Assembly: GCF_042242105.1 (NCBI RefSeq) | Contig: NC_092016.1 | Span: forward strand, 10,740,501-10,804,500 | DNA: 64,000 bases | Reading direction: 5' to 3' | From: Pempheris klunzingeri | Lineage: Eukaryota; Chordata; Actinopteri; Acropomatiformes; Pempheridae | Shown here: positions 1 to 64,000 of the stretch, in pieces | Position numbering within the stretch: position 1 is the stretch's first letter | Layout: each line of letters starts with the position of its first letter | Program-made: the position numbers and the translations under genes | The notes under the pieces: generated by a model | Database searches by the model: none | What the model saw: the letters and a program-made list of their open reading frames with translations, nothing else | Told to the model about the DNA's origin: nothing

Positions 1-3000
1 TCACAATTTTCAGCAAATTAATGATGTAACCCTGATATTTATAGGATTTTATTAGTTTTGATAAAGTAATACGAGCAAACTATTTTTTATTCATGGATTG
101 ATGACTATAGTCATAACTCTAGGACTACTGCAAATAAGAAATAGATGTCCATGGCTACTAAAATGTTAAGACTAATATAAGTATAGGCATTTTGTGTTGA
201 TGTTGATTAGTAGTTCAGATAATAAATTGGAGGAATTGACAACATCTCAAAATGGACATTAACTTTATTTAGGTCTAATAATCATAATAAAGATACATAA
301 GTCCATGAAAACTTCACTAGGTAAATATATGTTTAATGGAATAAAATGATTAATTTATGTTGGTAGTCTGGTACTAAAGCAAGGCACCGTGGTTAAACCG
401 AAACACAACACCAGCCTCAAAATATTTAATATCTCAGTTTGGACTTTGCATGGGCTAATGAAATAACTTCCTTTTCCAGGTTATATGATTTCCCCATTGC
501 ACCACTTCTGCGTGTCGACAGCAGTAGTCCTAACAGACCTTTGTGCACACGAAGCATTGCACACACTGCCTTTGGTGCATGTGTCATAAGGTTACATTTT
601 ATCTTTAATGAGCTTTTAACAAGCATCCTGTTCAAACAAGAAAGCTAATAAATCTGTGTGAGCTGTTGAGAGATGTATCGGCAGTGAGAATGAAGCTACA
701 TTTCCCTCATGCACCTAAAATGGTGGTAGGCCCTTCTAGAGTTTCTAAGATATTTTTAAATCAATTTTAAAACTGTACATTGATAGGTTTTTTTTTACTC
801 TGTTATGTGAACATTCAACTGTAAGACACAATAGATATTCTGTTGTTACTACCTATTCACCCAGAAGTTCACATCCAGATGCATATTATCTATATGCCAA
901 TGTAAAACAAAGAATATGAGACAAGGACTTTCTCGTGTTAAGTAAGCCTTAATATTGATTATACAGATCAAATTTAAAATTCGACTTTCGGATTGATTAG
1001 GCATCCTGTGAAACAACCTTTGACTGGACAAGGACAAGATGATTTATCTCTCATGCCTTCCTGTTTGTGTGTCTATGTGTATTTGTGCATAGCCAGGAAC
1101 AGCTATTAATTCCAAAATGATAGCTTTATGCAGAGGCTTTTGATGTCAAATATATTTTACACTAATGATAAATTGTTTTGAATGCAAAAGAGGGAATGAA
1201 AAATGTATGTGGATATTACTTTTAACTACAGAAAACATAAACTCTTTGCAGGGAAAGCTGAGGTAGGCTACTTAAGTAGTAATGACATGCTGCATAAAGC
1301 CATTTAGAATGCAGAGGATAGAGCTAAAATCCACCCTACAGTCACGATGCTCAATACTCCTTCCCATGGGGTATACAGTTAATCAATATACAGTAGAATG
1401 TAAATTGTGCACTGCACCAAACTCCACTCTTAAGACTCTATCGCATGCACTTTAGTTTTTGTGCTGGCTATTCCATAAGTGCCTAATTCTCTGCAGCACC
1501 TTCTGTTGTGCATTTTATCACTTTGAGATTGTGTGACCGTTCTTGTCACCTCTACCTCTGGCACTAATGAGCGCAGGAGAAGATAGGGGCAGAATGTAAT
1601 GCTGGGGGAGCACAGAGGTCCTGCAATGTTGCTGACGTAAGGAGACTTGCCACAGATTCCATTGGAGGATCGGAAGGAGAAGGCAGGGGCGGGGGCATCT
1701 TGAATGGAAGAATGCGAGTTGGCCAAGGTCATACAAATTAGATAAACAAGGGCGGTCATATATATCCTGTGGGAAAACAAAATATGACGAATAGCTGTCG
1801 TAAATATGTGACTAAGGAAGCTACGCAAAAAACAGTAATTGTGTCTGTGACCTGCACCTCTGCAGTTATGTTGAGTGTCCATTTATGGCAGTAACAGCAA
1901 ACATTTGGCTGTATGTCAGGTTAGTTTATATCATTGAGCATGAATGATGGATAGATGTTAGTAATTGTCATCATTAGTCATCATCGTGCATTACAGTATG
2001 AGCTTGAGTATTGAAGCTAAAAGATGTAATCAACCTATGGATATGCAAACTTTTCTATAGTCTGCATGTGATTAAATTGCCAATGCTGTGAGCTTATGCC
2101 ACTTAATTTATCTCTCTTGAAGCCCTTGAAATACCCTCTGTTAATGCTACGACAGTGTTTGCATCACTGGCTGCAACTGCACAGAGGGAATTTCACAAGC
2201 CGTAGCAACAGAATTATGCAGCTCCTCTCTAAAATCAGCACATTTAGACACACAGGCAGCATCCAAACCAGAGTATGACTGCAGGAACAAATCACATGAG
2301 TGGAAAAGCAAATTAGAAATTCACAGCAGGTTGGCTTTTAGAGTGCACTGCCCCTGACGGCCAGTGAGTCACCTCTCAGCTGTACAGGTCAGGAAAACAG
2401 CCTACTAAGCAAAGGTTGGCGTGGCTATCTATGAGGTTTAATGACTGCAGCTATCAAATGACATGACAGACGTTAAACATAGCACTGCAGCAGGGGCAAA
2501 TAAATGCATTTGTCCAATAGCAGTGTGAGAGAAAAAAAATGCTATTATGTGACACCATGTTGCCAAAACTGGAAGATGATACTCAAAACTTTGTGCTTCT
2601 TATCTTGTTATCAAGTCTTTGGTTTTACAAATTGGGAGTACATCAGTGTAATCTTATAATGGAGCTAGCTGGCTACTGTTCAGATGCTTGTATTTCTGTG
2701 ATTTCTGTGTTGTCCTCTGTCAGAATCCCTGACCTCTAGCATGAGAAACCAACACACTGACTTGACAGCCAACCCTTTTAGTTCCTTACACAAGGTTTCA
2801 TAATGCCTCACGATTATGTGGTGCAGCACATTCAGAGAAAAGAAAGAGACAGGGTGCATGATCCAGCAAGTAAGAGATGTATTGTAAAGTCAGCAGTTAA
2901 AAAAAACACTTATCAAAAGATGCTTTATAGAAGAATGAAGCGTGACCTCTGTGAAGCAGAGGATGTACAGCAGTAAAATGCAGCTGAAACATGCAGGGGT

Positions 3001-5734
3001 TTGGCTGCAGCCTCCTGATCTCTGTTCCGCTTATTAGCAGCTGATTTTACAGTATGTGATTCTACCAGAGGCCCCACAAAAAGATGAAATATCTCATCTG
3101 TTATCTGGTGTATGACATTTATACTCTGCATTAGAATACAGAATACATTTAAACGATAATGATGCTCTTTGGGCTTTTGTGCACTTAAGCTCTTATGCTT
3201 TTTAAGGGCCTGCAAAAGCAATTAAACACTAGATTTTTGCAGAGGACTGCCTTTGTTCTTTATGATTTGCTTCCTCTAAGCTCAAATGGAATTAATAGTA
3301 TAAATATTTTAATAACATCTGTATTGTCAACTGGCTGCAAGGAGAAGCAATAAAATAACTAAATCGGCATAGAAGATTAAATTTACAAAATATGAAATAT
3401 CCAAATCATGTCAGTCTCAGAATTATGTGTGCATGCATTGAAGAAACTGTGCTTGCATTCATGCACATAATTACATTGTGTCCAATATGTTATTCCAGTG
3501 AAGACTTTATTGCACTGTATAGTATTGAGTATTTTTTAAACACTCCCACCTAAGTATGTATCCCATGAAAAGGTAAAAGAAAGGACTTAGTGGTGTTTAG
3601 CTGCAGTGAAAAAATGGGGGAGAAACACCACCTGACACTATGAAAATACAGGACTGTGATGTGATTGACAAAAGCACAAATCTGGATTTACTGATTCATA
3701 CAAATTCAAAGCTAAAATCAGAAACCATGTACAGAAAGGAAATACATATTTTTTAAGATTCCCCAAATGAACCGATAATCTCCATCTCATTTTTCCCACC
3801 AACAGCTGAGAGCTCAGACATATCAGGTGACATGAAATGACCTCACATCCCCGCGCCAGCGGATCATGTGACACTAGGCCACCAACATCCAAATCCTCTC
3901 TGGATCAAACTACAGCATCATGTACAGTTGCAAAGAAGCAATCACCTAAGTATGTTTATCCCAGGAGGGGAGAGCTAATGCTAATAAAGATGAACAATTC
4001 CAATCAGTTAATGTGGATGTCTTTAGCAGCAAAATGGTGAGTTGAATCATTTTGTTTTTGAACACCACATCATAGATTGCAGCGTTAACCATGAAGCTGC
4101 ATTTCTCATGGGGAATAAAAGCTTTTAAAGCAGCTGGATCGTGAGCAATCCAATTGTGATTTCACAGACAGCTGGAAATGGTGACAGTAAATTAATTATC
4201 TGTCTTAATTAACCAGAAATAAAAGCCCAGTGAGACCCACTTGACTAAAACCCACAATGTTGTTCAAAAACATGTGATATAAATTATCATTACACTTGGA
4301 GTGGAACCACTTATGACGCAGTGTGACCGCTGATGTGAACAGCCAGTTGAATTTTTAATGAAGTGGTTGTATTTTTTTTTATTTTCCATCAACCAGACCT
4401 TTAAATTAGTTTAGATTCATAAGAGGTTGTCTATTCATGGCTTTTTTTCCCAAGAGAGCAACCTCGCTCAGGATGAGAGTAAAGCAATTAGAGACCTTGG
4501 TGGTGTGGGATCAGGTGCTCCCTTCGGACCAGACCTAAGGGGTATTGTGGAGGGCAGGTGATGGGGTAACAGAGACAGGAGAGCAAAAGAGAGAAAAATC
4601 ACCCAGGGCTAATTTACCGCACTGCGGAAAGAGGCCAGACAATACGATGAATCTTCGCTGCTTCTCAATTCAACTGGAAATTAATTTTATCACAACTACA
4701 GGTTGACTCATTGATAAATCCAGTGGGGAAAACATATTTTACCATAATTATTTTCTTTTAACAAAGAAAACAGTGTAAGGTCGCCCCCTGTGTGACACAT
4801 CAAATGAGTGGGAGGTTAAACTGTATATTTGCCTGCTTGACCTCACCAACCGCACGAGCATCAGGATTCCTCATATGAACTACTTTTCCCAATCTAGTGG
4901 CTGAACAGCCCACTTTTTTTTGATACAGAAGCACATTTTAGCAATTTTTTACCACCACATTCAAAAGCAAAGCATTCATCCAAACCCAACCTCCCAACTG
5001 CACATCCATCCCCTCCTTTCTCTATTGCGTCAGTTATGCAAACATGGATGTTTGACTGTGTTCCTGTACGTTTAGGTTGTAAAACTCTGCCCTCTGCAGG
5101 ACTTCAGCTGAACACTATCTATCTGCGTCAAGCATGACTGTCTCAAGCCCTCCAAGAGGAAATCTATATGAAGAATTATTCATGGTGGCGTGAAAACAAG
5201 CGTGAGGAGAGTGTGTCTGCGTGATTTCAGCCCCTGCTGGCTGATGATGCACGCGTGAACTAATGGAGGGAGACACAAGAAGGAGCTTGGGTTTTTCACC
5301 CACGGGTCCGCCTTGATGGGATGCTCCTGAGTCTAAACAGCATATGGTGCCTCCCTGGGCATCAAAACACATCCTACATGTCCAGCAACACAGCCGGCTG
5401 CGTGACACACACACACACAGACACACACATGCACCACTGACACAGCAGATCTAAATACACAAAATGTACACACACTTTCATTCATTCTCAAACACAGCGT
5501 AGACAATTTAGCTTTATGTAGGAAATGAAAATCAAAAAAAAGCATTTTATTCATTATGTTTGTGAGTCTTGTTCTTTGACCATAGATGACGCTGTGTTTA
5601 TTTGCGATGATTTAAACCAATATTGTGTGATTTGACACTAAGAATACGCGTCATACATCACAGTGCTAAAGGATGGACTGAATAGTCACTGAAGTTTGAG
5701 ATTATTACTCCTGATACCAATAAGAGAACTGAGA

Positions 5735-5960
5735 CAATGAGTCTATTAATCTTTTGGTGGATTGACAGAGAATGAATCAGCAACTATTTTGATATCGATC
5801 AATCCTTTGTACTATTGGTCGGACAATAATGGGTAATTTCCTTTACAATGTTATGACAATGTTCTTTTTATAGATTAAACAAAACATTTAATTGAGAAAT
5901 GAATAGAGAAAATAATCAGATTAATAGATAATAAAAATAATCATTAGTTGCCGCCCTAAT
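5735..5960. repeat. Interspersed repeat ending in a GATTAAT-rich tail, partial copy
   Basis: The segment contains short ATTAATCG-like motifs, a central part reading like 'attaaacaaaacatttaattgagaaa', and ends in 'taatcattagttgccgccctaa'. I recognise this end as a degenerate copy of a very common fish repeat whose consensus tail is 'aatcgttagttgcagcccta'. Compared with the copy at 13640-13866 it represents the other end of the element. It has no coding potential. Confidence 0.6.
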
Positions 5961-6880
5961 AAAATAATCATATTCTTTCAATGACTCTCAGAGCATTAAC
6001 AAAGATGTGCCCACTATAGGATATTATGTCATAGCAGAATTTAGATTTGAGGTGTTAGACTGCGGAAGATAAACACAAGTAAATCCAAAGTGAATCTGCT
6101 GCCTGTAAAATCTAACTTTAGGTGCATTAGTGCAAAATACAAAATGTAGCCTTCAGAAAAGCAGCATGTGTTCAAGTCATGATAATCAATCAACAGACAG
6201 TGTAATCTACAGAGCTGTGAACATCATACCCTGTGATTGATTAAGTTGTCTTAGGACAACCTTCCCGGTGTTTCATTCTTAATGCTTGACTTCCCCGCCA
6301 TGGCCACCATCTTGATTCCTACAAACATTACATCATCCTGCTTGTTGTCCTTCACTTGACCCCACGCTCAAGTGCTCAAATGGGGGGGAATAACATGAAC
6401 ATCAAGCCCTCCTTGATAATCGGCCAAAATTACAACGAAAGCTTTTTACTGTGGTATTAATAGCTCTAGACTGTATTTTTGGAATGGAAAATATTGTATG
6501 CGATGTTGGTTTAGTGCTACGTTTTCAGTCATCCTCGGCTGCTGATGGTGCTTACTGTCCAGGTCTCTCCTCCTGAGATAAATCATGCAGGAAAGTCAAT
6601 AGAGTTGTTGGGATTTATGTGGGTTTGAGTCTTCTCTCTTAAAATGATTTGTTGTAGATGAGGGACATGAGCCCGACCATAAAAACAATTGAGAAGCACA
6701 AGTCATTTTCTTCAAATCTTTCACCGACAACCAAGGTCTCTGCTGTTTGTAATCCTCAGCATCCTTTCAGAAATGAACAAGAGGGTATTTTATCCAAGTG
6801 TGTTACAGAGAGTTACAGGAAATCCATTTTAGGGCGTCTTGGCTTATGGGTATAATATAAAACTGAACAATTATTATTGG

Positions 6881-6881
6881 A

Positions 6882-6911
<30 letters not shown>
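6881..6911. repeat. (TAA)n microsatellite
   Basis: About ten perfect AAT units in a row, in intronic or intergenic AT-rich sequence. Confidence 0.95.
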
Positions 6912-6912
<1 letters not shown>

Positions 6913-9499
6913 TACTTTCCTGTTTTTTTAATGCTTTTGTCATAATTTCAAAAAGCTGGTAATGTTACAAATCACTGCTGCAGAGGCTGTAAAGTCAACA
7001 TATTGCTACAAGACGTATGGCACACGATAGTACTAGGTACACATAATGCAGAGTGCCTACAGTGACCTGCCATATGTCCTATCAGAGGACACATAGGCAG
7101 GCCTTGCTCCTGAGTCACAGCCTCCAGAAACACACTAAACATCTGCCATCCCCTCCGTACAGCCAGTGGGATCAAGCACGCAACCTTCACATGCATCACA
7201 CATGGCCAGCTCCTCCTCCTCAGTGTCACACACAAACCCCCTCCATCACCTCAAACCATCCCCCCGTGCTCATCATCTATAGGACAAAAAAAAAATCATC
7301 TATTTGACTCTATTCTTACATAACAGACCTGTCTCACCTAGAGAAAATCAGCTGCTGCCCCAATCACATTGCCTGCCCTCGTCCCCCCTTCTCCTCCTTC
7401 CAATAAGGCCTCCTACAGTGGTAGTCGTGATAAATCTCCTGCACCCACCCCCCGCGTTCTGTTCCTCCCTCCCTCCCTCCATCTCTTTCCACAGCCCTGG
7501 GTGGTGGTGCATCTCACTCAGGTTTGGCCCTCTGCTCCCACCCTCGTGCACCTCCAAGCCTTCATCACACGGGAACAATCTCCCTCTAACAGGCCCTGAA
7601 TATGCAGATTGGTTAATTCAGCTGCAGTTGCTCTCTCTCTGTAAATGCATCTGCAGCACTTTCCGAAGACTGAGCAGCGAATAAATGCTTACGCTGGGGC
7701 TTTTTTTTTGGTGGTGGTTAGGGGGAGTGCCTCTGTCCACGGCAGACTGCAGCCAAGAATGGGATTTCAGAAGTGGGATGGGGCAAGCAGAACTAATAAG
7801 AGATAAAGACTGTGACCAAGGTAAAGCTTAAGGCCCATTTGGTGACTGATCCGGATCTGTTAGAGAATAATTAATGTAATTGCGCTTTTGATCTTGGTTT
7901 TGTTGCATCTGGTCCTGCTGATACATTCTTAGTTTATTTGCAACTCACCTGGTTATAGCCTCTGCAGCAAACATTCCTTTAACATTTTCTAAAAAAGCTG
8001 AGAGGGCAGGAAAAATACTGCATTAAAAACAGATTTCCCAAAATCAAGGCACATGAAAAAGAAACAGCAACCCCAGTTTAGCATCCACACTGCAGCAGGG
8101 CTACAGTGTAGGTTTTGTGTGTGTAAAAGGAGTTTTTCCCATAATTGTGATGCAATGTAATGCACATAAGAAAAAGCTGCATATTCAGAAGCATCTCAAA
8201 GTTGATCTATATAAAAATATAAACAGCAAATACACCATATCCTCAGGAAAAAGATTTTTGTAGAGCAACAAATACAAGTCGCAGTGTGTTTGGATACGAG
8301 AGATTAGTGGTGTAAATAATACAGAGAATAAGATTTTGTGTAATACTAGAACAGATGGACGAATGCGTCTCCCCAAAGCATTAAAAAATACTGTAAAGGC
8401 TGCTGCTTTGAAATGGGACAAGATGTTGTTGATGAACGCAGAAAAATAACTTCTGCTTACACAAAGGCATCGGGTGCATAAAAGACTATAGTTTCCCCCT
8501 CCTCTCCATCTCTGTTGTGCTTTCTGCAGCCTTAGCACTAAAATCTGATTCAAGCTTTCTGTGAACAAGTGTGCTGCTTGCCAACACAAATGACAGTGGG
8601 AGTGGGCCAGGGGCCAAAGTCCTCCCCTGACTATCAAGAGAGAAAAGCAATCAAAAGAAGCAATCGATATAAACAAAGTCTTAACTACTATTGATTATTT
8701 AGCTCTATGCTGATGGGCAATGATAGTTATAGACCTAAATTCATACACTCAGTTGATTAATATCTTCAGTTTTTTTGTTGAAAAAGCCATTCGGGCGAGA
8801 ATTCTTGCTGTAACACGACCGCTGATGGTCCAACGGCTCAGAGGCAGTGTTGTGTCTGTTGTGACATTTTAGTAGGATGCAATGGAAACTGCTCCTCAGC
8901 TCAGCATCCTGCAGTCTCATCACTCACTGTAAGGCGGGCCGTTACTTCCATCAGCTGCATTTGAGTTTGGGCAAGTCAGCAAGTTTTCCTCTAGTGCACA
9001 CACAGCCTATACAAAAGAAATATACCATGGAAAAGCTTGGGAGGCTTTAGCTGAGCGCTCAGTCTCTGGTGAGATAGTGGCCTCTTGAGCCATTTGAAGC
9101 GTCCTCTGAGTGGCAGGCCATAAAGACAAATGACAGCGATGTGGTAAGTCACTCTCCATGACTTACAGAGCAGGAGAGGATATGAGAATACAGTTAGAGG
9201 ATGCTGCCTTTTCCATTCAGATGAAGGCTTATGATTGCTGTGCATGGCTCAAAATCAAGGCCACCGCTAATCTGTCAATCACAGCCTAAAAGCATCCACC
9301 TCCAGCGTATCACTGACAGGTTTGCTAGATGGGAGCTGAATGGTGATTGTGTAATTACTTTTGAAATGCAGGTCTTTTGTTCAGTCAGTCATGACAATTC
9401 TTTTTTTTTTTTGGCTGGGACAGTGACGTCAAATTGTTTTCAGCTATGCTGGTTGCACGGCTTAAGGGATGGCAACGTTAGTCTGACGGTCAGTTGATG

Positions 9500-10665
9500 C
9501 AACATTTTGGATCAGACTTAGATATTCCAACTATTGGATGGATTGTCATGACAATTTGTGCAGACTTAACAGACTGGTGATCCCCTGCCTTTTGATCTCT
9601 CACCAGCAGGTTCCCTTTTAATAATATACTGTATCTCAACAACTGGAGAATGTATTGCCATGAAGTTTGATACAGATATTCATTCTGCCCAGAGGATAAA
9701 TCCCAAAGACTTTGGTGATTCTCTGCCTTTTTGTTTAGTACCACCAAGTTTTCACTTATTCTATAAAATATCTTAACATCTCCTGAATGGACTGGCTTAA
9801 GCATTGGTAGAGAAATCCATGGTGCCCAGAGGATGTATCATATGGTTTTTTGTTTTGATTTGGTGATCCACTGACCTTTCCTCCAGAGCCACCATGAGGT
9901 TGACATGTATAGTTAAGAGTATTTATAGTTTTGTATTTTTCATTAGTTTTTGTTTCAATTTCATCTTTACTTTTTGTTTTCAATTCAGTTTAGTCTCTGT
10001 TAGTTTCCAGAGTCGGTTTGCTTGTTTCAGGTTTGTTCTTAGTATTTTAAAATGTTATTATAATTATATTATGATAACGTATTATGGTAATATATATGAT
10101 ATATTGAAATAAAAATACCATACTTGACTCCCAGTCATGTAGACATCCCATTACCTCCTCATACTTGTTATTATGACAGCTTTGACCAAGTTGAGAAAGA
10201 CTAATGCTGAAGACATTTCCTGTATATTATTATTATATCATTTCAACTAGCTTTGATTTTTTCTATAGCCTAGTTTTTCTTTTTATTCCAGTTAGCTAAA
10301 TGTTTTTTTTTTCACATCTAGTTTTAGTTTTTAGTTGAGTTTTAGTTAACTATACTGTTCTTGATATGGTTTTCAATGAGACAGTTACATCATTGTACAT
10401 TTACTACAATGATGTGTTACTTTACATCTGGCGCCACCATCAAGCCAAAAACTGAATGTGTCCAACTCTTCGTATCACGACCAAATACGTGCTGTGCTTT
10501 GTGTTTGTGTGAAGCAAATATATGCTAACACACTAAGCTAAGACGGCGAGCATGATGAACATCACAGCTGTTCCACATCAGCATGCTAGCATAGCCGTTA
10601 TGAGCATGTTAGCATGCAGCCTCACAGAGCTGTAAGCATGTCTGTAGACTCTTTAGTCTCATTAA
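9500..10665. repeat. Composite interspersed repeat with diverged tandem units, interrupted by an insertion
   Basis: The left part, about 9500-9905, is three diverged tandem units of roughly 125-140 bases. Each runs from a 'ggatggattgycatgaa'-like start through 'cccagaggat' and 'tttggtgat' to a 'ccaccat'-like end. The right part, about 10420-10665, resumes with 'ggcgccaccatcaagcc' and runs through the 'agcatgctagcat' and 'gagcatgttagcatgc' motifs and 'cctcacagagctgtaagcatg'. I recognise both parts as pieces of one abundant percomorph repeat. The interruption between them is annotated separately. There is no coding capacity. Confidence 0.7.
9907..10355. mobile_element. Small non-autonomous element with inverted ends, nested in the composite repeat
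   Basis: GTATAGTTAA at the left end (9907-9916) is matched by its exact reverse complement TTAACTATAC at the right end (10346-10355). The interior is T-rich and built of 'agttttagtttt'-like words on the right side. It splits the flanking composite repeat, so it is younger than that repeat. It has no open reading frame for a transposase. A MITE-like element is the simplest reading; exact target-site duplications were not resolved. Confidence 0.55.
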
Positions 10666-11394
10666 TAAATCAGCATGTCACACAGTGGCTTAAAGCTCTG
10701 TGACCGTGACACGCAGCACCACTAGGCTGAGAGTCGTTACTAACGCCGCAGTTAAAGATAATGTCACACGTAACTTAGAGGCATTCAAAACCCTTATGTA
10801 CACAAAAGCTTGAGCTACAACTGGTGACCAATACTTGTATCAATACTTCCAGCAGCTCAATGGTTTTGTGGCATCCCTTAATGAGATGGAGCATTTGAGC
10901 TGAATTCCCAGTCAGGTCATAGCTGAGCTGTCAACATGATATAATTCCCCTGAGGCTGAGGCCCTCCAGCAGTCTATTCCTCTGTCTGGAAACAACAAAG
11001 TACATGTGTGTATTACAGTTGTGTCTGCTTGGATTTATGCACATCAGAGCTGTGAATTTAAAACACTGCTTTGTGAATTAAAAAACCTCAGCAAAGTATA
11101 TTTCATGAGGATTTAGTGTGGCTATAAACGCAACAGAGAGTTTCACCTTGAACATTTCGGAACATATTGATGTATGTAAGGAGTGAGCAACTTGTTTTCT
11201 GCAACCTTGATACTCAAATCAAGTTTCCTCTTAGAAACAGAGTGAATCTTAATTCAGGTCAGGTATCATGTTACTTTGATATAGTGTGATCATGTATGGA
11301 AATGGAACTGGCTGTTTATGGTGGCTCATGAATCATGAATGCAAAACTTCAGCCTCTTTATGGAAGTTAACACATTTGTGTTGGGAAATACACT

Positions 11395-11770
11395 TGATCA
11401 ATTAGTTGACAAGAATTTTCTGAAAAGATAGATACCACTCTTCTGTTCGTGTGGTCAATATGAAGCAACAGCCAGTACCTTGTTAAGTTAGCTTGACACA
11501 AAGACTGGAAACAGCCTGTCTCTATCCAAAGGTGATACATGATATCATATTAGGTAATACGTTATATTTCCATGCAGCACCAATTAACACAATATTTGAT
11601 TTTGTTGATCTGTCCAAAAACCAAAGTATAAAACTAGTATAAAGGCATCATTACACTTAGGTTTTTTTATGGATTGAACAAGGCAAGACTAGTTGTTTCC
11701 AGCCTCTTTTCTAAATTAGTCTAACCAGCTGGTGGCTGTAGCTTCGTGTTTAGGAGACAAACATCAGGGT
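11395..11770. repeat. Percomorph SINE-like repeat, copy 1
   Basis: It contains in order 'ggaaatacacttgatca', 'gatagataccactctt', 'aatatgaagcaacagccag', 'ttagcttgacacaaagactg', 'gaaacagcctg' and further degenerate blocks. The same ordered blocks recur near 14770-14925, 35815-35915 and 51955-52310. I recognise the family as a widespread fish interspersed repeat. This copy may carry an internal insertion or expansion around 11540-11650. Confidence 0.65.
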
Positions 11771-12347
11771 GACGAGTGTATAATCCAAATGAAGATCATA
11801 TTTTTGGAGTTTGGTGCAACAAAGCCATTTCAGGACTGCCTCAAAATTACTGGAAACAAATGAATCATTTACCACCATTGTCTCTAAACTGTAAATGTGA
11901 ATCTGGGGTCTGTTTCACCCAATTTGCAAGCAGCATTTTGTACCGTTTGCACCCTATTGCGTTGATTTAGACAAATTTTGCTAATCAAAGCAAACCCCAT
12001 ACTTGCAGCCCATGCATGAGATTGCAAGAGCTCTATAGGACTCGTTAAATTATCTGCAATTTGCAAGAGATGAGCATTTGTGAAATGTGCTTTGTGCAAC
12101 CTTTTTGGATTTGGTTGTGGTTAGAAAAGTCCTGCCAGACAATTCGCTGTCCCACATAACACCTGCAATACCGAAGGGACCTTTTTGAATCTGTCACCAG
12201 TCGGGCCTTTCAGCAATATCCAGATGTACCTGATGTCAGGTTGCTGACTTGTTTGTTCTGTACATTTTGTTCATTAATTACAGTGTCTATGGTCAGGTGA
12301 TCCAGCTCATTAATGCACTGTGTTTGCCTTTGAGTCAGTTTACTTAC

Positions 12348-12489
12348 ATTGGAGTCTAGAAGATCAATGCTGTCCAGACTCTTGCTCCTGTGAATGCGAC
12401 CCTTGATGCGGCGGAGTGATGGCTTGCCCTGAATGGTGCTCGCTGAGGAGGCTGCTGTGATGGAGCCAGCAGTTGGGCTGGGGTGTATC
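12348..12489 (-). CDS. tjp1: Shared 5' coding exon of the tjp1 (ZO-1)-like gene, 47 codons
   Basis: This internal exon has a strong acceptor (long pyrimidine tract, then cag) and a consensus donor, AAT followed by gtaagt. Its first base completes a codon split 2+1, then 47 codons follow, ending in phase 0. The peptide begins IHPSPTAGSITAASS and continues with the basic, serine-rich stretch SLRRIKGRIHRSKSLDSIDLL, probably a disordered phosphorylated region. Both candidate upstream exons (28310-28421 and 20036-20133) end in phase 2 and join it without breaking the frame. A phase-0 exit suits the following ZO-1 exon as I remember it, but that exon is outside the window. Assignment to tjp1 rests on recalled ZO-1 long-isoform sequence and on apba2 as a neighbour; the exon itself is much better supported than its name. 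Confidence 0.62.
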
Positions 12490-13030
12490 CTGAGGTCAGC
12501 ACGGAGGAGGCGGCAGGAGGAGGACAAAGAAAAACAACAGAGCTACATCAGGGCAAGCAAGTACACATCCTGCCTGGTTGTATCACAGCGGGACAAAGTA
12601 CAACAGGCAAGCCCGAAGAAGAGGAGGAGTAACACAGTGGTCACGTTTCTGCTTTTCAAAAGGCCACAGTCCCCAACTGGATAAAATGGCATTTAAAGAA
12701 ATCTATAATTGGATTTAATGTCACAGCCGCCCTGCAGGGGAGCTGGTTCGAGCTCAGGAAGCACTGCAGCTTCAAACACAGAGGGCCTGTGCAGCCCTGT
12801 GGGCCGCACGAGCCAAACTGTAGATGGGTCATGGTGAGACGCGGGGAGGAGGCACACTTGGCTGACCTATCACCAATACTCTCCGGAAATGTTTTACCCT
12901 TCACAAATGACATACTTAAGCAGCACTGTTGGAACCCTGCTGACCACATTAAAGCCCTCTGCCTCTCATTTCCTTTGTCTTCTCCATGTTTGTTGCTTAA
13001 TTGCTGCGTAATGTGCTGTGTTTGCCATAA

Positions 13031-13075
13031 AATTAATTGTCCCCGTAGGGATGAACAAAGCTGAACTGAACTGAG
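13031..13075 (+). mobile_element. Degenerate LINE/SINE 3' tail
   Basis: The sequence 'aattgtccccgtagggatgaac' followed by a degenerate 'aagctgaactgaactga' run resembles the common fish retroposon end 'aatttccccgtgggactaataaagg' plus short tandem repeats. Only the tail is recognisable. Confidence 0.4.
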
Positions 13076-13172
13076 AATTCAGATTGTAAATCTATCTAGA
13101 GCAGGGTCTCCATTTGAGAACAGCTCCATTTGTCTCCTCTACATCACAAACAAACACATTATTGATATATAT

Positions 13173-13608
13173 TGGTACCACCCACTAGGTTATAACTAAC
13201 AGCTTTATTAATGGTTAATAAATCAATTTCTAATGTTCTGTAGATCAGTTATAAGCATAAGTATACCCTTTGGGATGTTCGTAGGTCTATGTGTTGGTTG
13301 GTGTATTAATAAGCGCCTGAGGATTTCACATTTTATTGTGTCTACAGTCAAGAATGTTAATTAGCTGTTAATAAATTGATTTTGGTCCAAATATTTCCAG
13401 CTTTTTTCAGATTAGCTAATGAACAAAAACACAAATTAAGTGTCCTGTTGGCGGAGGAGAGACACCAGATGGCTACCCAAAAGTTATTCCCATTAATGGT
13501 TTACAGTTGATGCATAAAACATCAATAAATTAGTTAAAAATAAAGCCATTAGTTACAACTTATCACCCCCTTTTTTAAATAAAGTGTCCTATTAGAAAGT
13601 GGTACCAT
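13173..13608. mobile_element. MITE-like element with GGTACCAC ends
   Basis: The left end reads GGTACCACCCACTAGG. The right end, reverse-complemented, reads GGTACCACTTTCTAATAGG, giving an imperfect terminal inverted repeat. The interior is rich in 'ttaatggttaataaat' words typical of a known fish MITE group and lacks any transposase frame. The flanks are TA-rich, so the target duplication cannot be defined by eye. Confidence 0.55.
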
Positions 13609-13639
13609 TATATCTATTGCATCACTAGTTAGTAAAGGT

Positions 13640-13866
13640 GAAACAATTAATCGATTAATTAATTAGGCAGAGAGAATCATCAACTACTTTGATAATTGAT
13701 TAATCATTTTAGTCATTTTTTTTCTGGGAGAAAATCCCAAAAATGATTGGTTCTGGCTTTTCAGTTGTTAAGGATTACCTCCTAAAATGAACATCTTTGA
13801 CTGGATAAAACAATAACATGATGATGACACTTTGGGCTTCAGGAAATTGTGACAAGCTTTCATAAT
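13640..13866. repeat. Interspersed repeat with 'attaatcgattaatt' head, partial copy
   Basis: It starts 'gaaacaattaatcgattaatt', contains 'catcaactactttgataattga' and 'ggataaaacaa', and ends near 'actttgggcttcaggaaattg'. It belongs to the same family as the copy at 5735-5960, but this is the opposite half. Confidence 0.6.
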
Positions 13867-14769
13867 GCAGCTCCAATTGCTGCTATTGTTACTGCCTCCT
13901 TCTCCTCTCCTCTCTTCTCTTCCCTCCAGTCCTTTCTCTCAGTGTCACGGAGGACAGTCACTCTTAATGAGGATTTACCTAACACAATATTCAATGAGGC
14001 AAAATCCTGTCTACACAATGCGGCTCAGGGACAGTAGATATCCATTAGCGTGCTCAGCAGCAGGCCCGGAGGAGCTCCCAAGGTTTGGAGACTCAGCAAA
14101 GGGAAATTATAGGAGAAAGAAATGAAAAAAGATGGAAGGATAGAGAACATCACCTTCCACTTTCTCTATGCATTAATTCAATAGTTGCCTGAAGCGGTGT
14201 AAGGTGCTTACTGGCTGGAAATGCCAGTAAAAAGCATTCGGCAGTACGTGCAGTCAATTACAAGCGACCTCAGATTGTTCTCATAAACAATACAGCAAAC
14301 ATGACTAATGAGAAAGGCTGCCTGGACTGTATCACAGGCCCGGTGCAGTCCTGCGCATTCACAGGCTCATTTCTTGGATGTTGATTCTGAAATGGATTTC
14401 AGCCAAAACACTTCAGGCCACAAAGGCAGAATGTAACATAGTGCCAGCAACTGTGCCGACTCAGATATAATGTGCAGTGAATGATTTCCCATCGCATGTG
14501 TGATGAATTCTTCTCCATCAAATATTCAGGTATAATATTCAGGTATAATGTGTTTCGCTTGATGCTTAAGAGAATATATAAAACTGTGAGTGAATATTAG
14601 CATCTCTTTTTCACTTCATCATGGTTGTAGGTGCATTTTGCACAAGGATCAACAGCATTTGGCATATGACCTGCAAACATATGGCCCAACTTATGGAAAG
14701 TCAAAAGAACAATCGCCTACTTTTTACGACACAAGCTCATGAAATAGAATATAATTTAAAGATATACTT

Positions 14770-14925
14770 GGACATTTCAGGAAATGTGCTTATTAGCTTT
14801 CTGTCAATCCACAACTTGTCATTTTTAAACTTTCTGTACAGATTAACCAAACAGCGGCGCTGATTAAAAGATTTCTTTTGCTTTGGATAGAGCCTGGCTA
14901 GCTGTTTTGTCTTAGCTTACAGGTC
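14770..14925. repeat. Percomorph SINE-like repeat, copy 2 (fragment)
   Basis: 'caggaaatgtgcttattagctttct' and, after a degraded middle, 'ggatagagcctggctagctgtttt' match the start and centre of the family described for 11395-11770. It is a short, heavily decayed copy. Confidence 0.5.
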
Positions 14926-17900
14926 AGGTGGTTGATGTATGGTGAGTTCACTGCACAATAAGTGCCATCTTGACCCTGATATGACGACTATACAGCTTTA
15001 TCTATTGCAGTCTCAGTGAAGAACGAATCCATTTCATCCACAAAAAAATAGATTAAGATCAATGCCAAGACCCCGAAGGCCTGCAACGTCCACTACGGAG
15101 TGTGATAATGTAGTTCACAGATAAGGTAAGGTCAAGCAGATGCCTGATGCTATTACAAAGAAAGGAATGGGGACGCACACACATTAGTCAGATGCAGGAC
15201 TTTATGCCATCCCTCTCTCTCTCAGACTGCCTGGAGGAGCCATCAGGTACGATTAGTTCAAGCAATAACAGCTACTGCTTAATCAGCAGGTCAATAGGCA
15301 ATGTTACGCTTCATTCCTCCCATCTTGGCCACTGAGAATATAACACTTAACAACGAGAGCAATCGTGACCAGTGTCTGGTACACACACACACACACACAG
15401 ACACAATAAACCATGTTTAGACAGACACACTGCAAAAGGCACACACTCTAATTCAACATCAGTCCTATCCCAAATGAGTTATATCTATCTGTCTGCTTTT
15501 GTTTTCTTCTTTTAAGAAAAGGTGCAGGTTAAAAATAAGACGAAACATTACGTAAACACAATAGACTTGTTGTGTTATCCCTGCAGGCCTGCAACAGAGT
15601 GTAAAGTTCATTAAGCCAGGTTAATGCTAATCTTTGGCTGTGTGCAAGGGGAATGGGTTTTTAAGACTGCAGGCAAGAAGAACATCTGTTTGCAAAGACT
15701 AATCCTAATTTAGAGAGCTGCTGCCGCTGCTATACAGTCTTTTATCAAAGGCAAGCGGAGCTGTGCCTCGTCTAATTTTGGGAGAATGTGATGCACATGG
15801 CACACACGGTCTCTGCTCGGTGGATGGTGTAAGTGTTCAGGCAGAGCGGTGTGTATTCTCACCGCCACACGCTGAGAGATCAGCAGAACAGGAAGCAGCT
15901 CTGACCATTTGACCAGAAATGGGGCAGAATTAACACTGCAATTATGTAAAGAGAAACCCTACAAACAGGATACTTAATGTCCCGTATTCAGATGCAATGA
16001 AGCCTTTTCTTGGCTTTAAATCTGCGTGTCTTTCAGTGATGTCACATCCTGTCATACATCTGCATGCCTAATTATTTGTGAATGAGGGAAATAAGAATAA
16101 CTGAAAATACCTACAGCATAGTGCCTCTTCTAAGCTTTAATAGGGAGTGTATAAAGCTGACAAACACAACATAATACTTTTACTTATAGATGTAATTAAT
16201 TATACATCTCTTTCATTTAATCTATTGATTAATTAATTGATTAATTAATTGTTTATTCTACTAAGTAAAAAATAATGATAAATGGTGATCACTATTTGCC
16301 AGAGTTCAAAGAGTTTTCTTCAAATTAAGCACAATTTACACAATGACAAACAGCTAATCCTCATATTTTGGATGCTCTAACCAGAATATGTTTGATATTT
16401 TTACTCGATAAGGATTATTCAATTATCACAACTGCCACATATTCATTTCCGAACGATAGTTTCAGCTCCGGTGGTCTGTATCTGTGGTATGTTGTTTTTC
16501 ACATTTCTGCGTATGAACGAAGAGTGTTAATGAGTATAGAGCAGTATTGATCTAAAAGGTCACTTTAATCGAGATATCAATATCGTTTGTGGAAAAAAGG
16601 TTAAACTAATAAAGCGTCTTCCTCCAAATCCTGGCAGTGAGGAAATCAGGTACATATTTTTCATTACAATGCATGCCGTTATGTAAAAATATTATTTATA
16701 TGATATGAAGAACTATACAACCTACCAACAACCTGGCGTTACACTACAAATGTATCATTATACATTGTTTGTGCTTCTGTTCTGATAACTAAAAAGCAAC
16801 TTGATGTGTAATGTCATAAACGTGATGCCAGATTCGCTGACCTGAAACTCTAAACTATTTTGGTGACTAAGTTAAGCTGTTTGGTTGACGATGTCAGTAT
16901 GCTGGATTTCACTCAGGTGGATAAAGTCTTAAATGCACAAGAAATTTCCAAAAACGCAAAGCTATCAAACAGGGACACTGCTCAGCACATATTGTTGCAG
17001 TACAGCACGTTCATTAGGTGGACGCTTTTGTCCAGAGTGTCTTTCAGAATAAAAAGATCTGTCACATTTTCTTGTGTTATACACAGTTGAGATGGATAAA
17101 ATAACTACAACTCAATGTGTGTGCAATACACATTCTGTAAATGGCTTATAGCAGCATGAGCCACAAGGAATGTAGTTTAATAGTACTACTATCACTAGCA
17201 CTGTCATATCCACTGCCAATATCACTATTATTATTACTTGAGACTACAACTATTGTTTTTGCTACCACTTTTACTGTTGATATGATGATGTTAATAACAG
17301 TACTAAAGATCAGGACGATAACGAAGATAAACGTTTACCATGAATATCAATCCCCGCTGTATTTCATGTATCACCATATTATGAGCTTACCAGTAATATT
17401 AAGGTAGACTGTAGCCGTTGGCGTGCCATTGTAGCCGTTCAAAGGCTTTATGTTATCTCTCAGTTTTACTTCTTCGGCTGAATTATTGGGAGGTTTTTCT
17501 GTTCTACCAGTGTTTAAAGACGTGATGCTCTAATTGGTAAGCTCACAGGATCACATCGGGTTTTAACCAGTGTTATGTCATCATCTACAAACGATTTGCT
17601 GTATACTTTACTGTTTTCAAATAGCCATCGTGATTTATAGATTTTCAGTATGCATTTTTACATTACATTCTCTGCATGTCAATACAATATTTTCCAGCCA
17701 TTCCCGTAAACCCTACGGTTTTAATTCATTATAGTTCTGTAGGATGATAGTGAGTTAGCACAAATTAACAGACCTTTGAAATGTGGTGCAGAGAGGTAAT
17801 CTATCACAGCAACAATCAAGTCTGTGATATTTTCTTGTCAAAGATGAATGATTGGTTTGACAAGTCTGCACGGCACTGTCTTATAATAATGATGAGGGGA

Positions 17901-19983
17901 AAAAAAGATATCCAGTGGGAATAAATGGCAAAACTAATGCAAATTTCAAGTGTAATTATATATGGGAATTAACGGAAAACAATTGTTGATTGAAGGTAGA
18001 AAACTGACATTGGAAAATCCAAACCAGAGTGACATGATTTGCAAAATGATTAGCTGTAAAGAAAAGAATTTGCAGTAAATGGGGGTGAAACATGCAAACT
18101 GGTCCTTTAAATAACACATAACGATAAAAACATTTGGAAACAAAATACCAGTCGTTAATGTTTCTAAGTGATTAACGGAGATGCATTAAGAGCTCAGCAT
18201 TTTCACTTTATCTCACAATCATTGTGGCTATTGTGCTTTTCACTCCAGCTGTAAAAAATATCCAGTTTAACAAGGTCAGAGCTCTCTCTAAGAGTTACAT
18301 AACTAATTTAGCCTTTTGTATCAGTGCACTGTTGTAGATAAGACAAGAAGCTTCATCCAAAATCTACTTCAATATGGAGATGTGAGCATAAAAGTAACAG
18401 CAACAGAAGACACATGAAAGGAGTGCTTTTGTCTCAGTGCAATCCTGTATCTTCTCCTCAGGGGGGCAATTAGGCTAATAAGAGGATGACTAAGGAATAT
18501 GATTAGCCAAAGAGACCAAGGGATAAAAATGCTGCATGTGATAAGCGTCTGACCCCTGCTGAGGTTACAGCAGCCCTTTGACTTCGGTGACATCACCTCT
18601 CTGAGTGTTTATAAGAGATGGGGTCATGTTCTTGTAAATGTTTGAATTTGAGAACACCACACCACATCAGTAACTAGATACTGTAAAAACACCCTGTTGT
18701 ACTCATACTATCTGCATAATATAAGCATGGAAGGAATTTCACGTTAGATAATTCAGGTTGTGGCTGTGTGAATGTCTGTAAATCCCTTATGATTGTGAGA
18801 ATCTTTCTCAACGCAATATGATCCTCAGAGATCTTCAGCATCAGTGCTTTGTCCTCGCTTCAGTCACAGAAATGGTTTTAGGTTGGTTTTAAGGAGGTGA
18901 TGATAATAGTTAAGCTCCTCACACACTGGAGCCACGCCAGTGTGGGTAAATGATCCACACCGTGCAACACATTTTGAGTTTTTTGTGTGAGACACTTGCT
19001 ATCAGAGTGCCATTGAGCCTATTGACTCCTAATTAACCAGCTTTGCTTTCAAACAAGATGGTAATCCGGCTGTAATTAGGGATACTATGTCACACACGTT
19101 GCAGCCTCGGCAGCAATCTGCTTACGGTGAGGGAAAAAAAAGGAATGAAAGGAAGACTGGCTCAAAGTAAACAAATGAAGAAGGCCGCAGGAGGAGAAAG
19201 AGAGCTGCGAGAGGTGGTCACTGCGATATACTGTAGCACACAGGCACAAAGAGTAATGAGGACACTGGATAGGTGGACGGACAGGACACAAACACACATG
19301 CTGAGAGCAGAGTGTGGGTAGAAAATGTTTAATGGACAGGACAATGAGAGGTGTAGCTGCTGAGGCCTGGCTGCAGCACAGGAAATAAAACCAGGAGAGG
19401 CTCATGTTTCATGCTTTACATTTTATTAATTAGTAACAACACAGCAGTGGGGCTGAGAGAGGGGTTGAGGAGGAAGGGTGATGGTTGATCGCATGGTTAG
19501 CCTGGTGGTGACATCTCCAGTGACAGCAGCAGCAGCAGCAGCAGCGCAGTGGAGACAGTGTGTGCAGTACATTAAAGCACATGAAGTTGGAGGCAAAGAA
19601 ACAATGATGAGGCTATGACATCATCCCTGTTCAACTTTACAAACTGATGGAGAGGAAGGACACTGGACCCCACGCACACACGCGCATGCACAGCAGGCGC
19701 GCACGCACACAAACTCCCTGCATGCGGAGGAGTAGTTGCCTTACCTACTGTGTGTCGCCCACAGTAGGCTTGTGATGATTGCAACATGGTGCAGACCGGC
19801 TGCAGTGGCTGAAAGGAATATTATGTCTTTTTTTTTTTTTTTTTTGGAGAGTGAGCGGGCGCACCGTGGCTCCGTGACCCGCTCACCATTTGACGAGACG
19901 CGGGAGGCGACAGCTCGACTCATCTCAGCACCCCCCCACCCCCGACCCCCCCCTTTTTTTTTTTTTTTTTTCCTCCCAACCTG

Positions 19984-20013
<30 letters not shown>
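19984..20013. repeat. (ATC)n microsatellite beside a poly-T tract
   Basis: About nine ATC units, preceded at 19953-19971 by a C run and a long T run. It lies just 3' of the donor of the alternative first exon on the minus strand, inside the intron. Confidence 0.9.
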
Positions 20014-20015
<2 letters not shown>

Positions 20016-20035
20016 GCACCAAGATTCATACTCAC

Positions 20036-20133
20036 CACATACGCTTCCTGGGTGGAAGACAATGTTCTTTGTTGGAGGCGGTCACCCCCAAAGCCAGCTG
20101 CATTACAGTAATGTATTTCTGGTAATTCACCAT
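20036..20133 (-). CDS. tjp1: Alternative first coding exon of the tjp1-like gene (short isoform)
   Basis: ATG at 20131-20133 sits in a strong Kozak context (accATGg). It opens 32 codons, MVNYQKYITVMQLALGVTAS then NKEHCLPPRKRM, followed by TG and a perfect gtgagt donor. Joined to the exon at 12348-12489 it reads through as ...RKRM-W-IHPSP. Upstream the frame stays open to about 20283 with further in-frame ATGs; that extension would add a hydrophobic stretch (ITCAFLWVGFLVAV), and I prefer the Kozak ATG. Beginning inside the intron of the longer transcript, it implies an internal promoter, consistent with the GC-richer sequence at 20200-20680. I recall a similar N-terminus from ZO-1 isoforms but cannot verify it. 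Confidence 0.6.
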
Positions 20134-20680
20134 GGTACTGTCCACCGCTACTAAAAATCCAACCCAAAGAAAAGCACAGGTGATCATATATTTCTTTATT
20201 CCCTTGCATCCGCCTCCGCTGCGTCTTCCATGCTCAGCATCACAACGCCATTTCCAGCGCTGAAGGACTGACAGTGAAAACACTCCCCAAGGAGCTGAGC
20301 GAAAGGTGCCGTACCGCTGCGACCCATGTCTGCAATGACACTCTGACCGTGTTTTAGCGCTCGCAAACAGACCTCCGATCCATTCGATTTGTAGGCTGTT
20401 TTTTAAAAAAAAAAAAAATGTTTGTAATTATTTAACACGGTGTGGACATTATCTCCTTCCTCCTGCCTCCTCCCTCCTGTCCAGGGCTGGAAACACTCTC
20501 TTAAAAACGCTGCAGCGTCCAGGCGTCCGTGTGTGTGAGGTAGGGAGAGAGTGTGTGTACAGTGTAGTCAAAGGGGAGCGACTGCGAGGGAGGGGAGGAG
20601 GGAGAGGAGAGGGAGAAGAGGGAGGAGGAGGAGGAGGAGGATGAGGAGGAGGAGGAAGAGGGAGGCAAGGGACCGATTCA
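20134..20680 (-). promoter_or_regulatory. Putative 5' UTR and internal promoter region of the short tjp1-like isoform
   Basis: This block is richer in G+C than its surroundings, has several CpGs and a long purine tract (GAG/GGA repeats at about 20580-20664), and lies directly upstream of the start at 20133 on the minus strand. No TATA box is evident. Promoter status is inferred from composition and position only. Confidence 0.45.
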
Positions 20681-23600
20681 TTAGGAGGTGCTCGGTTGTA
20701 GCATCTGTTTAGGAAGTCTACAGTTTGTCTTTACTTGGTCACAGTTGCTTATTTGGAAAGTCGAGGATCTCTGTGTTACACAATACTTCCTGGAAGCAGT
20801 AATGACTCCCAGGGGCGTCACTAGAAAATCCCAACCTACTCCTTTTTTTGGAGGTGGGGATTATTTTTGTGAGCACTCCCTGTCCTATTTTTTTATTTTT
20901 ATTTTAACAGACATTTTGACATGTCACAGAAGGAAAGGCATAGGTGTACCCCATTCAATTAAGTCCATTTAGTTTGTTGTGAATTTATAACCAAATTTCC
21001 CAGTTTGATAATATTGGGAGTTAATTTATCAGCATGAACAGAAGGTGGAGTTAATTCTGGCACTATTCATTATCGGCACCTCAACGCTCCGCGGGGATCT
21101 GATGTTTTCATCTGGCAACATTTTTTGCCACTTCAGTGGACATTTAAGTCACATGTTTCATGTATGTTGTTATTAATTTGCATAGCCTGTTTTAATTGAA
21201 CTCATTGATTATCAATGCACCAGCTTTTCCAATTCAGCCAAGCATGAACACATATAATGTAATCAATTTTTTCCTCTAAGGTTTGGCATTTGAGGTTTTT
21301 TAAAGGCAAAATGAAAATAAGCATGAAAACAGATGGATGGAAACCTACTGACGTGTTTTAGAGGGACATTTGCATAGAACAGAGCCACTGTGAATGTTAT
21401 TAGCAGACCCTTTGAAAAGTCAAAGTGTCTGCTCTGACAACGGTCTATTAGCTGTTGTAACAAGTATTTAGTAGTTTGGCAAAAACTTTTGAGCACAAAA
21501 GTTTATGTGTGACACAAAATGGCACATGGTAACAGGAAACAGTCAGTGGTTACTTTAACTTATGTCATGTATAATGAATTTTGCGGAACAGACTATGGAT
21601 AGTCACCAGGGACCATCCTTCAGATGATTTTGCGGTTCACACGATGTATGTCTCCTGAAACGTACTGTAAGGGAATGATGTGACCAAAGAAGATTTTACT
21701 TCTGTACTTCACACACACACACACACAATAACAACAGCATTGCTGATTGAAGGGATGAAACTGTAGATGATGTCACTTCATTTCATCCATCCATTCATCC
21801 ATCATTCATTCAGCCCCTTATCTTGGACTGGAGCCTGTCACACTGAACAAAAGTTAAACCCTATAACTAACAATTGATTTTCAGCTCAACCTGTCCTTGT
21901 CTGTGGACTGTGGTCGGGTACTGGAGCTCCACACAGGAAGGATTCTCAAAAATATACTATTTGGTCCAAGCAGGGCGTGACAGGATTTATTTGTCTTTAT
22001 GTCACACACAACATCTTGGACACCCCTGGTGCATTTTGAATAAGCTACTTCTCGTAGTTACATAGAAATTTGTTACACTCAGTATATTTTCTATTGTCTG
22101 AAACTTCCAGTTGCATCATCAAGTAAATGTTCAAATTGCCAGTCAATCCAAAAAAACTGTTTTCTCACTATATAAAATGAAGAGAGCTAATACTGTTGAT
22201 ATCTGATATATCTGCACAATCATCTTTTATACTGCATAAAATTCAAGAAAAGAGAAAACACAGAAGAAGTAAAGAGCTGCGGCATTTCTCTTTAAACTGG
22301 ATGGGTGAGCAAGCATTAGAATTATGTCACAAGCCCCAGTTTCATATCTTCTGGTGAACTAATTTTATTGGCCTTTTTCACAGAAGACACCTCTTGTACG
22401 TATTTTATTGAACTTCCTTTAATGGATTTATTACATTAATATTGGACTTACTATAATTCCATCATTGGATTATGAACCCTTTTCCTTCCTGTTACAACCA
22501 TATCATTTTGTGTAACTGTCTTTTATCCCACTTGGAACAGTTTTACACCCGACCGTCCAAAGAAATTTACATCTTCTGAGATTTCTTCCACTCTTTGTCT
22601 TTTTAGAGACCTTGGGTTGTGTTATGAACTGTTGATTTTGTGGGCCTGAAGTATGAATTGATAGTTTATCGTGTTTTATTGGATGCTGAACATATACCAT
22701 AAAGATTTAATTCTTCAGTCTAGAAGTAATTTAAAGTGACATAATATGATACTTGGCACAGAAAATATGTTTCCCAGTTTATATGGTGACTTTGTGTTTG
22801 TTAAATTCATAGAGGTGCAGTACACAGTGGGTCTGTCTCAGTGAACTGTGCCCACACCACCTGTCATTAACAGCAAACAGAGGCTGGCATGGGTTGTTTT
22901 TCAGTCAATAGACTGACACACTGGTGCTGTTCTAAGCTTCAGAGTAAGTCGATTAGTCTAGACTTTGAAGTCTTAGAGGAGAAAGCCGCCTTCTCACCTG
23001 AGCAGAAAAGTGCACCTCTCACTCTCACCAGACCAGACAGATTTGAACAAAGATGAAGAGAAGCACGGGAGGTCTTATAAGGTCAGATCAATGTGCTAAG
23101 GGCAACTCGACACAAAACTACAATAGAGAAAATAGCTGTTATAAGCATTTTATGATTTGTTTTGTTAATTGGGAAACATTGCACTGAAGCACATCCTGAA
23201 AATGAACTGAAGTAACTGTTGTGTGCTACAGAAGATTTCCACCATACAGCTAAACAGGCAGAGCATGGCACTGACACTGCCAGTGTCAGGGGAGCAAATC
23301 CCTCTGAGGCCTGATGTTGCTAAAAATGTATGCACCCATGACACTGTAGTGCTCCATGGATGAAAGTACCCTCGACATGGCGTGCGGTAGCACTGACGAT
23401 GTAAACCTCACTTTGGCAAGTGTAGGGTAAACATATAGGGCTGCATATTGAAATACAATACAGTGATTGGTTATGTAAAATGAAACATCTAGTTGGAAAG
23501 AGTTAAATCAATAAGAAATGTTCCTGTTTTGAAAATGATTGTTCATAGAGCTTTAGGTCATTTATAGATAAATACCTCAACAACAAAGCCTAATATAATG

Positions 23601-26600
23601 CGCAGAGAATGAACATCAGGCATTTTCTGAAATTTAAAACAGCTCTTTTTGTGGTTGCCAGAGAGTTACTTCTGGGTGACTGGAAGCAGAAAACCCTTCA
23701 GGGCATTAAAGGGACCTAAATTCATCTAGTGCTCATATGTCCAAAAATTCCTCCATGCAGTATACCTGCTGCTGCAAAGGCCTCAAGCCTAATCTGTGTA
23801 CTGAAATTAAAAACACTTCATTTTTAAATAAACAGTAGTAATACTACACATAAACGACATGTGTGCACACCTGGAACGAGTGTGGATTCTACAGGCTCGG
23901 GTCTATTGAGGAATCAGTACAGTGCCAAAAATCACATAATGCCATTCAATAAGCAGGGCTGAAGCCACTATTAGGGATACACATTTTATGGGAAAAACAT
24001 ACAAAATTTGCTTATTTTTTAGGCTGAGTCGAGTATTTCTAGACAATACATTACAATTTGATTACTTTTGAGACAACAAAACAAATGAATAAAAGATTCG
24101 GTGTTGCTCCAGTATTTCATTCAAACTGGGAAATCAAATGGTATCTATTTTACAGATCCATAAATTCCTTATAATTAACTGAGAGGATTTATGCTCGCAA
24201 TGAATCAACAGGGGAAAAAAGAGACAGTGTTAGTTTATACGCAGTTTTTGATTAGAAATCAAAAAAGGTTTTCCCTGAAAGAACTGCTCCATCTAACCTT
24301 TATGAGAGCTGCGAGAGAGAAGAAAAGCAGTAAAACTGTGGGTCGGACAGCTGAACAATGAGCTTAAACTCACTTTAAAGCTCCATAAGGTCGAGTGGAG
24401 CTGCAGATTTAGCTGATACTTCTCTGTAGGTTTGTCTCTACACTTTCACATTGTCACATTGATTTCACTCGGCCATTTGATAGACTGACATTATACAAAA
24501 TGGAGATTATAGATGGTGTAAATGAGACTAGCAGAAAATATAATTAGACAGCTATGTCAATATGTGAGGTCTGAAAAATTCACGTAATTGAGAAATATTT
24601 GAAACTTTCTTTGTTGGCGGGATGACTTAATTATTTTTAAAATCCTGGCATCGGCCCGAGTGATGAGAGGTAATAACAACAATTACAATTCAAGCCAAAA
24701 TCAATGTAAGATTTGGAGCCCAGTAAAAAGATTTATTTTGAAAGTATGTGTGCAATAACAAAATAGTTGACATTAACAGAAAATAATAGGAGGTAATATT
24801 GTAGTTTAGTCAGAGAGACAGATGGGTGGGTAGTGGGTTAAATTATGATGAGGATCATAGGAGGCTAAATAGAAGTTGGAAAATTATTTATACTAAATTG
24901 TAATTGAATCTTATTTGAATGTTTTGGGCTGGGGCATATCACACCAGTGTGCTTATCTTGAGGTGTACATTATTTGTCTGTATTGCTCACACCATTTATT
25001 TATGTATTTAATTCCATGTCATTAAATGAAAGTAAATTCATGAATATTAATAATGCATATGTGATTACCTCAGGGAATACATGCAGATGTGTTGCCAGAA
25101 TAATATTTCAGTGACTTGTTTTTCTTATGCAAAGTCTCCTCCATCATGAATGCAAAATGAAGACAAGATAAACCACAGAAAAAGAAAAATACTCTAAGCT
25201 TTTAGGATTTTGTTGGACAATTCAGTTTTCCATTTAAAGAAAATGACTACATTGAGGTATGGCTGCACGCTGACGGTGACGTCGCTGCTTCCTGTTATCA
25301 GCCCCTTGAATCCAGTCAACGCTCGGCGAATACACCACTAATGGAATCATCAGATAGAGCTGCGCTCCAACAAACCGACCAGCAACGCACTCTGTCACCT
25401 CCCATTGACTAGGATGCCATTCAGATAACTGGGATCATCATTATCAGGCATGTAAGACACAGCACTCATTAGTGGATGGGGATACTGTTAAGGACACACA
25501 CACACACACACACGCCGCCCTCTCTCTCTCTCTCTTCCTCTGTCAAACACACACAGACACACTCATTACAGGGAGTGTGTATGGGAACCAGTAGTAGTGT
25601 GTCAGTGGGGAAGCGTTGAGACAGCAGTGGGTCAGTGGTTGTGCTGCAGTCTGAAGCCCACTGCATATCCATGCACACTCCACTGCAGCACTTTGATTTC
25701 ACATTGGCATCCCCCCCTCTGCATCTCCACAGTGATGGCTTGGAGCAGCCTGGCCCCATCATTACCCTTCTCACATGAGATCCCACTGCTGCCGTCTTTT
25801 ATTGTACGCCTCATACTCACTCAAGCACGCTCACACAGGCACACGTGTGTGCTAATAACACATTAAAGTACTTTTTTTTTTCTCCAGCAAGTAAATAGGA
25901 CAGACGGGGCTGCCCTTCTTTCTCATGTCCTTAGACTCTCTTGTCCACTTTATTCTGTACAGCAAAATCAAAGCTGGTTTGTAGGACTTGGAGGCTGCTC
26001 CCAGAGGAGACAATCCTGGACGAAAGCCCTAAGAACCACTACCGCTGTAACACCGTGATTTATTACTTTTGCACCAAACAAAGAGGAGAAGTTCACAGAG
26101 AAAGTCCTCTTCACATGAATGCACTGCAGCAAGAAGAACAAGAATAATGAAACACGCGCGCGCGTACACACACACAGTCACACCTCAGTGCTGTCGCAGT
26201 GCTTTCTCTCTATGTGCTGTGAGGTGAGTCATCAGCACAGAGAAGCACAACCTCACAGCTCCAGCTAATCTCTCCTCTCCTCCTCCTCCACCACCTCCTC
26301 AACCTGCCAGCATCTCATTTTCTCCACTTATGGATGAAGGCACGGTGACTTACATCATCGCTGCAGCCTCACATATACATATAAGGCTACAAACCCAAAC
26401 GCATGGCCAACACATGCTGGTGAATCTCACACACACACACACACTCACACACACATACACAGCCACATACCCTCTGTAGGAGAAAGTGATATTGTCTGTC
26501 CTACACGTAAAAAAAACAGTTATCCAATCAATATTTCTGCATTATCATGTATTTAAAGCACTTCAATCAGCACTTTATTTTGAGATCACTGCTCTGGAGG

Positions 26601-28309
26601 TTTTACCTTGATAACAATATAGCATAAATCGGCCCTTAAACTGGATTCGGTCAGCTTCACATCCGTTACCGTGCTGCTCTTACAGTGAGACAAGAGTCCT
26701 TTGTGCCCTTTAAGGCAGAAGCCCGGAGATGTGATTAAATGCTGCATGTTCACTCTCAGTCAGCAGGATACTGACCAGAGGCGGACACGAAAAGCCAAAC
26801 TAATAAACACAGTGTCTCTTTGAACCCACACAGCTGACAATCAATCTGCTCCTCTGCTGTGGATCAGAGAAAGTGTGCAGATCAGAGGGGTGAAAAAACA
26901 AACACGGTTCCCCACTGAGATGCAGTTCACCACGAGGAAGATATTCCCAGGTTGTTTCCATATTTATATTAAGCGTGGCTGCAGACATGCTTCACTCTGT
27001 CACACAGGAACACATGCTGGCACACAAATTCAGAAGCCAAGCATCCATGACTTGAGGCAGTTCCTGTCCTACTTCTCCTAAGAGTGAATAAACAAAAGAT
27101 TATGTCGTTTTTATCTAGATATACATGCAGTCAACTTTGACCGACACTTGACTCCCTCAATGTATCTGAATCAGCGTGTATTAACAGCTAATACACAAGC
27201 TGGAATTCAAGGATACATCAAAAACACACAAAAGAGCAACAAAAAAAACGTCTCTCATAACACCAGCAGATATATGTAAGAATCCAATGAGCATCACAGC
27301 GGCACTCAACAGTCTTTGGCATGTGTACGAATAAAGTAACTAACTCCAAAATTAAATTTCAAGAGGACTTACATAGCCTTGGCGTACTGCATCTCCTGTG
27401 GAAGCTCTGTGACCATTCTGGCTGTGAGTGCTGCTATGCTGTGTTGTGTGTGTTGGTCTGTTTCTGTCAGCCTGTCTGTGTGTGTCAGTGCCTAGGGCCA
27501 GACCACTGGGATAGCTGTCTCCATGCTGACTTAGCTGTCATACATTAAAGAGGCCTTCTTAACGGTCGAGGGAGCATATCAGCTTGTCTGTCCCGTCACT
27601 TCAGGCATCATGTCCACCCACTCTATGTCCTTCTCACACACACACACATACATATACACACTGCCAACTGTTCCTTGCCCCCCCTCCTACTGTGTTAGCT
27701 GGGCCAAGGGTACTCTCCAGGGGTCCACACACACCCAGAAAGACACCATCGCTCAATTGTGATGCATTCATAGGGCCTGACACACAGTGGCAAAAGCAGC
27801 CTCGCAGGGCTCTGCACTGCTCTGTACCAACAAAAGCAAAAAACCAGCATGCACAAGACTGTGCAGAAATCATGCAATGCACAGGGAAGCAGCAGAAAAC
27901 TGATGCAACGATAGAACAACAACAACAACAGAATGCAAATGAGCAACACTGATAACGACCATGTTTTGCACACACTAGCCATGTGAAGCAATAAGACTTA
28001 GATTAAATGAAATATACAGTACATGTTCCTTGAGTGTGACATGAGGTGATAGCAATAAGAAGACACTATTTTCCTGCCACTATTGAGTTTTCTAGATGTG
28101 ATCAACCAGTGTCAGAGTAATCATGCAATATTTTGGAAAGCCTCAGGTCAAGATTGACAAGATTTAGTTTTTCTAATGTGGTGTGAAAACAACTTTATAA
28201 CAAAGGGGCGATTTTATCAACTCTTGGAACATTAAGTAATCCAGCAGAAATTAAAACACTAGATGTAAGGCTTTTACACAACACCAGTAATTTGTAAAGT
28301 GGCTCTCAC
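20681..28309. other. Intron of the long tjp1-like transcript; no gene seen
   Basis: Short frames here lack exon-like splice sites or protein-like content. Simple repeats include CA runs at about 21711-21727, 25496-25513, 26426-26460 and 27636-27661, and a CT run near 25520-25535. A degraded retroposon tail ('cattcatccatcattcattcagccccttatc') lies near 21785-21840. Nothing else is recognised. Confidence 0.55.
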
Positions 28310-28421
28310 CTGGAGTCAAACACAGGGTCGGTGTACATGGGAGGGGGGCACAGAGGTTGCTCTCCTGGAGTCTTTGGGGGCACCGGGGGCCCCCCTTTTC
28401 TGCCTTGTGCTGGGGCACCAT
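28310..28421 (-). CDS. tjp1: Proline-rich internal exon of the long tjp1-like isoform
   Basis: The acceptor is ttcctacag and the donor gtgagagc. The 112 bases read in phase as GAPAQGRKGGPPVPPKTPGE then QPLCPPPMYTDPVFDS. It enters at phase 1, as the CARD exon (29066) requires, and leaves at phase 2, as the exon at 12348-12489 requires. The motif GPPVPPKTP is a likely SH3-binding peptide of class PxxPxK. No other frame is open with these splice sites. The exon is well supported; assigning it to ZO-1 is inference. Confidence 0.65.
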
Positions 28422-29065
28422 CTGTAGGAACAGAATAAGATATTAGTTACTTTTTAAGTTCCTCTTAATTTACACTTCTTCCCCTCTGAGTATATAAGTA
28501 AGCAAGAGGATTCACAGGGTCTTAATTGTGGGATATTAGCCACAGATGAGGCAGACACTCACTGAGCTGTGAGCACGAGTCATTTTCTTGAGAGTACTCA
28601 GTTTTATGTAAATGTAAGTAAAACATATTGATTTGGAAAAGAGCAGCACAGACAAGGCCCTGCAGACTGCAGCCACGTTGAGGCCATATGTTGTCAGAGG
28701 CTAGTTAGGATCGCTGGCAGCTCAGTAATCCCCTCAGCCATCCAGATTTAAGAAGCTATTTTTGCTGGCTCTTAGTCTGCAGCTCTGGCTTATTGCAAAG
28801 TAGTTTTCTTCCCTTTATATTGTTTTTTGTTTTCAATTTGCCACAAAAAATTAAATGCAACACCAGATAAGTGAAAACACTGGACAAATAAATGGGAAGC
28901 AATAACAAATCAATGAGCTGTAACTGAGCTCTGTTCTTTTAAATGCACACTGAAGTGTTTTTTTGTTTTTTAAAAAGAACATTAGCACGAGGACACACTG
29001 CCCTCTATGACCTTTATTTTTTGTGTTTGTCATTTATGTAATTAGTGGCTAAGCAATGGCTGTAC
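28422..29065. other. Intron between the CARD-like exon and the proline-rich exon
   Basis: AT-rich sequence with no recognisable feature beyond the flanking splice signals. Confidence 0.6.
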
Positions 29066-29632
29066 CTTCTCCATCCAACAGAAAGCAGGTTAGCAGGTGG
29101 GGACACACTTCCTCCAAAACGGAGCAGAATGAGCAGAATGCAGCAGGCCCCTTGGAGGACAGCTGATCCAAGAATATCTCCGACCGTTTTTTGCTGGAAT
29201 CCTGTCCCAGTATTTCTTTGTACTCCCCCAGTGAGAAAACCTTATCATACACCAGGTAGGGAAGTACGGTGTTGACATCCAGCTCACTCAGGATCTTTTG
29301 TCGGTGCTGTTTGAGGATCTTGGCTGACCATCTCCTTTTCTTCCTGGTGCATGGCCTCCTGCCAGGCCTGTGCTGCTGCTTCTTCTGTTTCTTCACAAAC
29401 CACTTCTTGGTGCCGCTGCCAAACATCTTCACGTTGAGGAGAACCACCAAAACGTCTTCCACTGCTCTGTCAACACAGTTCCCAAAGGAAGGGAGGTGCA
29501 TATTTCATGCCAGTGAGGCGACCATGCCACATATTTCCTCGAGCCTCACTTTGTTGTTGTCTGAGTCGCTTATCTGGGGCAGGAAGAGACAATCTGGACA
29601 GTAGCTGATTTCTAGCTGGGTACTTACTGACA
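29066..29632 (-). CDS. CARD-containing 5' exon upstream of the tjp1-like gene
   Basis: The open frame from ATG 29499-29501 to the donor (GAAG, then gtacag) gives about 145 residues. A basic segment (FVKKQKKQQHRP, RKKRRW) is followed by about 85 residues with the pattern of a caspase recruitment domain: LKQHRQKILSELDVNTVLPY, then LVYDKVFSLGEYKEIL, KRSEIFLDQLSSKGPAAF and VLEEVCPHLLTCFL. These match CARD helices H1-H6, including the RxxxLLDxLxxKGxxAF core. The exon leaves in phase 1 and joins the 28310-28421 exon exactly. The 5' boundary is uncertain. Coding-like sequence (SDSDNNKVRLEEICGMVASL) continues upstream in the same frame to an acceptor near 29574 or 29633, but a TGA at 29505-29507 interrupts it. 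Translation may start at 29501, or at ATG 29421-29423, or the exon may begin at an internal acceptor near 29452. It could also belong to a separate CARD gene, but the phase-perfect chain argues against that. Confidence 0.6.
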
Positions 29633-32600
29633 CTAAGAAGATTACCAGACTCTTAAGTACACCAATGCAAACTGCTCACCACTGCGCAGACATCCTCAAC
29701 ATATTTTATATTATTTTGCCTGCAAAATTTGAGCTACTTAAGCTGCTATTTAATCACCTTATGTCCCCTTTAATTAAACACATGTCTACTGGTTTCTTTT
29801 TTCTGATAATTTAAAGCAACCATGTCAGAGACTGCGCTGTTATTTTGGGTAATACTGATTAGCCTAAAAGTCATCAGGAAGTTACAAAAGAAGGCTTGAG
29901 GATATCCTGGAAAATCTGTGTGATGTGAATGAAACATAGTTTCAAGCTGCCCCTGAGCAAGGCACTTCACCTCCAGCTGCTCTCCTGTCCACAGTCCACT
30001 GATCAGCTCTCCAGTAACTCACCTTCCTGGTTATTGCTCTGAATGTGACACCTGATTAAAGTAAGATTAAAACATTTTGTCATGGGCATTGACCCATGAT
30101 TACTTTGAGATGTCAGGCTCGCATTGAGGAGAAGCATTAACATATAATAGAATGGGACAAGGACATTTAAAGGGGAGCTTAATGCATCATACCGAAAATC
30201 TATTTAAAAAAAAAAAAGTAATGCAGCACAAACCAGCATGACCTTGAATCACATTTTATCCAGCTAATGGGAAAAAAGGTGGAGGAGGGCCTAATCTTTA
30301 CCAGAAGAGGGTGCCATTTGATCAGCAAGTATCACATATGCAGTAAATCATGTGGTGATAGTTTTATAAACATATTAACTGACCAGTGTATGTTTAACAA
30401 GCACTGAGAAACGACGGGGGGAAACAAATCACACAGTAGCACGATATCTGAAATCACAGAAACATCAGAGGACCATCACCAGGAAATTGAAACACAGATA
30501 CATAATCTGGCTATGTGTCCAACACATAAAACCATTGAGATCATTTTATTTAAAAAAAAAAGCTTGTCCAGGCTTTAAGTCTGACCCTCCTGAATGATGA
30601 AAGGGAAAGACATGCAGATAGCAAATAACCCGTCTACATTTTTCATGACATAATGTATAAAACAAGAAATTAGCATACAGTAAATGGAGCTTCATACCTG
30701 GCTGTATTTCTGCATCTTATTAAATGAACTGATGAAGACAAGGGCTACAAGGTTTAGAGTGATTTTCTTTAATAATCTTTTTTTTAAAAATGTGCCCTAT
30801 AGTCATATTTTAACTATACAGTCGTCAGGACTGAATAATTCACGTTCTATGCAGTATTTTTGATATGCTCCTGAACATCCTTTACTCCAGTGTACTCTCA
30901 GTGACACTGGCTGTGCATGTAAACCATATCCATTCCCTCTTTATGTTTCCACTGACAGTATTTCCTTATTGAGCTACAATGGGGAGAGTAACACAAAGAG
31001 GACATTTTGTACTAAAAATACTGTAACTCTGGGAAATACCCACTTGGTTTGAACAGCTCACACTCCTGAAGTGTTGTATTAGCGGTCAGTGCTGAATATT
31101 ACAACGGATGTTCGCATAAAATGGGAACTATATTGTAGTCGCTTAATAAAGGAATCACTTCAAGGCCATTAAGGACATTAGGAGTGATTACAGCCATCAA
31201 AGCTGTTTCTGTGGCATGTGAGTATTGTTTTGAAGCTATTATTTAACATTTTACTTCAGTCAAATTTGATTAAACAATATATATTCTTATTCTGTGTTGT
31301 TTCATACAATGAATATGAATAATCTGTGGGAGTTCACAGCATTGGTAATCCACATTGCATCATTTCTGGAGAACTGCTGAGGCACAGAGGTTAAACTTCA
31401 CGCTGCCAAAAACATTGTTCTCTCATTAGTTTGCCCTCAGTTTGCCACTATGAGGCCATATACAAATAATCAAATAAAAAAAAAAAGGTACTTCTTGTCC
31501 TTGACGTCAATTAACCAAAGCTCCTTATCTCATTGCCCAATCCTTCCCTAACATAGAAAAGAACATTATGAAAGTGTGATTGCATACCCTATATAGCTGT
31601 AGGATTACAAAACAGTTGCATGACAGAAAAGGTGAAAGATATCACGATTGTGTTTTCCTTTCTGGTTCAGTGTGTCAAATGTCACATAGATGTTGTGACA
31701 TAAACCTGAAGGCTGTAAAACAGATATGGTTTAGTTATTTGCTAAATGCTTGCTTAATTCAACTAATCACCGCTTGATTTCAATGGCAGTAATTATGCAA
31801 AACACATGCTTATTGACGCAAGACCAATGTGACATGAAACAGTACTACTACAGTACCAGTGCCGTCTACAATGTGATGAATATAATGTCACATCTACTAC
31901 AAGGTGTCTCCTCTCTCCTGTCCCTCGGCTGAGTGCACTAACTGTGTCAAGGTGACCAACGGTGTGGCTGTTGTAGAAAAGAAAACAGAGATAGATAGCT
32001 CACTGCTTGTTCACAGCATCTCCTGCTGTGATTTGTATGGGACAGATAAAAAAAAAAAAAAAGACTACTTTAGATTTTAGATTTAGATTTAAATGTATTT
32101 AATCCAAATTTTATATTTTCAAACTGGTTTATTCATTACAATCAACAAGAGATCTGACATTTTGTTAAAAGATACCAGTAGCTACTTCGGTCTACGCCAT
32201 TTGATTGTCCTAAAATATGGCACCATCATCTAATTATCATTATTATTTAAAGATTTTGTGTAAAGACAATGGTTAGTCAGCATTGAAAGGCATTTTAATT
32301 CAAATTTAATAGAAATTAAGTTTTACAGCTTATATATTTGTTGCACAGTTTGGCCTTTGAACTTTGAAGCCCCACAAATTAGTTGAGAATGATGATATGA
32401 TGTTGAAAAATGTAAAATTTAGTATATCTCGGTTAATTTTTAAATAATTTCTGCAAATATGAATTGGAATAATTCACAGCAGATACTGATACATTCTGGA
32501 AAATTTAAATATTGGCCTTTATGTCATGATGTAATCTAAAATGATGAATTATGTAAAGCCTTTGTTGTCTGTATAAAGATTTCAAGGTGAAAGTTTTAAC

Positions 32601-35412
32601 AAAACTTTTCCTTCACTGATAAAATAAACAAAAGACTTATCAATTATCAGTAATCAGAGTTCTAATATTAATGATCAAAACTGTTAAGTCAGGCTTGATA
32701 CTTATTGGGTAAATAAGGCTCTCCTATTTGCTCTCCTATTATGCAGCTGAGTCACAGCTGTGCTCTTATCAGTTTTCTCAGTGCTAGCACCTGGCGAGTA
32801 GTTTCAAATTCTTGGTTGATTCAAACAATATTGACAGCAACTTATTGACTTCACAATCCAACTTTTTTCACTTGTTTCACTTACTGTAAGCACCACACCA
32901 AATCATTTATATGGAGGCTGCGCACGTGTTGGCGAGCACAAGAGTCACAAGGGGGAAAAAAATAAGTAATGTAGGAGCCATGTCATGTAATAAATATTTA
33001 CTTTTCTAATATGTCAAAAGACTTTTTTATTTTCTTGTGTTTACAATTGTACATTCAAGAGAGAAAGACATGAATCATACTGTATGTGGGGATGGATGAG
33101 GTCCAGATTTGAACAAAGCTGCAGATACTTGGTACCTCCATGAACCAACTGAGCATGACCAACATGACCAAATTTTAACCTTGTTTACTTGCTACTGCAA
33201 CGATAATTTTCAAGAGAACAAAAAGGACTATTTGATTAGATTAGACTGGATCTAATGAGATTTTGATCACGAGTCATTGCACGAAAGAACTGCATGCAGA
33301 TAAGAACAGAAAAAGACATACTGGAAATAACATGAGAAAGAATTACCATAAATGAAATAAAGAATTTGTGGGGGTTTATGCATTCTGTACGGTAATTCAG
33401 ATTGTTTGACAGTTTCCTCGTGGCATTTATAAAAACAATTTTACAATTGTTAAATATTTGTATGCCATTTACTTTAAGTATTCAACTAGAAAAAGGAGGT
33501 AAATGTACATATCTGGCAGCACATATTACTGTATTACTGTCAAAATTCTTTCAAGAAAGATTATTATCATAACATAGTACAAACGTCTTCTAACACAGAC
33601 ACCGTCGAAGAAAAACAAAGAGGAAGATCCCTTTGGCCATTCCTCTCGATCACTGCATTCTGTGTGAGTTTTCAAAAAAAGTCAGCTTTAGACAGAAAAG
33701 AGCGACACAATTTATGTTTTATTCAAGCCACGACAACAGAGAGTTGAATCCAGTCTATTTACTTCAGATTGTGTAAGTAACCAGTGGATTCCCAGCACAT
33801 GCTAAATGGTTTCAAAGCTATGCAGATTTTTCCAGACAGACAATACTAAAGTTTCCCCAGCAATAAGGTTTATGGTCCTAGGAAACCTGCCAATTATGGA
33901 TCAACAAAGGGAAGAAACTTAAACCATTTGACTGTGGATGCACATACAAAGCGATCAGACTTGTGTGAGTAAATAGACTTTCATTTTTATTGTTTCAAAG
34001 GCAAAAGGCAAAAGAGGAACATCATTGATTTACGCATCAAAGTCTGTGTGCAAGTTAGGGGAGTGCCATGGTTTTTGTGAAACAGAAAAGTTGTATAAAG
34101 CCCTTTCAGTCTCCAAAGGAAACTGTGCGAAGTCTGATAAATTCTAACTGGCTCCAATGGAGCTGCTCAGTGGCCACCAGATCAGACTGGGGCTTAACTG
34201 GAAAGCTGCCAAGTGTGAATATGTGCAACTGTGTGAATGGAGCAGGGCGTTCCTGAAAAAGAGAGCATTGCTCCCAATGAAACTACCCTGAGTAAATAAA
34301 GGTCAAGAAAAACAGCATCGTTTACATCAGCTTTCATCCTAGCTCCAGTAACGGGAACCTGCATGAGAGTAATGGCAGTCATAGGTTGAAGTGCTGTCTC
34401 CTTCCTTGTGACACTTTAAACATATTACACAAATAGAAAAAGTACCTTGTTGCTCTTATCTTGGATCAAAGGTTTCACCAGCTTGCCGTGATATTGACTC
34501 ATTAAGTGTCTGCATACACCCTTCACACATTATCTTAAGTGTATTTGTTGAGCAAACAAGTATGTGCAGCCTATTGTTTTGGGACTGTGCAGTAGCATAG
34601 CATTAATGTAGGTAGCCCACACTGCTCAAACATCAAACACACGAAGAGCAGTTTGTAATAATAGCCAGAAATAAATAGTAATAAGTGATAAATAATAATA
34701 ATCCATAAATTCGTGTGGCACCAAATCTCCCTAAAGGAAATACACATTTTCACTTGTAATTCTTTATGTGGGTTTAGGAGCTGTCTGGCTTATCACTCAA
34801 CCAATAAATCAAATTTAGGAGTTTGGGTTAATTCAAGTGTAATTTTAGTCCAAAAGCAAGAAACACCAGAAGGAGCCAACAGCAGAATTTAGAGAACTTC
34901 CACTGCACAAAACCCCACAGGTCCTTACATAACCAACAAAGACATAATATTTTAAGTGTGGTTCCTTACAGCGTTTCTGGGTTTTAGGATGCCTCCTACT
35001 CACATGACAGTGTGACAAATCTATTGTAAAATAGATACAAAGAAACAAGAAATCTATAACATAAAATCAATCATACATATGATTAAGTCCAGTTACATCT
35101 GAGTCAAACAGCAAATACAAACTCACATGATGCTTAATGATTACAAATGATTTGACATACAATGTATAACATTCTGTATTTTTATACTATTTCTCATCAT
35201 GGACTGATTAGAATTAATCTAACAGTGATGAAAGAAGAAGACACATTTAGTCAGTAGTCAACAAGTGTCTTTCACTTCAAAACATAAATCAAAACTTAAA
35301 ATCAAAACATCCTACATTTGTCTCTGTGATTGTGTGTGAAAAAGTATTTCTAATTAACTGCTGCAGTAACTTGTAATCTCCAGCATGAAGTGGCTCGTCG
35401 CTCCTTCAACAG
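29633..35412. other. AT-rich stretch between the tjp1-like 5' end and duox; no gene seen
   Basis: No frame with convincing splice sites or protein similarity was found. The part next to 35412 must include the duox 3' UTR. Poly-A and poly-T tracts occur at about 30205, 30550, 31478 and 32047. The rest is unremarkable. Confidence 0.55.
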
Positions 35413-38400
35413 TTAGAAGTTCTCATAGTGATGCATAAAATGGGCCTGATCCCTCTTGTTCATCTGCTGACAAGCTTTCTCCACATTCTTGGTCAGTCCA
35501 GGTGGTCCACAGCTGAATACGCCGATTTTACCCACCTACAGACAAGAATACAAATGTAGAAGTTAGCATAATTGGCTCATTGTGTCCAGGCTGGTGTTCT
35601 GTGTTAAGTTTCAGACGTGACTGACCTCGGGGTGAACTTCCTGCAGTGAGCTGAAAAAGGAAACGAAGGGTGGACGGCCGAAGTGGGTGATAGACCGCAA
35701 GCCAGTGAAGAGACTGCGGTTCCACACCTTCTGAAAGTGGCGCTCACACACATACTGTCCGCACATTACATAGACAATGGCGAGAACTTGTTAGTGGTTT
35801 TCATTGTAATCTAGTATTTAAAAGGAACAGTTTAATGAGAAGATCAATAACATTCAGATCTGCATGCTAAATATGAATCTAAAGCTAGCAGCTGGTTAGC
35901 TTAGCTTGGCCTGAAGATGAAAGTGGACATTTAAGACTACAGGTCTCACCAGCATGGTGGTGCGGAGGTCGAACTTCTCGGCCACCTGAGTGATATAAGT
36001 GTGGACGCAGAGCAGCTCCTGGGTGTCCATCTCCTCCACCTCCCTGATGATGTCTGACACCCACTCAAACTGACGCTGTGTTCGTGTCACCCAGATGAAG
36101 TACACCTTTGAATAAGCAGTGACTGTTAGCAAGGGATGTTTGTCTTTATTGGATAGTGACAGTGGAGAGGGGAATAACGTGCAACTGCTGGAACCTGTAA
36201 CCACTGAGCTACCAAGGAGCTCTAAGAGATGTAATTGACTGTATTGCACAAATATGCACTGGTTGTTAGATTGTAAACAGCACCTTTTTACACTGAATCT
36301 TGGACCTGATGGAGGACTTGAACACCAGGTCTTTTAGGATGGAGGCGAATGGGGTGACTCCGATTCCTCCTCCCACCAGAACAGACACGTCAAAGTCAAT
36401 CCACTCCTGATGTCCCTCACCAAACGGGCCATCCAAGTACAGCTTAGGATGAAATGAAGTATTAATATAAGTGTTATGAACAAGACAAAGAGTGGAGATG
36501 CAGATGAAACACACACAACTGTGCTTTAACCTGCCTTTGGATAGGCTCCAAGCTGCAGCAGGCTTTCTTCTGTGTACAGCTCTCGGAGCTGGCTGGTCCA
36601 GGGCCCCACAGCTCGGATGTGCAGGCTTAAGGTCTCTTCGTGCGGGGCTGATGTCAGTGTGAATGGGTGGTACTCATCTGTGCCCAACATCAGGCATGCA
36701 ATGCGAACCCACTGGCCTGAACGGTACACAAAGCCCTGTGGTCGCTTGAACTCCAGATGCGTCACACCTACAGGTAGGACAGCCAGGGGAGGTGTGAACT
36801 CGAATGCACAGTGCGCACAAACATTGCAGGATTTCAGTGAAGATGATGGAAAAGTGCAACACAATTAGCAAAGACTGAAGTCAAGGAGACACAGAGACAC
36901 ATTTTCAAGACTCCATCCACTGTGAATGATTTTCCAGGATATGCAAAGTGTCACCTGAAGGCAGCAGCTCAGCTCTGAGCACAGGGATCTCCAACTTCTT
37001 CCTGCTCAAGCTAATTAGTTTGTCCAGCAGGAAAATCAGGGTGGGTGGGATTAAGTAAATGTAGAAACGGGGCTGTTGAAGCAGGGCAAAACTGCCATGA
37101 ATAACCGTCTGTTGGATGAAAACAAAACCAGCATTATATGTTTGTAAAACTGCTTCCCATCATGAAAGCCACTTAACTGCAGGGGGAATTTGGCATATTT
37201 TAAAGTCAGAAAAGTACTTACTAGAGTGTAGACAATAACGTAGAGGTAATGTGTGATCCAAAATGCACGAAAACTGATGCGGCGGAAATAGTGTGAGGCA
37301 AAAACATACATGAATGAAAAGGTAAAAAGAAGCAAGACACCAGTCATTCCTGGGAAAAGGAGACAAAGCAGAGAAAAAAACAGAGTTAAGCATAATAGGA
37401 CATGCAGCCCATGTACCACTGAAGGTCTGAAGTCAGTTTCCTGTGATACCTGGAACAGTTTGAAAGAACCACCACGACCACTTCAGAGGAAGTTCAGACC
37501 TAAAACGAAAACACACTGTAAATCAGTGACGATAACTCCCTACAAAGTATACAGTTATCTGCTAAAAATCTGTCAGATGTTTCAAACATTACCCATTGTT
37601 GGAAAAGACTTTGGGGAACAGACAAGACAGGATGCTGAGGTCGCTGATGGAGAAGATGTAGATGTTGACCACGTGCCCCAAACTATGAACAACTACAGTC
37701 AGAACAGAACTAGTTAGAGTGAGATCACAGAAATAAAATGTAAACAGCTGAAGACATCAGAACTTTCCACCCCATCATTACTCTCTCCTCTGTTTTGCCA
37801 ACCTGCCAGGATAATGGCCGTCATGGCCATGAAGCGATGGAAATCGATGGCAGCGTCAAAGGGGATGTATCGGTTGAGGAAGGTTTCTCGTAACACTGTG
37901 ATGATGTTGCGACTCACGGTGAGGAGCATGTATGGGAAGAGGAAAGAGACGGCGGCTGCTGAGCCACGGGAGACAACGATGCCCACCACTGAAGTCTCGG
38001 GGACACCCGTAGATTCGGCCTGCACAGCGTAGTCTGAAAACAAGGTTTTTAATCTGTGCCAAAGTGTCACATCAGAGTGAAAGAAAAGTACCATGCAGCA
38101 GGTAAAGAGGGACTATAGCACATTAACATGACGTAGTGAGGAAGCAGAACATGGGGAAGAGTGATTTCTACTCACAGTAACATCTTTCAAGTGCCACGCC
38201 TGCCGCAATGCCGTACACGATGATGAAGCAGACGATATGGCGCCGATAATTCTCAATGAAACGTTTGAAGTGCTGGATCTTCTGCTTTACTGGGTTCCTT
38301 ATGTACTGCTCACGCTTAGGCTTCACATAGACATTAGGAGTGTTGACACCAAACCTGAAAACATTCAAATCCATTAGACTTCAGTGTCAGAGTCGGTGAT

Positions 38401-38805
38401 ATTGTTTGTTCTCTCTATCATTTAGCCGTTGAATTTTTGTTCACACTCAAGTCACCCAAACTACAGGAAATAGGGTGTGATACTTTTGTTGTCAAACATC
38501 TTATCTCGGTATTCCTTATCCTTCTTCCAGTAAGTATTTTCCAGGAAGAGAAAAAAACAAAAACAAGGACCAAACTTTTTCCTCCTGCGTATCTCTTGTC
38601 CATCTGTCTTGGCGCTGCTGCAAACAAAAAATGAAGAAAAGATTGTAAGCTGGGAAACAAAGGGATCAAGCAACAGGCGTTACATTTGTGATTTGGATGA
38701 GTGATTACAGCCGGTGTGTCCTGTTCTCTCACCTGTTTGCTGGACAAATGAAGGACACTCTCTGGTCTCGACGCAACCGCTTCTTACCCTGGTTCTCCAT
38801 CCCTG

Positions 38806-38855
<50 letters not shown>

Positions 38856-41363
38856 GCCACACTTACTCATCAGACAAGGTCAAAGATATGAGGATTAAAA
38901 AAGATCTTCTTAGAAAAAACTTTCTTCAACCTTTGACATTGAGTTGTGCAAACTGCAGCTCCTTCTCGTGGTCCCGCAGGAGGAAATGGAAGTCCTCCCA
39001 TGTGATTTTCTCCTTGTCATCAAAGCCCGCAGCCTGCATCATGGCCTTGATGCCGTCCTCTGCTTGGCTCTTTGAAAGAGCACCGTTTGAGATTTCAATC
39101 AAAGACCTGCAGCACATCAAAAGGGCAAAGATGAAGAATTAGACTGAAAAGAAATGGAGTCATGAAAAAATAAAGAAAACTCAATCAAACCTGAGCATTC
39201 TGGAAAATTCCTCTTTTGATAAGAAGCCAGTTCCACCAATGTCATTCATGGAGAACATCAGTTTGGATTTTTCCTCAGGAGACCCTGGTCAAACACACAT
39301 CATCATGAACATAATGTAAGATTAGACTAATGCTGTGTATTGGTTTATGTAGTGCTTCGATGACAGCACACGTAAATAAGCAGACCAGTCACTGTCCATT
39401 GGAGTGGTATATTTTACCTTTCATAAAAATAACCATCACATCAAGAAACTCTTGGAAGGAGAGGTAACCGTTTCCATCTTTATCAGCTAGTGTGAACATG
39501 GAGTCCACAAATAAGGAGTCAGGTTTGAGCCCCAGTGCTTCAGCAAACTCAGACGCTGCCAGCTCGCACTGGAGGACCTCTTTGGCTTTCTTGCTGGAAA
39601 CGCCACTCATGTCCCCAGCGTCACGCTTCTCTATTTCCAAGACCTATGCAACAGAGAGACAGTGCCATTACACACTAAATCACCATAGTGTCACTAGTGA
39701 TATCACAGACGTTAACTGAGGTTACTGTATGTCCATCATGGATGATGTCACCATCAAGACTAACAATTAGTTCCTTTGGCTGGAGGTCAGACCTAGTTTG
39801 ACCTCAAACAAGGATTGACGACATTTTGCGGCTTAAAGCTTAAAGCTGCTGCCGCTGCAACAGAGCAGAGGATGAGGTAAACATCCAGAGGCTGACGGTA
39901 CCTTAGAGAAAGCATGTCGAATGAAAGTTTCCACAATCTGAGCCCTCTGCTCTCTGGTTAAAGCCTCCTTCAGCAGTTCCTCCTCTCTCATCTCCTTCAC
40001 TCTAATCTCCTGCCCGATGTCAGTCACCCCGAGGCGCAGATGCATGACAAATGCTGCACGTTTGCTCTCGTCATCAAAAAACAGCACCTGGATGTGCAAA
40101 CAGGACGCATCAGGAGAAGATTAACAGGATTAGTGGGAGATAAAAGTGATGTAGATGAGGAATATCTGCAGAATCATGCTTCCATTAACAATTTGATGAG
40201 AGTAGAAGCAACTTGTGGACAATCTTAAATGTGAACAGAATTTGGTTGTATGTGTTTACACAATACGCTGCAGCAGCAACATTTTTAGCATTTTTCCAAC
40301 AACTTTTTCAGATCAAGAGCCTGAAGGTAGAAACCATCCCCTGCGGTTTCCAGCTACTCACCAGGTCGTACTCTTTCGCTGCTTTGAGCAGCAGAGCTTT
40401 ATGGTGCCGGTCGTTGGAGAGAACGACATTGAGGTAGTCCTGGTTGCCCAGATTGAAGCAGCGTTGAGTGGACCCAGATCTGTCGAAGACCTGCAGCCTG
40501 CTCTTCTCATCGACCTCCACACTGACAGGATGCAGAGGTTTTTTATGGCCCTGCCACTCCTGGGCTGCAGAGCAAAAGCAGAGTGTGAAGAAGTCAGGTG
40601 AGAAATACCAGGAACCACCATTTTGGTTTCATAGTCATCTGTGAATAACTCATTAACAGTAGAGTTTGCAAGCAGATGTAGTTTTTATAATGACTTTAAT
40701 GTCAACTATCAGTTGAGTTTTAGAGCTGGCATTAATCTAGAAATGGCTACATCACTGGTATCCTCCCGTCCTGACCCTTAAATCCATATAATCAGCTCAG
40801 TTTTACAATTGTTACATAATGGTTGATGAAGGCCAGCGTGGCAGTAAACCATCATTTACACCAACACTGGACTCTGCAAATAAAGTAGGTTTTTTTTTTT
40901 TATCCCACAGATTTCATACCAGTGATTCCCACGGCTGGTTCCTCTGCTTTGGCACCAGCTTTTGTCCTTCTCTGGAACTTCCTGTACCTGTACTTGCGGA
41001 AGTACGCCACCATACAGGCCACTAGAAAACTAACTGTGAAAGCAAAGAAATCAAGCCTGATTATCATTTTCACAACAAAACTGCTGGTCTCAGTATCGTT
41101 GCTGTGCAAAAAGAGATGGATTTATGAGCATAACACTGACCGACAGGAAAGAGGAACAGAACAATGATAAATATCCCAAAGCCAGCTTTGCTTCCATCAA
41201 AGTAATTAAGTTGGGTCGCATTAGTGCAGGGATGGAGCATTGATGCATTCAGCTGTGTGGGTTGAGGACAAGGGTCACCTAAGGAAACAGAGAGGCTGTT
41301 TGTTTAAATACTACATCACCAATTTGAAATCAATCATCATTTCCCCTCGGGGATTAATAAAGT

Positions 41364-41399
<36 letters not shown>

Positions 41400-44300
41400 A
41401 AATAAGTCATGAAATAATTCTTACCATCCTTCCAGAAGAACACATTGTTCTGTATATCAGTGGCTTCTGCACTTGTGACTGCAATAAGGACGTCATGAAA
41501 GGTCACATTGCTGATCACCTGGATCTCCTCATCTGTGAACAAACTGGAAAACACCTCAAAGTACACAACTGTAGGATGTGAGTGTGAATGCTGTTACCCT
41601 CGCAGACAGTAACATGAGATCAATCGCACTGACAGTACAGTAGGATTAGATACTATGACGACTATTTCTGTTTTCACAGTCCTTTAGGTAGGAGCTCACC
41701 CATTCTGTCTGTTCTCGAACCAGAAGCGGTCTCCGTTTCTAATGCGTACAAACTGGTCCAGGATTATGGTGGAGAACACTGAACCTGGCCCATCAGTCTT
41801 AGACTCCAGCAGTCCTCCAGGGAAGAGCTCCAGTTTTGAGATGTCTCCGTTGTACAGCTCTGCAACGTCGCGGAGCAACTGTTGGAGCGGCACACAAGAC
41901 ACACTTTAAGTCAAGGGATTGCTGTTAAACTTTTTTATGCACCTCATGCATAATCATTATTATTTGAAGACATTTTGTCTTAGCAGACTCTGGGTTTTAC
42001 CTGTGGGTTTGTGCTGTTGAGTTCAGAATTGATTTCTTCAAATGTCTTGACAGAAGGCAGACCCAGAGCATTTCTGACCTCATTGTAACTACGCAGGCCA
42101 AAGTCTCTTCCTCTTTGGATGGTCATGGCCACCAGATCCCTCCGGGTGAACCTTAGGGGTCCGTACATGTAGTCTGCCGGGGGGCAAATCAGATCAGAGC
42201 AATGAATATTAGTTTATAGGTTGAATAAGTCTTGATGAATGATATTACAAATCTGTGATTGCTTGACCTTTGTGGAACTTGTGTTTTCTCTTACTTTGTA
42301 TACTTATGAATGTTATGCACTATGAAACAAAGGCAAATTTTCTACACAGACAGTGTAGAAAAAGCATTAAACACCTCTCAGGTCCTCCACCACAATATTG
42401 TCCGTCCTCTCTGCAATCTGGGAAGCCATGCCCATCAGGAGGTCGTCTACGTCTCGGCTTGTCTTAACGTTGAGTTTCTGGAAACAAAATGACAAAAGCA
42501 TTAATATATAATATGCAGATTAATTCCTCACATTTCTCTCCTCTCTAACTGGTGGCATCAAGGAGACCATAAGGCTTGATAGGCTGTCTACGAACGTCCT
42601 ATATTTCAGTCCCACGAGAATTTTGCTTTTCTCTACAGAAACAAATGTGAAGTGATTTGTAGTTAAAACAACGCTAACACACATTTCCACAAATGACCCC
42701 ATTTGTGTTCAGAGAGTGGTTTACTTTCCTGCCGCTGAAGCCAAAGATCCTGGCTCAGATCCTGCCAGATCTGCTGTTCTCTCTCTGTACTTTTCCGCTG
42801 TCTCCATAAATAAACAATTGTACTAAATGTGGCTTCCCTGCCTAGTCTCACTTTAAAAGAAAATCATTAAAGGAAATCAAAATGAATGTAATGCACAGTA
42901 TTTAAATGAGCATACCAGTTAGTTCACCATCAAATTGTGAAACTGCAGATGTATGATATACCTGTCGTTTCCAAAAGCTGTTACAAAGACGCATTGCTGG
43001 TGATAAGCTGCCATCTATGTTGACAACCTTCCGGAAATGGCAGGTTCTGTTTCTGTAGGGAAAAGCAGAGCCAGTGCGGAGGATTTTATTTCTTATAATA
43101 ATGTACATATTCTATTTCAGATGGTTCACAGAAGCACAGTGACAATATCACACTCAACTAAAGCCCACTAAACATAATCAGCCTTGAATTTTCAAAATGT
43201 GCAGCTGGAAAAACAGAACAGTACCTCATATAGACACCAGGTGGGGCCATAGTGATGCCAAATCGCATGGCAGCAGCCTCAAATTCAGGAGAGATCCCCG
43301 GATCAACAAACTTCTGGTAACCTGTGCACAGATAGATCAGAACATAATGCAGAGCGATAGCTGAACAAAATAAAATTTCAGCTGAATCAGAAGAAAATCC
43401 TCATGCATTAAAGCTACCTATATCATCATCCAAATGGTCGAAATGAGGCTATAAAAGCAGTACAGTAATGAAAATGAAGAGTGATTAAGGCCCTTAGTCC
43501 CTTTAACTTTCTTCAGCTGTGGCTGCTTATTCAGCAGAAGAAGGAGACTCTGGGTGATGCTTTGCTGACGGAGCACATACTTGTCAAACACCACCAGCGA
43601 TAGCTCACCTCACCACGGCTTGTGGTCACCAGTGCATTACCTGTTCCCCTCCACTTGTACGCACACGCACTCTGGATGATTCTTACCTGGATAAGGAGGA
43701 ACCTTTTTGACTCCAAGATATCCAGGCAGCCATTCGTAGAAAGCAATATTCTATGGAGAAAAATAGGAGGAATAAAAGTAATTGCAGCTTGTTTGAATGC
43801 ACACTAACATTGTACATGTTGTATAATATACTCTTTAAGCTGATTTTTTTTGTCTTGCATTTTCCTTATTTTATGATTGTAGCTTTGTATTTTGTATTTT
43901 ACGTGTCAAAATAAATGTTATATGGCCAAAATTGTTTTCAATAGAGGTAAAAAACTAATTAACGTGTGTATAATGTTGTTCTTGCAGAGGACGGCCTAAT
44001 CAAACAAGTGAGAGATGATGCATTCGCCCTTAAACTAAAACCAGCAATTTCATCCATAAAATCACGACCACCTGGTGTTGATGCAACCTCGTTGGTTCCA
44101 GAGTGCAAATTAAATCAGCACCTGTGCAGCGAGGGGATTACATGGAGACTTTTCCTTCTACCTGGAATGTGGCCACAACGGTCTTCCTGGCATTTTGAAA
44201 CAGCTTTTCGTCTGACCAGTCTGGGTGTTCCTCATGCAGTTTGGAGGCTACATAATTGTGGTAGCGAAACCAGATAATCCCCTCTGCTGCTGTGAACACG

Positions 44301-46967
44301 TTCTCATTGGCCCAGGCGTTTCCCAACACTGGAGACACAGAGGATGGCACAAATTATAGGGAATTCTGCCATTCCACGATGTGAATTAACATTACTATAG
44401 CTACACCTCCATAAATAGAGAATAGGCTGTACATGTAACATTTGTTATATAGAAGATTACCCCAAAATGCAGATATATTCTGCACTTCATCTGTTTAGTG
44501 TCACACTCCTATTGCATTGATTGATGAGTATCTCTGACCACTAACGGAAAGATAATTTGGCTGGTTGTTTTTAAAGACGTGACAACAGAGCGGTGACAAC
44601 AGGAGAAGATCCTCCTCCTCCGCCCCAGATAATAACTACACACCTTTAACAACACAAGCAACAAAACACTGGTTTCATGACGCCTGCACGGCATCCTCTA
44701 TGCTATAGAGAGAGGGATTTACTGCGGTGAGCGTGACAAGCCATTTACACAATAATTAACGAGTCATATCACACGTCAGGCAGCGCCTCTTTTGACTCAA
44801 CTGCAACCCTGTTCAAAGCAGACTTTGGTGAAATAACATTTGCAAGAAATTCTTGCTGTTTGTTTTTCGGCAGCTTGCAGTATCGACTGGGTGGGTATTG
44901 CCACACACAGTGTAAAAAAAAAAAAAGTTATGACACCAGATTGTTTAAAACTATATTTGAGCCAAACACACAGTGAAACATATTTAATATCCTACCTGTG
45001 GTGAAATATATGCAGGCAGATACTTTTAGTGTGATTTTGTGAGATTTGGAGGTCTGTTATATATGATTGCAACTAGTTTCTGGGGCTCAAAATGCAAAAA
45101 AAAATTACATCTGAAAACGTCCACATATAATGACCTCATTTCCCTGAAAATTACTGAGAAGTAATGTCCACCGCCAGAGCTGCGGATTATTGCAAACAAC
45201 TGTGTCATTCTATTTGGGAAGAAACATTACTGCTGAGTTTTGGGGCTTAAAACACCATAAATTAAATGGCACTGAGAGCCACTGTTTTGGGTTCAGCTCT
45301 AGCCAACAATTCTTCAATAAAAGTAATGAGAAGTTGTGTTTGACTGTGTTTTTTAGTGAACTTTAATCAATGACTTACAGTAGGAATCAGTTCAGTGCAA
45401 CTTTCTGCAACTAACAGCTCCCCTGACACGTTTATAAGATGCTCCTGATGATATAAACCCCAGTGCTTGGGACGATCACATGAGTTCTTTGTGAACAATG
45501 TTTGGTCAGATCTAAAGTACACATTAATAAATGTCTCACCATAAAGGCCTTGGGGTCCATGATCTCCTGTAGAGGGGTCAGCAGCGCTCCACATGAAATC
45601 ACGTCCTGTAACCTGGTTTGGCATGTTCCACTCAGAGCCTGAAGTCAAGAGCCCTCCAAAGAAGCTTCTCAGGGAGTCAGACCAGGACGCCGAGGGGCCA
45701 TAAATGGAGCTGCCATCTATCCACGCTGTCACCAAGTTGACCTGCATTTGTTTTTTTTTTTCAAATTGTTGTATTTCAAGAAAAGGAAATGTGGGGTAAT
45801 ATAATATAAAGTGCCCTCCATTAACAAACATGTTCATATCGATGAGAGTCAATAATCAGCACCTGTGTGCGAGGGTTACTGGGACTCTGGCCGGACTCTT
45901 TGTCCCATGGTCCCCTCTGGAAGGGAAGCAGGACTTTTCCGGTGGCACTGGGGTCAAAGACGGGGTCGCCTTTAGGGACATGGATGTTCATGAACTCAGG
46001 TGGACACCCGGGAGTTCTCGAGTCAAAAATTTCAAAAGTAACATGATAACCTGAGGAATAAAAATGTTTAAAAGTTATTGCTACAAAAAAAAAACGTCCA
46101 TTTAGATCTTGAATTTTTAGCCCTCTTTTTAAGAAAAAAATCATTCATTTGGTTTTTGTTCTGCTGGGAATGAAATGCTAAACCACAAACACAAGTAAGT
46201 TTAGATGAATATCATGACATATAACTGATTATTATCAGGCAGCATCAGCTTCAAAAGCAACATCTGACTCAATATCATTTTAAATGGTAATAAAAGGCCG
46301 ATTTTGTACAATGCATGTTTAAATTTCTTGGAGTTGGTCATTTAATTAATCCTTTTCATAAGCAACAGTAAAAGTATCACCTTAAAAACTAGCACCTGTG
46401 TTGAGTCTGCAGTTTATTGTCAGTGTACTTCAATGCACTCCCCAGTATATTTACCAAAGAACAGGGAGAGCACGGTCTGGTTGCGTGCTGAGGGCAGACC
46501 GGAGGGTCCCCCTGACAGCAGGCTGCTCAGTCTGCGAGGGTTTGGCAGCAGCGGCTCCTGCACAGGTTGGTAGACACCGTCCCGGTAATGCGCGGGCACG
46601 AGGCGCACAAGGTGAGAACCTGCGCGAGCACAAACACAGTCCGATAACCAGCTGCTGTTGGCAGGCTGAGCTGCTGCTGCTGCTGAGCTGCTGCACACTT
46701 TGGCAACTGTGTGACTTACCGACAGCTCCGCGCCGGGGAGATCCCAGACTGTTGTACCAGCCGTCAAAACGGGGAACCTCCCAGGTTATTTCACAGCGGG
46801 AATCTGTTAAAGACACGTCGAGCTTCTTACTGTAAATGTCTACGTTAATTCAGTGTAAACTCCCTGAATATTAAAAAGCAAAATACTGCTGCCTGCTTAC
46901 ATTCACAGACACTGATCACCAAGCCAACCGCTGCACAGATACTCCAAACCCATTTACGCAAATCCAT
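35413..46967 (-). CDS. duox: Dual oxidase (DUOX), 33 coding exons
   Basis: DUOX is a membrane NADPH oxidase that releases hydrogen peroxide for thyroid hormone synthesis and mucosal defence. Domains in order: signal peptide ([18 protein letters not shown]); peroxidase-like ectodomain (about 25-590; [12 protein letters not shown]); first membrane segment; calcium-binding region with two EF-hands (about 830-885; [26 protein letters not shown]); ferric reductase membrane domain with haem histidines ([23 protein letters not shown]); FAD motif HPFT; NADPH motifs ([18 protein letters not shown]); and the family C-terminus HHYENF. Exons: 46901-46967, 46720-46803, 46455-46619, 45863-46050, 45540-45741, 44162-44328, 43687-43751, 43225-43321, 42962-43052, 42375-42477, 42001-42173, 41700-41878, 41425-41543, 41141-41278, 40920-41033, 40362-40564, 39902-40087, 39418-39643, 39191-39284, 38931-39106, 38733-38802, 38576-38617, 38176-38354, 37803-38033, 37593-37692, 37450-37499, 37222-37349, 36955-37108, 36535-36767, 36284-36442, 35950-36105, 35626-35754, 35413-35535. 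Phases agree throughout except coding exon 7, which holds one surplus base; without it the protein is 1529 residues. Confidence 0.97.
35815..35915. repeat. Percomorph SINE-like repeat, fragment in a duox intron
   Basis: 'gagaagatcaataac', 'gctaaatatgaatctaaagctagc' and 'agctggttagcttagcttgg' match the front blocks of the family seen at 11395 and 51955. It lies in the intron before coding exon 31. Confidence 0.6.
38809..38852. repeat. (AC)n microsatellite abutting a duox splice acceptor
   Basis: About 21 perfect AC units, reading (GT)n on the coding strand. They end six bases before the acceptor of the duox exon 38733-38802, taking the place of a normal pyrimidine tract. Confidence 0.95.
41340..41399 (+). 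mobile_element. Retroposon 3' tail with (GATT)n in a duox intron
   Basis: 'cccctcggggattaataaagt' followed by seven TGAT units matches the typical 3' end of fish LINE/SINE elements ('ccctcgggatcaataaagt' plus a tetranucleotide run). Only the tail is present, in the intron between exons 41141-41278 and 41425-41543. Confidence 0.6.
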
Positions 46968-47021
46968 TGATGCGAGAGATGCTCCTCAGCTCAGTCCTCA
47001 GCCAAGAGGAGTGAAGGACTT
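46901..47021 (-). other. duox: duox exon with start codon and 5' UTR
   Basis: A good acceptor (tttgtctcttcag) precedes 47021, followed by 54 bases of leader and the start codon at 46965-46967. This places the transcription start further upstream, in a separate non-coding exon. Inferred from splice signals only. Confidence 0.55.
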
Positions 47022-47578
47022 CTGAAGAGACAAAGCGAAGGTAACCAGCATTTACTATTTACTCATTCTATTATATTTCCGTGTGCTATACTTTGTTGGT
47101 CTTGCAGTGATTGGCAAGAAAAACCAGGATGTCTAATTCTACATTTTGTCTGAATGAATGAATGAATGAATGAATGAATGAATGAATGAACAGAAAAACT
47201 TTCCAAAACTTTTTGCACTGTTCCTTTTGGAGTAAACTGCAGCCACTCAGAGACTGTGTCCTGCTCCCTTTTAATACTTAATAGGAGGATATTAGCTTGC
47301 AGTTGAAATAAATAGTTGAGTCTTACCTCTGCAGAGGCTGAAATGTAGTGCAGGAGTGGTGCAGCAGCGCAAATGCAGGCGAAGTCTGGTGCAATACCAA
47401 AGCCAACATGTGTTGCACGGCTTATCACAAACTGCATGTGACCTGTGTTGCCCAAATGGGAATGGTCATCATCTCTGGATCACACCTCTTTTCCGCAGCA
47501 TTCCAGTCAATGCATCCTCCCCCCCTGTGACACAAAGGGGACTGCTGGTATAAAAGAAGTGTACGTTTCCCCTCAACG
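47022..47578. promoter_or_regulatory. Divergent duox/duoxa promoter region
   Basis: duox is read leftwards and duoxa rightwards from this gap. On the plus strand a TATA box (TATAAAAG at 47549-47556) lies about 30 bases before the likely duoxa start. The two putative first exons are only some 150-200 bases apart. A head-to-head arrangement is the rule for DUOX/DUOXA pairs and supports shared control. An (AATG)n microsatellite at 47151-47190 lies within the duox 5' intron. Confidence 0.6.
47327..47420 (-). other. duox: Probable non-coding first exon of duox
   Basis: On the minus strand a consensus donor (CAGAG, then gtaagactc) ends at 47327. It pairs naturally with the acceptor at 47021. The right limit, and so the transcription start, is a guess; no TATA box was found on this strand. 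Confidence 0.4.
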
Positions 47579-47619
47579 GTCACACTTCACTCTCCTCATC
47601 TTCAGCCCTCGTCTTTCGG
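47579..47619 (+). other. duoxa: Probable non-coding first exon of duoxa
   Basis: It starts about 30 bases after the TATA box and ends at a consensus donor (TTTCGG, then gtaagaaagg). The matching acceptor (ctgtctggtctcag) lies before 48034, 26 bases upstream of the start codon. Confidence 0.5.
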
Positions 47620-48059
47620 GTAAGAAAGGTCTTTTGGATTTTTAACTTTTCTCATTTTCATTGATTGGTTTTATTTGAGACTTTTCATTTAGGTTCAAAT
47701 GAGTGCATTAAAATCAGGATGGAGCCAAGCCAAGAGCACCTATTTACATTACACTGACTGAGGAGGTCACATGGACGTATAGAATTACATGCCTTTGTGC
47801 ATTACATAGATGCATTTATTTCTTTGCAGCAATGATACACAGTGTCAGGGAATGTTAGATGATAAAACATGAGGCAGACATGGTTGTGCTTAACCATGTG
47901 CCATGTTACACAGCAGTAACAATGCCCCATCTCTTATCTACCATAAGGAGCAAGAACCGTTATCTCTGCATCTGGAGGAAACTGAGAACCCGGCCACTAA
48001 CACTGTCTTCTCTGTTGAACTGTCTGGTCTCAGCTGTGTCCGTAACATCAGGAGCTAAG

Positions 48060-50144
48060 ATGACTTTCTACGATGACATTTACCCATTCTACCCTCTACA
48101 AAGGACCTCCTTCATCTTCAATGGCCAGTTGCTCACCATTATTCTGGTCTTCCTTGTGATAGCAGTGAGTCTTCTTCTCATTCTGCCGGGAATACGAGGG
48201 AAGTCGGTGAGTGCAACCCATCAGATAAACTATTACTCACTGCAATCATATCACACAAGCTCATGATTACTGGCTCCCTCTGTGCTTGTTAGGATGGTTC
48301 TTGAATGTGCAAAATAAAAACACGCTGCATTTCAATGCTTTAATTTAATTGCCCTCGCTTTTTTATTCAATGCATCTGAATTAATTTAGATTTTGCTCCT
48401 TCCCTCCCCATCAGAGGCTGTTCTGGATGTTTAGGATAATTATCAGCTTGTTCATCGGCATAGTGATAGTGGGTGAGTTTTGTATTCTTATCATTGTTGC
48501 TGAATTCATCACAATTTCTCCTTTTCCTGTCATTCATCATTCATCACCATATGCGTCCTCTTACTCTGCAGCGCTCAACTTCACGAACGACTGGGCCGAG
48601 GCCAGAATGACCACAAATGCCACGTACAAGTCTTTCAGCGACGCAGTGGTTAACGCTGAGATCGGCTTGCATGTTGGACTGTACGGCATTAATGTTACAC
48701 TAAAAGGTGAGGCTGCAGCTGCTGTTATGTGCAGATTTGTGTATAATACACCATACGCTGGTAGCTTTACTGTTCACAAGTTAGATTTTTGATTCAGATG
48801 CTCACTCAATAATCTCATAAAATACTCTGTTATAAAGTATAAATAAAAACTCAGTTTCTTGAATGGCTAAATACATTTTGGGTGCATCTGTCTTAGTGTA
48901 TGTATGTAAATTTACCCCCTCTTTTCTCTCTTAGGGAATCCTGTCATACAGCTCAATGAAACCATTGACTACAATGAGATCTTCAGCTGGCATGACACAA
49001 TGGAAAAGCAGTATGAGGATGCTCTGGAGAAAGGCTTACCCAACCCCATCCTGTACATCGCTGAGAAATTCACCCTGAGCAGCACATGTGGTCTCATCTT
49101 TCAGTACAGATACTCTGGAAAATACGCTTCTGCAACCCTCTGGTAACAATGATTAACCACATACAGTTTGAAGTTGTATTAATACACTGTCAGTTTTAGC
49201 AGATGGTTGTTTGAAGTAGTGGAAATTAAAATGGCTGCACACTTTCACAGGACGGCGTTTTGCTGCTGGATGCTCGCCAATATCCTTTTCACCATGCCAG
49301 TCATTCTGTATGCCGGGTACATGATGTTGGCCACCGCCGCCTTCATCTTCTTCTCCATGGCCTCCTTCTCCACCATCATGAACGTGCCACAGTGTGTTTT
49401 CTCCATTGGGACCAACTCCTTTGAAACCATGTACAGCCATTCGTTCTGGCTGGCTCTGGTTACAGGTGAGCATAAGAAGCTCCACATTCATTTCACATGT
49501 TTTGTACTTAAACCTGGCACACAGAGCCTGCGGGAGTGTGGTGAATTCTACTAACTGAAGATGATTTTCAGGCGTGCTGTGCACCATCATTGGGGTCCTG
49601 GTGGTGATGCTTAACATTTTGATACCGGAGAGGATAAGAGAGGCCTTCAGCGTTGGCGTCGAAAGTTACGAAGATGAGGACGGTTTTTACGGGGAGGGCT
49701 ATCTGAATACAGTTTTCCTTGATGGAGTGACAATTTCACCACTGACATCAAAAGTCAAGGCGGTAAGTTGGTGACACAGAGAGGATCAATTTTCCTTTCA
49801 ACACATTAGCAATCATCAAAGAAATATTTTGCTGCGTGTAAATGGATTTGCCACTCATTTACAAGCAGCAACAGTACATTGGTCATAGTCCTCTTATGAA
49901 TTTTTTGGGAAACATGACTTTGATATACATTTATTGTTGCAAAATACATATTCAGCTCTATGAGACATTTGAAAAGTGTGACCAATGCATTATTAGTATG
50001 GGATGCAGGAAAGAAAAAAAAAAAGAATATCTCTGCTATTTTGGCAGCATGTACTTCCCTTATGTTCATTTAAATAAGTTATTTCCACCTTTGCTGCTCG
50101 TTGACTGTGATCATTTTGTCTCTGTGTTTTAGGAACATATATGA
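48060..50144 (+). CDS. duoxa: Dual oxidase maturation factor (DUOXA), 7 coding exons
   Basis: DUOXA is an ER-to-surface membrane partner needed for DUOX folding, glycosylation, export and peroxide output. Exons: 48060-48206, 48415-48472, 48572-48706, 48935-49142, 49251-49465, 49572-49762, 50133-50144. All phases agree, giving 321 residues. The start [12 protein letters not shown] is followed by membrane segments near 20-42 ([20 protein letters not shown]) and 52-69 ([12 protein letters not shown]). A lumenal loop carries four N-glycosylation sequons (NFT, NAT, NVT, NET) and the family motif [15 protein letters not shown]. Three further hydrophobic segments follow ([46 protein letters not shown]) and an acidic tail [12 protein letters not shown]. 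An upstream in-frame ATG at 47859 lies in the leader intron, so I chose 48060. The last exon adds only EHI, making the C-terminus short; an alternative 3' end is possible. Confidence 0.95.
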
Positions 50145-51465
50145 AGCTGTCCAGGTGTCCCTCAGGGATCTTTTCCAGCCAATACTTGAAGATAGTTTTG
50201 CTGAATGTGTTACAGATGGAGCGTCTAATTTCACACCTATTTTGATAATATACGTGAGCCTGTAAGTGTTACGTGTTACAAAAGATTTAACTGTAAATAG
50301 CTGTATTTGTAAAGTTCATTGTCTCAGTAGATATAAGTACAATATATTAAGTTGTATGGGATCCATACAATGTGTATATACACGGATCAATATGGATTAT
50401 AAGTCTGTCATTGTGTAACTCTTTTTTTCATTAGAAAAACAAAGTAATCCTTAGTTTGACAATACTTCAAACTAATCTCCTGTGCAATAAATGCACACTG
50501 CCAAGGCAGCAACATATGGTTTAATTTGTACATAGTTTCTGAGCAGTGCGATCGATTGAAGTATCTTTGTATCACAGCTTCTGAGATGAAAATGAATGTG
50601 AAAATGTGAGAGGAAGGATGAATATTAAACTGCTTGTATAAGTACAACTGATTCATCTCTAATCCAGGCAAATGTACTTTAAATCATGTTTGTTTCTAAG
50701 TACTTTTTTTTAAGAACCACCTATAAAAAAATAAAAACAAAACAAACAACAATCATTCAGCAGTGAGATTGTATTCTTAGTGAGTTATAACATTACATTC
50801 ATTCAGTAATGTGTATTTTGATACATTCTTGTACTGTACGCTCTGGTAAAGGTAATGGTCACCCATACTATATGTCTTTGAAAAGTAGGTGTGTCTTTGG
50901 CCTTCAGCATCACCATAATACACATAGTTTAGTGCCTTTGTACAGCATATTATCATCTTCTTTTAATACTTACTGTAATAGATTATCATGTCAGATTGAG
51001 AATGAATCCCTGGTCAGTAATTCATCATAATAACATGCATACTGTAGGAGTAATATGGCCTTTCCAACCAAGTCCTTGAGTAATCCAAAGTATTTACAGT
51101 AGAAGTACATTTTAAACTCCATACACATTATAAAAATGACTAAATAAAAAATAAATGTACTAATTTATCTCTTCATAAGAAAATAATCATGACCTTAAAG
51201 CTACTTCTCTTCAACACCAGAAACTCACGTACAGTACTACAGACAGAGTATTCACATTGTAAGGCCATTATGACAATGTAATTCAAGATAAAACCTGAAA
51301 ATGAGAACTGGATGTTCTTTACAGCATTGCAACAAGAGGCCAAAAAAATAAAATGATAGAAAAATAAATTCTCCTCATCCCACTGAGCTACCTGTCCATC
51401 ATGTGTCCATCACCTCCACACAGCCAGACATGCAGAACTGCAGTGGGCTGATCCATGCAGGGTCT
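50145..51465. other. Convergent 3' UTR region of duoxa and apba2
   Basis: The two genes point towards each other here. No coding exon was seen. The sequence is AT-rich and must hold both 3' UTRs. Confidence 0.6.
50486..50491 (+). terminator. Candidate polyadenylation signal of duoxa
   Basis: AATAAA about 340 bases after the stop codon on the coding strand. It is the first canonical hexamer seen downstream. Confidence 0.5.
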
Positions 51466-54400
51466 CTATATGTAGAGAGGCGTCTCCTGTCCTGTCAGCA
51501 GCCTGAACATCACAGCAGGCATCGTCTTCATGTTGATCTGGCAGAGAGGCACGGATGAGAGCAGCAGGAACAATTACGCTCTCATCTTAAGAGCCCATTT
51601 GTAGAGGCACAGTTGTAATCACATCACTTGAATCCAAGCCTAATTTACTTCCTTCTGTGCCACCAGAGAGACAGAAGAGACCTTGGATCCATTACTAACA
51701 AATAATAAGCTTTTATGGCTTTAATGGAGATATATACTGGGAGAATTTGGGAAAACACACAAATACAAAATCACAGTGTGTTAACAGCTGGTGAAACATA
51801 AGTTTAAGTAATGGAGCAGACCTAGAACATTGGATCAAAAAAAATGTACTTGCCTATAAATTAAACAATTTGTAATGTTGTTTAGGTTAAACTATCAACA
51901 ACAGGAAACAGATTTATTTGCTTGGATTCAAATCAGCAAACTGAAAGAATTTTGGAAAATATACTTGAGTTCACTCTCTTGGAGAGTTACATGAGAAGAT
52001 TGATACCAATCGCATGTCCATATGATAAATATGAAGCTACAGCAGGCAGCCAATCATAGCGGGTAGAAACAGCTCTGTACAGAGGTAAGAAAATATGCTT
52101 TACAGCCCCTCTAAACTTCACTAATCACATTTAATCTAATATTTAATCTGCCCAGCGAAATAGCGAAGTCCAAAGAAATAGTCTAGCACATGAACCCCTG
52201 TAAAACCACAACTTATCATCTCTACACTTCAGTTTTTCAGACATAATGTGCCAGCTGTTTCCAGTGTTTATGCTAAGCTAACCAGCTGCTGGTGATTCCT
52301 TCACATTCACAATACAGACATGAGTGTGGTATCGACCTTCTCATCTAGCTCTCAGCGGGAAATGAGCGTTTTCCAGTTATCAAACAATTCTTGTAAAACA
52401 CAGCATCCATTTTCATGTCGATAAGGATGCAATTTAATTTGTAGATCTGACTTTGAGGGAATAAATTAGTTTCCTGAAGTTGAAAGATTTTCTCAAACGT
52501 TAAGCCCACATCTGCTGCACTGCTTCCACTTCATTTTATCAGCTTTTGCATAAACATGTAACTTCCAACTTTTTGCCAAGGACTTCTACTGATTTTATGT
52601 ATTAATTATTTGTAGTTCTGTATGAATCCAATAAACTGGGCTTGGAAGGGATCTCAAACAGATCTAATCTGTACGTATATCTTTAAAAGGCCTGTATGGT
52701 ACAGTGATTTGTGTGGTTCAGTAATCAGTGAAAATTGCCATCTTGTGGCACAGGGAGTTCTTACCTCACCCACTGAGACAGACAGGGTTTGAACAATCTT
52801 CTCATGTGCCATGGCAACAACACTCTGACCATTTATTTCAATGATTCTGTGTCCAACACGAACGCCGCCTCGCTCAGCTATGCCACCTCGCATCAGACTG
52901 CAGATCTGCAGAGGATGTGAAAAAGACACTTTATATGTAACTGCATAGTAAATAGCACGATCCTCATGCTTCAAAAACAGCGGTGCTCTTTAGAAGATGC
53001 CAACCATTCACTTTGAGCCTCAGCCCAAAGTTTAGTATCATGCTTCATACTAACAAGGGCTTACTCACAATGCCATTCTGCACACTGAAACCAAGCTGGA
53101 ACTTGAGATCAGGTCTCTTGATGAGGACAGTGGTGACAGGAGGGCAGCTCACAATACTCAGTTTTACCTTCACCTGATTCTTCAGACCCTGGGCCGTGTC
53201 CAGAGAAACATAGAAACACATTAATTTTACAGTAATTTTAAAGGATAAGGTTGCTGATATGTTTGCCATTTCTCAATTCTCAATATTTCCTTATCTGAGA
53301 GAAGACAAACGGCCATTAAATATGTGAAAACTGGAGGTGCCTGACATGCTCTATACCTTGATGATGCCCTGACAGGTGGCAAGTGGCAGCCCCACCAGAC
53401 TGGTGTCATTGATGGACATAATCTGGTCCCCAACGCTGAGCTTTCCAGAGCGAGCTGCAGGGCCACTGTTCAGCATACTGGCCATAATGACGGTGGGCAG
53501 AATGGAGCCCCAACCAGACTCCACGATCACCACACCGAGGCTCTCCCCTTTCTGCTTCTCCACATACAGCTGGGACATAGAAGAAGAAGCGTTTCTTAAT
53601 CAAATTTCAAGCACATTTTGAAGATTTGTGAGATTCTAGTACAGCCATTTACGTTAAGAGAAATCAACCAGTCATCACCAAAAAAAATCACACCTCTTTG
53701 CAGTTGTCTGAGTTTGAGAAATGGACAAGGTCATCGTGGTACATTTCCTGGGAGTTGATGATGTCGCTGTACTGTTTCTGACTCAAGTCGGTCGGGTTGA
53801 TGCCGTTGGCTCGCAGGAATTCTCTGTAGGCCACGCTGAAAGCCTGACCGATGGACTGTGCGATGAGCTGTGCCTGTGGGAAGGGGAGCGTTTGGGGAAA
53901 ACTACTCAGCAGAAAGGCTATCGTGGTTGACAACAGCAAGGAGGCAAGAAAGATCACAATAGTTTAGGTGACCACAGAACAAAATATATAAAACAAAACT
54001 AAAGTATAAGCTCAAAACTAAAAATGTATGTGCGGTTAATACTTACGTCCTCTGACTCAAAGACATAGCAGATCATCCTGTACTGACTCTTCCCTTCGTC
54101 GTTGGAGTCGGGAGATTCTGAGAAATCCTCTGATGAGGCCTGAGACATGCGCCTCCGTGCCATCAGAACGACAATACTGCCAATGTCTGCGATATAGGAG
54201 ATGGTACGCAAGGCACTGTCCATCATTGTCTCCTACGTGCAGCAAAAGGAATGACAATCATGACCCATTATGTCTGGAAATAGATTCACTGAAAACACAG
54301 AAGAGATGCAGAATCAACGAATAAAGATTCACTAACTTGTGTGTCAGCATTCAGCACTTTGACAGCTTTAGTGGAGATAAAGAGGTCCACTTCTGTCATC

Positions 54401-57014
54401 ATTTGAGAGTCTTCATCTTGGCTCTTTGACATAAATAAGACATTGTTCAATTCAGACATTTTACATTAACACAAACATGGGAAGGTGAACAAAAAAGACA
54501 CGCAACAGCTCCACTGTGTGGTTGGAGAATGACCCTGCTGCATGGCTCAACCTTCACAAATACATCAGCCAAATACAGGTAAATAAACACTTAAATATTC
54601 CACTAATTTGTTGAAATCAAAAGTAAAAGGGACTTTGGGAGAAAAAACCTCTGCTAGTGCTGAACAAGTACCTTGCCGTTATGCCCAGAGACATCAATTT
54701 GGACTCTTAAACATGCAAACAAGGCAACTTGTCTGATGGCAAAAATCCCAGATCCAAATTAACATCAATTTCTAATAAATTTCTCCTGCACTCAAGGTCA
54801 ATGTGACATTTTTTTTGAAAATCTGATCCCACATGTTTGAGACTCAGAAACAGGGAGGCAGTGTACAGTTAAATCTTTGGCAGATTTGAATGTTTTTAAA
54901 CCAAATCAATGGATGCTAACGACTGTCCAACCGAAGAGACAGATTACCTTGATACGACTGACAGCTTCATGGGCCTGGGACATGCGGACAGACTTGGATG
55001 GATTTTTATCAGACAGCACCTGAGTGCAGCCAAGGTAGTTAGCAGCAAAGATGATCCCATCAATAAGATCTTCTGGCTCACAGGGACCTGGAACTATGCA
55101 GCGACACAGAAGGCTCTCATTGTAAAACATTGTAATGTTCTGCAAAGAATGATAAAAATTATGAAACGTGGGGATATTATGAGATAATTACCATCCTCAA
55201 AGCTGGGGAAAGCAGCAGCTTCTTGTGTTTTCTTTAAAATAAGTTAACATGTCAATAAGTTAGACTTCAAGTGTTAACATTTTTATGGTAATAATACTTC
55301 AGAGGACATATCATCTGTCAACATCTGTGAGTATTTTGGTTAGTTACAAAAGCATTCTCCAAACTTCAGTCTGAATAAAAATCTAATTATAAAGATAGGA
55401 AAAGCAAAAACTACCATTTGAAAGATGTCTGGGCTAAATCGCTACCTTGGGTGTGTCGCTCTCCTCTGCAGGGACGGGCTCTGGACACTGAGGCCTCCTT
55501 GGCTGCTCTGGCACTTCCTCTGGTATCACAGCTGGGCTCGGTTTCTCACCCTGTTGTATACAAACATCTGTTTTAACTCAGGCAAGCCCTGTTTTAAATG
55601 TATCTTGTTGTCCCGTGTAGATGATAACCCTTTGGGGAAAACGCTACAAACACTATTTGTAGCAAAGCGTGAAATTAAAATCTTCCTTAATTCACCCTGG
55701 GACACAGAGCTGGTAGCTTGTGCAGAAACACGAACAAACACAAGCCACAGGGGATGGGATCTGACAAAGACCTGCCCTATTTGCATTGCTTACCTGCTGG
55801 GGTTTCTCTGGCCGTCTCTGCCTCTCCTCGAGAGGCTCCCTCTGTTGTTCCTGTGTGTGATGAGGAGCCAGGGATGGTTTGATAACCCTGGGTTCGCTCT
55901 CCCGGCTGTTAGCGGAGGAGGGACTGGGTCTGGGAACAGGAGGAGTCTCTCTGCGAGGCTGGGCCTTCTGGGTGTCAGCAGGCAACTGAGCATGAGAGTG
56001 GCGAGGTGGTGGAGGGGGATGTTGCTTACTGGAACCGGACCTCGCTTTGGTCCGCACGGCAGCTTTTTTGCAGTCCTTCGACGAAGTCTTTGGACGCGGT
56101 TCATTACTGCTGGTCGTGCATCCTTTGATCCCAGAGACAATATGCTCAATGTCCTCTCCTGTTGCCCTCCTCCCTCGTCCTTTGCCCTGCCTCTCTCTCT
56201 CCTTTGAACCCACGTGAAACGACTCACACTTCTTACTGCCACCTGTGATATTATGGTTTCTTGTGACTCGAGTGTCATCCTCTCTTTGCCTTTCATCACC
56301 TCCCTTTCTAATTTGTTCGTTCTCATTGTCCTGATAAAGGACAGTCTGTCTTTGAACGCTGTTCTCAGTCTCCTCTAAATCCTCTATGAATTTGGCCCCA
56401 TCCAGCACTTCTTCTATCTCATCTCCGTCACTGAAGAAGAACCTGTTCTCTTGGCCCTTTTCCACCACCCTCTCTGCTTCATCCCCAGCTGTCGGAGCAC
56501 AATGCGACCTGAAGCGCTGGCCCATCTTGTGAGGCTTAGTGTCCGATTGCGATCCCTCACATATTTCTGTGCCATGACGAGGCCTGGGAGTGAACTGGTC
56601 AACAGCACTGCTGTTCTCATTAATATTATCACTTACTGCATGCTTTATATAGCCACCATCCTCAGGACAGTACTGCTTGTAGTACCTCATGTCCACAACG
56701 CCCTCTCTGTTTAAATGCAGCACCTCATCATAATCCTGCTCCACATCGGAGCCCACGTTGTCGTACTCAGAGCAGGTGTCCTCCATGTCCTCAGGACTAG
56801 GGTCACAACTCATGTAATAGTGGTTCGCGGGGACAGGAGGAGTCAGCTGCTCATCGTTTTCATCCTTCAAGGTACACGGTGGTTGCTCGGATGCCTCCCT
56901 CACCAGATCTTGCTGCTCTTCTTGGCTCTGTTTATTGAGTCCTGGACCAGGGCACGGTGGAGGGCTGGGGGCCAATATTTTGCAAATGGTTCCTGGCCTC
57001 TTTCCATGAGCCAT
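51466..57014 (-). CDS. apba2: APBA2 (Mint2 / X11-like) adaptor, 11 coding exons
   Basis: Mint proteins are neuronal adaptors that bind the APP cytoplasmic tail through a PTB domain and membrane or vesicle proteins through two PDZ domains. Exons: 55794-57014, 55446-55550, 55192-55231, 54948-55093, 54337-54423, 54047-54232, 53694-53873, 53357-53569, 53069-53188, 52765-52905, 51466-51537. All phases agree, giving 836 residues. The start MAHGKRPG is chosen because MAH begins APBA2 relatives. The N-terminal half is acidic and disordered ([25 protein letters not shown], resembling the Munc18-binding region), then proline-rich ([21 protein letters not shown]). The PTB domain starts near 455 ([20 protein letters not shown]) and runs to about 640; PDZ1 begins near 656 ([16 protein letters not shown]) and PDZ2 follows ([17 protein letters not shown]). 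The C-terminus TGQETPLYI is characteristic of APBA2 rather than APBA1. The gene meets duoxa tail to tail and diverges from fan1. Confidence 0.95.
51955..52330. repeat. Percomorph SINE-like repeat, copy in the last apba2 intron
   Basis: Ordered blocks 'ggaaaatatacttgagttca', 'gagaagattgataccaa', 'aaatatgaagctacagcagg', 'tctagcacatgaacccc' and 'tgctaagctaaccagctgctgg' match the family at 11395-11770. This is the longest and best-preserved copy in the window. Confidence 0.7.
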
Positions 57015-57045
57015 AACAGGCCCTCTAAGCCCACTACCCTCAAGC

Positions 57046-59179
57046 CTGTGAACGTTAATAGATAACAAATATTAGATGTTGAATGAATTATACTCTCTGT
57101 CTTCAACAAGCACATTCACACTCTCTACAATCTCCTACTGCCGTTTGTAACATACAACCAAAAAAATCTTGACGTAATACATGAGATAAACATGAGATGT
57201 AAAACTTCTGAGGAAGTGAACTGTCACAGGTAATTTCTCTCTATCATTCCCATATATCCAAAAATGATCAAGCCATTCAAATTCAGCTTCAGCGACAAAA
57301 CAGCCTCTTACCTTGTTTACTTTGAAAGCCATAAAGATACACCACACATTACTACAGCATCTCTCAAGCACTTGATTTAAATAACGTATGATCAAATGTA
57401 CTTTTCCAGACACTTACACAAGAAATTACCCCAAGATCCTATATTATATCAGAGTAAGCGTCTCTCGTTCACACTTTCTCCAAACACAGAACCAGTCCCT
57501 GCTTTCAGGAAAAACAGCAGCCACTTATTAATCTATTGCTTCTACACCATCTGACACCCACATGCAACATCTCAGTCCTTTTGTTCATGGATTGCTGATG
57601 TTGTTTGTCGACTGTCATCCTGCTTTGTTGTGTCTGCCCTAATTTTCTCTTGACATCCTGCAGAGCAGGAACACTGTTTTAAGTGATTCAGACTAGAAGC
57701 ACGTGATGTTTTTCTTACGTAAAATCATTGCTACATTTTCTTCTCATAGTACACCCTGACCTACAAACTCATCCCTGAAACATGTATATAATGTGGGTAC
57801 CAGATTTATGATCCATGACTTATGTCCACTGAGGAAACCGTTTGTGGAGTACTGCATCATCCTTTTGACAACTGAGAGGCATCTCTCAAGGGATTTTTTT
57901 ATTGGGACTAAAGCACAACACATCATCCTATGCGCTGCAAATTAATAGACCACAGTGCATTAAGAATGCAAATACAAAGCTGATAGAAAATGCATTTCTC
58001 TCTGTCTCTTTTATCATTTTTTTAGTTGTTTAAGAAGCCAAACAACAACAACAAAGAAAAGATACCAATGACAGCACTGTTACACTCAAATATAGTTCAT
58101 TCAATACTACAGAGCTCAACTGATTTGTCAAAGACTTTAAGTCATTTTTCAAAAATACCACCATTCACTTGTTACAGCCTCTCAACTGTGAATATTTCCA
58201 CCTTTTCTTTGGCTTCTGTGAAAGTAATTTTTTTTTTTTTTTTACTGTTTAAAGTCGTATTTTTCTGACCAAATGATTTCTTGCTAAATTAAGAAAATAA
58301 ATATGGTTAGTTGCAGCCCCACAGTACAGCAACATATGACACCAAGAAAAGGATATCATCATGAGAATTCATAAATCCAACAAAATAAACAAAACAAACA
58401 CATTACACATTTAGAAGGACAAAAACAGTGATTTGGATTATTTTCCTCATAAGACCTTATAAATCAATAAAAATCCATTTTCATCACGATATCAAACAGG
58501 AAAAAAGCCAAACAGCACCCCTTAAATGTGATAATGGTGTGATCTCAGTGTGATAATAGAGGCTTTGATCAGTACTGAATGCTTATTAGAGCCATCTGAA
58601 CACAGTGGTCTGATACCCGCCCAGTCTAAACATGTCAACACCCTCATCTGTCTGAACATGAACCATCCAACCTTATGGCTAAACTGGAAAAAAAAAAACT
58701 GTCCGACTGCGCTGTTTGGGCTCAAGCCTGTGGGCATTATTTAGGTTTAACACACTTCAACACAATAAATCCCCACCGTTCACAGATCTAATGATGATCA
58801 ACATGAGATTATGGTATTAAAGCTACAAAATCTAATCCCCCATAGATCTCATCCTACACAGTGTAACACGCGAACCTCATCATGACCTCTCCATGGTGCT
58901 GAAGTGGTAATTAAAAACAACCAGGTTCATCATACGCTTGAATCGAGGTTCGGTATTAACATTTCATGCATTCTGCCCTGCCCTTGACGTATTTATGGAG
59001 GTATTTTATAAACCTATTACGCCTAACTTCTGCCGCAGCTGCAGGAGTGGTTGTAGTGGTCGCTTCGGTTTCCCACCAAGTGGACGCCGCATTCCCATCT
59101 GCCTGAATATCGATAATATAATCGGATATGTGGTTTTCCTGCGCACATAGCACGCAGTGATGGAGCGGACCCCCCCCTC

Positions 59180-59213
<34 letters not shown>

Positions 59214-59459
59214 CCTGCTGGAAACAATATTATCCTGCTGCTGATGCTGCTGCTGCAAATTCACATCGACCTTGATAGGAAGCATCGAGACTGCACCATG
59301 CTGACATCCAGCTTATGGGCTGATGTGGTGCCACAGGAGCACATCCAGCATTGTCTCCAGCCCCGCGATCGGAAGCCTTTGGACAGGCCTTTGTGCATCT
59401 ATTTTTTTTTTTTTTTTTTTAAAAACGTTTGAATTAATATAACCCCTTGAGGCACTTAC
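57046..59459. other. Probable 5' UTR intron of apba2
   Basis: The start-codon exon appears to end at an acceptor after 57045 (cattcacag-like). No coding exon was seen between there and 59459. The stretch holds poly-T and poly-A runs, and an (AC)n microsatellite at 59182-59211. Confidence 0.5.
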
Positions 59460-59565
59460 CAACATCGGCGGCCCTCCTCGTGAAAAGCCCGTGTGCTGAT
59501 CAGATCAGATTGCTCTCCGGAATGGTGATTTTTGAATAAAAGCCGCACAGCAGCCCAGGAACCTG
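59460..59565 (-). other. apba2: Probable non-coding first exon of apba2
   Basis: On the minus strand GATGTTG is followed by a perfect gtaagtgcc donor at 59459, after a GC-richer leader with several CpGs. It would splice to the acceptor at 57045. The right end is estimated, and no translation is expected from it. Confidence 0.45.
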
Positions 59566-60277
59566 TGTAGAAAATACACCCCCATCATGTGCTCACTGCT
59601 CTGTCCCTCAACAAATAACACAGAGGGTGGCATAATGAGTAGCCCACATAGTCAAATATACGCCTTAAGAGCTGACCTACAGCAATGGCTTTTATATTTA
59701 ACAGTGTAGCGAAGTGTAATTTAGGATGTAAAGGAGTAGTTTGTGTGTTTTGAATTATATCGCAATTAACTTAAAATTTTGACCATTTATTTGTATATAT
59801 TTTTAAAGTAAAAAAAAAAAAAAATCTATATATATACACGTAAATATTCTACCTCTAGAACAATATCTATGATTTATTTTAAATCAGCTTTTTGCATTTA
59901 GGTAGTTGCTGAAATATCGATGTATCTTGGATCGATTACTCCATCCTTAAATGTATTCTGAGCTCTGTTGGTTACGCCTGAAAAGCGGGAGCGTTATTAA
60001 CATGACGCTCTTCGGTCGCCGGTATGATCTCAACCATTAAGAGTATCTATGGTAATGTTTTGGTTTTTTCTAGTGCATTTTAACGCGAAAAAATGCCGCA
60101 GACGTGTATGAATTTAAAAGGAGGAGTTTCTGTCTGAGCTAAGTTAGCATTTAAGTTAGCCAAACAGGGTTTTAGCATTATATATCCTGTCCACGGCGAT
60201 AATTGTCCTCCGAGTATGCAACAGAGAAAAGCTTCTAAAAAACGTTTTCATCGAGAAACACCTCCTCCGCCTGCATC
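59566..60277. promoter_or_regulatory. Divergent apba2/fan1 intergenic region
   Basis: The two genes start back to back with about 0.7 kb between them. The fan1 side has CpG-containing sequence (ttcggtcgccggtatg near 60010) and no TATA box, as expected for a housekeeping repair gene. The centre is AT-rich with a long A run near 59810. Confidence 0.5.
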
Positions 60278-63200
60278 ATGACCGGGAGAGCCGACAAAGA
60301 CAAACTCGGGCGAAGTTTGTCATTGTCCAAGAGTAAGAAGAAAGGCGCTGTCAAAGCTGGGACACCTGCCAGTGCTGCCACCACAACTCCAATCACGTCG
60401 TTCTTCAGCAGCCAGCCTCCACCCAAGCTGGCCTGCCCCCTGTGTGGCCAGCTGGTACCAAGATTCAAAATCAATGAGCACATTGATTTGCAATGTCAGA
60501 ACTTTGAGAGAGGAGACAGCAGTGCCGCCTCAGCAAGTAATAGTGTTGTGCCAAGCATTGAGCTGTCACCCAGAAGGAATCCCCCAAAGTCCCCAGAGCT
60601 GGATCCAACCAAGGAAGAAGATATCAAAGAGACCAAGACGACCAGCCCTTATTTCAAAAAGAATAACTCTCAGCAAGCGCCACCCGAGATACAGCGTAAA
60701 AGTGTGGTCAGGACCATTGACTTGGGAAAGCTCTCATCCAAACTGTCTAAGAGAAAGAAGTTGCCTGAGAGGACACAGACAGAGGATACAAATGCTCCAG
60801 CTCATTCTGAAAAAGAAATAGATTCAGAAACACTCAGCAGCTCACAGAAAGAAAATCATCTAATTCAAAGTTTAGAGGACAAAAACGATGACATGGCAGT
60901 TATTGACCTGACAACAACTAGTGCAGAGTCAGACGCTCCAGCAGCGGCGGCGGATCTGTCATGTCCGATCAAAGCATGTAATCTGGAACGCAAAGCATCT
61001 AAATTAGAGACTGTCAAAAAACTGGTTACTCCGAAGCTGCACCATTCTTCCTCCAAACTTGAAAAGAGAAAAAAGAAAACAACTTCCACTGGCATGGTGT
61101 CTGGTTTCAGAAAGAAAGCAAAATATGAGGGGAGCAGCAGGGAGCCAACAGAGGTGTTATCTAGTGAAAGTATAGCAGAAACCACTGATTCAGATAAGCT
61201 TAAAATTGAGGTACCTTCTGCTACATGTGACCCCCCTCTGAGTTCAGAGGAAACATATCAGGAAAGAGCTGCAGCGATTGATTGTGATTCATTGGCACTT
61301 GTGTCTGATGCTGAGAACACAACTAGTGACCAGACTGCTGAGAGCTCTCATCCTCCACGGCTTCCCTACTACCTTCGTAACTTCCGCACCGTACTACAGG
61401 CTGTCCTGGAAAATGAAGACGACAGGGCATTGTTCGACCAACACGATATGTCACTCATACATGCATTTGAGAAGCTCTCAGGTATTCTGAAATATCACTC
61501 AGTCATTCTTCCTTAATGTAAATAAAGCCTCATCACTCACATCTGTCTTTTCGTCTCAAAGTCATGGGGCAGAAGCTGTATGTGAGACTCTTCCAGAGGA
61601 AACTCAAGTGGCTCCAAGTAAATAAACTGGATTATGAAGAGATATGCAGTGATCTGGGACCTGTCGCCCAGGAGCTCGTTCAAAGTGGTTTTCTACAGTC
61701 AGGTAAACGATGCCTAACACTATATTTTGACATTCTGGAGCATCTTTAGAGGAGTTGGCTAAAAACCTCTTGGATTATTTACATATTTATAATTATACTG
61801 TTAAATAATGCAATTAATCATGATTGAGTTGGTTACGTATTTACTGTTCTAGTTAAGATGCACAATAAACTGTTTGAATTGAAAATCTGGCTCTACTTTC
61901 TAACGCTGTTTATCCGTCCTGATTTGTAACTGCTGTTGCTCACAGATGGCAGAGAGAAAGTCTGGAGGGATAAGAAACAAACGGAGGAGCTGATATGTAT
62001 ACAACACCTAATGCATGCTGGGATAGGCTCCTGTCCCCCTGCTACTTTGCACAAAACCTTTAATTACTTAGACAGTGGACGGATTGATGACACTGGCGTA
62101 TAAGCATATATAACAACACTGGGACCCTAAAGGCCCCCAAACTCTGGAACAGTCTGCCTGTTAATCTTTTTACTTCAGTGACCTCCTTGAAATCTCCACT
62201 AAAAACATTTTTTTATAAACCTAATTTTAATTACATTTCTGCATTACTTGGTCTTTATGCGCCTTGTCACTTTTAACTTCTTCTTTGTATTGAAATGTAA
62301 GTATATAACTGCTGAAACATCACATCACCCCAAACATTTAAATTTTCAGATTTTCCTTTGCTAATGTCCATCTGTGCTGTTTATATATCAAAGAGGGTGA
62401 TCTTCAGGACATAGAGGAGGCTCTGGATCTTCTGCCTGCTCCTGAACTCAAAGCTCTGGCTAAGACTTTCCATCTGGGTAGTTCTGGGACACAGAAACAG
62501 CAGCTAGTGGATGGGCTTCTTCGTCTGAGCAGACAAAAGTCGCTCTTCTCTTTGACCCCTGCTCAAAACAACATTGGAGCTGTCATCCTCAAAAGGTGCG
62601 ACGATCAAACATCGTTGTGTTCATTCACACTACTAGTGCTGCAGTAATATCACCCCTGTTCTCTCTAAACTTAAAGGGCAAAGCAGCTCGCAGGTTCCTG
62701 TGTGCGTCTGTGTCGTAGTCCTCGGGCTGTCTTTTCTCGCGTCCTTCTACTCTTCTCTCTGACGGATACCATGGATGAGGAGGAGCTGGCGGCTGGCGGA
62801 CAGAACCAGCTCTACACCATCCTGCTGGTCAACTCAGGACGGCTGGCCTTCCCTGACTACACAGTGCAGCGTACAGCCAAGGTGTTCAGGGACAGAGAGG
62901 ATCTCATCAGGTGAGGGTCTGCCAAAGAGGTTAGATTGAGTTTACGGTATTTCATCTGCTCATGATTCCATCCTTCACACCAGATATGAAGCATCCATGC
63001 GAGCCCTGCAAGAATTAGTCTCAGCTATGCAGGGAGGTCAGTGGGAAGAAGCAATGGAGCTTTACACTGCTGCCAAAAGTGCCTGGCAGGAGCTGAGGGA
63101 AAACCATGACATCAGGTAGCAAACATGTATTTATTTGCTTCTGTCTAAAACAGAGATAAATTTGCCATGGATGTTGCTTAATGTTAACAGTCTGTTTGTG

Positions 63201-63825
63201 TTGGATAGTCACCAGCAGGACCTGCCTGTGTTCCTGCGCAGCTTCACCACAGGATGGGCTTACACTCGAATCTTATCCAGAGGGGTGGAGATTTTGCAGA
63301 GGCTACGTCGCTATGAGGTTTTCTGACCTTATCCACTTGCACAAATTCACGTATTTATGAAGTTAAAAGTATGTCATAGTTGAAGATGTTGATGAGTCTA
63401 CTTCTGTGTTAAAGGAAGCAGTGGAGGTGCTGCAGTCCTTACTGCTGCAGACCGTTTACTGCCCTGACAGCCGTGGGAGATGGTGGGACAGACTGGCACT
63501 AAACCTTCACCAGCACCTAAAAAAACCTGAGCAAGTGAGCACCAGACCAGTATCTGTGGTTTCTTTGACCTTTTAAAGACATTTTTCATCATTTATCCTT
63601 TTTGTGTGACTCAGTGATAGCTGTCGTTTTCATTTGTTTGACGGTGGTCTTTGCGCCCAGGCTATTTGTGCTATCAGAGATGGGCTGTCAGACTCTCTGG
63701 TGCGAACTGGACACAAACTCTCCCTTCATCAGAGAGCTGTTAGGATGAAAGAGTCTGCCAGCTTCAAGAAGCATCGCCTGCTGCTAAAAGACCTGCCCAC
63801 TATCCAAGTCCAAGATGTCAGACAT
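60278..63825 (+). CDS. fan1: FAN1 nuclease, N-terminal 769 codons (3' end outside the window)
   Basis: FAN1 is a structure-specific nuclease recruited by ubiquitinated FANCD2 to interstrand crosslinks; it also limits triplet-repeat expansion with MLH1. Exons: 60278-61481, 61562-61702, 62394-62595, 62677-62910, 62984-63115, 63209-63317, 63415-63534, 63661-63825, all in phase. A UBZ4 zinc finger is complete (Cys53, Cys56, His68, Cys73; [11 protein letters not shown]...HIDLQC). SPYF at 123-126 matches the MLH1-binding motif. A long disordered region follows, then [20 protein letters not shown], the SAP-like DNA-binding region ([20 protein letters not shown]) and the TPR part ([19 protein letters not shown]). 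The catalytic VRR-NUC domain lies in exons beyond 64000. The start ATG is the first in frame and matches the basic FAN1 N-terminus. No lesion was seen. Confidence 0.96.
62009..62255 (+). mobile_element. Retroposon remnants in fan1 intron 2
   Basis: 'tgctgggataggctcctgtccccctgct' (62014 onwards) matches the common fish retroposon 3' motif. From about 62122 the plus strand translates as [14 protein letters not shown] then [10 protein letters not shown], which resembles the LWNSLP...FKxxLKTxLF C-terminus of fish non-LTR reverse transcriptases. Two old fragments seem to lie side by side. Confidence 0.6.
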
Positions 63826-63904
63826 GTAAGTTTAGCACAAAATGTCAGTATTTGGATTTCCAGGAAAATGTGTTAATTGTTGGGTGTTTATCACATAACA
63901 GACT

Positions 63905-63962
63905 TATTCATTCAACTATCCATTCATCCATTATCTGTACCGCTTATCCCCAGAGGGTCGCA
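63905..63962 (-). mobile_element. Retroposon tail at the right edge, inside a fan1 intron
   Basis: 'catccattatctgtaccgcttatcc' followed by 'ccagagggtcgc' is the reverse complement of a frequent fish non-LTR 3' end (GGGGATAAGCGGTACAGATAATGGATG). It follows the donor after 63825, so it is intronic. Confidence 0.6.
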
Positions 63963-64000
63963 CTAGAGCCAAATAATAGATTTATGAATTCATGTTGGTA

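Follow-up and report, generated by a model that had tools for sequence, protein, structure and literature searches.

The minus-strand exons at 29066..29501 and 28310..28421 of the window (the whole 64-kb stretch of Pempheris klunzingeri DNA that was analysed) very probably represent, with a probability of about 0.9 as judged from sequence, the orthologue of the zebrafish ZO1b-Alpha isoform. The window carries a CARD, a phase-compatible exon chain and a Beta first exon, and sequence comparison shows the first exons to be orthologous to those of the zebrafish isoforms. The exons belong to the 5' end of a tjp1 gene, which is probably tjp1b, with tjp1a as the alternative. A CARD-bearing ZO-1 isoform, which the preliminary description had regarded as possibly undescribed, is already known in zebrafish, where it was published as tjp1b/ZO1b-Alpha (PMC10703405).

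The CARD exon

The coding part of exon 1-Alpha (29066..29501, minus strand) starts with the ATG at 29501 and encodes, in order, a short N-terminal segment followed by a basic stretch and the CARD; it is left in phase 1 through the donor AAG/GTACAG after 29066 (here and below, the slash marks the exon border). An in-frame stop lies directly before this ATG, so the upstream end at 29632, given in the preliminary description for a feature spanning 28310..29632, is too far upstream. The sequence upstream of the ATG may be an untranslated leader.

The N-terminal segment resembles that of zebrafish, MLLSVFGG..VEEVLAGLLKLK. Between it and the CARD, positions 29322-29426 (minus strand) encode a strongly basic stretch, with 14 K/R and no D/E among residues 26-60. 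One frame of the zebrafish Alpha guide sequence likewise encodes a basic peptide, SGRRNKR.

The CARD, a module known mainly from signalling in cell death and inflammation, corresponds to about 29094..29321 (minus strand), the stretch matched by Pfam PF00619 in a profile search with 49.9 bits and E 3.3e-13. This score is far beyond chance and exceeds the curated cut-off of 23.9 bits, and the CARD that had been claimed for this exon is confirmed by the Pfam HMM. A structure model of the domain matches solved CARDs and has the predicted helical bundle of the death fold. An NCBIfam scan gave no match, and neither did tRNA and Rfam scans.

Exon chain and splice sites

The Alpha-specific exon 2 (28310..28421, minus strand) encodes DGAPAQGRKGGPPVPPKTPGEQPLCPPPMYTDPVFDS, a proline-rich linker with a PxxPxK motif that we take to be SH3-ligand-like. 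It is entered in phase 1 through the acceptor ...TTCCTACAG and left in phase 2 through the donor CAG/GTGAGA. The following exon at 12348..12489 (minus strand; IHPSPTAGSITAASSASTIQGKPSLRRIKGRIHRSKSLDSIDLLDSN; phase 2 in, phase 0 out; donor AAT/GTAAGT) is taken as tjp1 exon 3, the counterpart of zebrafish exon 3, on order and phase only. The coding part of exon 1-Beta of tjp1 was located at 20036..20133 (minus strand; MVNYQKYITVMQLALGVTASNKEHCLPPRKRM(W)), with the donor GTG/GTGAGT. As exon 1-Beta is left in phase 2, like exon 2, both paths, Alpha via exon 2 and Beta directly, fit the phase of the exon at 12489-12348 and can enter it at 12489. The exon coordinates and phases given earlier for the Alpha path (29066; 28421-28310; 12489-12348) are correct. 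A GAT simple repeat is present at 19984-20014 (minus strand), just inside the intron 3' of exon 1-Beta.

Splice sites were ranked by their scores with splice matrices. Among 3912 minus-strand GT sites, the donors of exon 2, exon 1-Beta, the exon ending at 12348 and exon 1-Alpha ranked 6, 14, 48 and 297, respectively; among 4156 minus-strand AG sites, the acceptors of exon 2 and of the exon starting at 12489 ranked 53 and 142. The good splice sites of the preliminary description are thus found at both ends of exon 2, but the donor of exon 1-Alpha is mediocre. With the acceptor and donor thresholds both set at 9, three open internal-exon candidates leading from phase 1 to phase 2 were counted on the minus strand of the 64 kb, exon 2 included, and none on the plus strand. 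The junctions are indeed in phase, but with three such candidates the statement that three consecutive junctions of this kind were unlikely by chance was too strong by itself. Neither splice sites nor phase decide the matter on their own, and it is the agreement with the zebrafish gene that settles the exon chain.

The mediocre donor of exon 1-Alpha would also suit a CARD-only protein, in which this donor is skipped. The open frame then continues for five extra codons (GTAIA) to a stop after GEGTAIA, and an AATAAA at 29018 (minus strand), about 48 bases beyond exon 1-Alpha, could end the transcript. The free CARD could act as a decoy and might exist alongside the ZO-1 fusion. However, AATAAA or ATTAAA occurs 30 times on the same strand over the 16.6 kb between 29065 and 12490, so that one nearby is weak evidence, and the qPCR primers used in zebrafish reach from exon 1-Alpha into exon 2 (PMC10703405). 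A product ending with the CARD is considered very unlikely.

No exons of the PDZ-SH3-GUK-ZU5 core were found in the window. When the human ZO-1 N-terminus was compared with the window in search of PDZ1, no match among those listed was better than E 0.18, and the best two of them fell near 53 kb, where a PDZ is encoded; very short exons could escape this search. Exon 4 was sought in 1-12347 as a phase 0 to 0 exon of 120-417 bases with an acceptor score of at least 4 and a donor score above 4, and no convincing candidate was obtained there, the one at 5450-5304 being weak and unsupported. As neither a PDZ1 match nor a convincing exon 4 is present, the connection with the ZO-1 core cannot be seen in the window. 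The proposal of a CARD spliced to a ZO-1 gene holds as an in-phase alternative N-terminus of the tjp1 5' region.

Comparison with zebrafish tjp1b

Zebrafish tjp1b has three first exons, Alpha, Beta and Gamma (PMC10703405). In ZO1b-Alpha (ENSDART00000173656, 2005 aa) the CARD is followed by exons 2, 3 and 4, while ZO1b-Beta continues with exons 3 and 4, which are common to Alpha and Beta; exon 5 is common to all isoforms, and the unique parts of Beta and Gamma are described as having no identifiable domain (PMC10703405). The layout found here is that of the Alpha isoform, and comparison with the 5' tjp1 model of another fish thus bears out the chain proposed earlier. Shared with zebrafish ZO1b-Alpha are a CARD in an alternative first exon, an own exon 2 and later exons common with Beta, the last two by order and phase, as well as a matching N-terminus and a nearly equal extra length.

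The zebrafish Alpha N-terminus, as deduced from the oligos printed in the paper, is MLLSVFGGPVEEVLAGLLKLK (PMC10703405). Among all 722 open 26-codon peptides that start with ATG in the window, the one from ATG 29501 fitted this N-terminus best, with a score of 32.5 versus 20.5 for the next, and its score was matched by none of 5000 shuffles. At 20130, within the first bases of exon 1-Beta, 38 of 40 bases agree with the start of zebrafish Beta, the latter being read from a printed donor oligo that possibly includes designed changes (PMC10703405). This near-identity and the compactness of the locus fit a teleost gene. Alpha exceeds Beta by 150 aa in P. klunzingeri and by 152 aa in zebrafish.

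Shorter zebrafish oligos gave a less uniform picture. For the Alpha forward primer, 14 of 17 bases agree at 29119 in the CARD exon, with an equal match elsewhere in the window. The primers for exon 2 and exon 3 lack a convincing ungapped match anywhere in the window, which counts against orthology; their best matches contain 6/20 and 5/18 mismatches, respectively, and all lie at other places, but short primers may diverge across species. P. klunzingeri further differs from zebrafish ZO1b-Alpha in that the Alpha guide sequence has at least 7 mismatches in 23 bases everywhere in the window, and in that the core exons were not found in these 64 kb.

All joins described here are predicted, and exon 1-Beta follows about 8.9 kb downstream of exon 1-Alpha, as would also be expected of a CARD gene or pseudogene that is merely situated upstream of tjp1 and separate from it. 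Against this, exon 2 is open, its splice sites are strong and its phases fit, and in zebrafish tjp1b the first exon of an annotated Alpha transcript includes the matching start and the CARD (PMC10703405). A separate CARD gene is extremely improbable. Orthology to ZO1b-Alpha remains the preferred reading, and some properties of the zebrafish isoform have been described: exons 1 and 2 of its assembled clone came from genomic DNA, the protein bound Cx34.1 in transfected cells, and tjp1b-alpha has its own isoform mutant (line b1429), in which Connexin and ZO1 staining was unaffected at Mauthner synapses (PMC10703405).

Relationships of the CARD

The CARD was compared with the sequences of 13 human CARDs. 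In phmmer, RAIDD was the most similar with 23.7 bits, followed by caspase-2 (20.1), ICEBERG (19.8), DLG5 (18.8), Apaf-1 (17.6), CARD9 (15.9) and caspase-9 (15.1); the lower six were CARD11 (9.0, eighth), caspase-1 (8.9), BCL10 (6.7), CARD10 (6.3, eleventh), NOD1 (4.1) and ASC (3.2). RAIDD was first in a further comparison as well, and in the ranking of the 13 CARDs by shuffle score it was again first with 14.1, DLG5 being second with 13.2. RAIDD and caspase-2, whose CARDs have the highest phmmer similarity of those compared, are an apoptosis adaptor and a caspase, respectively, and both are without a MAGUK core.

In a 14-row tree, CARD9, CARD10 and CARD11 form a group at 100/99 with the ZO1-Alpha CARD outside, and DLG5 pairs with Apaf-1 at 83/78, while ZO1-Alpha is unplaced; 8 of the 11 inner branches of this tree are open, and branches are long. 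ZO1-Alpha, DLG5, CARD9, CARD10 and CARD11 stood together on one side of a branch in only 1% of 200 bootstrap trees. A common MAGUK origin of the CARD is disfavoured by the tree, which is too weak, however, to exclude it. DLG5 has been reported as a MAGUK with a CARD (PMC1978500) and is in this respect similar to ZO1-Alpha, the ZO1-Alpha CARD and human DLG5 sharing 26 identical residues over 88 aligned positions; it differs in belonging to another MAGUK class and in having Apaf-1, not the ZO1-Alpha CARD, as its partner in the tree.

The CARMA family (CARD10, CARD11 and CARD14) likewise combines a CARD with a MAGUK core, and the CARDs of CARMA and CARD9 have the same fold. In a CARMA-like isoform, the CARD would seed BCL10-MALT1 filaments at tight junctions, and a BCL10-nucleating CARD of this kind had been suggested for the present exon. 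Its sequence, however, is not closest to those of CARD9, CARD10 and CARD11 and does not group with them in the tree: RAIDD, caspase-2, ICEBERG and DLG5 all score above CARD11 and CARD10, and BCL10 itself scores low. In addition, the ZO1-Alpha CARD is followed by a proline-rich exon, and inspection by eye of the sequence as far as 12348, where the exon ends, revealed no coiled coil. Tests of BCL10, NF-kB or any CARD partner, and epithelial studies of the alpha mutants, are not reported in the available excerpts of the zebrafish paper (PMC10703405). A CARMA-like function is accordingly judged improbable; the CARD could nucleate BCL10, but there is no specific indication of BCL10 as its partner.

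Neighbouring genes

Exon pieces at 36529-45855 (minus strand) are presumably from a dual oxidase gene (duox). They include an animal haem peroxidase piece at 45370-45855 (minus; 43.5 bits), an FAD-binding domain piece at 36529-36864 (minus; 55.7 bits) and a ferric reductase piece at 37054-37482 (minus) that is below its cut-off; no domain match was obtained for 40311-40628 and 39836-40120 (minus) of the same region. The adjoining frame at 49183-49551, in the opposite orientation (plus strand), encodes the maturation factor of dual oxidase (duoxa), with 72.2 bits for Pfam DuoxA. At 52657-55187 on the minus strand lie pieces of exons for the PTB (PID, 37.2 and 21.7 bits) and PDZ (50.8 bits) domains of an adaptor similar to APBA, and we take this gene to be apba2; human APBA2 is also near TJP1. 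The long frame at 55698-57071 has no Pfam match. Another long open frame, at 60239-61513 (plus strand), matches FAN1_HTH with 18.6 bits, below the cut-off of 27, and is presumed to encode the FAN1 nuclease.

Discussion

In the proposed arrangement, the upstream alternative first exon 1-Alpha would supply the N-terminal segment, the basic stretch and the CARD, and would be spliced to the proline-rich exon 2 and then to the exon also used by Beta. With use of the Alpha promoter in P. klunzingeri and splicing onward into exons 4 and 5, the full ZO-1 scaffold could carry an N-terminal CARD, and promoter choice would set which ZO-1 molecules of epithelial junctions bear it. The CARD may bind homotypically, either to itself or to a different CARD protein, and such contacts could cluster ZO-1 or recruit a partner; a clustering role is put forward tentatively, at somewhat less than even odds. 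The basic stretch may help binding to the membrane or to acidic partners.

In a published grouping of MAGUKs, ZO is placed with CARMA, and both are sister to DLG5 (PMC2859873). The same source, in the parts available, describes a sponge MAGUK with CARD, PDZ, SH3 and GUK, taken by its authors as the ancestral form (PMC2859873), and an old shared CARD is therefore a fair hypothesis. That the ZO1-Alpha CARD is such an old feature of the DLG5, ZO and CARMA MAGUKs, kept behind its own promoter so that a subset of epithelial ZO-1 assembles via the CARD, is nevertheless doubtful. If it were true, junctions could serve as platforms for a CARD-dependent signal.

Among open-licence papers, a CARD in ZO-1 was found reported only for zebrafish (PMC10703405), and by word search TJP1/ZO-1 is absent from the main text of a survey of human death domains (PMC8564539). 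With P. klunzingeri, a second species supports, from sequence alone, the exon layout of the zebrafish CARD isoform, and the matching start, phases and length suggest that this isoform has been maintained.
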